Below are positions 1 through 64,000 of a DNA stretch of 64,000 nt, piece by piece. The stretch's first letter is position 1, and each line of letters opens with the position of its first letter. The notes under the pieces are model-generated. The model searched no databases. It saw only the letters and a program-made list of their open reading frames with translations, and was not told the origin of the DNA. The translations under genes were made by a program, and so were the position numbers. The DNA comes from Adineta ricciae (Eukaryota; Rotifera; Eurotatoria; Adinetida; Adinetidae), in the NCBI GenBank assembly GCA_905250025.1, contig CAJNOJ010000075.1:62001-126000 (forward strand), in the 5' to 3' direction.

Positions 1-178
1 GCAAACGATCAACTGGCAAGACAGATCGACGTTAGTCTTTGTTTTGTGTTGTTTATTGTTATGTTTCTCGGAATAAATAAAATCAAGGATAAACTATCGA
101 ACGTCCTTTTGTTTTTATAGCACGAAAGCGATGTTGTTTTCTTATACTGAATTCTTCTAGATCGAAATAAAGAAGAAT

Positions 179-1510
179 ATGGCTCAACAAAAGTCAATAA
201 CATTTTTCTTCAGAAAGAAACGCGAGCATTCGGATGTTGATGAAAATGAAGAGGTCAAAGAGGTAAACAAACCTACCTAACAAACTTATGAATCGAATAA
301 GAATTGGAGATAATTCTTTCGTATTCAAGGTTGTTTCAACAACTCCCAAACGCGTCAAAACAGCATCGAATACACCGGTAGCATCGCCTCTGCGAATGTC
401 TCAACCAAATTCCAATGTCAATTCACCAAATGTGCCAAAAAGTGACGAGGAAAAACGTTTAGCTGAACGGATTGAAAACAATCGTATTGGAGCTAAGATG
501 AAACTTGAGGCGAAAGCTACACGTGGATTAGTTGTCGATATGGGCATATCGTGGTATAAGGCTTTTGAAAAAGAATTTTCGAAAGAATATTTTCAAAAAG
601 TATGTGTATACACCTGCCGTGTATGGATCAATGCTAGTTTTGAATGTTTTTAACCAATTAGTTAGCCAGTTTTGTTGCGGATGAACGTGAAAAAGGCGTG
701 ACAGTCTATCCACCTCCTCATCATGTATTTACATTTACACGTATGTGTGAACTGAACGAAGTCAAAGTGGTTATTCTCGGACAGGATCCATATCATGGTC
801 CAAATCAAGCACATGGTCTCTGTTTTTCAGTACGAAAGAATGTTCCACCACCACCAAGGTGAGTTGAAGTACAAATTCTTATTCTCGTATTTACATTTAT
901 ATTCTAGTCTTTTAAATATGTACAAAGAACTGAAAGCTGATATACCCGATTTCGTCATTCCAAACCATGGCACACTATCAGGATGGGCTCGGCAAGGTGT
1001 TCTGTTGCTCAATGCCTGTTTAACTGTTGAGAAGGGTAAAGCTAATTCACATAAGGGAAAAGGATGGGAAAAATTTACAGTAAGACATTCCTCCGCGTAT
1101 CATCTATCATCATTTGCTTAACTTCTTTCTAATATTAAGGATGCAATTGTGCAATATTTGAACGATCGTTCAGCAAATATCGTATTTCTACTCTGGGGAA
1201 GAGATGCTCAAAACAAAGGAGCTCGAATAAATAAAGTTTGTATTCCTTTTTTATTTAAAACATTGTTTAATTTCATTCATGATACATGTAGAGTCGACAT
1301 CATGTTCTCACAGCTGCACATCCATCGCCACTTTCAGCTTATAATGGCTTCATGGGTTGCAAGGTATATTCGAATATGAATGTGAAGCCTTAATTTTCTG
1401 TTGATTTTTTTAAGCATTTTTCAAAAGCAAATGAGTATTTGAAGAGCGCTGGTCTTGCTGAAATCAACTGGTCAAATTTGCCATCAGAAGATGAAATGCC
1501 CTTTGATTAA
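179..1510 (+). CDS. UNG: Uracil-DNA glycosylase, UNG type (family 1)
   Basis: Removes uracil from DNA to start base-excision repair. Seven exons can be joined (179-262, 330-599, 662-858, 908-1079, 1140-1235, 1292-1363, 1415-1510), all with GT..AG introns, giving 328 residues. The N-terminus has a PCNA-binding PIP box (Q4-x-x-I7-x-x-F10-F11), as in nuclear UNG2, so the product is probably nuclear and replication-associated. The catalytic water-activating motif GQDPYHG is intact, followed by AHGLCFSV. The uracil-pocket segment LLLNACLTV and the DNA-intercalation loop [11 protein letters not shown] are also present. The length matches animal UNG. The start is the first ATG and encodes the PIP box directly. 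It is followed by UBOX5 on the same strand after about 390 bp. The identification is firm; exon ends were read by eye. Confidence 0.96.
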
Positions 1511-1899
1511 ATAAGCTACAAGGATGTGCTATTTCATGTCAACAATGAGAATTTGAATTTATTATTTTTGTATATTTTTGTCTCTTTTGGGGTCGTTTTT
1601 GTTTATTCTTCATGCGTGAGTAATTATACTTGTCTAGTCTTTCTTCTTTATGAAACTTATGTCAGATCTTTTGATTTTTTTTTCTTTTTACACGTAAACT
1701 TATGTCAGATTTCTCGGGTAAATTTTCAATAAAAAAAAACTAAGAATTTCTTTGTGATCACTAAACTCTAAAACTTATTCGTGAAAATCAATTTTGCAGA
1801 TGTTGAACTATATTGTCCGATATCGGAATTTGTCATGTCCGGAGTAATAAGCAAGTGACATCTCTCCTGACGACACGAACCATTCTCAAACCAGTGATA
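1511..1899. other. UNG 3' region and UBOX5 5' region
   Basis: No coding sequence is seen. It is T-rich, with an AATAAA poly(A) signal at 1728-1733 for UNG. A pyrimidine-rich splice acceptor (AG at 1798-1799) lies about 100 bp before the UBOX5 ATG and could be a cis acceptor in the 5' UTR or a trans-splice site. Confidence 0.5.
1728..1733 (+). terminator. Poly(A) signal of UNG
   Basis: Canonical AATAAA followed by an A-run, about 220 bp after the UNG stop codon. Confidence 0.55.
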
Positions 1900-2979
1900 A
1901 TGCTTGTAAATTTTTGTACAGCGAAATTTCAACCCATATTCGAATGTTCTCAAATGCAACTCGATGGTTATCATGCCGAAAATCTTGCCAAAGATTTCTC
2001 GCAAAAGTATCGTGTTTGTTTGAGTTTCATTTCAATCATTTTTCTTGTTAATAGCCACGGTTTTCTTGCTGATTCACTGCAACGTCCACCGATTGATATT
2101 TACATTCGATTTCCTCTGAATATCGATATCAAACATATTTATTTGGGCCCATCGATCGGTCACCATCGGTCGACATTGATCGAGTTTTGCGTTAATCATC
2201 AGATGATCGATGAGAAAACATCTTGGCTCGTCGATTCGTCCACTAAATCGAATCGCGTCAATTTGAAACAATTATCATTTCATCGAATAGCACAGATTTT
2301 GAATGAAAATGAAAATACTCAACGAATCGAAATCTACGATCATGAAACTGAACAATCCAATTCTAATGTATTCACATATCGGTTTTCTGCCAATACTCAT
2401 CTGATCAATTGTAGCACAATTAAACTGACAATTAAACGTGCCTGGCGTGTGTCTTCATGCGCTTTGAAATATCTACAAATTTGGGGATCGTTGTCGAATT
2501 CCATTCCCACACAATTCAAAACAAAACTCGAACAAATTCTCTTCCCTACACCAGCTAAACCTTTAGAAATCAATGAAACAACATGCACAAAAACCTCCGA
2601 AGAAATTCCATCGGACTTCTTGGATGCGCTCACATCTGACCTGATGTTGATTCCAATGCTGCTGCCCAGTGGTCATATAATTGACCAGACAACATTAGAG
2701 AAATGCATAGCTGAAGATACACGTTGGTGTCGTTTGCCACGTGATCCATTCACATTAAAATCGTTCACTGAAGTCACTCAGCCAGTTGTAGCTCAACAAT
2801 TAAAAATGCGCATTGATCAGTTCCTAAGTGAACATCAGAATGATCCAAAATATCGTCAATATGGTAGAGTACTTGATCCAAGACCAACGACATCTGATAG
2901 AAATATATTTTCATCGAAACGAAAACCGGACGATGCTCTGAATGATAATCAAGCGAAAAAAAAGCGAGACAAAGATTAG
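1900..2979 (+). CDS. UBOX5: U-box E3 ubiquitin ligase, RNF37/UBOX5 type
   Basis: E3 or E4 ubiquitin ligase of the RNF37 family, usually nuclear. The N-terminal domain matches the family (VNFCTAKFQP, then DGYHAENL, then RPPIDIYIRFP). The C-terminal U-box begins around IPSDFLDALTSDLM and contains the diagnostic MLLPSGHIIDQTTLEKC and DPFT segments. A 48-bp intron (2007-2054) can be read through in frame, but removing it restores the family sequence (SQNHGFLADS), so it is called as an intron; the product is then 343 residues. The ATG at 1900 is chosen because family similarity starts there. The tail is basic (KKKRDKD). A second, C-terminal RING present in some vertebrate relatives is not seen. 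METTL18 follows after 19 bp. Confidence 0.92.
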   Translation: MLVNFCTAKFQPIFECSQMQLDGYHAENLAKDFSQKYRVCLSFISIIFLVNSHGFLADSLQRPPIDIYIRFPLNIDIKHIYLGPSIGHHRSTLIEFCVNHQMIDEKTSWLVDSSTKSNRVNLKQLSFHRIAQILNENENTQRIEIYDHETEQSNSNVFTYRFSANTHLINCSTIKLTIKRAWRVSSCALKYLQIWGSLSNSIPTQFKTKLEQILFPTPAKPLEINETTCTKTSEEIPSDFLDALTSDLMLIPMLLPSGHIIDQTTLEKCIAEDTRWCRLPRDPFTLKSFTEVTQPVVAQQLKMRIDQFLSEHQNDPKYRQYGRVLDPRPTTSDRNIFSSKRKPDDALNDNQAKKKRDKD

Positions 2980-2998
2980 TTAAATCTGTTTTTCAGAT
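2980..2998 (+). promoter_or_regulatory. Intercistronic gap with splice acceptor
   Basis: Only 19 bases separate the UBOX5 stop from the METTL18 ATG. They contain a polypyrimidine run ending TTTTTCAG (AG at 2995-2996), two bases before the ATG at 2999. This is the form expected of a spliced-leader acceptor that separates an operon transcript. Bdelloid rotifers are known to trans-splice. Its use here is inferred. Confidence 0.6.
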
Positions 2999-4197
2999 AT
3001 GTTCAAATTCAATTTCAATATCGAAGAAGATCCAGACAATCAGAACACGAAACTTGATGAAGACGAGCAATTCAGCGCGTTGAATCAAGACTTTGGATAT
3101 ATTCGCATTGATGATTTGCCAAGTATGATTAGATCAGAAAAAATTCTTTTAATACTCATCGTTTTCTCAGATTTTTTTGTGATACCATACAAAACTCTTT
3201 CAAAGAATAAAATTATTCGATATTGAATTGTACAGAAAACATATTTAGATGAATCTGATGAAGATACCGAGAAAATGCGACAAAGATTTGAATCATATCG
3301 ATCGGATCTCGTTCCCAATGTATACGAAGGTACAGTGTTAGCCTTGTTACATCGTATGGCGAGCGTTTGCTTCGTTTTCTAGGCGGTTTTAAAACATGGG
3401 AATGTTCTTATGACCTAGTCGATTATCTACAATCGATTAATGATAACCTTCGAGATAGAAAAACAGTGATTGAAGTAATGAGAACAAAATTAGACGCGAT
3501 TTATTGATGTCTGTGGATTTAGTTAGGATGTGGCAGTGGTCTACCAGGAACAGCATTGAATAAATCAGGAGAATTTCAAGTGGATTTTCAAGATTTTGTA
3601 AGTTGATTCGACTGAAGTGGGAAATGGAACATGTTTTTCGTCGGAATTTTCTTTTAGAATCGCGAAGTTATTGAACAAACAGGCAAACAATTGAAAAAAG
3701 ATAAGCGATCATATAATAATCGTATGTTTTTCGGTGATTGGGGTGATTTAGTGAACATCATTCCAGCCCATTAGTGCGTCATCATTTGACAAGAAACTTT
3801 TCTGATTGATGTACATCTTTTTCTTCAGCTATGATGTTATACTCACTTCGGAGACGATCTACAACACTGGTAATTACACCAAATTAGTGAAACTATTTAA
3901 TCATGCTCTTAAATCCAACGGTGTCATGTGAGTTGTGGCAAAGTGCTCATTTTCCACGATTGAGATTCATTATCGATAGATATCTGGCCGCTAAAGTGTA
4001 TTATTTCGGAGTTCAAGGTGGTGTTCGACAATTTGAAGAATTTATCGCCAAAACTGGCTTATTCAAAACTCGAGTAGTTCGAGTTATTGATGCAAGTAAG
4101 ACAAAAATTTGATATTTACTTTCAGATATATCAAAACTTTCATTTTTTTGCAGATGTAAAACGTGAAATTCTCGAAATGACTCGTTCCGAACATTGA
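2999..4197 (+). CDS. METTL18: METTL18-type protein-histidine N-methyltransferase
   Basis: Class I SAM-dependent methyltransferase. Human METTL18 and yeast Hpm1 methylate a histidine of ribosomal protein RPL3/uL3. The N-terminus MFKFNFNIEED resembles the family start. The core shows VYEGGFKTWECSYDL, the SAM-binding motif ELGCGSGLPG, the acidic loop VDFQDFN, the motif DVILTSETIYN, and AAKVYYFGVQGGVRQF near the end. At least six short introns break the gene (for example 3123-3248, 3330-3382, and others near 3475-3525, 3600-3660, 3772-3829, 3928-3980 and 4094-4153), and the joined reading frame ends at 4197. The first intron uses the acceptor at 3247-3248, because the earlier one at 3234-3235 would break the frame. 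It starts 19 bp after UBOX5, suggesting co-transcription. Confidence 0.92.
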
Positions 4198-4698
4198 TTT
4201 TCTAACTAATCAAGAGATAATCTTCGACTCATTCTTTGTTTTGTTACAATTGTCTAACGAAGTACTAAGATAAATCCGTTTATTCATAGAATTTCACATT
4301 GCGATATCCTAATCGTATTGACGGGCCTAGAATATGGTGTGATTCATACGTTATCGTAAAGGTAATCGATAACAAATCACCGTTCATGACTTGTCAAAGG
4401 CATTTTGTTATCTGATCATGTCGAAAGATGAATATAATACCGTGGTAATAGCGTCGCACGATTTAATCATTCGATTATATTGTCGTTGACACATTTTGAT
4501 TTTCGTACTAAACAGATGGGATTGCGTCTTTAGAAAATATCTGTCCATTGTTCGAATCATATTTGTTTATCGATACCTTTTTCTTTATATAATAATGAAA
4601 TAGAAAAAGAAGAAACAATTTCAACTAATTCAAATGAATTATTCACGTCAAGAACATAAATCAGAAGGTAACAAGGAGACGAAGGAAATTTGCAATTT
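4198..4698. other. Tail-to-tail intergenic region
   Basis: It lies between the 3' ends of the METTL18 gene (+) and the PTB-like gene (-). It is AT-rich; no gene or structured element was recognised. Confidence 0.5.
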
Positions 4699-6404
4699 TT
4701 ATTTATCGGCAACTCTTGGCGTCATCGCTATACGTGCTCGGATCATATCAATATGTGTACGGAGATCTTTTATATCGGCATGTATCGAATCGGAACGTCC
4801 TTTCGGAGCAGTGACGGCTAATTGTCGCATTCTGTTCATTTCTAATTTCATTGCTTGCATTTCATCAATTAGCATTTTCAAATATTGCTTTGTATCATCT
4901 TCATTATCACTTGAATTGTAATTTGGATTTGCCGACGAGGTATATTTCGATCGTGACCGTGATGGTTGAGATGAACTATCGTATGCAGCCGGTTCACCAC
5001 GTGTAATAACGTATGCGTTACCATTCGTGCGTTCACGTCGATGGTGTTGATGATGGTGACGACTTGATAGACCGCCTGATGAATGTTGAGCGCTGACTGA
5101 ACGGTTCTGTTGATGATCATGAAGACGACGAGGAGAATTCGAACGTGAACGTGATGGTGTACGACTACTAGTGTTCCCCTTTGGAGTGTCTTGCGACTCT
5201 ATATACGCCAAGGCAGCGCCGTTACTTCCTGTCTGTCCCACAGTTGCAGGTGGTAATGCCGTTCGCAATGTTTCACCTGTCGGCAATGGAATCGTCTTTG
5301 GCACGTAGCTAATATTGAAAATGAGAGAAATATTATCCCGATAAACGACATTTTTGTTAGAAAAAAACTTTGAATTTCTTACCGATTGTAAATGCCTATG
5401 GGTATCAAAGGCATCTGTTGTTGTTGTTGAGACGCTTGCCAAGCAGCCAATTGCTGTTGTTGTAAAAGCAATTGTTGCTGTTGTTGTTGTTGTAATTGTT
5501 CTGGAGTTAGATCTATACTATTATTTGCAACGGGCGTTTTCGATTTGACCGCTTTCTCTGGTGATCGTGATCGATATTTTCGTTGTTTAACTCCACTATC
5601 ATTTGAGCGTTTCGATGGTGATTGTCCACTTTTCTGCTTTTTTGGACTTCGATGTCGTCGGTGAGTATGTTCTTCTCGATCACTATGATAGCTACCTTTA
5701 TATGGCGAATGGGTTATCGATAGTAATGTTGGCGTCATATTAGGCTTTCTGTTTGCTTCGTTTTCGCGATTATATAAAATACGGCGGGGTGATGGTTGAC
5801 GAATATTCGTATTATTACGATAAGGTTCATACAACAATGGCGATTTACTCGGCATTGGTGTATACGGTTGACGGTTTTCGAGTGGATACAGACTATCAAA
5901 AGGGCTTGAATAGGGTTGCTGTTGTGGTGGTGCTTGTTGAGAATTATTAGCTTGTTTAACAATACGAAAATCGTCACGTAACAATTGAGCATCGGAAGGA
6001 TGTACCACATACAATAATACACCTTTCATGCTCGATTGAAGCTCATCATAAACGATACAGATAACGTTATTTATACTAGGTAACATATAAATATCATGTA
6101 CAAGTCCAATAGGGATGAAAACGGGTATACGTGTTCGAGCAATTTGAGGATCTTGAGCACTGATTTGTATGCCCACTCGATTAATACGAATCCAGACGGC
6201 GGTAGCTAGAAAAGACAGAATAGGTTGGGTCTGAATGCGCAAATCTTACATACAGTAAGGTTGGCCGGCTGCTGCATGATTAATAATACTCCGAATCGTA
6301 TCAGGAGTATAAGAACTGACTAACGTCGAGTTGAGTGGATAACCTGTATAACGTCGAGATGTAACACCATCATTCACACTATTATAAGTTATCAATTGAC
6401 TCAT
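4699..6404 (-). CDS. PTB/PID-like domain protein with poly-Gln and low-complexity tail
   Basis: Not recognised as a named gene. The ATG at 6404 opens an exon beginning MSQLITYNSVNDG. A short intron (about 6194-6250) joins it to AVWIRINRVGIQIS. A further stretch includes VICIVYDELQ and LLYVVHPSDAQLLRDDF. The order (YTGYPLNSTL, a helix, GIQI, then the VVHPSDA helix lead-in) resembles a phosphotyrosine-binding PID fold, but this is pattern similarity only. Next come a long Ser/Arg/Pro-rich segment, a Gln run near 5415-5510, a second intron (about 5310-5381), and a C-terminal helix (YLKMLIDEMQAMKLEMNRM) likely to be coiled coil. Such an arrangement suits a cytoplasmic adaptor. The boundaries are supported by GT..AG junctions that keep the frame. 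Confidence 0.6.
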
Positions 6405-7049
6405 AACTATTTGTTGTCGCTGTTTTTCAAGTCAAATAATCGATAGTTATGATTAATATAATCTAAAATATGCTTACAATTAACGTCGTGTTATTGCTAG
6501 GAAAAAATAAGTCAACACGATGACCGATATCTAACTAGTTGATCTGCCCACCTTAATCGTTGCCGGGCTCGATAAGTATAAACGCATATGTATTCGACAC
6601 GTACACGAACAAAAATATACTTCTTTGCATTTCAATGGTTACGCTTCACCTGTCTACGTCCTTTTTTCTCTCTCTCTCTCTCGTTTTACTGGTAATAAGC
6701 ATATACACAAAGAAGAGTCACTAAACAGCACATATAATACCCAGTTTTGCAATATCTTTTGATCAAATGATTGATTCTTGCTTACATTGAATCTGTCGCC
6801 AATTCGCATTGTAGATTTGTGCATTGTATAAGTCATATATTTCATTTCTTTTGACAATTTTTGTAACAAAGAAACATTAGAGGACAGAAAATGAATGAAA
6901 GAAATGGTGAGGTAGCGAAAGAGAAGAAGAGGAGAGGTGAAAAATGTACATAGACTAAATTATTTGTTTTTATTTTGCTATGTTATTTTATCATCTAATT
7001 TATACACTACGTCGTTTTTTTCTCGACGGAAAAGAGAAACTAATTACAA
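6405..7049. other. Intergenic region with CT tract
   Basis: It lies between the start of the PTB-like gene and the 3' end of the Kv gene, both on the minus strand. It holds a (CT)n tract near 6668-6684 and probably the PTB-like gene promoter. No gene is seen. Confidence 0.45.
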
Positions 7050-9219
7050 TTATGTTCCTGTCACATATCGAATACTACGATGTTGTTTCCAACGATTTTG
7101 TATTAGACTTGAATATTTCATAAAGACAATCGTCGTTGGCATGCTACGTAAAAAAAAGTAAAGGTGCGAAAAGAAAATACGACTAGTCATTTTACCTAAA
7201 TACAATAATACCAGTTAAAGCACAAAAACTGGCAGCGAATCGAGCTTCGAACTAGTGTCAAAGGTGCTGAATGAACGAACAAATAATATATTTTGTGTAG
7301 CTCACGGATCGTGGATATACATCCCCATAGCCTAATGTCGTTAGTGTAATGAAAGCCAACCAAAATCCATCTGAAATAGAATGAACATCTCGAGTCGATT
7401 GATGTTTAAGAACTTGTGCATTGAGTGAAACTTTCTTTTCATTCCTATTAATCAATGAAACAAGAGAATAGGATACAATCTACTCATTTATCGCCTCGCG
7501 TAGGTTAATAGGAATGTTTATTTTCATTTTCAATTATGATTGTACACGTTATGTGATCAATTACCGTTTAATTATTGTACTTCATATTGTTTTCAATGAC
7601 GATTGACATAATAAATACAAAAAAATATCGAACTGCCTTGAGTTATATTATCTTCATAACAGGTTTTGCAGAGAAAATAAATAAATACGCGTATGATTAC
7701 GCTGACATCCATAGTGACAGCGGATTGTTAACGGTATAATTGATGGAAAAAAGAAATGGGTTACATAGTTCGTAACGCCTAGTATTATGAAAATGTGTTC
7801 TAATTTCTGACGAACTACGAAAGATTCGCACAGGTTCTTTTCGGCTTAAACGATTAACCCAAATGCGTTGTTCTACGGATGGAAGATCATACTTACCGAG
7901 AATGTTTCTAGTATTCGATTCCGGATTGGAATTATCAATGATATAAATCATCGTTCCGAATAATAACATACAGAATGTCACTAAAAATGCAAATCTACCT
8001 GATAATTCTCATCGAATTCTATCTTTACCAGATATAATCAACGAAGAGAGTTCATTTAAACTCATAGCAATGGCTTTGTATAGTAAACGTAGATGCGACA
8101 TATGTCGAGTTAATCGGTAGATGCGAAATGATTTCAAAATTAGTAACCAATAGTAAAACGAAAGGAAATTGTTGATATAGCCAATGTTATGTAAATGATA
8201 ACTAATCAAACATACTGCACTCGACAAGATTATTATCTAAATCGACATCGACGGCAACGTGTCTGACTACTTGAGAGGTATAATTACATACGAGATCAAG
8301 AAAGTTTGAAACATCGTAGAGAATGATTGAAAATATCGGTGCAGAAATGATTCGTAAGGTGAGTTCAACGGTAAATGCGAAAATACAAAGAATCTCGGTG
8401 ATATAAGATGGACGCATGTACAACGGAAAATGTATCTGATTGACGCCAAGTATTTCTTGGAATTGGGTCAGCTCAGTGACAGTTGGAATGATCCTAGAAT
8501 GTCTTTCATGTATTCATATTTTGAAATCCACTTGAAAATATACTCGCTGAGAAAAGGTACACAGGATAGAATAGTCAATGATATCGAGAGACCAGTGATC
8601 AAATCACCGTAGGGAAAAGTAATACTTTTTGGGTAAGTAAGCGTTTTCCAAATTAAACAACGCCATGTTTCAGTTGGCAACAAACGAATATCGTCTAAAG
8701 GTGTCTGCGAATCTTTTTCTTAGAGAAAATATTCTTTATGATGAGAAGATTTACCATGTCTTCTTCGGTGAATACTTCACTGAGACGTTCATCGATTTGC
8801 CAAAACCGAAGTTCTTCATAGAAAAGTTCCGGTTCGATATGTGGTGGTCTTCAATTTCAATAGCAGTTTAATTCAATCGAACTCAATCATGTCTATCTAC
8901 CGTATGAGCATGCCGGGATTCAAATAGTAATAGAGTATTGATTCAAATATAGATGGGTGACGATCGAATCGATAGACATTCGAAGCTTCATCGTAGAATA
9001 AACGTCGTTTCAGTTCATCACCCAATAATGTATTTGGAAAGTTTTTCAACTAGCAAAACTGTCTTTTCAGTATGAATCAGAAACGTTTGTCAGATGAGTT
9101 ACTTGCTGATTTTGTATGACGAACTGTTTACCTGAAATAAGTATCGTAATTCGATCATGTTGTTCATTCTGAAGAATCGAATGTAGATCGATTAATTGTT
9201 GAAACTGTCGTGTCTGCAT
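7050..9219 (-). CDS. Voltage-gated potassium channel (Kv, Shaker superfamily), divergent
   Basis: Forms K+-selective pores in the plasma membrane. Joined exons give a T1 tetramerisation domain (RITILISGKQF, LKNFPNTLLGDELKRR, RFDRHPSIFESILYYYL, ELFYEELRFWQID), S1 (LSISLTILSCVPF), S2 with the conserved FTVELTLR, S3 (NFLDLIIILSSA), S4 (LKSFRIYRLTRH), S5, the selectivity filter TTLGYGD (near 7340) and S6 (ARFAASFCALTGIIVF then SMPTTIVF). Introns are mostly about 50 bp, with one of roughly 420 bp before the pore exon. The S4 helix has lost the first two gating-charge positions, and the S6 PVP hinge reads PTT. The product ends soon after S6 (SIRYVTGT). The start at 9219 is the first ATG ahead of T1. 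The subfamily cannot be assigned by eye. Confidence 0.9.
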
Positions 9220-9352
9220 TTGTGATTTGCAAAAGTTTTCTCGTTGCCAAGATAGAATGGCAAGTGAATTTGTAAAGAAGAAAAAAAAAGATTATTTATT
9301 GTCATGATGAAATATAAAAGATTACAAATAAAATAGAGATCTTACTAATGCG

Positions 9353-10629
9353 TTAATTTTCATTATCGACTATGAATATAGAATTTTGTTCGCCATGGAG
9401 ATTATCTCTCATGGAACCCGATATAGTTGGAATAGGTCGTTGTTCATTTTGATGAACATGATTATTTTGTTCAACGACTGGTGCTGCTGCAGTGGTCGCC
9501 AGTGAAGTATATAAAACTGGCGCAAGAGTTTCGATTGGTATCGACTGTTGTCGACTGCTTGACTCAGGAATTGTAATACCATAGGCAACAAGAATATCCA
9601 GATTGCATAACGGACAATGACGATGATTGATCAACCATGGATCAACACAAGTTTGATGGAATGTATGATTACATTCTAGAGATGGAAAATTGAGTATGCG
9701 ATCAACTAAGTTCTGTACACTTACTTAATAATCGTACAGTGTCACCAGCTTTAACTGTATCCAAACAGATCACACATGATTCTTCAATAGGAGGATTTTC
9801 TGTGATTGTGATCAATGGAATTTTTGTTAAGGCTTTTTTCGCCGCATGCGTCAAACGATTGTTCAAATGATCTTTAGCTGTACGAGAACGATATCGTTGA
9901 CAATAATAGAACACAAACCATGCGATAAATAAGCAAACCAGAACAGATATCGATATCGCAACAAAAATGATCGCGCCACGAGAATTGTACCACAAATTTC
10001 GTCCAGACACATCATCGTAATCGATTTGCATTGGGTCTAATGTGATATTCAGATAAGTCTGGTTATCATTTGCCAAATCAAACAACATCGAACCCATCAT
10101 TTGCGAAACATACAAAGCTAAAATATCCGAATTGTTTTGTAGCATATCGAATGCATCTTGACCTGTACTTCGAGGGTCATAAATAATCACCGCTGAAAAT
10201 AGTAAAGAAAGACGTAAACATACGCTCAGAATTAACATTTCTTCTTCATAAAGTACCTGATGCACCGAACTGCTTAGCCCGTGTAATTTTCACACTAAAT
10301 GTACAATCACCGCCACGTTGTATAATTGCAATACCATTGGAATATGTTACATTGTTAATCGGTTGCTGACACGCATCATAGTTCTTTCTCGAGTCGATTA
10401 ATACAAATGCGGGCCTATTGAATACTGGCGATTGACTGCCTCGAGTTGAAACAATACCATTGGTTTGACTTTCTTCTGTTCTATTGGAATAGTTCGATGA
10501 GACCGAATAATATTCATATTTAATCGTCGCGGTTAATTGCCCATTGAGAAAATTCGGAAAGAATATAATACAGCATAGAATGGTGTTCATTGAATATAAA
10601 TCAAATAATTGTTGAAAGATTCTTTTCAT
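9353..10629 (-). CDS. PA-TM-RING E3 ubiquitin ligase, Goliath/GRAIL type
   Basis: Membrane-bound E3 ligase of the RNF130/RNF149/RNF150 (Goliath) group, usually in the endolysosomal system. From the N-terminus: a signal peptide (best from the internal Met at 10590, [17 protein letters not shown]), a luminal protease-associated domain ([16 protein letters not shown] then AVIIYDPRS), one membrane helix ([19 protein letters not shown]), and a cytosolic RING-H2 finger ([12 protein letters not shown], then after an intron [13 protein letters not shown] and CPLC). All eight zinc ligands are present. Introns lie near 10193-10253 and 9668-9724. The tail after the RING is short and Gln/Ser-rich. Either the ATG at 10629 or the one at 10590 could be used. 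Confidence 0.93.
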
Positions 10630-12752
10630 TTTTTACCGGGATGATGAAGAAATTCTTTCCTTCTCCTCTTCTTCTTCTTCTTTCTTCTAAAAGAAAAGAT
10701 ACTTTTCTTGTCTTATGTAACCTTGACCGTTTCTTTCTTTTTTTTCTCCTCCGATTTCGAACAAAAAAATTTATCGTCAGATGGAAATGGTTCATTTACA
10801 TAAAGAATGAGGTAGTAACAGATGGATCTATGACAGCATGAGTTTACCCTGCGAGGACAATGCCGTTATTAATGGTAAATAATCATACAAACGAGATTTC
10901 TCCATAGGACTCTCGATTGACGATAACTTCGAAATTCGATAAGTATTTTTTAATGAGTGTCGAAGAAAAAAAAAGAGAAAAACGTCTTATGATTACTCTC
11001 AAGTGATTTTTACAATACTAAATCGTGCTGTTTTGAATCGAAGAAAAGAACTCGTAATACCAAGGTTGTCTGACATGTATCAGGCAATAAATGTAAGTAA
11101 TACAATACTTATTGTCATCAACGCATGACGAGTAAAGGCTAGTAGGTTTCTTATTTTGTACTTGTATGACAGACGAGGTGAAAAGTGTTCATAATATCAA
11201 GCGATCGCAGGATGTGTGCACGTTGTTACGCGATGAAAAAAACCAGTTAACATACATTGAGTGAGGTTATTATTGTTTTCGTCTGTATTCGTTCGTATTA
11301 AAAGACACTTCACTGTACTAAGATTATTCATTATTTACATGTAGAAAAAAAAAAGAGAGAAATACGAACGATCGAGAAGAAAGAAAGGTAGGAAAGAAGA
11401 CAACAGAATGTATGCAGACGCCTTTTTCCTTCCTTTTTTTTTACATAGTTATACGTACTCTTCGCCAAATGCCCTTTCATATGATGTGATTTTTTTGTTA
11501 AACGTCAACTTATGTGTCACATTCGTTTCGTATGCTTTTTTTTCTCTTTTCATCTTACCTTATAGGACAATAAGTACTACCAGTTGTCTCCAATCGATCA
11601 TCTAATGTTATGGTCATCATTCGCGCAAATGAACGTTGTTCATGTGCATATGATAAGAGATAATTTCTCCATTAAAAAATTGTTTTTCTTCCTCTGATAA
11701 CAAAATTATAGTTAATAGTAGAAAATTTCCTGATCGACGTCGAAATTAGGTAAAAACACGTGATGCGCACTACTTTGACTCATGTACACTTTGCGAGCAA
11801 AGGTTTTGCGCCATTCAGAGGTGATTTACCTTTGATACTTGCGCTATTTTGTTTTGAAAAATAAAAAATATCAATCGTCATCTACTTATTTGCTTTTCAG
11901 CTTTAATTTTGCTATTCACTATAAGATTGATCGTAAGACGATGTTTCATACACATTTGTGACCCAATAACTATAACGAGTTGTGCGTTCTTCGAACAGGC
12001 AAAAGGATCACATTTCAATGTATGGGAAGATGTTCGAATGAACTGTAGAGAAGATAAAAAAAGCAGCGATGATCATTATGAACAATTTAGTTCGTGCTAA
12101 TGGTGCGTATTTGCTCACTGTCTATAGGACGCGTCAATGACATCTGATAAAGATTGTACGTGCCGTATGAGTGATGAACAAAAGAATTGTTGATTATTTG
12201 ACAATGCATCAAATAAAACATCTCGATGTTGTCATACATATAAACGCTTATTGTCCTTTGTTTCTTCTTCGATTTTACTTCAAATATCTGTTGAGCAAGA
12301 CACGAATCGTCAGACAATGAAATCAATTCGAATCAATCAAAGAATTTATTTTGAACAGAATAAGAATTATAAACGTGCACATCGTTTTTTATTCTCCTTA
12401 TAATAAGATACGATATGTGCATACATATTATAAGAATAAAGAGAAAAGAAAAAGAGAAAAGAACGAAGGAAAAAAAACCAGAGTGTATGTAACAAATTCG
12501 TTTGTTCAATAGTAAGGAAGTAAAGTAGAGATATGTGTATGTACAAACACAAAAGAACGAACAAGTTAATTATCTGACACAAACAAACAAAAATAGTAAT
12601 AAATACGTTAAACATAAGAGTAGGAAGATAAAAACGCGAGAATTGTAGAGATTAATATTTGAGTTTTTTTGCAAATTCAATAAAAAGAAACGAAGAGTTT
12701 GTCACCGATACAGATATTGTTTGATAGATAGTCACCGTTGATTGGATTTTGT
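10630..12752. other. 2.1-kb intergenic region
   Basis: It lies between the start of the PA-TM-RING gene and the 3' end of PAR-3. AT-rich, with purine and pyrimidine runs (for example a CTT-rich tract near 10660-10690). The short reading frames inside show no family similarity and no codon bias. It probably holds the PA-TM-RING promoter and the PAR-3 3' UTR. Confidence 0.45.
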
Positions 12753-15700
12753 TCAAACGTTTGCTGGATTTTCTAAATGAAAATAATTTCTCGATGGCGG
12801 GTAAATTGGTGCTGACGCATAACCCATTCGTTTGGGTTGTGGTTGAGATGGACTCATTGAATGATCCATATTATGACTGTAGGATGTAAAATGCGATGAT
12901 TGGACGGTGAATGTAGATGGATAAGGTGAGCGAGTCGACGTTGGTAGAATCGATGGATACGATGTCGGTTGATGGTGTTTTAAGGATTGAGAACCATTCA
13001 TATTCGTATGAATGAATTGACGAGGAATGGGTGGATGAGATGATTTTTGATTAGTCATTGAGAGAGAAGACTGAGCCAAGGTAGTCTTCGGTTGATAATC
13101 ATGCGTACCATGAGATTCATGGTGTGTTGATGTAAAATGTTCAGATTTTGGTTTACTGATTGGCGGTGCTTGAGTAGACGTATCGAAACGGTATGGTTGA
13201 TAACCTTGCGGTTGTTGTGGATTATCCTTCGATGACAATGAGTATGAAAATATTCCTGAAGGACGATCGTTCTTCTAAATATCAAATTGACAATGACGAA
13301 AAAGAACAAGAGAATTAAAATTGAAATGCACTTTTTTTGATGATCGACGTGCAGACGAAGACGAAGACGATGAAGCCGAATCTTTCCGGGAACTAAAAGC
13401 AGCAGGCGGTGGTGGTGGATGAAATGCCGGTCGACTGTCATGAGGAGCTAACTGATACTGGACAGGAATTGGTTTAAATGTTCTGTTGCTTGGAAAGAAA
13501 AAGAAATAACGAACAAATGATTCTCATCAATCCCTACTTGTCTTCTAATTGTTCTTTTCGTTTTGATCTAAAATACATATCAAATAGAAACATCCTTCAG
13601 TCAGAAGAGCACACTTACTTATTCGTAAATAAATTTGAAAAGCGAAATCGTTGTTTTTCGAGTTTATTCAATGTGTCTGTATTTGTTGAATCTAAATACA
13701 TTATGCAATTGTCACCTTGAAAAATGTTGATGTTCTATTGAATTGCGGAAATGAACTTCTTCAAAATTTCCAACAAATTACTATCATTGGGAAATGAATT
13801 CTTACTCAATATTAGTGCCTACTGAAGTAATCATCTACATTAATGACTATTTCCTGTTAGACGAAGACGTGTCGATATCCGGAATGATACAAAACCTTGT
13901 ACTCTTACCCTCATCATTGAGATTGGAATTGTGACCGTAGGATTTGTCTACAGCTTGTCGAAATGAGTCATTACATGCTCGACTACGAAGTTTTGCTTGA
14001 CGTTTTCCTTCTCCGTCATGAATTGTTGTAGCGTTAGACGATTCACGTTCGTCTAAGATCTTCGGAATGCTTTCCAATGACGACGAGCGAATCAAACCAG
14101 GTGATGCACGATTTCTATTCGAAGTTGATTTTGGTAATGGTGGTATTGGTTGTTCTATTGAAACGAAAAACGAGAGAATTATGTTCATATCTCAACAGAG
14201 TCAAACGAAACACAAGGCATGCTCATATGAACTCGAACGTTTTTGTTTTTCAAAAACATGCATCTTTTTCGGAGTAGGAAGATGGTCCCATATCATTCAA
14301 AGGCTTTTTTTTTTCGTTGATGTAGACATGCAAAAGATAAACGGATATGGTTCGAAAACAAGAAATGTATATAAGACCTGCTCGTCTATTCACGGAATAA
14401 CGGCAATCATGATCTGTCTTATCGAAATCATTGTCACCATCATCATCATCATCGGAGATGTCAATGAGAGGTGTGAGAATTTCAATTGATGCTGCAGTCG
14501 ATATCGGATATGATTCTGCAAGAAGAACTCGTTTAAATTAATAAATCAATCATTCATTTGTTGCAGACTAATCGTAAGCAAGCAAAGTTTCGACGTACTT
14601 CGTTCAGCTTGTGTTCGACCTTCGTGAAATGATCGCTGTTTCCATTGAATGACTTGTTTGTTAGGTTGATGTGTTAAACGACGTTTCTCGGAAACACTTT
14701 GACGAAATAGAGTTTCACGTTCGAATGGATTTGTCCTTCAAAATTTCATTTATTACAAAACAATGCACATGTGAAGTGAAGAGTAGTCAATGTCTTACCT
14801 ATTACTATCGACGTCATCGGGAGTTTCTGAAAAAGACAAGGAACGAATGAGGCTGAGGATGATCGAAGAGAAGAAACTTTACGTAGATCATTTTCGTATT
14901 GATTCAAGCTTTGTTTATTGCCCGATGATGATGATCGAGGACTAGAAGATTGATGATCTTGGCTACCTGTCAAATTTCAAAACCTATGAATTCATCTTAA
15001 GTAAAACAGAGGCTTACTTAATTGTTGTACAAGTGGTTTTCGGCTGACCGGCGGTGGAACATACGTTGTCAGATCTAGTTCATTTTCATCCTCTTTGAAT
15101 GAAGTTACCGATTGGGATACAGGAAGTATTAAATCAACCTCTTTCACATATCTGGATGAATTTAAACGGTCTTGATCATTGTCGGATGTGTTTGGCAAAC
15201 GGGATATTGTTACTTTAATATGACCTGGATGTATTTCACGACGAACAGATTCGTGTAAAATGGTAGCAGCTTCTAAATTCGATATATTGATTAATGATGA
15301 ATCATTAATAATGAGAATTTGATCATTTGAGCGCAGTCGATTGTCCTAGAGCGAGAAAATAATGCACATAAAAATAACTTCGAAAGAAATGAACTTACTC
15401 GAGATGCTGCACCGCCAGTTAAGATGCTTTTAACAAATATTCCTAAATCGACTGATTGTCCGTCAACAATGGATGTTTTGCCTTTAAAAGTTATTCCCAG
15501 ACCGGCTGATGATGTATCATTCAATGGTATATCGAATGTCATTATTTGTGGTTTGTTTTCATTTGTTGTTCTATCGATGACAAATGTTCCATCATTTCCC
15601 TATCAAATACAAATGAAGTGAAAGAATGAAATGGCTTTAAAGCAAATCAACATACGGAATCTGTTGTTCCTGAACCATCGCATTGTCTTGATACACGGAG

Positions 15701-18373
15701 TTCGACTGTATCACCAACACGCGTCTCACGCAATAAGCCGACTGTTTCTTGCAATGACATTTGTGTAACATCGATAGAATTGACGGATAGTAATCGATCA
15801 CCACGTTGTAAAGATCCATCTTCGATCGCTGCGCCTTTTGGAAATATAGTTTTAACATAGATTGGATTAGCAACACCGGTAGGATTATCTCGAGACGCAA
15901 GTTTAAAGCCAAGACCATCATTTCCTAAAAAAAGAAATAATGATATTCATCAATAATTAACGTACAATTCAGTTGAACATGTGATATATCAGTCTCATTT
16001 CTCTTGACCTTTGCGAACTATCATATTTTAAATATCCATTTACAAATCTAACGTGTCTGCCATCGCGTGCATGATTATATTTCATTAATTGTGAAGAAAA
16101 ACTTGACATCAAGGTCGTTCAACTCGAGTTCATCAGTTTCCTTTAGTAATGTATTTTATCAGTGAACCTGCGAAGGCCGATCGAAGGATAGAAAACCTGC
16201 TCGCGCTCGATTTATTCATACCTTTTACTAGTGTGATTTTAATAATTTTTCCTAATCGTCGTGTGTTTAATGAGTTCATGTTTGGATCGTGATCAGTTGA
16301 TGAAAGATCGTTATTTTGATTGATTTCCGAGAGTGTCGTGCGTGGTTTGTCGGTTGTACGAAATGAAGACGGTTTCGATAGAATCGGCGGATTTTTCGTA
16401 GTTCGAACGATTTTCAGCTCCAATTCGGGCTCAAGTAGAGCAGTACGAAAGATTAGCTGAGCTCTAAAACGAAGTTTATATCAGAAAATACAAATAAATA
16501 TCGAAAAAATTCCTCGATTTACTTGTCAAATGAGCACCGTTCGATATTTATTCGATTGATTTCAACAATCCGATCATTAATTTGTAAAATACCATGTCGT
16601 TTAACTCGTCCATCAGCTTCAATATTTTGTAAAACAAGCCCGTTCACTTGTTGTTCATCACCATTGTAAGGTATGACATGTATACCCAATGGACTATTTT
16701 CTTTGGGCAAAATAATCGAGAATACTTTATCACCAGTTTTATCATCAATATAAACATTGTGCATTTCGACATTATCATCCGAGGATGACTTTTTTATTGC
16801 ATCTTGCGTTGGCGGAGAATTTGTTTGTCGATAGGTCATTTTGTTCGTTGAAGATGATGATTGATGAGAGATGGACTAAAATAGGACATGAGATAACAAA
16901 ACGAATGTTTATTTATGGTTGGAATCATACCTGTTGAGAACTGTAATTAGTATCGTTTTTAACCCGTAAAAATCGATCTATGGGAAAGAAAAAATGAATT
17001 TGATATTTTATTTATTCAAATCATATGTCGGATGTGTTTACACATCGATTTCTGCATGTCACGAACAAAAATTTGATTTCTAACGTCAAGACATCGCTTC
17101 GAGTCTCCAAGGAGTTCTATTATTTCCTCTATTTGGTCGATTTGATTGGCTTCAATCGACGGGCAAGATATAGTAAAATTAATCTTCAACAAAGAACAAT
17201 ATTACACATTCTCTATCGGTAATTTGATAATGTGCTGCTCGACAATATTGTAACACGATATCAGAGTGGACTCTCTGAAAATTTCTCGCATGCTGCTCAT
17301 TATTTAAACGATTACATACAGGTTTGTTTCTTTGTTTGAGTAATATGAGGCGAGTTAGTAGGTAATTTTCAAATTCTCTTCTTATTCTGTCCAACGAGAT
17401 AAAATTGGGCTCGATGATGTTTATACAAAGCGCGGTCAAATATAGTAACAATCAATCATCAATAAAAACGTCTCTCAATCATGTGCGAAATTCATTAGGT
17501 TAATCTTTTATGATCGTCTTTCTTGTAAAAGGAAAAGCCTAGTCTACGTTTTTACTTCTTTCTATCTCATTAACCTGATGTAAGAGCAGTTTAATTCACT
17601 TTCAGGGACAGCTATTTTTTATGACAACGCTCAAATGTAATCACACCTATCTCATTCATCAACCGTCACGCACATACACACGTACAGATAGGGTGGACTC
17701 GAATTTCTTCATCATCGTTCACTTTGCCTGTTGTTCAATGCTCTTGACATGAACATGATGTACAAGTTCAAATTTCGTTCTCTTCGCAGGTTTTATTGTT
17801 CGAATTCAAAGAGTGATAAGAGATGTGAAACGACCTACTTCGCAGATCAGCGTCAGTTACAATCACTTCATGACGATTTGTTGAAGATGGAATCATTAAA
17901 CGATCGTGTTCGGACAAACTTGATGAAAGATTAGAACTAGTTACACTTGAAGATAATTCTCCATTGCTATTCATTGTTGGCGGGGTATATAATGGATAAG
18001 TTGATTGATGAGAATCAATAATAGCGAATAACTAAAAGAATTTCAGATGAAATTCATGTTATTAATCATACGAATTAATTACTTCTTCTCGGTCATCGAC
18101 TACATCGCACACACGATCATCAGAATCGACGACAGCGCCATTATTTAATCGTAAGTGAACTTGATCACTGTTTAAAATTGGACCACTATTGTATGACTAG
18201 CAAGAGAGCAAAGCAAATGTTTTACTGACATGTTAACGTGTGAATGTCTTCTTGCGTACTAGTTTGGAATATTTAGTTGTTGCTGAGTGAATCAATTCAC
18301 GTATGGATATATCGCCATCTAAACCACATGGTACGACAACTTTCTTCTCGCCAAAATTGACAATAACTTTCAT
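12753..18373 (-). CDS. PARD3: PAR-3 polarity scaffold (PARD3 homologue)
   Basis: Scaffold of the PAR-3/PAR-6/aPKC complex at the apical or junctional cortex. The first exon encodes the oligomerising N-terminal CR1 domain (MKVIVNFGEKKVVVPCG at 18373, later RVCDVVDDREELFAIID). Three PDZ domains follow: PDZ1 (NSPLGIHVIPYNG, near 16500-16720), PDZ2 (GLGFKLASRDNPTG, near 15660-15920) and PDZ3 (GLGITFKGKT, near 15210-15545). After these come FRQSVSEKRR and the aPKC-binding CR3 segment ACNDSFRQAVDKSYG, whose serine is the conserved aPKC target. The C-terminus is Ser/Pro/His-rich and disordered, ending at 12753. Most introns are short; one of about 860 bp (16982-17846) and one of about 290 bp (before PDZ2) are longer. 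Three-PDZ order plus CR1 and CR3 make the call firm; exact exon ends in the tail are less certain. Confidence 0.95.
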
Positions 18374-20249
18374 TGAGAAATTTTTCACAAACAAACAGCT
18401 AATGAAGAAATTTGTAGTTTTATATAGATCATCTCTGTAAAACTAAAAGAAATCGAAATAAAAGAAAAACGTCAAGAAGAAGAAGAATGATGATGATGAT
18501 TTCGACGACATACATGAGAAGGAAGAAACGAAGAACGAGTAGTAGAAAAAAAAACGAAAGAGAGAAAGAAAATGAGCAATACTTTCTTCTGCTGTACATA
18601 TATGTATCTGTATGCAGGCGTATAAACGGCGCCGTCCATCTCTCGTGAGGAGGGAACAAACTAGTGGGAGATCGATCAATTGGTCCTATCGAAAGGAAGA
18701 ATGTAACTGCATGCATGTATGTCTACACGTATGGTTTCAATACGCTCGTCAAATCGTTCTCATTTAGAATAATGGAAAGATAATTATATACATAAATTGA
18801 TATAGTTATAAACAAGACAGTGTATAAAAATAGTGATATGATACGCTGTGTTTTATAGTAACTTACAGAGAGGGCTTGATGATTATTATCATGAGCGATC
18901 GAAAGGAAAAAGGCAGAAGTAGGCAAAATAGGTGCGTAGAAAGAAAAAGAACAGCAAGAAAGCAACGACAGAATGGACAAAAGAAAAACAAAGGTAAAGT
19001 TTGATTGGTTTAAATTTAGACTAGTTATCTGTCAAAACGAAAAGAAAACAAAATGGCGAACGCCGTAGACACATATAACGAAGCGAAACTGCATTTTCAG
19101 TAACATGTGTTTGTTATGTTTCATGGTTCAAAAAACATCTTGCCAATCTATATATGTTTATCGTACACTCGACACTTTTTATTCAATATTCCTTTTGCAC
19201 ATATTCACCGTTATCTATTAAGAGATTTCACAGCTATTTATTGAATTCACCGTATAAGTTCGTCTTTTAAATCAGCTTTAGCTTGACGAGCTGTACAAGA
19301 ATTTTACTAAATTGAAGCATTACTATTTTTATTACCGCGATACAAAGCGATAATAACATGCAGAATTCCATATGAAGTGTATTTATATATAAATGCTTCA
19401 CATGACTTTCAGAACTGCTCAGTTCTTCAACTGTTTCAAGTGTATCATACACCGTTGGCCGAAATTGTATATATTCGCAGTGCTCTTTAAACCTGTAAGG
19501 TGTAAAAAGCTGAAAATAATTCACAGAGAACCGCGGATCCAAACATGATTTCCGCAGTCAACGAAAAACTATGTGTCATTTCATAGTCAAACATAGATTT
19601 CAGGATGACACTCAGTTTCTAATTACATCTTCAGTCATACTGTTTAACTTGCTTTCAATTAGTGGAAATCAGCTGAAATAAAAAATGCGATTGAAAATCA
19701 AGAGATCAAAAAAATCACTTTGTTCCCTTTTGGGAATCTTTTTATATCAGACTGGCATATAAGGAATGCCCACTGCTATAACATTCCTTAGCACTAGACA
19801 TCAACTCAATTTTTAAATTTGTTCGAATTTCATCTACTCACCTGATTCGAAGTGTTTAAAACTCTGTAAAGTTTTGAACAACGAAGCGAAGTTTATCAAA
19901 GGTAGAGAGTCGATATCACTGAGAGATGTCCCCATATAGTGAATGGTAAAATAAAGTAACATTGCATACACATTCTAAATTGTGTATACGTGTGTTAAAC
20001 AATCCGATTTTTATTCGTGCAACAAATAAAATCGTTTGGTTTTGACAATAATGCTTTCATCTTATTTTCGAGCATCAATGTACAAAATGTAGTGAAATAT
20101 ATAGGTCACGAATCTTGAATAGAATAGTGAATCAGGAGAAGGTGATTGGTCTTTTTTCGTAGCGACGCGTATTGCATTGGTTAATTTACTGTTGACATTC
20201 TCGGTGGATGCGATTAGAGTCTATGAAAACACAATCGTGAAAACTTAAC
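18374..20249. other. Divergent intergenic region between PAR-3 and CBM21-USP
   Basis: The two genes point away from each other, so both promoters probably lie here. Two small hairpins sit close together: TTCCC/GGGAA at 19723-19736, and an 8-bp stem (AAGGAATG/CATTCCTT) at 19761-19789. No protein-coding exon was recognised. Confidence 0.45.
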
Positions 20250-21946
20250 ATGATTAATTCATCTCCAGTCGCTCGAGAATATTCTCTTCGAATATCGAAG
20301 AATGTGCACCATTGGCCAGATCTTCTTCAACGGGTTTATGAAGAACAAGTAGCTTTAGAAGATATGTTCACAAGAGGCACTACTGTTTACGGAACTGTAC
20401 GGGTCAACAACATTGCATTTGACAAACGAGTCTCCGTTCGGTTTACCATTGACCGATGGAGAACATACTCGATAATCAATGCACTTCATTCGATACATCA
20501 TGCAGATACTAATACAGATTGCTTGCAATTTAAATTACACATACCAAAAGAAGAATTACAATCACCGCCTACGCGTCTTTCATTTGCAATTTGTTATCGG
20601 ATTAATCAACGAGAATTTTGGGATAATAATTTCGGTGAAAATTATAATCTGGATGTCATCGAGCGGTAAATAACATCTAGACAATAATGTCTTTCTATCT
20701 ATGTTATATCAGTAATACATTAGATGCATCATCCAAGTCCTTTAAACAAGATCAGTGGTTGTATCGACAACTTGCTCAAGACTATCACGCGATTTCCGAT
20801 GGAAGAAGAGATTTATGTGGATTGAAAAATCTTGGTGGAACGTGTTACATGAATTCAGTTTTACAATCATTATCAGTGACTGCATCGTTAACTGATTCTC
20901 TTCTAATTGATCACCGTATCGATATGAACGACGGAACAGTACTGAGAGAATATGTGAATTTGTTATATTTACTTCGTTACAGCGATTGTCGTGTTCTATC
21001 ACCGAATCCGTTCAAACAAATTTTTGGTCATTTGCACAAAGCTTATTTGCAAAATCAACAACAAGATGCTCATGAATTTCTTCTCCTACTGTTAGATTGT
21101 TTACATCAAGATCTGATCCAAGTACGAATGAAAGTGATTGTAATCATATAAAGATATAAGTCCTTCAATTCGTATAGATCAAATCGAAGAAAGAGGATCG
21201 AAACACGTCATTAATTCTAGATTTATTTTATGTATGTAGCCTTTAGTTGCAAATATACTCAATGTAATAGTTATATTTTCAGGGTACCTACAGAACAACA
21301 ACGACATGTTCTATATGTAAAAACATGTCAATCAATTATGATCCTTTTCTTTGTCTATCTCTTCCGATACCATCAATGCATCACTGCACATTAGAAGATT
21401 GTTTTGTAGATTTCGACACTGATGAATCTTTAACTGACGATCAGCAATGGTTTTGTAAGATTATATGTTAATTTCGTCCGTTCATTCGTCAGTTTCTCTA
21501 AGGTCCAACATGTCAATGTCTATGCGACGCAACACGACGATTAGAAATCGAGAAGCTCCCGAAAGTTTTAATAATTCAATTGAAAAGGTAAGACGAAATG
21601 CAATAGAAACATGCTCGACAGTATCATTCTGTCAAGATTTGAATTGAATTTCGACCAACAGTGGGTGAAAAACAATAGTCATGTATATTATCCTTTGGAT
21701 AGTTTTGATTTGAAACAGTACTGTTCTTCCTCTTCATCTTATGCATTATATTCGGCTATTAATCATAATGGCACATTGAATGACGGACATTACACGACCT
21801 TCTGCCGAAATCTATCGAACGATTCATCCGCGTGGTTTGAATGCGATGATGATAAAGTCGAATATTCTTCTACAGATAAACTATTGATGAATACCAATGC
21901 CTATCTGCTTTTTTATATTCTCGAACGCAGCAAAATAAACGAATAG
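20250..21946 (+). CDS. CBM21 glycogen-binding domain fused to ubiquitin-specific protease
   Basis: The first exon (20250-20665) encodes a CBM21 module as in PP1 glycogen-targeting subunits (PPP1R3): GTVRVNNIAFDKRVSVRF, DRWRTYS and FWDNNFGENYNL are intact. A 47-bp GT..AG intron (20666-20712) joins it in frame to a USP catalytic domain. The Cys box is LKNLGGTCYMNSVLQSL, the QQDAHEFL box follows, the zinc ribbon has two CxxC pairs (CSIC, CPTC), then LPKVLIIQLKRFE. The His box is GTLNDGHYTTFCR, and AWFECDDDKV supplies the third catalytic region. Further introns lie near 21122-21178, 21233-21282, 21455-21503 and 21589-21638; the joined frame ends at 21946. All catalytic parts are present, so deubiquitinase activity with glycogen targeting is inferred. 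No RVxF PP1-binding motif is seen before CBM21. Two separate genes are unlikely, because the USP part has no good start of its own. Confidence 0.88.
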
Positions 21947-22891
21947 GACACTATTCTTTTATTTCAAAATGCCTTTGTTCTTAGTAGGTCTACTTTGACA
22001 GATATTATAAACTACATAATGAATTACTAATATGACAACAATTACATTCCATCAAATATGAAATTCTAACCAATTGATATGTACGTACTTTGCTACTTTA
22101 CAAAACAAATATTTACTAGCTCAAAGCCACATGCATTATGGCTCTTGACTTGTGTGTACTTATGTCTAATACAATGACAAATGAGATTTCGTTTATAAAA
22201 TTTTCCAGTTCAAGGACGAGAGTCCATTTTGTTTTTTGCTAACAAATAACGTTGTCAGATTACTAAGATTTCATCATAAAAAAATGAAATTCAAATCAGT
22301 GATTATATTATCGAAAAATCTATGGATACGGCGTCAATCTTGTTTTTTTCTCGAATAGGAAACCTTTGCGATGTTTCTATTGGAATTCCGATGATAAACA
22401 ACCTTTGATTGCTTCCCAGAAGATCAGATATGGTCTTGTCTCTATGATGACTCATTGTCGTGCCAACAAGACAGCGAGACATGTATGACGTAATCATTGC
22501 GTAGGTTTATTATTCCACTACTCCTGATTATAGCAACTACTACTCATAGGAAGAAAATGTTTGTAACAAATCTTGCGCAATAACGTCTACACAACATTAC
22601 GTAATGCGATGATAAAGTGCATTTCTCTCGCTCTCTTAACATAAAAAACGGAAACTCCAATGATAATAAAACACGGTATCTTAATTTTTCTACACGATTA
22701 GTAAAAGAGCAGATCGAATTCCACAGCCGTGATTCATTTTTCTCCTTTTGCACACCAGAACAGGAAAAAAGAATTTCATCATGTACAAACATATATATAT
22801 ATATATATATACCTTCACTGCGCATAACATTTTTCATTCGTATTTCTTATTACTTACTCGTAACTTGACTTTATCTACTAGATTATTCAAA
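21947..22891. other. Intergenic region with (TA)n tract
   Basis: It separates the CBM21-USP gene from the F-BAR gene, both on the plus strand. A (TA)n microsatellite occupies about 22791-22811. A splice-acceptor-like CTACTAG lies shortly before the F-BAR ATG. No gene is seen. Confidence 0.45.
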
Positions 22892-24157
22892 ATGACTTTA
22901 CGTGTCACATCCACGCTTCTAAGGCGCACAAGCTCGTTGAGAAAAACAGTCGCTACCGTTCGAAAGACTTGGGAGTCTTCTCCTTTACACAATAATGACG
23001 ACGCGACGTACGGCTCCAATGAATTTATTCATCTACAGTTTTTTGTCGATGATAATTATCAAGCAATAATCAAATGTCTTAATGATGGTTATCAAGTATG
23101 CAAAGACATTCTCAGTTACCTCCAAGCATATCACGATCTGCAACAGCAACACGCTGAAAAACTTTCATCGTTTACAACTGAATGGATTGCGAAATTGAAC
23201 CAGCAACCAACGATCTCATCGTATAACACAACAAAGCGTGCTCAAGCTAAGATCATTCGTTCGCCAAATAAACTCGCCCAACTAATCGAAGCTCGCTGTA
23301 AAGATATGCAACAAGTTATAAATACCTTTCGTGGACAAGTCGAACGATTGTATCCAAAAGAACGTTTAAGTCCTGTTCATAAACATTATCGAGCTGAACA
23401 AGTTAAACGATCGTTCAAAGCAGCTCGTGCCTCTGTACTCAAGCTTTCCGAAGCACTCGAAAAACTCCACGAACAAGAAGAACAGGCCAAGAATGCTCGA
23501 CACGCAGCTGATGTTCAATGTGAGAACCTTAGTCTCGATCCAACGGCCACTGCAAAAAAAGTGACCAAAGCGAATGATAATCAAGTAAAACGACAAGTGG
23601 AATTGGAAGCTATCCAAGATGAAATTGCACGAACAGAAAAACGATATGCTCAAGAACAAGAGACCTACAGAGAAAAGGCCATGGAGATTTACAAAGAATG
23701 TCGACAATACGAACAAGAACGATTAGATCAAATTCGCGACATATTGATTAGCTTTGCTCAAGCAGCTCATACACCGGATTACTCCGACGGTCAAGATGAA
23801 ATATTCGATGATCTTATCGAACATATCAAAACCCAACAGAATTCTCTTGATGATCTGAACTTTTGGGCGAAAGTTTATGGTGTGACTTCATCGGAGAAAG
23901 CAACATCGTCCGAGGAGGCAAAAGATGAAAGTAATACAACCACCATTGAATCTCGAAAAACGAAGAAACCTTCGAAAAGCGATAATGACACTTCCAGTGC
24001 AACAGCAACTAATACACGTCAATCGGTTGACGAGGACGAAGAAGAACAATCAACAGCCAGTTCGAACAAAAACAAACAAACAAAGGTGAAGAAATCAACA
24101 GCTGTTGATAAGAAAAGCAATTTAGGCAATGACTCAACCACCACCAAAATCTCTTAG
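22892..24157 (+). CDS. F-BAR domain protein, PACSIN/syndapin-like, without SH3
   Basis: Probable membrane-curvature protein acting in endocytosis or the actin cortex. It is a single exon of 421 codons. After a basic Ser/Arg N-terminus, the segment from about residue 46 (FIHLQFFVDDNYQAIIKCL, then GYQVCKDILSYLQ) is followed by long charged helices. These include VKRSFKAARASVLKLSEAL and, near the end, AMEIYKECRQYEQERLDQIR, which matches the PACSIN-type F-BAR pattern of a Gln/Cys-Arg-Gln-Phe/Tyr-Glu block before a final helix. The last 90 or so residues are Ser/Thr/Lys-rich and disordered, with no SH3 domain or NPF motifs. The start is the ATG at 22892, because the upstream frame is A/T simple repeat. 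The F-BAR call is moderate; the PACSIN subfamily is tentative. Confidence 0.75.
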   Translation: MTLRVTSTLLRRTSSLRKTVATVRKTWESSPLHNNDDATYGSNEFIHLQFFVDDNYQAIIKCLNDGYQVCKDILSYLQAYHDLQQQHAEKLSSFTTEWIAKLNQQPTISSYNTTKRAQAKIIRSPNKLAQLIEARCKDMQQVINTFRGQVERLYPKERLSPVHKHYRAEQVKRSFKAARASVLKLSEALEKLHEQEEQAKNARHAADVQCENLSLDPTATAKKVTKANDNQVKRQVELEAIQDEIARTEKRYAQEQETYREKAMEIYKECRQYEQERLDQIRDILISFAQAAHTPDYSDGQDEIFDDLIEHIKTQQNSLDDLNFWAKVYGVTSSEKATSSEEAKDESNTTTIESRKTKKPSKSDNDTSSATATNTRQSVDEDEEEQSTASSNKNKQTKVKKSTAVDKKSNLGNDSTTTKIS

Positions 24158-25162
24158 ATATACAGCACATAGTTGACCAAGACCGATCTAGAAAATGATG
24201 ATCTGCGTTTTCTGTTTTGTATTTTTAGGCAAGAGTTTTTTATATCAATGTACAGTAACTGTTGAAACTATTTTTTTGTTATAAAATATGTGTAACCCGT
24301 TTTTCTGTTGTAAAAAAGATTCTGGTGAATTTTGTATTAAGTAAAAGAATAATAGTTACATTTTCATTCTTTCTTTGTTTATACAGAACTAAGACAAGAG
24401 ACAAAGAGCAACATCTATCCAAATACGCTTTGCCACGTTTAGCCTATAATCTTTGTACTTTAAACATGATCGTTATTAATAGCTGTAAAAGAATAAACCG
24501 AGAATTTATTTTTATTTTGACAGAAATCAAATATCTCCCAAAACAATGCAATTGTATTTTAATTAATAGCAGACATGTGGTAGAACTTCTCGTTTTCTAT
24601 TTCTATTATTAATTGAGTCTTAAGTGCTTGAGTGGGGTAATGTTTAATGAAGTGGAATCAACAGAAACGGAAAGATCGTTCAGCATTTACATGAAAATAG
24701 TTTTTCATTCTATGTCAAAGATTATGTAGGCTATTACGGTACTTAGAACGATTACTTCTCGAGGCTTAATACGATTAGATAATCGACAGGATGTTCGAAA
24801 TAGTTTCTCCGAAATATCGAGGCATGAAAACTCTAAAACATAGGAAATTCTTTTAATAGAATTAACCTCGAAGATACATATACATTAAGATCCTTCTTTC
24901 TCTTGGTTTTTTCCTAAATATAATCGCACACGAGATGCGCCGTTCTGTTGTTGCCATGTATCTGGAGAAGAATGAAGTTCAGTTTCGATTTGTATTCTTT
25001 GTAGTTTTGGTTGTGCTGTCATTTCGTTCAAAAGTTGTTTTAGAAATACATAAATAAGGGATCACAGAGTAGGAAAAAAAACAAACGGAATGGTATCACA
25101 CACAGATACATATACACACAAAAAGAACATTTAGATTTCTATAATAAATAAAAAAAAAATAT
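24158..25162. other. Tail-to-tail intergenic region
   Basis: 3' regions of the F-BAR gene (+) and the MATH-like gene (-). AT-rich; nothing further recognised. Confidence 0.5.
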
Positions 25163-27269
25163 CTAGGAAAAAGCATTTTGAAATTTGCTTGCCAACATAT
25201 TCAGTGTTGGCCCTTGGGTCAGACTTGCCGGCAGTTTTTGTAGACTAGCAGGTAGTTTTGATTGTAGAGATTGACTTGTCATTGCAATGGTATTTTGTAT
25301 AGAGTCCGGTAGCTTGTTTCTTAGATTAAATGTATTCGAATTTCGTGTACCAGCGGCAGCAGTATTCGTTGTTGTTGTTGTTGTTGTTGGACCTTTACCT
25401 GGTAGAGTGCCATTACGCACTGGCAAAGAGCTGGAAGATGATTGACCGGCATCGAAACTTGACGGATTACTGTACGACGAGAATGAAGAATTATTTGCAC
25501 TAGCTGTTGCCAAGAGATTTGATGTCGAACCTTTGTCACCATATTTCCTCTCGTAGTATTTTCGAACGACATCAGGCGTCGCTGGTGCGCTCGAACCACC
25601 GGTAGGTCCTACTGATAAATTCCCATTAGCAAGATCAGGTAAACGACTGGACATGCCTGGATTCTGTATCGTCATTTGCAGTTCATGAAGTTTCTTTTCC
25701 AATTGGAAATTCTCATTTTGAGCAGCCTGCAGCTCACGCCTGAGAGATGATGAAACAAGAAATAAGATATCGAGAAAATGTTAAGAAAATATGCATTGCA
25801 TACATGATCTGCTGCTTTTGTTTTCGAACGATATCATCTAATGGTGAATATTCAGGTGAAAACATTAGATGTGAGAAGAAGATCTCGATTTCTATTGTCA
25901 CACAGTGTTGTTCATTCAGATATCCACGTTCAGTTAACTAAATATCGAAGATAACGGAAGTAATCGAAAGTATTGAGAACGTACCTCTTCGACGTCCAAT
26001 GTGGTGCTGATTTCTAAGCCTTCATCACTGTCTTTTTGCGAATAATACTTTGTAACTGGTTTTTGAAACACACTTGTAGTTGTTTTCGTATCACGATGAT
26101 TACGTACTGTGATATTGAAACATATCGATCGTAGATAATTAACTGGAATCTTAAATATATCTGAGTAGTATAAACGTATGATAAAGCATTGTTCTTCTAT
26201 ATAGGCTTCTACAGTCCACGCTTGTTGATCTTTATCAAGAAAAGATACTGGGATAGGATTGGGTGCAAATGGATTGACAATAATTGGGAAGACAGCTAAA
26301 GAAATATCATCAATGAACTGTTTACCGACTTTCGGTCAAACTCTACTTACTAACAGCATCTTTGAGTTCAACAGTTAGTGTGAACTTTCCATTTGTTTGT
26401 AGCAATTCGCGTATCCGATCAATTCGATACGGCCGGCATAGACCGTGAATATCGGTATAGTTGACTTCATAGGGATTACTATCATTCGGATTTGTTGCTT
26501 TTTTCTCTTGATTCGGATCCCATGTATAAGATCCAGCGGTTATCTTCACTCGATATGTTAACTTAACTGAATGATCACAGGATGTTAAACGTTGAATGAA
26601 CAGCCGGAAGTGTCCAAGTTGTCCGACACTATCCAATTTCGGTTGAATGACAACGCACCATTCGTAATTCGAATAGAAAAAAGACGGTGTGCCAATTTGG
26701 GCATCAAGAGGTTGTCGACTCTGTGTTGGTTGAATAACGTGGGCATATTGTGGATTGATTAACTGTGGTGGTAATTGTATTTCCGTGAGATACGAAACAA
26801 CCAGATTCTTAATTTCTAATTCACATTGAATATTACCCCGTTCATCCATAAAATCCACCGAACATAGACGATTGATTGATGTAAACGACTTTCGTCCGTG
26901 CAATGTCACCTTGCTCGTGAACTTACAACTTTTCTCCACAAACGATTCATTTCGTGTAAAATGCTCTCGACATAGTAATGTGACACTTAAATCAAGTGTC
27001 ATCTCTAATGTTTCTGTATCACGACTACGATGCAGCAGAAATGCATTTAACTGATCGCCGTTTTTGACGAATGTTAACGCAAATGGAACATTTCGACAAA
27101 TGAACTCTCGTGTAATTAATTTTTCATCAGTTCCTAATAGAAATGAACTTGGAAGAATGAATGTAAACAAGCTGCAAAGAAAAACAATGAATTCTAGTTA
27201 ATATGGAAGCTTTTCTTACTTCGTGTTGAACTTATCTTCAAAGGAAACGAAACGTGTAAAATGTGCCAT
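25163..27269 (-). CDS. Orphan protein with MATH/TRAF-like domains, coiled coil and Ser/Gly tail
   Basis: Not recognised as a named gene. The first exon is short (MAHFTRFVSFEDKFNT, from 27269), joined by a GT..AG intron (about 27172-27219) to a long beta-rich region. At least two, perhaps three, segments end in a MATH-like strand pattern: ELLQTNGKFTLTVELKD and ELTERGYLNEQHCVTIEIEI, preceded by EWCVVIQPKLDSVG and FRLFIQRLTS. MATH domains bind short peptides and are often found in ubiquitin adaptors, but this assignment rests on pattern alone. After them comes a helix (DDIVRKQKQQI, then QNENFQLEKKLHELQ) likely to be a coiled coil. The tail is rich in Ser, Thr, Gly and Asn, including a Thr run near 25365-25390, ending KFQNAFS. 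No BTB or RING domain is seen. Confidence 0.6.
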
Positions 27270-30200
27270 GTAATTGAACTATATCATATTCTTGATCTGA
27301 AATAAAATGTACGTGCCGTTTAATTACGAAGACAGACTATTTTTACGAGCAGTTGAACATGTGCAGTGAAACGTAACGAGTGGCATGAATAGCTCGAATC
27401 CATGTCGCGCTAGGTCCACACGTTTATTCCACAAAAGCACTATTATGTTTATCTTAAGTAGCACGAAGAAAGAGTCTGTCTTTCCTTTGAAAAAGGTTTT
27501 CCAATACTTAACTGAGATGGCAATTTTCTAGCGTACAGTCGGGGCTTTTTTATTCTGTTTTTGGATGAATTATTCAATCTATCATAAAAAATGCTATTTA
27601 GAGACAGAAAGGAAAGAGAGTCTCTTGAATTGTGTTTCTTGTTTTGTGGAAAATCTCGAGTATTTCTGTAATTACTCTTGTTTTTGTGGGAGAAAAAAAC
27701 ATTCTCATCTATACAATACAAATTATAATCGATTTGTTCTTAGAGATTGAATCTGATCAATTGTGAATAGCTGATTTATTATTTGTATGAAAAAAAAAGA
27801 AGAGAAAAGAATGAAAGAAAGAAAGTTAGATGATTAATCCAAACATTATCATTAACGAGCCTATCTATCATTTCTTTTGTGTTTGTCATATTCGTTTACA
27901 TCATGAAAAATCCTCAGGGAATTGACGTTTATAGTTAAGGTTTTATTTCGCAACACATGATAAATAATACACAAGTTTCTTCCTATGATGAATGACTAGC
28001 AGTAGAAGAGAAAAGAAGACGATCAGATAGTAACTCCGAATCTTCTAAACGGAAAGCGAGTCGACTGATAATCATCACAATTGAATCATATACTGATGTG
28101 TAAATAAATCTTCTCTAGCAGTGTGTCCAACAAGTTATTCCGACATTTCTTCTGGGGAAAGAGTTCTTGACACATAATTGGTGATGAGCAAAAAGAAAGA
28201 ACGAGAAAGAAGAATAATTGCCAAGATGCTTCTTTATGAAATGAAGAACTATCTAATCATTCTAGGCAAAATTTCGATGCCAATGAAATAAATTAGAGGG
28301 GGTCAAGAAGAAGTGAATCGTTTTGTTTTTTATTTCAACTCTGATTAAAACGGATCAATGACAAGGAGAGAAAAATATGATGAACGAGAGAGAGAGAACA
28401 TCTCTTTTCTTTTTCCGCTTCTCTTTTTTTTGTTCGATGCTCACTTTTGAAGCCTTTCAAATATTGGATCCCAAACGGATGTCCGTCTCAAATGAGCTGT
28501 GCCTTTTCTCCAGCTAACTACACATCTTCGATGATCTTCTCGTGCTATCATTATGAAGATGAACACGCATTCACTTTGAACTATTAGCCAGATATACGAC
28601 TAAATTGTTTCACCACTGAATAGAATATTAATGTGTGAGAAAAAAAACCGAGAGAAAGATAAAAATAGTTCATTTATTAGAGATTATATACTTACAATTC
28701 TCAGCATTATCATTGTCTATTTATCGATGTTCATGCCTCGAGTCTTTCTCTGCTAACCGATTGTGATCATACTCGTTGGCTGCATGAATGCACATACATA
28801 TATATATATATATATACAAAAAAAACGCGAGTCTAGAGAGAAAACTATTTTTCTTCCTTACTACTTTGACTACTAGTGATGCATGGTAAAAAAGAACTGA
28901 GAGAACATAAAGAGAAAGAAGAAAATCTCTGAAATCTATTAAATCAACGTTACTCGGCATCGTCGTTGCTGAAAGCAAAAAGAAAAGTGATGTTAATATG
29001 TGTATGTTTAGATCTTGATATTTAAATGTTCATCAGTTTTTCAAATAGTTTTCTTCAATTATGACGCATGATTATTTGCATTGCCATTGTTCTTTAGCGT
29101 ATAATCTCGATGGTTTTTTTTATTTAAATTAATGTTATTTTATTCGACGAGTAAAATAGGTGAAAAGAAAAGAAGTCTCGAAGTCTTGCCTGAGATGATT
29201 TGCCCTGTTGGTAAATGAACGAACGAACGAAGAATGGAATTGTTTCTCGCTCCTTTTCTTGCATGTTCTTCTTCTTCTTCTTCTCCTTCTTATTTTCCTC
29301 ATTCTGTCTTTAGATTGCCGTCATCAGAAGAATAGTAAGGAAAAATTGAACATGGCAACATTCTGAGCTTTCTCCTTCTCAGCAACAAACGCACGCAAGG
29401 GCGCTAAAGTGAATGAGAAGTTTCTATACGTAGGCAACGCTAGGAGCATGTTAGATTTAGATGCTAAGCGTGAAGAGGGAAGAGAGGGGAAAGCAAGCGC
29501 GAATAAGAAGAGAGAGAGAGAATAAGACAAAAAATGTTTAATAGATTTTCTGTATGCGTGGCACAGGCTAAGCATCGTTGTTGTCTCGATAGTCATAAAC
29601 ATATGAAGACGAGTGCGAGAATAAAAGAGCCTAGTAAACTTGACTGAGTATGTTGCACACCCATCCGGCCGAGACCATTTTCCTCTCTTCCTTTTTGTCG
29701 ACGATTTTTTGGGTACGTCAGCTTTCTGCGTCGAAAATGTAAACTACGGCCTTTTCCTTGTGTCAGTCCACACGAAGCACGGCAAATATCATTACGAATA
29801 CAAAGAACTATCTCACAGTCAACATTGACACACTATCGTTTGAGTAGAGATGTATATTGACAAGTAAAATAACAAGAAAAGGAAACCCTAGTTTTAGCGG
29901 AACATCATGAGCAAGAGAAGGAGAAAGATTTTGTGTCAGTCAACGGCAAATTCTATTCAAAAGAACAGCATTGACATTGTGATCGTTCTCGATGAAAATC
30001 GATTATGTTATTCATTGTCTTATTTATATGATAATTTAATTATCTATTCATCGATTTGGTCTAATATGTCTTTTGCATATGAAATAAAGTTTTATTGGCA
30101 AGGAAAAAACAAGTGTTTGCATTACAGTTGATACTTTCTTTGTATCGATTGCTAGAACAATTTGATGTATTGATGGAGATATCCTTTTGCTTGACTGAAA

Positions 30201-30816
30201 ATGAAACTGACATATAAATCAACATTGTCAGAATGAAATGTAACGTTAGTTAGTCAAACTCTATTTATCTCGACGTACAATTGATAAAGAGCATTGGAAC
30301 TGACATTCACTAATAATTCATTCAAGAGAAACTAATCGATAACGATCTTGATGACAAAAACATCAGCGATGTGTTTTTTTTTGTTTTTCTTTATCTTCTT
30401 GATACATTTCGTCATACTCATGCTTCACAAGTGAATTTTTGTGTGTATGTATCAATTACCATTGAAATTATTTCATCGGTGCAGTTTCTTCCTTTTCCTC
30501 ACCAGTGATTGATGAAAAATAAAAACGATTTTTAATTCTTTTTTATTTCTTCTGCTTCAATTTTTCTACTTCTCGTCATCTCCACCTATCAACCCACAGG
30601 TGCTCACTGAGAGTATTACTTTGTTTCTATTGACAAACGCTTTATTTTTTCAATTTTTTTTTCACATTCTCTCTTCGCTCTTGTACAGAGTTGAGCAGGA
30701 AAAAAACTAAGAATGGCATTTTTTTTTCAATCAATGGTATTCTTGACTAGCATAAAATCACTTTGCATGCACAACAAGAAATAAACTTGTAATCGTTTAC
30801 AAGAAATTTACTAAAC
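27270..30816. other. 3.5-kb gene-poor region with simple repeats
   Basis: It lies between two divergent genes. It holds simple repeats: (TA)n near 28797-28817, (CTT)n near 29270-29290, an AG-rich tract near 29508-29521, and several homopolymer runs. Short open frames (such as 29640-29828) show no domain and no splice-consistent continuation. No RNA gene was recognised. It probably contains the promoters of the flanking genes. Confidence 0.45.
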
Positions 30817-33004
30817 ATGCCGGAATTATTTACTCTGCAGCCAGCAATACATAATCGGAAAAATCCCAGCTTTCGACAATCGTCTAAGCTTCTCAATTAT
30901 AATCAGTCTACAAAGAGACCATCAAAAAATACATACCAAGAACGAACTGAGATATATTATGTACCTGAAACGACGAAGAATGGACCCATATATAATAAAC
31001 AACCACATAAATCACCTACACCCTCGGTACACAGCGATGATCTAATACCAGATGATGAGCCAGGTCTGTATCATTTACCAACTTCGAACCGAGCTAATAG
31101 ACCGACGGCAAGAAAAATCTATTATAAACCTCTCCGGTATAATCCAAAGTATGTGGCACCACGGAATAAACCACTCACGCCTCCAGTTCGAAAGGCAAAT
31201 CCCGCACCAGCACCACCGTTAACAAAATCTACGCGAGCATCGACACCACCGATGAGAAAGTCGACTCCACCGTCGTCGTTACCAGGTGTTCAGTCCTACC
31301 CGACACCCTCGCCGTCGCCACCGACTGTTGCCAGCTATCAACCATTGATTCTGGGTGCACCTGAGCTGTACCATTTGGACCATGATAAAGCCGTCTATCG
31401 TCAACCAACACCAGTACTCCAACAACCATATAAATCGCCATCGCCGTCACCAGAAAAATCTCATCGAACGCCGCCGCCGCCGGTCCAAGAGCAGCAGCCG
31501 ATACTTCGGCAAACCTATCCTCTATCTCTTGGCCCTACTGAATTGTATCATTTAGACCGTGTAACAACGAGCAATTCACCCGTTCAACCTGAACCGAAAC
31601 GTCTCGAACAATCGTACAAATCACCTCCACCACCAGTGCCATCGGCCAAACAATCTGCTCTGCCTCCACCACCATCAGCTAAATTAACCACACCACCGCC
31701 ACAATTAGTAACACCGATTAATACTGGAGCTGAATTGTACCATCTAGATCAGGAGGATATTGAATATCCGCCAGTGTCTGAAGAGCCGAAACGTGTAGAA
31801 TCATCTTACAAAACTCCACCACCAGCATCTGCTCCTAAACTGACTGCACCGCCGCCTGCCAGTATTGGACCAGAATTGTATCATCTGAATAAAGACGATA
31901 CTGTGTACCCAATAGTGTCTGAGGAACCAAAGCACGTTGAACAAGTACACAAATCACCACCACCACCGCCTATTCAAGCAATTTCTCCTCCACCTCAACA
32001 GCTGATGTCGAAATTGAATACGCCACCAGTTCAACGACCAGAGTTCTATCACATGGATTTCAATGGAGCAGATCCAGAACCCATTCTTGCTGACCCCAAG
32101 CCTGTTGAACCGTCTTATCATTCACCTTTACCATCAGCTAAAAAGTCTTCTCCAGTACCAGTCGATGTACCTCCTCCACCATCTCAAAATGGACCAGAAT
32201 TGTATCATATGAAAGTTGATGTAAGTGACAGTCCGCCAGTTCTTCAAGAACCACCACATAGAACACCTACTCCGCTTCCTACACCAGTGCTTAGTAAACC
32301 TGCTTCGGCACCACCACCACCACCATCGCCACCACAGAACAAACCCGAAGTGTACTACATAAAACTTGATGAACGACCTGAATCGCAAGCAGCACCCCTG
32401 TCAAAGCCGGCAACTCCTAGAGTACCTTCCGGTAAAAATCGAGTTTCACCTATGCCTTCCACAACATCGCTTAGACCAGGCCCAGAAATGTACTATTTGC
32501 AAACAGTTGTTGACGAAATCAGTCGACCACCATCAGTTCACGAAGTCGTTACACCAGAGAAGGCACCTACACCGAAACCAGCCACTCCACAACCCATTCT
32601 TACCAAAGCGCGAACACCTCCTCCGAGAGTATCATCACCGCCACGACCACGACGTCGTACACCAACACCACCACGCCGGCAACGAACACCCACACCCCCT
32701 CGGCGACGACCTCCTGTCGGACGCCCAATACGCACCGCTGCTCCTCTCGTAAGTGATACGTTAGAAATAACTATTATGTCTCCCTTTCATTTCCCTTTAG
32801 GCTCTTCCGAATCGTAAACCAAAGCGACCTGTTTATGATGATGATGATGATGATGATGTAGCTAATATTCCAACTAGACGGCCGTCATTTTCTACAGCGC
32901 TTCAAGATGTATTAACATCTGATCGTACTGTACCTTTATCGACTTCAAAAGCATCGGACAGCATCATACGAAGTATGAACAAGTTTCGCTTTCCTGAAGA
33001 GTAA
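30817..33004 (+). CDS. Proline-rich protein with tandem ELYHL repeats
   Basis: Not recognised. Two exons (30817-32748 and 32801-33004, 52-bp intron) encode about 711 residues. The body is about nine degenerate repeats, roughly 40-60 residues apart, each with a core like GPELYHLD (variants GLYHL, EFYHM, EVYYI, EMYYL), then an acidic stretch and a KSPPPP-type proline run. Near the end of exon 1 it is rich in RTPTPPRR. The second exon has an aspartate run (seven consecutive GAT codons near 32836-32856) and ends in a short mixed segment. There is no signal peptide or membrane helix. Such proteins are usually disordered scaffolds that bind SH3, WW or profilin-type partners; that role is inferred. 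The ATG at 30817 opens the frame cleanly. Confidence 0.8.
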
Positions 33005-33231
33005 ATTTTTATTTCATGTACATAAATTTATGAATATAAATACAGTTCAAGAAATTTGAAAATAGCTTTTCATTTTCTTTGGTATCTATATATTGTCAAG
33101 TGTACGTATAGAAGTATTTATTCCTCGTCAGGCTCATTTTCTTCATCCATCTTGTGGCATCGTGTTAACTCGAATAGGCTCAACACGGATATCTACAAAA
33201 AGAAAATATGCAGAAAAACGCCGTGTAACAT

Positions 33232-36184
33232 CAAAGGTAATAACTAACAGATCCGGATGGAACAGCTGGAAGTTTGAAAATCGATGGAGGTTGAGTTAAT
33301 CGAGGTTGTCTTGTACCTAACGAATTATTTCATAAGACAAATGTTTGGAAAACAAAACTCGTGTGTCTAAGTTTACCGATCGAATGAAAATATTGATACG
33401 CTCGAGGATTATAAACATGATTCGATTGTGATGGCATAAACACACCAGGTAAACACAAATCTATGCCGAGAAAGTTGTTAGAAGGTGAAAAGAAATAGTT
33501 TACCATCGTATGCGTTAGTAGACTGAGATTTATAGAGTCGATGTTGAATTTCCATTTGACGTTCATTAATTAAAGATGTTTGTCTTGAAACTTTAGTCAT
33601 TGATTGATTTCGATGTATTAAACGTTGTTGCAAATACATTTCATTACGGTCGAGAAACTAGAAAACGATCCACTTTATGGTTTCGGGTATTATGATTAGA
33701 AAATTTGTTAAGAGAAACGAAGCCTTTCTCTTTGGCATAGTTATTTGATCAATCTGAATAAAAGTGCAAATGTATTTGTTTTATTAGCTTATTAATTATT
33801 CAATAAAATACACATTATTTCGCACTTCAAACATATATAAGCACCTCGATACTTCCTATCCCTATTTTACGATAAGTACAATCTACAGGTTAGCAATGAG
33901 TCATGACGGAGTCGATTTAGCTTTCTATAACTTACACTATCTGTTGAGTACCGTTCGGATGAGTTCCTTTGCTGACGGTGTTTGTTTTTCGATTCTGATT
34001 TGGGTCGTTGTCGCCTAGAATTGTAAATTAGTCAGTTACATTTGCCGGCCATTCCCCTAACCTTATGTAAATGTTTGACACTCCTGCATGACGCGTTTCC
34101 AAGATATTTTCACTACTTTTTGCACCATCGACCATTCGACTCGATTGCCGTGAGAGCTTCTCGTGCACAAGTTCTGTTAGTCGTTGAATTTCTGCCCTAA
34201 GATAATAATTTTCAAAAAGTATCTTCAAAAACAACATACTGGTATTCGTCATGAATTTGTATAATTTGATTTTCATAAGCAGTTGTCATAGTTTTGATAC
34301 GATCATTATCAATCGGTTTAGTTTGCTTCATCGCACTTATTTGTGCCATTGGATTTTCCTCCATCGAAACGGTCACTGGAAACAAAATAGCTTGGCGTTC
34401 GCGTTCAAGAATATTAAAGAAGTATACTCGTAGATTTAGTCGCTTGAGTATTTTCGATTTTGTCATACCAGAACATGAGTAAAGGTAATTCAGCTACCGG
34501 TTCATGTTGATCATCGTAAATTGCGAATGTCCGCGGAGGATTCGATAGATAGGTTTGATAAACTTCATTGGATGGTTGATCTAGATCAAGTCGAGTATTT
34601 TTTCTTGGAACATTATTATGATCCATAGCAATGAAAGGAGAAAAGATTCGGTTGTTTAAAACAGGCAAATCCTAAAGTTTTGTGTTTTTTAAATACTTAT
34701 TGATATATATAATCTTACAAGTATTTGTAAATCTTCAAATGAGAACACAACACATCCAAAAAGTTTTCTATCGCCAAGAACATCGATTCTGATACTATTT
34801 GTATCGACGTCTCTCCGCTTTATGTTTGACACGGGCACAAAAAGTTCGTCGTACTGTTGCCGGTCGATTTCGATATTTTCTTTCGTAGCTAAACGTATGA
34901 AATGATCCGACTAACTTGAATTAATAGAGCACAGTTTATCATTACTTATTGATTTGTTGGTTTTCTAAATAGAAAATATTTTGATTACGAAGATAGGATC
35001 ACAAAGCAAATACATTGAATGTCCATTCTTTTGTTGGATAGGATTGCCCTTGTGAATGAACAATACATTGAAATCTTGTTCGCGTCATTTCTATCGGTCG
35101 ATAGATACGCATGAGAACTAATCTACAATAAGTATGACAGTGAAATCTGAACAGTTATATGTTGGAGTTTACTTTGTTGAGAATTTATCATCAGTCGAGG
35201 TCTGTTGATCGTCAAAATCCGGTTGTGCCTGTACTTCATTATCGACCATAACTATCGGTGAAGATGACTGAACATGCTCTGATTTTGATGTTCCAGCACT
35301 TTGATGTGGAGGAGCTTCATCATTATGCTGAACTATCTCATCTTGTTCCGGACTCTAGAAGAATCACATTCATTTCAGATTTCTTCAATTAAGTGTAAAC
35401 AAACATGATCAATCGGTTGATTGGGCTCTTCTATTTCTGGCACACTGCTGGTACTGTCATCTGAATCGTCTTCTTGGTCTATGTTTTGTTCACCAGTTGA
35501 TTCTTCACCGTCGGAGATCTCCGGTGAAGGTGACACTGCTCGTGGTGCAGTCGTATGAAGCCAGTGAATCACATGTTCATAGCCAAGTGTGGCTTTCTAA
35601 TAACAAAAAATTTCCATAGAAACGAGTTAGTTTGAGTTGGTCTTTTACTTCATGGAAAGTCTGGAGACGAAATTTCCATTTCCGCACAGAAGATCGCGGT
35701 AGAGCAAGACGAAGATACCTAAAATAGGGTATAAAGTTTCACGTCAATCAAATCATAAAACAAACAATTTCTCCCAATTGTCAATAATTTTTTTCTCGCG
35801 GTGTTCTTCGGCATGCTTTTCCCCAACTGTAATTCTTTGTAGAGCAACATCCAACATGCGTTTTTTCATTTCATCACTATCGTACAATCTCTTGAAGAGA
35901 AGACATCTTTGATTGAATAAATCATTGTGAAGTTGAACAAGATCAATAAGTTCGTAGACAGGTATCTGCGTTTGAGAGTAAGCCCGATAGAGTCGTGACA
36001 GAACTAATGTGATACGTAGTAGAACTTTGGCTGGAAGACTTTGAAGCAGAAGTTGATCTTTCATTTCGAGTAATGCAAACATCAAATTGTCAATCAGAGC
36101 AAAACAAGTCTGAACATTATCGCATAACATCAGAAATCTATTAGCATTGATATTCGTGCCGTTTGGGATTATTATTTCATCCAT
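33232..36184 (-). CDS. Orphan multi-exon protein with possible C2-like domain and coiled coil
   Basis: Not recognised. The first clear exon (from about 36184, MDEIIIPNGTNINANRF) is helical and Leu-rich (LLLQSLPAKVLLRITLVLSRL). Following exons give RYLRLALPRSSVRKWKF, an acidic Ser/Glu-rich disordered region (near 35380-35560 and 35180-35350), then a beta-rich stretch. That stretch (LVLMRIYRPIEMTRTRFQC, later YDELFVPVSNIKRRDV and LFGCVVFSFEDLQI) could be a C2-like domain. After that come AVAELPLLMFW-like strands, a short helix (EIQRLTELVHEKL) and a basic tail (RRQRPKSESKNK), with the last exon ending at 33232. About a dozen introns are inferred, most around 50 bp. The true start is uncertain: an upstream mini-exon near 36255 is possible. 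Gene boundaries are approximate. Confidence 0.5.
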
Positions 36185-36594
36185 TTCTTTCTTCAATACT
36201 TCAAATAACAATGCAAATTCTTACTTTTCTTCATTAGAATAATTCTTCATTGATTTGGCTTGTCAAAATTCTTTTTTTCTACCTTCCCGGCATGCCATGT
36301 CATATATTCCAAGGCAAACCATGACTACAAGCTGTTTGTCTTTTCTTTAATTAAATGTATACATATATATTTCTTTATTTAATCTAGCAACACAAAGACA
36401 TACAAGCATAATTAAGACACAATTGTACAATATACAAACAGTAGAGCAAGAAGAGAAAAAAGGAACAAGGCAGATGAATATTTAAGATGAACGACGGTGA
36501 GAAATAGCGTCGAAGACATGCACGCGTATTGTGTTTACATTCTAAGCAAAAAATAAGAGTCTACTGTTGCAAGCCCTTGCAGTGTTGAATTAGT
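36185..36594. other. Intergenic region upstream of the C2-like orphan
   Basis: It separates two minus-strand genes: the MASTL 3' end and the start of the C2-like orphan. AT-rich, with no recognised feature. Confidence 0.45.
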
Positions 36595-38932
36595 TCACAA
36601 CATGGAGTGATGATCGGCTGATTCTTCATCAAAGCCGATTGCTCGATTTCGAGCTTCAAAATAGAATGTATCCGAATCATTATCAGGTGCGGGAATAAAT
36701 GGTACAGGAGCATTGGCAAGATTGTCCCAATCAATTGTATCAAAGAAAGGCTCTTTTTTCAAATCTAAATCAATGGGTAACGTTTGAGTATATAAAGATA
36801 CGTTTCATGCTGTTGCTTACCGTCTAGTTGAAGTCGCAAATTAGGATCGTAACTAAGTAAACCTTTGATGACACTGATGGCATCATCGTCTAACTGACTT
36901 TCGTCATCCTCTGGCCATAGAATTCGATAGTTTAAAATATTGGAGATTATTGCACGTGGACATTCATCAGAGAAAGGTGTTACACCAACTAGAAATTGAA
37001 ACAAGCATACACCGAGTGCCCAAAAATCAACGGCTGAAGCTAGAAAATAAATCCAACGTCAACAATTAGCTTATCTCGAAAGATTCTCGATCACTCACTG
37101 TGATTTTCATCTTGTAGTAAAATCTCTGGACCTAAATGAAGTTTCATCACCATATTACAAAGATAAAGAATCTATTCGAAGGAGGTACTCACTGAGGTAG
37201 TCTGGTGTACCCAAAACAGGTCCTGAAACGTTGGGATGTATTGGTGATCGAAGAAAACTACTTCGAATGGAAGTATTATTGGTTACATCACTTAGGATTC
37301 GACCAGTGGATACATTTTGCGCAAGACATACCGACTAAATCAATGAGCGAAATTTGAAATCGGCTGGTAAATCCTAGAATACAAACTTTAACTGAACCAT
37401 CATCCGTTGGTAATGAATGATGTTGTATATTATCCACCGGTTCTTCTTCGATAGGTTGTGCTTGGATATTATTAATCGATGATATGTCCAGTGAATATCG
37501 TATAGGTGATAAACATGGTGATGCTGAGATCGGTGCAGCAAGTGTATTTGCTGTCGTTGGATGTAGAGTTTGTCCCATACCGCGAAATACACGAAATTGA
37601 TTCTGATGAGCAGGCGATGATGCTAATAATCTTGAAATGGTTTTCGGATAGATGCGTGGCTGTTGCTTCACAGTTTGTAAAGTCGTTGGTGATCGTCCCT
37701 TAGGACTACAAAATAAAAAATCGGATATATTGCTTGTGCTAGCCTCGTCATGTTCGTCGAGATCATCATTTCCAAATGAAATTGGCTCATTTTCCGGTAT
37801 ACATAAAGGTAACGGTTGACGATATACACGTAAACTGCAATCAGCAATACGCGACGAAGAAAACGAACGATGATAACTATTGTTAATTGGTATATTCTCA
37901 GTCGATGTTGCACTAGCTGGATTGCTATGCACTGATGTTGATATGTGTAGGTGCTCTGAATCTGATTCACTCGATGACTAAAAAATAATCGAGTGAATAC
38001 GGTCATGGTATGCGAAGAAAGAAACTTACAAAACTAAAATCCGACGTTAGAGATATGATTTGACCTGGTGTACGAAAAACTCGGACTTTACATACTGACG
38101 GTGTACCGATAACATCAGCAACAGACACTTCTGGAAAGAAATAATTCAAATGATGATACCTTCCCGTTCTATTCAACATACTTCGTCTATTTCGAATTTC
38201 CGACAGACCAAAATCGGTCAATTTGATGTGTCCAGTTGATGATATTAAAACGTTATCTGGTTTTAAATCTCTGAAGAGGAGGAAAAAACAGCAGTCTGAT
38301 AAAATTTTTTCCGTTCATTTAAGATCCTCGTCCATACCTATGAATAACACCTTTCCGATGTAGATAGTCGAGTGCAAGGGCAATTTCCGCTACATAGAAT
38401 TGTGCCTCATGTCTTTCGAGTATCTGTTTAATGCAGAGAAACGACATTAGATCTCCTCCGATCATGTATTCCATCACTAGATATATCTCATCTTTTGTTT
38501 GTAAGGAATAGAATAGCCGAACAACATATTGACTATGCATGGTAGCTAGAGCATCACGTTCATTGAGAACTAATACAAAGAAAACCTGATTGTAAGACAC
38601 TTGAAGTATGCAGTTTCCTTACTTTGATCAATCAAGTTCTTTTTTCGTATATCATGTTTGTTGATAACTTTAATCGCGTATTTCGTCTCATTTTCATCAT
38701 TTTTCTTTGTAGCCAGATAAACTCGGCTGAATAAAAAAACAAAAGAACTGATTTTTTTCATATACATTGTGCAGATAAGATCGACTAACCCGTAACCACC
38801 ACGGCTGATCGTTTTTAGAAAATGAAAATCTTTGATAGTTGGAAGCTGTAACAAATCAAAGCGAAATGTGAATTATTTGGACAAAAAAAAGATTCCATAA
38901 CGTACCTGAAGTTTGCTCTTTTCGATGGTCAT
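36595..38932 (-). CDS. MASTL: Greatwall/MASTL mitotic kinase
   Basis: AGC-family Ser/Thr kinase that phosphorylates ENSA/ARPP19 to inhibit PP2A-B55 at mitotic entry. The first exon is MTIEKSKLQ (from 38932). Next come the glycine loop (TISRGGYG), the VAIK-type lysine ([11 protein letters not shown]), [26 protein letters not shown] and DFGLSEI. The family hallmark follows: a long non-conserved insert between DFG and the P+1 region, beginning with the conserved RTPGQIISL and including Ser-rich stretches (37300-37930). The C-lobe resumes with [29 protein letters not shown] and WPEDDES. The C-terminus [16 protein letters not shown], then DTFYFEARN, closely matches the MASTL tail. The insert is shorter than in vertebrates. 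At least eight introns are present. Call firm; exon ends inside the insert are less sure. Confidence 0.95.
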
Positions 38933-39300
38933 TAGTAAGAAAGAGGAAAACGAGATGTTGATCTGAAAAAAAAGTTGAACATGTGTAAACCGTTAGAAAT
39001 AAGAATGTTTCCCTCCAATCGAGAACAAAATGACCAAACAAAGGAAAGTTTGCATTCTTCTTTTTGCCTAGATGTCGCCCAAGCGTAATGTCCGAACAAT
39101 CGTCAATGAAAACAGTATGTGTTATTCTTGAAGATTAACAGAATTCAATGGCCCTATTCGCATATCAGCGGGAATATATATATATATATTTAAGAAAATA
39201 TAAATGACATTGCATGTGATTACTATGTTACATATTTGGCAATAGTTACATTTTCCGCAAAATATGAATTGAAGATTATTTTAAAATATCTACAACATTG
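38933..39300. other. Intergenic region with (TA)n
   Basis: It lies between MASTL and the GH13 gene 3' end. A (TA)n tract occupies about 39175-39189. A splice acceptor TTTTTTTTCAG just upstream of the MASTL ATG (near 38963) suggests a 5' UTR intron or a trans-splice site. Confidence 0.45.
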
Positions 39301-43335
<4,035 letters not shown>

Positions 43336-46300
43336 ATGAATATATCTGGTCAACAACAGCCATCATCATCATCATCGAATGATCATATGACAACAGCAGC
43401 GTCAGTTCCTCTTCCATTAACACCTGATGTTCTGGATACCAACAATTCAGATAGACTTAAACATCAAAGTCAACGCCTAGTTCAACACTTGAATGGGCTA
43501 ACATCTACCACAATGACATCTACTTCATCGACAAATGTCTCGAATGCCAACCTATCAAGTAGCAATGGGCATGAAGCAACTTCGTCAAACGGAAGTAATT
43601 CTCATTCGCGTAATCGTCTGACATCATCATCGACTCAAACACTTCTCACCGGCTCATCTTATCCATCCAATAATGGAAATCTAAATGTTCCAAGAATATT
43701 TACCAACAGCCAAAAAGAAGTTTTAAGGCTCATCGGTCAGCATTTACAAAGCGTTGGGCTAAAGTAAACGCATTCATCTACAAACGAAAATTGAAACAAA
43801 CCGAAACTTTCATATTTCTAGTAAAACAGTTGATTTTCTTATTCAAGAAAGTGGTTGTGTATTAGAACATGAACAAGCATCAAATTTTCGAGAATTAATC
43901 ATGTCTGGAAAATGGACTGAAGTAAGTGATAAGGTTTTCTTCGTATACATACTCAGTATAACTTTTGCATACTTCTAGGCTCTTGTGGCACTTGAAAAAC
44001 TTAAGCAATATATTGAAGAACGTGATGGTATTCAAGTACGTTCATTCTTAACGAGAAACAACATATGGGAGTTCATCTTTGTATACGTTTCTAGCAAATG
44101 AAATATTTGATCTTGGAACAGAAATATTTTGAATTAATCGAAGATAATCGTTCAATGGATGCGCTGCAATGTTTACGAAATGAAATTCAAGGATTGAAGA
44201 TTCGTATTGAACGAACACATGAATTAACAACGTATGACAATTGTCTACTAATATAAAACCATTTCCTTTTGTTTGCCTAGATTTCTAATGTTCAATTCCA
44301 TGAAAGATATGTACAGAGCATCGAACTGGAGCGGTAAAGGTTTTGCGTCTCGGCAAAATCTCATGGAAAAACTACAAAGTAGATCCTACATTTTTTGTTT
44401 GAAATCATTCAACATAAAATGGCTTCTGTTTAGAATATCTTCCACCTGATATCATGTTACCTCCGAAACGACTCGAAACACTTCTGTCTCAAGCTGTTGA
44501 ATTACAACAAGAGCGATGTACATATCATGTTAAGCCAGGAAAACTGAAATTGGATGATGTTTCATTGCTTAAAGATCATGCATGTACTAAGTACGTACAC
44601 AAATCACTAGAATTTTTTTCGTTAAATCTAATTCGATCTTTCTAACTCGATCAGTTCATTGATCCGTTACGAAGTATGTATGTGTGTGTGTTCAGAAGAG
44701 ATCAGAGATGAAACCAGTCTGAATTTTTCGACGACGAAAAGTGGTAATCATTCATAGATGTTCAGTATTACTAGAATTATTGATACTGACATCTATATTT
44801 ACTGTAACATTTGCACACCTCAAGCACATTTTGTCGTAGTGAGTGTCAGTACACTGAATACACTTTTGCGGTGCTCGATAAAATGTAACTGCACACCTTA
44901 CAGTGTATCATATCAAGTCATATGATGTTCCGAGAGCCTCACAATAACAAGATGTTCATGTATATATAGTTGAAATACTAATCAGCATGTCTATAGAAAG
45001 GCGAGGTGATGGTGAGCCGTATATACAAAGTTGATATGATAGGAATTTTGACAACAGCCGAGTTAAGTTTGAAGATGGGCTGTAAATTACTGGATGAAAG
45101 TCTATCTATGCATTGATTGGGATATTTTCTTTAGGCAAACGTTTCCTTGTGTGACGATACAAACATTAACAGATCATTCAGATGAAGTATGGTTTTGTAA
45201 ATTTTCTCCCGATGGTACTAAACTTGCAACTGGCTCAAAAGATGGATGTTTACAAGTCTACGATGTGGACATGGTGAGTTGATCAAACTGAAACTAGCCA
45301 GAATACCAGTTTTCACATTAAATATCTTTTAGCAAACATACAAAATGAAATTACGCAAACAATTCGAAGGACATTCGTTTGGAATTGGTTGTATCGCATG
45401 GTGTCCATTCAGTCGCTACATCATCGCATGTGGAACGGATGAATGCAACGAAATATGGATTTGGGACGTCGAGGTGAATTTGTAACACAAACAACAAAGT
45501 ACATATATTCATGAAAACTCTCGTCTGTTTAGCAAGAAGAACAACGAGCACGTATGAATCATTCATCCGAAGATAGCCTTACTTGTGCGGCATGGTTACC
45601 ATGTGGTCAAAGATTTGTTTGCGGAGGATCACGTGGACAATTCTATTATTGTGTATGTGAACGAAAAAGGTGAACTAAGTGGTCGATTGAAGCTTATATT
45701 TCTAGGATATTGACGGAAATGTTATCGACAGTTGGGAGGGTGTTCGTCTACAGTGCTTACATGTTACAAGTGATGGAATTGTTCTAGCAGCTGATGCACA
45801 AAAACGTATTAGTTCTTATAAATTCGATAGTTTAACTGATCAACAAATGTATGTTCGCTGACATTTCCAGTAATAGAAAAAAGAATTTTGATGTGTTTAG
45901 TATTCACGAAGATCATCCCATTATGTCATTTACAGCTAGTAAGGATGGCCGATTAGGACTTCTTAACATTGCCACACAGGTAGAGATTTGAATTCGAGAA
46001 GAAAAACTTGGTAGCAAAATAAGATTTTTTTTGTAGGGTGTCCATCTCTGGGATTTACATGATAAACAATTAGTTCGTAAATATCAGGGTGTAACACAAG
46101 GTCATTATGTGAACCATGCCACATTCGGCGGACCTAATGAAGAATTTATTGCCAGTGGCAGTGAAGGTTAATATTATAATTTGATGCGTTCGGAGAATTA
46201 TCTTTCTTTCTCTCATAGATTCGAAAGTCTATTTGTGGCATCGTCGACAAGAACGTCCAATCATGACCTTTTCAGGCCATACACGTACTGTAAATTGTGT

Positions 46301-46478
46301 TACATGGCATCCAACATTGCCATTACTTTTTGCATCAGCATCTGACGATGCTACAGTTCGCATTTGGTCTACACCTGAACATCAAATGAAAACTGGTTTG
46401 TTTAGATAAACAGTTCAATGCTAAATTTCTCTGTCCTCTCTTTTAGAATCATTGTCGAGCAATGAATCATCAACTTGA
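43336..46478 (+). CDS. WDR26: WDR26/GID7, CTLH E3 complex subunit (copy A)
   Basis: Scaffold and substrate adaptor of the GID/CTLH ubiquitin ligase. After a Ser/Thr/Asn-rich N-terminus there is a LisH-CTLH region ([57 protein letters not shown], then [20 protein letters not shown]). WD40 repeats follow: [82 protein letters not shown] and [13 protein letters not shown]. These match animal WDR26 along its whole length. Introns are about 45-60 bp, except one of about 540 bp (44592-45134) between CTLH and the first WD repeat. The ATG at 43336 is the first in frame, but coding-like sequence (PPPKRAR, a possible nuclear localisation signal) continues upstream to 43201 with no ATG, so a first exon may be missing here. 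It is repeated in part at 51679-54501. Confidence 0.94.
44757..44793 (+). repeat. Hairpin in WDR26 long intron
   Basis: GATGTTCAGTAT and ATACTGACATC form an 11-bp stem with one bulged base and a loop of about 14 bases. The copy at 52790-52826 keeps both arms while the loop differs at two positions. Confidence 0.5.
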
Positions 46479-48809
46479 TAAGATTTATTTATTTATCTTC
46501 AATGCTCATTTTCTGTTTGTACATGGACTTTAACATAAACTCGTCTTATTCTTAGTTCTGATTGTCTTTACGCGCTACATCACTCTGTTCATTTGGCGTT
46601 GTTACTTATATGCACACATATACACGTACATGTTTTGTTTTCGTCTTTTTATCGCATTGTATGGGTTAAACATATTGGAAAATCTGTTTTCTTTTTTTCG
46701 CTCTATCCTTGTTTATAAATATATATGTATGTATGTATATGTGTGTGTGAAACAAAAAAATTCTTTGATGCAGATCTTCTCTATATTGAAAAAAAAACAC
46801 AAACAAGTTTTGAATTTCTTTCTTTTTCGATACGCCATACTATTTGATTTCTCCTATTTCGCTAACGTATTTTGTATACACGTAAAACACTTCCTTTTGT
46901 TTTGGTTCTCTTTGCTTTTTTTTAAATACTTTATTCGTGCTGTGCTGTTTCTTTGAATACGTATGCATAAAGACATGAAGAACATTGAATGACTCTTTTA
47001 ACGAATCATAATTTGTATTCGATGCTCGTTGTAAGCCGTTTCCTTAGAAAGAACAGTCATGTTTCTATGAGAGAAAGATCTCGGTACATCTCTTTTCTTC
47101 ATCACCATCTCGAATTAGACTAACACAATGCCTAGAATCCTAAGAAAGTGCTGAAGAACAAGATCGAATGCATTAGTTAATGTCATCAACAAGATTTATT
47201 ATACGTTAACTGTAAGACTTATTGTAACCGATAGTAAATACATATGAATGTCCGGGTTGATTTAATGTGTTTTGCAAACAAAAACAAGCGATATTAGAAT
47301 AGTGTATCACATGTAAAAGAAATTATTCAAGATGAAACAATAATGTCGTATGCTTTTATATTCGATGGTAACTTACTAATCGAAAGACGATTTTGAAGAA
47401 ATAATAGGGACACAGAACATATATATCTGCTGTTGACAAGAATAGTTATACTAATAGCAGCTGTTATATGTTGTCGATGTTATTTTATAATACATTATCA
47501 CCAATAGATTGTTGTCGAATCGAACAGACTCGGAATATCCAAATCAGAAGCAGCAATCTAAATGGGTTAAGTAAGTGCGAGATTGTCAATCTTGTCGTTA
47601 TTATATTCGACAAGGAAAGTTTTTTTCAAGGTACAAAAAAAAACTTGAGAGAGAAGTTTGACACTATGGCATTATTTTCATATCATTAGAATAATTACGG
47701 AATAAACAGATTCGCAAACTGATCTAACTTTGTTTCTTCAGTTAGTAAATTAAAGATACATCAGCTTTGTAGTTCATACTGTGAGATAGTTATGTGTGTC
47801 TGTTTGAGTGTTCGATGATTATTTTGATGATACCAGGTGGTGCGCTTCTTCGATATTTGTCAAGGACATTGTTTTGTCAGTGTATGACGATGATTGCATA
47901 CATATGTCTATGAGTGTATTTATTCAGTTTTGACTTGATTATGTCAAAAGAAAGATGCCTCGAACTTTCTTTCATCGATCATTGTGTTCTTTTTTTTTCT
48001 AAATCAATGGAAACGTATGTGACGATTGATCTGAAAATCGATTTTTCTTACTTATTAATATCAAGGATAACGATGACTGTCTTAGACAAACATGTGATAT
48101 TATCCCAATAATCAGTATGACGATCATTAATCGCTTGTGCGTCATTACTCTATCTTCAGATGAAACAGAGCTTGAAAAACGAGGGATCTTGATGCGTAAG
48201 AAAATGTCGATTTCCACATATTTTTTTTGACGAATGTAAAAGGGATTAGTGAGAAGAAGACATTGTTCTCTTTTTCCTTGCTTGTTGTTGTCGTAGAACA
48301 AGAATATATTACTCAACAATTATCGTGTAAGAGTTCGATTTTTGACATTCATCTAATCATATGGGGGAGCCTCTGGTTGTGCTTTTTACCGGTAGAATGA
48401 CGATCTGATCTTTCTCTTGTTTCGAGGCTAATTACAGGTCAATTATACGTTTTATTCTTAGTGAGAAGATCTCTTGAAATATAAAAATGACAGAAAAAGG
48501 AACAGAAGAAAAGCAGTTAATTAAATGCTGGTTTTATAGTTTCCAGCGAGAGTAATAGAACTACGTACTACTTCGCTATTGACGACAAAATGAGCCCGAA
48601 ATTGAATTAGATCCTTCTTTATTTGTTAAGTATATCTCTGATGTGTCAAGGACGCGATTTATATGTCAATCGATCAATCGCGTGAGACAAAGACTAACAT
48701 CAACTAATTGAATTCTATTTGAATTTCTTTCAGATAAGAGTTTATCTAAGAAAGATTGATGAAAAAATAGCTTTGTCGATGGTGACTAACATTCACAGTG
48801 TTCTCATCC
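46479..48809. other. 2.3-kb intergenic region, WDR26 to GPCR-like gene (copy A)
   Basis: AT-rich and present almost unchanged in the second block (54502-56825). It holds the WDR26 3' UTR, short TATG/TGTG repeats near 46720-46750 and probably the GPCR-like promoter. Small open frames differ between copies mainly by amino-acid-changing substitutions, which argues against coding. Confidence 0.5.
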
Positions 48810-50711
48810 ATGTTAAATTGGTTCTCTCGTATCTCAACATGGCTATTTATCGAAATGATAGCCACATTAATTCTAGTCATCTTAAATCTCATCATCCCGA
48901 TGTTGATGATATTTTCTTCGTATCGTAATATCGTTAATTTCTATTTTTCAAGCGTCGCTTTGGCAAGCTCGTTAATTAATACTTTATATCTTTTTTATCT
49001 CGTGCAATCACTTCGTTCAAAAGTTCTTCTTGATATCAATTGCCGTGCAATTTATTATCTTCAAGCGTCGTGCATTGTCGTTCTCGGTAAGTTTGTCTTA
49101 CATGATTATCGATGCACTAAGATAGGAACGGATGGAAAGAAATCAAGAATAGCTGCTCATTATTACTTAGAAAAGTTTCGTGTTCGACAAACATATCTAC
49201 TATGCTTGAGAAATTAATGACTATCGGATGAAGAAGTTTGTTGAATAGAAGCCACGTAATTGAATAAATCATGTGAAACAACGTTTGGACGAGAAGAATT
49301 AACGCTTTCGTATGTTGCAATTCGAATCAGCGACTTAGTCAGATAGAAAAGTTTGATAGTATCTTGCGAAGCCAAGAATTCTGTTAGTTCTCGATAAAAT
49401 TAGTATTATCATATCCTTGATCTTTCCTACAATATATCATACAGTTCATTGCTAATCTTTATTGATCGCTGTAAGCTATAATTTATCTAAGATTGCTAAT
49501 CATTGAATCGTTCAGTTACACGAATCTTAACTATTTCTTGTGATTGAATCATTTCAGCATATACGGTCACTGCAATGCATGCTAATTTCGTCTTATCTCT
49601 GTTTCCATCGTCGACTAAAACACAACGAACATGTTCGCAATCGTGTGGTGCCACTTTACGTCGATTTTTCCGTCGATTTTGCTTTTGCCTTGTCCTGTGT
49701 GTATGGTCATTTTCATTTACCTCCACGATTCCCCTATTGTACACAATCGATTCCAACGAAAAAGCACCTAAGCCTGTCTATTGTCCGGGTACCACGCAGA
49801 TCAGTTATCTCGAAGAATGGTTTGATCGGAATCGTTTCACTCAAACCGTAGTGTTCTATTTAATACCTCTGTTAATCAGTTCATTTCTAACCATGGTTGC
49901 CATTTTAAAGATTTTTTACGACTGTTTTCAGTATATTTTTTTACGAATCAAAATGTCGAGATGTTCGCCCTGTCGACGGAGATATGCGTCCTATCAAGAA
50001 CAGTCGGACTCTACATCTTACTCTGCAACGCTATTGCAAACATTAGGTCTTGCCGATGGAAGTGATATACAAAATAATGTTAATCGAACAGCAGCCGATG
50101 ACACCACGACATCACCATTAAGAAATTCGTCCGTTCAAGCCTGTGGACGATGGATTTCAACAACGTTTCTTCGTTTACTACTGGTGTTATCGTGCTGTTT
50201 ACTTGCGTGTATTTATCCTATTGCCATGCGTTTTTATCTCATTTATTTTTCTGTACTTGTACCCTTGGTATTCGCTGTGCTTAATTATTCTTTCGGACAA
50301 TTAACACCCAATCAAGAACAGCAACAACAACAAGAGCAGCGGCAGCAACGGGATCGCCAGGCACAAGCACAACCATCGATAGCTGTTGAAAACCAGCATG
50401 CAGATGTAACAAATTCAGTACCAAGATCGTCGATAGCGACGTATAGTTCATTGAATCTGAATGTTAGTAAATCACCAGCAACAGTCACACCTGTTATAAC
50501 GGATCGAGATGAACAATTTGAATTACGTTCATCACTGATAGGAAATTTCTCGACTGAAAACGAAGAAACCTCGACATACCGATCGGGTTCATCCACACCA
50601 ATATCTGCTCAGAACAATCGATTGACACCATCAGGACAAAACAAACGCAAATACTTCGCAAATCATCTGTATGAGAACACCCGAAGTCTTTTGGCGAAAT
50701 CGAATGTTTGA
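48810..50711 (+). CDS. Seven-transmembrane GPCR-like receptor (copy A)
   Basis: Two exons (48810-49086 and 49558-50711) give about 476 residues. Exon 1 has hydrophobic spans TM1 (MIATLILVILNLIIPMLMIF), TM2 (FYFSSVALASSLINTLYLFY) and the start of TM3 after a conserved-type cysteine (INCRAIYYLQ). Exon 2 continues TM3 (LAYTVTAMHANFVLSLFP), then TM4 (FCFCLVLCVWSFSFTSTIPL). A loop cysteine (KPVYCPG) could pair with the TM3 one. TM5 (FYLIPLLISSFLTMVAIL), TM6 (FLRLLLVLSCCLLACIYPI) and TM7 follow, then a long Gln/Ser/Thr-rich cytoplasmic tail. It resembles orphan rhodopsin-like receptors of invertebrates, but the DRY position reads HAN and NPxxY is absent. The ligand is unknown. The start is the ATG before TM1. 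The intron carries a 115-bp insertion missing from copy B. Confidence 0.72.
49112..49226. repeat. 115-bp insertion in the GPCR-like intron, copy A only
   Basis: Relative to the matching intron at 57087-57469, copy A has 115 extra bases. They are bounded by ATTATCG on the left and ACTATCG at the right end, which could be an imperfect target-site duplication. No terminal inverted repeats are obvious. A deletion in copy B is equally possible. Confidence 0.6.
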
Positions 50712-50758
50712 ACATACGGTTTTTGTTTTTCTTTTGTATTGATTTTTATTTCATATAG

Positions 50759-50764
50759 AATAAA
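50759..50764 (+). terminator. Poly(A) signal of the GPCR-like gene (copy A)
   Basis: AATAAA, 48 bp after the stop codon, in the 93-bp gap to the convergent small gene. Confidence 0.55.
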
Positions 50765-50804
50765 TAAACGAAAAATATGCGTACAGATAAAAGAAGTCAG
50801 TCAT

Positions 50805-51224
50805 TCAATACCCATCAGTTTCACAAAGTTCCTCCTGTGTGGTCTTCAATCGTTGTCGTTCGAGATAGTTTTTCAATGGTCTTTTCTTCCGTGTTGTTCG
50901 TCGAATATTTTCCGCTAAGATCAAATAATCCAGACGATTGAAATCGTTGAGAATCTTCGTTTTCGATTGCTGATGGTTAGTTTCCGTTTCCAGATGATTT
51001 TCTTCGTCGGTTTCATCGATTTCTGTTAACGTGACTGGTTGAGTTCGACAACGAAGGCTGTGACGAGAACGTGATGGTTGAGATGCTTGTCTCAACGGCG
51101 GATATTCGAGCATAATTGGTGGAATCTGTTCCAAACATGTTTTCGGATATCTTTCATCAGTAAAATGTTCGATATGCAACGAAATATCAATTCGGTTTCG
51201 AATGGATGAAGATGCCGTTGTCAT
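50805..51224 (-). CDS. Small orphan protein, about 140 aa (copy A)
   Basis: Not recognised. From the ATG at 51224 it reads MTTASSSIRNRIDISLHIEH and continues to the stop at 50805. It is charged, with an acidic middle (TEIDETDEENHLETET) and a basic C-terminal part (RRTTRKKRPLKNYLERQRL). There is no signal peptide, membrane span or Cys pattern. The matching frame in copy B is intact with mostly conservative changes. An upstream segment (MNKWCDYMLI, 51320-51291) might be joined through a very short 36-bp intron, so the N-terminus is uncertain. It converges on the GPCR-like gene, 93 bp away. Confidence 0.6.
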   Translation of the reverse strand: MTTASSSIRNRIDISLHIEHFTDERYPKTCLEQIPPIMLEYPPLRQASQPSRSRHSLRCRTQPVTLTEIDETDEENHLETETNHQQSKTKILNDFNRLDYLILAENIRRTTRKKRPLKNYLERQRLKTTQEELCETDGY

Positions 51225-51678
51225 TGTCGTGATTATTGTAAAATCATACAGATCTAAAGATAACAAAGAAAAGAAAAAGGAGGACGAACTTATCAACATG
51301 TAATCACACCATTTATTCAAAAGAACAAAGGTCTTTCATCGCTGTATTCATTAAATACACACGCCGATGCCTAGACGACAACGATGAATATGAAAGGTTA
51401 TTCGATGATATTGTAATGAGGTCGTGATGATAGTATCTTCTGTAGATTTGTGTTCTTTTTTTCTTGTAATTATATGTATTCTTTAATGCTTGTTATGTAC
51501 GCGTATTAGGTTTACGAACAGATGGAAACATGTCGTCCTAAATCAGTCTACTAGTAATTTCTCTCTCTCTCTCTTTCTCTCTCTCTCTTTCTGCTTCTCT
51601 GTTGCGTGAGAACAGAGAGACCTTTGTGCACCGGCAGTCATCCCGTTCATTTTCTTATCTGGGACAAACGGTAATATN
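51225..51678. other. Upstream region of small orphan, up to the junction base
   Basis: It contains a long CT-rich tract (about 51558-51594) and ends at the ambiguous base 51678. The same sequence follows copy B at 59143-59577 and continues there into unique DNA. Confidence 0.6.
51678..51678. other. Ambiguous base (N) at the block junction
   Basis: This is the only N seen in the window. To its left is the end of copy A; to its right, sequence resumes in the middle of the first WDR26 coding exon. It probably marks a contig join. Confidence 0.9.
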
Positions 51679-54501
51679 TCATCTTATCCATCCAATAATG
51701 GAAATCTAAATGTTCCAAGAATATTTACCAACAGCCAAAAAGAAGTTTTAAGGCTCATCGGTCAGCATTTACAAAGCGTTGGGCTAAAGTAAACGCATTG
51801 ATCTGCAAACGAAAACTAAAACAGAACGAAACTTTTATATTTCTAGTAAAACAGTTGATTTTCTTATTCATGAAAGTGGTTGTGTATTAGAACATGAACA
51901 AGCATCAAATTTTCGAGAATTGATCATGTCTGGAAAATGGACTGAAGTGAGTGATAAGGTTTTATTCGTCTACATACTCAGTATAACTTTTGCATACTTC
52001 TAGGCTCTTGTGGCACTTGAAAAACTTAAGCAATACATTGAAGAACGTGATGGTATTCAAGTAGGTTCATTCTTAATGAGGAACAGCATATGGAAGTTCA
52101 TCTTTGTATACATTTCTAGCAAATGAAATATTTGATCTTGGAACAGAAATATTTCGAATTAATCGAAGATAATCGTGCAATGGATGCGCTGCAATGTTTG
52201 AGAAATGAAATTCAAGGATTGAAGATTCGTATCGAACGAACACACGAATTAACAACGTATGACAATTGTCTACTAATATAAAACCATTGCCTTTTACTTA
52301 CGTAGATTTCTAATGTTCAATTCCATGAAAGATATGTACAGAGCATCGAACTGGAGCGGTAAAGGTTTTGCGTCTCGACAAAATCTCATGGAAAAACTGC
52401 AAAGTAGATCCAACATTTTTCTTTTGAAATCATTCAACATACAATGGCTTCTGTTTAGAATATCTCCCACCTGATATCATGTTACCTCCGAAGCGACTCG
52501 AAACACTTCTGTCTCAAGCTGTTGAATTACAACAAGAGCGATGTACATATCATGTTAAGCCAGGAAAACTGAAATTGGATGATGTTTCATTGCTTAAAGA
52601 TCATGCATGTAATAAGTACGTACGATAAATCACTAGAATTCTTTTTGTTAAATCTAATTCGATCTTTATAACTCGATCAGTTCATTGATCCGTTACGAAG
52701 TATGTATGTGCGTGTGTGTGTTCATAATAGATCAGAGATGAAAAAGCTAGTCTGAATTTTTCGACGACGGAAAGTGGTAATCATGCATAGATGTTCAGTA
52801 TTAGTAGAAGTATTGATACTGACATCTATATTTACTGTAACATTTGAACATCTCAAGCACATTTTGTCATAGTGAGTGTCAGTACACTGAATACACGTTT
52901 GCGGTGCTCGATAAAATGTAACTGCACATCCTACAGTGTATTATATAAAGTCATATGATGTTCCGAGAGCCTCACAATAACAAGATGTAGTTGAAATACT
53001 AATCAGCATGTCGATAGAAAGACGAGGTGATGGTCAGCCGTACATATAAAGTTGATATGATAGGAATTTTGACAACAATCGAGTTAAGTTTGAAGATGGG
53101 CTGTAAATTACTGGATGAAAGTCTGTCGATGTATTGATTGGGATATTTCCTTTAGGCAAACGTTTCCTTGTGTGACGATACAAACATTAACGGATCATTC
53201 AGATGAAGTATGGTTTTGTAAATTTTCTCCCGATGGTACTAAACTTGCAACTGGCTCAAAAGATGGATGTTTACAAGTCTACGATGTGGACATGGTGAGT
53301 CGATCGAACTGAAGCTAGTCAGAATACTAATTTTGTGGTTAAATACCTTTCAGGAAACGTACAAAATGAAATTACGCAAACAATTCGAAGGACATTCGTT
53401 TGGAATTGGTTGTATCGCATGGTGTCCATTCAGTCGCTACATCATCGCATGTGGAACGGATGAATGCAACGAAATATGGATTTGGGACGTTGAGGTAAAT
53501 TTGTAACACAAACAACAAAGTACACATATTCATGAAACCTCTCATCTATTTAGCAAGAAGAACAACGAGCACGTATGAATCATTCATCCGAAGATAGCCT
53601 TACTTGTGCGGCATGGTTACCATGTGGACAAAGATTTGTTTGCGGAGGATCACGTGGACAATTCTACTATTGTGTATGTGGACAAAAAAGGTGGACTAAG
53701 TAGTCGATTGAAGTTTTTAATTCTAGGATATTGACGGAAATGTTATCGACAGTTGGGAGGGTGTTCGTTTACAGTGCTTACATGTTACAAGTGATGGAAT
53801 TGTTCTGGCAGCTGATGCACAAAAACGTATTAGTTCTTATAAATTCGATAGTTTAACTGATCAACAAATGTATGTTCGCTGACATTTCGAATAACAGAAA
53901 AAGAATTTTGATGCGTTTAGTATTCACGAAGATCATCCCATTATGTCATTTACAGCTAGTAAGGATGGTCGATTAGGACTTCTTAACATCGCCACACAGG
54001 TAAAGACTTGAATTCGAGAAGAAAAGCTTGGTAGTAAAAATAAGATTTTTTGTAGGGTGTTCATCTCTGGGATTTACATGATAAGCAACTAGTTCGTAAA
54101 TATCAGGGTGTAACACAAGGTCATTATGTGAACCATGCCACATTCGGCGGACCTAACGAAGAATTTATTGCCAGTGGCAGTGAAGGTTAATATAATTATT
54201 TGATGCATTCAGTGAATTATCTTCCTTTTTTTCTCATAGATTCAAAAGTCTATTTGTGGCATCGTCGACAAGAACGTCCAATCATGGCCTTTTCAGGTCA
54301 TACACGTACTGTAAATTGTGTTACATGGCATCCAACGTTGCCATTACTTTTTGCATCAGCATCTGATGATGCTACAGTTCGCATTTGGTCTACACCTGAA
54401 CATCAAATGAAAACCGGTTTGTTTGCATAATCACTTCAGTACTAAATTTCTCTCTCTCTTCTCTTTTAGAATCATTGTCGGGCAATGAATCATCAACTTG
54501 A
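51679..54501 (+). CDS. WDR26: WDR26/GID7 (copy B, 5'-truncated at the junction)
   Basis: Starts abruptly at [16 protein letters not shown] in the first coding exon of copy A; the Ser-rich N-terminus is missing because the block begins here. All later exons, splice sites and WD repeats are intact, including the 540-bp intron. Differences at the protein level are few: Gln to His in the LisH-like part (LIHESG), Ser to Ala (NRAMDAL), Gln to Glu before TYKMK, Thr to Ala (IMAFSGH) and Ser to Gly near the C-terminus. This is far fewer than in the neighbouring receptor gene, as expected for a conserved complex subunit. It reads as a functional allele cut by the join, not a decayed pseudogene. Confidence 0.9.
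52790..52826 (+). repeat. Hairpin in WDR26 long intron (copy B)
   Basis: Counterpart of 44757-44793, with the same arms and a loop that differs at two positions. Confidence 0.5.
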
Positions 54502-56825
54502 TAAGATTTATTTATTTATCTTCAATGCTCATTTTCTGTTTGTACATGCACTTTAACATAAACTCTTCTTATTCTTAGTTCTGATTGTCTTTACGCGCTA
54601 TATCACTCTGTTCATTTGGCGTTGTTACTTATATGCACACATATACACGTACATGTTTTGTTTTCGTCTTTTTATCGCATTGTATGGGTCAAACATATTG
54701 AAAAATCTGTTTTCTTTTTTTTCACTCTATCTTTGTTTATAAATATATATGTATGTATATGTGTGTGAAACAAAAAAATTCTTTGATGTAGATCTTCTCT
54801 ATACTGAAAACAAAACCAAACAAGTTTTGAAATTCTTTCTTTTTTTCGATACGCCATACTGTTTGATTTCTCCTATTTCGTTAACGTATTTTGTATACAC
54901 GTAAAACACTCTCTTTTGTTTTGGTTCTCTTTGCTTTTTTTTAAATACTTTATTCGTGCTGTGCTGTTTCTTTGAATACGTATGCATAAAGACATGAAGA
55001 ACATTGAATGACTCTTTTAACGAATCATGATTTATATTCGATGCTCGTCGCAAGCCGTTTCCTTAGAAAGAACAGTCATGTACTTATTAAAAAAGATCTC
55101 AGTACAGCTATTTTCTTCGTCACCATCTCGAGTTAGATCAACACAATGCCTAGAATCTTAAGAAAGTGCTAAAGAACAAGATCGAATGCATTAGTTAATG
55201 CCATCAACAAGATTTATTATACGTCAACTGTAAGACTTATTGTAACCGATAGTAAATACATATACATATGAATGTTTCGATTGATTTGATGTGTTTTGCA
55301 AACAAAAACAAGCGACATTAGAATAGTGTATCACATGTAAAAGAAATTATTCAATATGAATCAATAATGTCATATGCTTTTATATTCGATGGTAACTTAC
55401 TAATCGAAAGACGATTTTGAAGAAATAATAGGGACACAGAACATATATATCTGTTGTTGACAAGAATAGTTATACTAATAGCAGCTGTTATATGTTGTCG
55501 ATGTTATTTTATAATACATTATCAGCAATAGATTGTTGTCGGATCGAACAGACTCGGAGTATCCAAATCAGAAGCAGCAATCTAAATGGGTTAAGTAAGT
55601 GCGAGATTGTCAATCTTGTCGTTATTATATTCGAACAGCAAAATTTGTTTCAAGGTAAGAAAAACTTGAGAGAGAGAAGTTTGACACGATGACATTGTTT
55701 TCATGTCATTAGAATAATTACGGAATAAATAGATTTGAAAACTGATCTAACTTTATTTCTTCGGTTAGTAAATTAAAGATGCATTAGTTTCGTAGTTCAT
55801 ACTGTGAGATAGTAATGTGTGTCTGTTTGATGATTATTTTGATGGTACCAGGTGGTGCGCTTCTTCGATATTTGTCAAGGACATTGTTTTGTCAATGTAC
55901 GACGATGATTGCATACATATGTCTATGAGTGTATTTATTCAGTTTTTGACTTGATTATGTCAAAAGAAAGATGTCTCGAACTTTCTTTCATCGGTTATTG
56001 TGTTCTTTTTTTTGCTAAATCAATGGAAACGTATGTGACGATTGATCGGAAAATCGATTTTTCTTACTTATTAATATCAAGGATAATGATGACTGTCTTA
56101 GACAAACATGTGATATTATCCCAATAATCAGTACGACGGTCATTAATCGCTTGTGCGTCATTACTCTATCTTCAGATGAAACAGAGCTTGAAAAACGAGG
56201 GATCTTAATGCGTAAGAAAATGTCGAATTCCACATATTTTTTTGACTAATGGAAAAGGGATCAGTGAGGAGAAGACATTGTTCCCTTTTTCTTTGCTTGT
56301 TGTTGTCGTAGAACAAGAATATATTACTCAACAACTACCGTGTAAGAGTTCGATTTTTGACATTTAATCTAATCATGTGGAGGAGCCTCTTTGTGTGCTT
56401 TTTAGCGGTAGAATGACGGTCTGATCTTTCTCTCGCTTCGAGGCTAATTACAGGTCAATTACACGTTTTATCCCTAGTGAGAAGATCTCTTGAAATATAG
56501 AAATGACAGAGAAAGAAAGAGAAGAAAAGCAGATAATTAAATGCTGGTTTTATAGTTTCCAGCGAGAGTAATAGAACTTCGTACTACTTCGCTATTGACG
56601 ATAAAATGAGCCCGAAATTCAATTAGATCCTTCTTTATTTGTTAAGTATATCTCTGATGTGTCAAGGACACGATTTATATGTCAATCGATCAATCGTGTG
56701 AGACAAAGACTAACATCAACTAATTGAATTCTATTTGAATTTCTTTCAGATAAGAGTTTATCTAAGAAAGATTGATGAAAAAACAGCTTCGTCGATGGTG
56801 ACTAACATTCTCAGTGTTGTCGTCA
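54502..56825. other. 2.3-kb intergenic region (copy B)
   Basis: Counterpart of 46479-48809, with scattered substitutions and short indels. No coding sequence is supported. Confidence 0.5.
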
Positions 56826-58623
56826 ATGTTAAATTGGTTCTCTCGTATCTCAACATGGCTATTTATCGAAATGCTAGCCACATTAATTCTAGTCATCTTA
56901 AATCTCATCATCCCGATGCTGATGATATTTTCTTCGTATCGTAATATCGTTAATTTCTACTTTTCAAGCGTCGCTTTGGCAAGCTCGTTAATTAATACTT
57001 TGTACCTCTTTTATCTCGTGCAATCACTTCGTTCAAAAGTTCTTCTTGATATCAATTGTCGTGCCATTTATTATCTCCAAGCGTCGTGCATTGTCGTTCT
57101 CGGTAAGTTTGTCTTGCATGATTATCGGATGAAGAAGTTCGTTGAATAGAAGCCATGTAATTGGCTCAATCGAATAAATCATGTGAAATGACGTTTGGAT
57201 GAGAAGAATTAACGCTTTCGTATGTTGCAATTCGAATTAGCGACTTAGTCAGATAGAAAAGTTTTGATAGTGCCTTTCCAAGCCAAGAATTCTGTTAGTT
57301 CCCGATAAAAATTAGTATTATCGTATCCTTGATCTTTCCTATGATATATCATGCAGTTCATTGCTAATCTTTATTGATCGCTGCAAGCTATAATTTATCT
57401 AAGATTGCTAATCATTGAATCGTTCAATTACACGAATCTTAACTATTTCTTGTGATTGAATCATTTCAGCATATACGGTCACTGCAATGCATGCTAATTT
57501 CGTCTTATCTTTGTTTCCGTCGTCAACTAAAACACAACGAACATGTTTGCAATCGTGTGGTGCAACTTTACGTCGATTTTTCCGTCGATTTTGCTTTTGT
57601 CTTGTCCTGTGTGTATGGTCATTTTCATTTACCTCCACGATTCCCCTATTGTACACAATCGATTCAAATGAAAAAGCACCTAAGCCTGTCTATTGTCCAG
57701 GCACCACGCAGATCAGTTATCTCGAAGAATGGTTTGATCGGAATCGTTTCACTCAAACTGTCGTGTTCTATTTAATACCTCTGTTAATCAGTTCATTTCT
57801 AACCTTGGTTGCTGTTTTAAAGATTCTTTACGATTGTTTCCAGTATATTTTTCTACGAATCAAAATGTCGAGATGTTCACCATGTCGACGGAGATATGTG
57901 TCCTATCAAGAACAGTCGGACTCCACACCTTACTCTGCAACGCTATTACAAACGTTAGGTCTTGCCGACGGAGGTGATGCACAAGATAATGTTAATATAA
58001 CGTCAGCCGATGATACTACGACATCACCATTGAGAAATTCGTCCTTTCAAGCCTGTGGACGATGGATTTCAACGACGTTTCTTCGTTTACTACTGGTGTT
58101 ATCGTGCTGTTTACTTGCGTGTATTTACCCTATTGCCATGCGTTTTTATCTCATTTATTTTTCTGTACTTGTACCCTTGGTGTTCGCTGTGCTTAATTAT
58201 TCTTTCGGACAATTAACACCCAATCAAGAACAGCAACAACAACAAGAGCAGCGGCAGCAGCAGAATCGCCAGACACAAGCGCAACCATCGATAACTGTTG
58301 AAAACCATCATGCAGATGCAACAAATTCAGCAGCAAGATCGTCGATAGCGACGTATAGTTCATTGAATCTGAATATTAGTAAATCACCAGCAACAGTCAC
58401 ACCTCCTATTATAACGGATCGAGATGAACAATTTGAATTACGTTCATCACTGATAGGAAATTTCTCGACTGAAAACGAAGAAACCTCGACATACCGGTCG
58501 GGTTCATCCACACCAATATCTGCTCAAAACAATCGGCCGACATCAGGACAAAACAAACGTAAATACTTCGCAAATCATCTTTATGAGAACACCCGAAGTC
58601 TTTTGGCGAAATCGAATGTTTGA
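56826..58623 (+). CDS. Seven-transmembrane GPCR-like receptor (copy B)
   Basis: Same two-exon structure as the copy at 48810, with an intron lacking the 115-bp insertion (exon 2 begins about 57470). The membrane spans are almost unchanged. Most of the roughly two dozen amino-acid differences lie in the intracellular loop after TM5 (for example GGDAQDNVNITSADD against GSDIQNNVNRTAADD) and in the Gln/Ser-rich tail. Each copy has one extra residue in the tail relative to the other. The frame is intact. Stronger conservation of the membrane core than of the tails indicates that both copies have been under purifying selection. Confidence 0.72.
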
Positions 58624-58716
58624 ACATACGGTTTTTGTTTTTCTTTTGTATTGATTTTTATTTCATATAGAATAGATAAACGAAAAATATGCGTACAGAT
58701 AAAAGAAGTCAGTCAT

Positions 58717-59142
58717 TCAATACCCATCAGTTTCACAGAGTTCCTCCTGTGTGGTCTTCAATCGTTGTCGTTCGAGATAGTTCTTCAATGGCCTCTTCTT
58801 CCGTGTTGTTCGTCGAACGTTTTCCGCTAAGATCAAATAATCCAGACGATTGAAATCGTTGAAAATCTTCGTTTTCGATTGTTGATGGTCAGTTTCCGTT
58901 TCCAGATGATTTTCTTCGTCGGTTTCATCGATTTCTGTTAACGTGACTGGTTGAGTTCGACAACGAAGGCTGTGACGAGAACGTGATGGTTGAGATGCTT
59001 GTCGCGACGGGGGATATTCGAGCACAATCGGTGGAATCTGCTCCAAACATGTTTTCGGATATCTTTCATCAGTAAAATGTTCGATATGCAACGAAATGTC
59101 AATTCGGTTTCGAATGGATGAAGATATCGTTGCCATTGTCAT
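58717..59142 (-). CDS. Small orphan protein, 141 aa (copy B)
   Basis: Counterpart of 50805-51224, starting MTMATISSSIRNRID. Nearly identical in sequence; the acidic and basic blocks are kept. The short candidate intron upstream is 34 bp here against 36 bp in copy A. The upstream Met-containing segment is therefore out of frame unless spliced, which favours the start at 59142 or real splicing of that segment. Function unknown. Confidence 0.6.
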   Translation of the reverse strand: MTMATISSSIRNRIDISLHIEHFTDERYPKTCLEQIPPIVLEYPPSRQASQPSRSRHSLRCRTQPVTLTEIDETDEENHLETETDHQQSKTKIFNDFNRLDYLILAENVRRTTRKKRPLKNYLERQRLKTTQEELCETDGY

Positions 59143-60576
59143 GATTATTGTAAAATCATACAGATCTAAAGATAACAGAAGAGAAAAAGGAGGACAAACT
59201 TATCAACATGTAATCACACCATTTATTCAAAAGAACAAAGGTCTTCCATCGCTGTATTCATTAAATACACACGCCGATGCCTAGACGACAACGATGAATA
59301 TGAAAGGTTATTCAATGATATTGTAATGAGGTCGTGATGATAGTATCTTCTGTAGATTTGTGTTCTTTTTTCTTGTAATTATATGTATTCTTTAATGCTT
59401 GTTATGTACGCGTATTAGGTTTACGAACAGATGGAAACATGTCGTCCTAAATCAGTCTACTAGTAATTTCTCTCTCTCTCTCTTTCTCTTTCTACTTCTC
59501 TATTGCGTGAGAACAAAGAGACTTTTGCGCACCGGCAGTCATCCCGTTCATTTTCTTATCTGTGACAAACGGTAATATTCATTTCTTTTGATTCTATTCA
59601 GAAAGAAAAGAACTGAGTAACTCTGCATCATTCAACATTTACTATTGTAATCTAGGTGTCCTTGCCTTTTCAGAATATATTTACCAGTAAATTCTATATG
59701 ACCTACGGTGTCTCTCCATCATCGTAATATAAGAAACTGACAAACATTCGATACCGATTACTTTCCTTTCTCTGCCTTTGCAAATACATTAGCAAAAGCT
59801 TATCTAAATCAAAGAAATGATAAACAATTCCTAGTCAATGTCAATGGCTATATGTGGTTCATTTTCGAGTAATGAAGTCAAAGATTAATCAACTGGTTAT
59901 TATTCATGAAAACAAGTGATTAGAAAGAGATCTTTGCCATCCGTCTTTTATACTGTGTTAATTCATCAATTTCGAGGCCGACAGACTCTTTTAATATTAT
60001 TCTAACAACAATGACTCATTAGGAAAATTAGATCTAGTCTACTGAATTCTCGTTCTTTCGCATTAGTTGAAAGATTAATATGCACATACACAAGAATCGA
60101 AAATTAACGTGCCTAAGAACTTCTGCATTCTATGTCATGTCGAATTCTTTTAAGGTCAGATCAACTAAATCCATGAGATGAAATGATCATTGACAAATTA
60201 GACAGGAAACCAAAGTAAAAGTCGTATAATCAGTTTTAGAAAATCATGGCATTAGATCAAGAAGCATGCTTAATTGCTTGACTGAGTCGGTACCTGGTAA
60301 TAGAAAAGAGCGTGTAACCATCAGTAGAGTTAACTGATACGACAGATGCATTCATGTAGTTTCGATATGTTGCATTAGTAGTGAATCGATTTTACATCAC
60401 TGACATCTTTCAGTGACGACTAAAGCCGAGTTACTTGTGCGTGTGTATGTGTGTGTTTTACACATTATGATTCATGACGAGGCTTGACAAATTACCAATG
60501 ATGATGCAATGACTCATGTTTTTCTTATAAATATGAAAAACGTTCGTTTTAGTTTAAACTAAAGAAGCGCAATACA
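59143..60576. other. Intergenic region between copy B and Thg1-like gene
   Basis: The duplicated part ends at about 59577; the remaining 1 kb is unique and AT-rich. No gene or structured RNA was recognised. It probably holds the promoter of the Thg1-like gene. Confidence 0.45.
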
Positions 60577-61527
60577 ATGTCGTTTGATATAGACGATAAA
60601 CAATTGTTAGATGATGAAAAACTTCTGGCTAGTCAAGTAAAACAACTTGAGTCAGTCAGTGATCAACGTCTCGACCCAGCGTATCCATTTGTTGTCCGTC
60701 TGGATGGTGTTTCGTTTCGAAATTATACGCGTGGTTTCAAAAAACCATTTGATCAACGTATGACTCGAGCATTTATTCGTACATCTGCTGATTTACTTCA
60801 ACGATTCAGTCCGTTGACCATCTTCTACGAGTCTGATGAAATCTCTCTTGTCTTCAATGCATGTCCAGTGCTCGAATCATCTGAGAAACATCCTCGCGAA
60901 CACATGTACTCTGGTCGAATACAGAAATTAGTCTCTGTGCTTGCTTCGTATACAGCAGCAAAGTTTAATAAATACATCAATGAAGAAGACTGGTCAGATA
61001 TAGAAAGTCCTCATGTGCGTGAACGTCTTCAAGCGCATTCGGCCTATTTCGATGGTCGAGCTTTTACCGTGCCTAATGTGTTTGCTGCTGTAGCGTCGAT
61101 CTATTGGCGTCATCGATATGATACATTGAAAAATGCGACATTAACGTACGCATTAAGTCATTATTCACAAAATGCTATCCTGGGAAAAAGTCCACATGAA
61201 TTACGTGATCTGATGCGTACGGAAAAGAATTGGGATATGCTTGCTGACGCACCGAAGAATATTATCTATGGTACGTTCTTAAAAAAAGAATTGTACGATT
61301 TAGAAAGCATGGATCGCAAAACTCAACAGAATGTCATTGTCAAACGTAGTCGAGTACGTGTTGGATCATTTAGTATGAGCAAATTGTTAGCAAACAATAA
61401 GGACAAAGTTGAATTTATTATGAGCAAATATTGGAATGAAGGAAACCCTAATGTTATGGACGTTGAAATACCTGATTGGTGGATGCAGTACTATCGGCAG
61501 CCAAATACATTAGTAAATGATGAATAA
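60577..61527 (+). CDS. Thg1-like protein (3'-5' nucleotidyltransferase family)
   Basis: Family of tRNA-His guanylyltransferase and related tRNA 5'-end repair enzymes that add nucleotides in the 3'-5' direction. It is a single exon of 316 residues. Catalytic-domain motifs are visible: VVRLDGVSFRNYTRGF (metal-binding Asp), PLTIFYESDEISLVF (second acidic motif), KLVSVLASYTAAKFN and YFDGRAFTVPN. The HINNLYN motif typical of true eukaryotic Thg1 is replaced (RYDTLKNATLTYAL). This places it with the Thg1-like proteins (TLPs), which repair tRNA ends rather than add G-1 to tRNA-His. It has no introns, unlike almost all neighbours, which allows horizontal origin or retroposition. The C-terminal segment (KRSRVRVGSFSMSKLL, then DWWMQYY) is longer than in the human enzyme. 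Confidence 0.85.
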   Translation: MSFDIDDKQLLDDEKLLASQVKQLESVSDQRLDPAYPFVVRLDGVSFRNYTRGFKKPFDQRMTRAFIRTSADLLQRFSPLTIFYESDEISLVFNACPVLESSEKHPREHMYSGRIQKLVSVLASYTAAKFNKYINEEDWSDIESPHVRERLQAHSAYFDGRAFTVPNVFAAVASIYWRHRYDTLKNATLTYALSHYSQNAILGKSPHELRDLMRTEKNWDMLADAPKNIIYGTFLKKELYDLESMDRKTQQNVIVKRSRVRVGSFSMSKLLANNKDKVEFIMSKYWNEGNPNVMDVEIPDWWMQYYRQPNTLVNDE

Positions 61528-61596
61528 ACATAGAAAAATTAAACTTTCATACATGTTCTTTTTGTTTACACGTTTGATACAGAACAAAAAATGACA

Positions 61597-61614
61597 GTGT
61601 GTGTGTGTGTGTGT
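61597..61614. repeat. (GT)n microsatellite
   Basis: Nine GT units in the 3' region of the Thg1-like gene. Confidence 0.8.
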
Positions 61615-62475
61615 CTTCTACTCAATGACATTGCATGTAACACATTGTCTTCATCTTGTTTCGTATTATCGCTGATGAATAAAATGATGACAGTTGCTGA
61701 AAATCCAGAGAGAAATTTGTTTTCATAACTGGAGCTCGATGACATACGAAATTAATAGAGGCGTCGTCTAGTCATCTCATTTTTATCACTCTGATTTCCT
61801 TGTTAGTTTTTGATAGTAAAAACCTTCGATTCCGACCGTTAAATCGCCATGTAATTTGCCTCGGCACAACTGTATTGAGTAAACAACAAAACTCAGATGT
61901 TCGGCAATTACATAGAAATCTGAAAAACATATCAACAAGAAACTTTCAAGATTTGAATGATTATTGAGACACTTCAAAACCAACTATCAATAATGAAATG
62001 ATAGCAATTTTGACAATATCTTTGTAGGTATCTTAATAGATCTAGTCAACTTGAATGAATAAGTCTGTATATTATCACAGTGATAGTACGAAAGAGAAGG
62101 CGCATTGAAGCATCCAAATGTATCTTTCTTTCGTTTATATCATTTTGAGGTTCATTATAAGAATCTGCAAAATCTATGCTGATATCTAATTCACATAGGA
62201 TCTCCTTTTACTGTTTTTGGAAAAAGATCTCGAACGCATTACGTAGGCGCTGGCTTATTAGATATTCGTAATTTCTCATGTTCATGATTTGTGATGTAGG
62301 ATCCATTGGAGTGGGGGCGCTGTTTTCTGTACTTTAAATTCAACAAGTAGGAGTAATTATATGCAGGTACATTGATTAGACCCGCACAGAATCATCTTAT
62401 AATCCGTATTTTTTCTTAACTGACTCGGTTCTAATACAACATAGAAATAGAAAATGACATACGAACAACGAAGAA

Positions 62476-62496
62476 ACACACACACACACACACACA
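62476..62496. repeat. (CA)n microsatellite
   Basis: About ten CA units, 3' of the Asn/Ser-rich gene. Confidence 0.8.
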
Positions 62497-62591
62497 TCAA
62501 AAGAAAGTTTGTGGTTTTTATTGAATGGCTGAAGAAGAAATGAAATGGAAAAGTCTTAAGGAGTTTTATTCTAATTTGCTTTGTTGTAGTT

Positions 62592-63614
62592 TCAACGACG
62601 TCGCATCGCATTGATAATGTGATTGCGTGGGTGATGATGATAATGATGGTGGTTATTATTATTATTATTTGAACGAATGGTTGTTCGGTTGGTGAAGGAT
62701 GTAGACGAAAATAAAGAAGTAGTCGAGGATGATGAAGACGACGACAAATCTTTAGCACTTGTCGTCGTCGTTGTAACTATTGAAGATGGATATTGCTTAG
62801 CGTGATGCATTCGTTCGAAGCGTGGTGCAATAAATTTTAATTTTTGACCACTCGCATTTGCTAAGTCATTAGTAATCGATGATAATGACGAAGAATTATT
62901 CTTCATTTTAACTATGGGCGTAGCTAATGGACTTGTTTGATTATTGCTTAGGGAGGTTGTCAGAGGTTTCGCTGCGGCCGCATAAGAAATACGTTTTGGC
63001 ATCAAGGTGTTCAGATTATTTTTACTATTATGATGATCATAATGTAAGGAGGATTGTTGCGAGTAATCACTACGACTGGCATCACTAGCGGATTGATACC
63101 CGTCATCTGTATCGGGTGTTGATGAACGATTTTGTGTTAATTTTTGTTGATTAAGAGTATTTTCGGACGATAAGGATAAATTAGACGAGACATGAGTAAT
63201 ATTTTTATCGATATTCATCGATAATAATGACTCGTCCGTATTATTATTATTATTATTATGAAGAGAACTAATCTCTTGATCATTATCATTCTCATCGTCC
63301 GCTGAGTAAATTTGTTTCATCGATGGATAGAGTAACGCAAGTAACCAACTGGGTAAACGCGTTGATAAATCGAAATCTTCATCCTTTATTTGTTGCTGGA
63401 TGCAAGACGATGAAGGCCGATAGAGATGAGAGTAAATTTCGGGTGAGTAGAGCAACCAATCCCAGCAGGCTGATGAAGATGTTGACAACATAGATGAGGA
63501 CGATGTCGGGTTTTGATTTACAGTAGTTGTGACGAGAGATGTTTTGGTTGGGGCAGCAATGATTGGGTTCCAATAGGTATTTGAGGTTTGGTGAGGTAAG
63601 GAAGATGATGACAT
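62592..63614 (-). CDS. Asn/Ser-rich orphan protein
   Basis: Not recognised. The frame from the ATG at 63614 runs 340 codons. It is dominated by Ser, Asn and Thr runs and ends with a His/Asn-rich stretch. Three islands look constrained: SWLLALLYPSMKQIYS, TPDTDDGYQSASDASRSD, and LKFIAPRFERMHHAKQ. No domain family can be named. The frame stays open upstream to a clear splice acceptor (CTTTCTAG, about 63669-63676), so another 5' exon probably lies further upstream, perhaps outside the window. AAT-type triplet repeats encode the Asn runs. Confidence 0.6.
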   Translation of the reverse strand: MSSSSLPHQTSNTYWNPIIAAPTKTSLVTTTVNQNPTSSSSMLSTSSSACWDWLLYSPEIYSHLYRPSSSCIQQQIKDEDFDLSTRLPSWLLALLYPSMKQIYSADDENDNDQEISSLHNNNNNNTDESLLSMNIDKNITHVSSNLSLSSENTLNQQKLTQNRSSTPDTDDGYQSASDASRSDYSQQSSLHYDHHNSKNNLNTLMPKRISYAAAAKPLTTSLSNNQTSPLATPIVKMKNNSSSLSSITNDLANASGQKLKFIAPRFERMHHAKQYPSSIVTTTTTSAKDLSSSSSSSTTSLFSSTSFTNRTTIRSNNNNNNHHHYHHHPRNHIINAMRRR

Positions 63615-64000
63615 CTCATCACTATATGAACTGGTGGAAGCAGTCACGTAATAGTCCGCACCAGTTACTAGAAAGAAAAAGAAAAAGATGAGAATAAAGG
63701 AACGAGGATGACAGTGAGTATAGCAAAACGTAAATGAAATGGAGAAGAAAGGAAAAAATACACGTCGTTTTTAAGCAGCGCGCGCCGAGTTTGGAAAAAA
63801 TATATAAGGAGGAATCCGTAGGCGGAAAAAAATAACGACTGAAAAAGAAGGGAAAGTTAACTCAAAGCTCGAAGGCACATTTGTTGCAGCTCATCTGCAA
63901 AACTCGGTCAACGTTCGTTAAATGAAAGAAATTCGCCTTCGTCAGTACTATTGCTATATACAGATCGTCAGTCGATAATTGTGCTAATGACCAACTGTGC
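63615..64000. other. Upstream region of the Asn/Ser-rich gene
   Basis: Contains a splice acceptor for the minus-strand gene at about 63669-63676 and a TATATA-like sequence near 63799-63806. A promoter here is possible but not shown. Confidence 0.4.

Follow-up and report, generated by a model that had tools for sequence, protein, structure and literature searches.

A predicted CBM21-ubiquitin-specific protease gene in the bdelloid rotifer Adineta ricciae, probably made by exon shuffling

In the genome of Adineta ricciae we identified a gene in which a CBM21 carbohydrate-binding module is followed by the catalytic domain of a ubiquitin-specific protease (USP/UCH). Judging from its sequence, this is probably one gene that encodes a 481-residue glycogen-directed deubiquitinase and that was made by exon shuffling. 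The gene lies at positions 20250-21946 of the forward strand of the window, by which we mean the whole 64,000-nucleotide stretch of contig CAJNOJ010000075.1 (assembly GCA_905250025.1) that was analysed. In the mechanism that we propose, a PPP1R3-like gene would have supplied the CBM21 exon, and a phase-2 intron would have linked this exon to those encoding the catalytic domain of USP8. Splicing of the first intron would unite both halves in one chain, the CBM21 would anchor the enzyme on glycogen or glucan chains, and the USP would then strip off ubiquitin, either from proteins bound to glycogen or from the glucose units of glycogen to which it is esterified. CBM21 and USP domains are each familiar, and we know of no protein that unites them. 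Among the papers listed in searches of the literature there was neither a CBM21-USP protein nor a glycogen-targeted deubiquitinase; the architecture may already be present in automatic annotations.

The predicted gene consists of six exons. Exon 1 (20250..20665) contains the start codon, a helix region and the CBM21 (residues 31-134), which scored 94.2 bits against Pfam CBM_21 (cut-off 28.9) and in which the motifs RVNNIAFDKRV, DRWRTYS and WDNNFGENY were found; following a stop codon, its frame is open from 20241 on, and the ATG is at 20250. Exon 2 (20713..21121) encodes a linker, the Cys box GGTCYMNS and the motif QQDAHEF. The 54-bp exon 3 (21178..21231) encodes IKSKKEDRNTSLILDLFY, exon 4 (21283..21454) the first CxxC pair (CSIC), exon 5 (21503..21587) the second CxxC pair (CPTC) together with LPKVLIIQLK, and exon 6 (21637..21946) the His box GHYTTF, CDDD and the stop codon. 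The UCH domain (residues 174-472) covers the full Pfam profile (1-254 of 254) with a score of 196.1 bits (cut-off 23.9), its Cys, QQD, His and Asp boxes (CYMNS, QQDAHEF, GHYTTF and CDDD) are all intact, and CBM_21, UCH and UCH_1 are the only Pfam domains of the protein. All five introns are of the GT-AG type, with lengths of 47, 56, 51, 48 and 49 bp and phases 2, 0, 0, 1 and 2. The initial annotation had described the motifs of both domains and a 47-bp intron that preserves the frame between them, and each of these is present in our model: the motifs are all in the translation, and intron 1 (20666..20712, phase 2, GTAAAT...TATATCAG) leaves the frame open across it. That earlier reading of the gene was right about the two domains and their in-frame join and missed one exon (21178-21231), which is added here. 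A five-exon model of 463 residues without this exon was ruled out by the alignment of the exon 3 product with NKSIVIDLFY of USP8, by the presence of the exon in the second copy of the gene described below, and by the UCH score, which rises from 175.8 to 196.1 bits when the exon is included.

Several other features were observed in the window. An alpha-amylase catalytic domain is encoded in two open frames on the reverse strand (39701-41349), so that a further enzyme of alpha-glucan metabolism lies some 18 kb away from the fusion, and a U-box protein of the ubiquitin-ligase type with DUF5918 lies at 1807-2976 (+). The window also contains a tRNA-His guanylyltransferase (Thg1) domain (60553-61524, +), a 674-residue open frame with no Pfam match (30793-32814, +) and an 8-kb tandem duplication at 43654-59582 (43654-51682 against 51679-59582, 94% identity), which includes two 387-residue open frames (49548-50708 and 57460-58620) with no Pfam match.

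A second copy of the fusion gene was found on another contig of the same genome, C60. This copy has the same six exons and equal intron lengths, including the 47-bp GT-AG intron 1, is free of stops and encodes 482 residues. The two regions are collinear, with 91-94% identity in two long aligned stretches. The C60 frame is open for 16 codons upstream of the ATG, and a further upstream exon is therefore possible. Comparison of the window copy (contig C75) with the C60 copy by the NG86 method gave a dN/dS of 0.29 for the whole gene (p 6e-9), 0.20 for the UCH part (p 8e-10) and 0.55 for the linker. The two copies fit homologs, because their dS of 0.16 is in the range of A. ricciae homologs (KS 0.135) and unlike that of ohnologs (1.267), values given in PMC5916493. 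Another CBM21 pair of this genome, on contigs C82 and C93, has diverged similarly (92.5% over 9.7 kb). That the gene could be a non-functional chimera, either decaying or created by the assembly, is suggested by its being known from one genome and by a genome-wide UCH search, in which no ohnolog of the fusion was found among the best candidates listed. Such a chimera is nevertheless very improbable in view of the intact copies on two contigs, separated by a dS of 0.16, and of the significant constraint both overall and in the UCH part.

We traced the USP half to USP8. The best PDB match of this part is USP8, and the genome's own USP8 gene is carried by contig C62, where a spliced model contains USP8_dimer, rhodanese and UCH domains according to Pfam. 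Both fusion copies join USP8 with a support of 100/100 when nine USP domains from this genome are placed in one tree; the tree comprises the two fusions, USP8 and the six loci, out of 12 looked at, that have the domain in one open frame, two of its other rows are long-branched, and its root serves for drawing only. The UCH domain of the fusion is 41% identical to that of the C62 gene over 331 columns. A spliced search revealed 11 introns of 50-63 bp in the C62 USP8, the last three of which have phases 2, 0 and 2 and lie before the UCH domain, after DLNQ and in K-R|F, respectively. Introns 1, 2 and 5 of the fusion match these three in phase, and introns 2 and 5 are, by our reading, at the same places as the last two; nothing in the C62 gene corresponds to fusion introns 3 and 4. 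The donor GTAAAT of fusion intron 1 is also used by USP8 intron 1. It is likely that fusion intron 1 descends from USP8 intron 9, although the first residues of exon 2 are only weakly similar to USP8. Acquisition of the USP half by retrotransposition was rejected because two USP8 intron places survive within the UCH domain. Since the USP8_dimer and rhodanese domains, both present in the C62 gene, are absent by Pfam before the UCH domain, the fusion is on its domain content a USP8-derived paralogue and not the USP8 orthologue. Horizontal gain of the fusion appears unlikely because paralogs of both halves exist in the same genome; neither exon 1 nor exon 2 had any relative on viral contigs.

The CBM21 half had been assigned initially to the PPP1R3 type, and the PDB search agrees with this assignment: the four chains matched are all from PPP1R3B, 3C and 3A, with PPP1R3B and 3C best. 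The genome contains at least ten CBM21 places, counted among the best candidates listed, two of which are the fusion copies. The nearest paralogs are PPP1R3-like and lie on contigs C81, C82 and C93 (38-39% identity); no USP was found near them within the 9.9 kb searched for each, and the other five places have no nearby USP among the best candidates of the genome-wide list. All three nearest paralogs have, upstream of the CBM21, an RVxF PP1-docking motif of the form KK[MV]VRFAD (KKMVRFAD or KKVVRFAD). As had been noted before, the fusion is without such a motif: none of the paralogs' kind was found in the 5.3 kb of the window that lead up to the CBM21 (15000-20340, +) or in 5.0 kb of C60. A looser RVxF pattern matched five strings upstream of the fusion, for example KVKF near 18991, without context. 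Because the UCH domain groups with USP8 and the fusion is without the RVxF of its paralogs, the exon shuffle apparently put the USP8 catalytic domain in place of PP1 recruitment.

We then considered how much weight the junction itself can bear. In 20,000 simulations of random 60-base stretches an in-frame GT-YAG intron of 45-63 bp was obtained in 35%. When the donor 6-mer was restricted to the ten found in the introns of the two genes this chance fell to 1.5% (20,000 simulations), and when the observed donor was taken as given an in-frame acceptor appeared by chance in 10%. With chance introns this frequent in the loose and the donor-conditioned settings, the junction alone is therefore no proof of fusion; it is strengthened by the intactness of the C60 copy and by the intron phases in common with USP8. 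Intron 1 contains a TAA (20667-20669) in the CBM21 frame and, at 20688, an ATG in the USP frame, and these leave room for two proteins instead of one. If intron 1 were kept, a 139-residue CBM21 protein would end at this TAA, the USP would be translated from the ATG of a transcript to which the spliced leader had been added close to 20680, at an AG, and there would be no targeted enzyme. Consistent with two proteins, the reading frame of the CBM21 exon in the C81, C82 and C93 paralogs runs into a TAA at the position where that of fusion exon 1 does, either as a true stop or as part of a splice donor, and the ATG is in the USP frame in the C60 copy as well. Bdelloid-type spliced-leader genes are also present in the genome: with a bdelloid-type spliced leader as query we obtained no exact match and 44 matches within two mismatches (41 with one), with none for the reversed control. 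Many of these copies, with T for the first G, are found on contigs C6, C8, C77, C79, C99, C146 and others, often in divergent pairs about 150 bp apart. In bdelloids more than half of the transcripts are trans-spliced (PMC1925144), which likewise suits the production of two proteins. Against it, just 18 bases separate the TAA from the ATG. Both copies conserve the acceptor at 20712 together with the open frame across the intron, and intron 1 has the phase of the intron that precedes the UCH domain in USP8. Moreover, a free CBM21 without RVxF would be without its known partner. The 47-bp intron is similar in size to the USP8 introns (50-63 bp), and bdelloid introns are mostly of 30-100 bp (PMC5916493). 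Taken at the level of sequence, a single protein is held to be more likely than two, and the production of two separate proteins is judged unlikely.

To characterise the sugar-binding site we used the 13 residues of human PTG that are described as contacting cyclodextrin in section 6 of PMC9582199. Residue mapping on the PDB alignment, without docking, showed that 10 of the 13 are identical in the fusion. The corresponding positions are N54, F57, D58 (Glu in PTG), K59, H80 (Tyr203 in PTG) and D90 in site II, and R64, W70, Y73, A113 (Cys in PTG), W124, N126 and N131 in site I. The same mapping gave 9 of 13 for the C60 copy, in which Y73 of site I is replaced by Cys, and also 9 of 13 for the PPP1R3-like paralog on C82. 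At the place of the WDNND/E substrate motif the fusion reads WDNNF, with Phe at the last position and the second acid missing; here human GL has WDSNR and GM has WSNNN (PMC4482762). The Cys and the Phe could indicate that the fused protein exists without being anchored on glycogen, its CBM21 either undergoing relaxation or serving a different purpose, for instance in folding or in binding a protein. A dN/dS of 0.61 for the CBM exon between the two copies, which is not significantly below 1 (Fisher p 0.23), compared with 0.20 for the UCH part, points in the same direction. However, CBM and UCH do not differ significantly in their nonsynonymous changes (p 0.19), the PTG contacts are kept in the fusion at least as well as in the C82 paralog, and the fusion CBM21 has the highest profile score of the ten places listed in the genome. 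We thus regard a relaxed or diverted CBM21 as quite unlikely, and retain the reading of a deubiquitinase directed to glycogen.

As to what such an enzyme would do, we put forward tentatively that it may be a dedicated glycogen deubiquitinase, an eraser of the ubiquitin mark on glycogen that removes both the ubiquitin esterified to glucose C6 by HOIL-1 and the ubiquitin on glycogen-bound proteins. According to the review PMC9527308, most of the DUBs screened are nearly as efficient on ubiquitin esters as on isopeptides. HOIL-1 transfers ubiquitin in vitro onto glucose C6, and that ester resisted Otulin and AMSH-LP (PMC9016349). Glycogen synthase is present in the A. ricciae genome; a search of the genome with the HOIP profile (PF16678) gave no match, which does not by itself imply absence. 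Neither of the two enzymes resisted by the ester, Otulin and AMSH-LP, is known to be a USP. Ubiquitin on or around glycogen is tied to polyglucosan diseases, namely Lafora disease and HOIL-1 deficiency (PMC13297497), and the glycogen-linked enzymes treated in the portions of the cited work used here add ubiquitin, no remover being named there. In 2022 it was still undecided whether glycogen is ubiquitylated in vivo (PMC9527308); by 2026 a first observation in tissue is cited in a review (PMC13297497). If our reading is true, evolution has put ubiquitin removal at the glycogen particle, and a CBM21-deubiquitinase would be a ready reagent for testing which ubiquitin bonds at glycogen are cleavable. 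The fusion would also be a readable case of exon shuffling via equal-phase introns.

Among known systems, the fusion resembles USP8 (UBPY) in the grouping of its UCH domain, in its best PDB match, in two intron places inside the domain and in the phase of the intron that precedes it. It differs from USP8 in that CBM21 replaces the dimerisation and rhodanese domains, the stretch before DLFYG is about 23 residues shorter and NLGGTC stands for NLGNSC. With the PPP1R3 proteins (GL, PTG/R5, GM) it shares a CBM21 bearing WDNN..G.NY, whereas in the fusion a protease domain follows the CBM21, no RVxF was found and WDNNF replaces WDNND/E. The initial annotation had also drawn a parallel with laforin and malin; the carbohydrate module of laforin is a CBM20. 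In the present genome there is little to support this parallel: three CBM20 places were found, all of them adjoining GDPD domains, and for this reason no laforin candidate was seen among them. In laforin-malin, as in the role proposed for the fusion, ubiquitin enzymes are recruited to glycogen by way of a carbohydrate module (PMC13297497); laforin-malin is a phosphatase and an E3 ligase, two proteins that add ubiquitin, whereas the fusion would be a single chain combining CBM21 with an enzyme that removes ubiquitin. HOIL-1/LUBAC likewise concerns ubiquitin on glucan chains (PMC9016349): HOIL-1 attaches ubiquitin to glucose C6 through an ester, and the fusion would do the reverse, should it act on this linkage at all.
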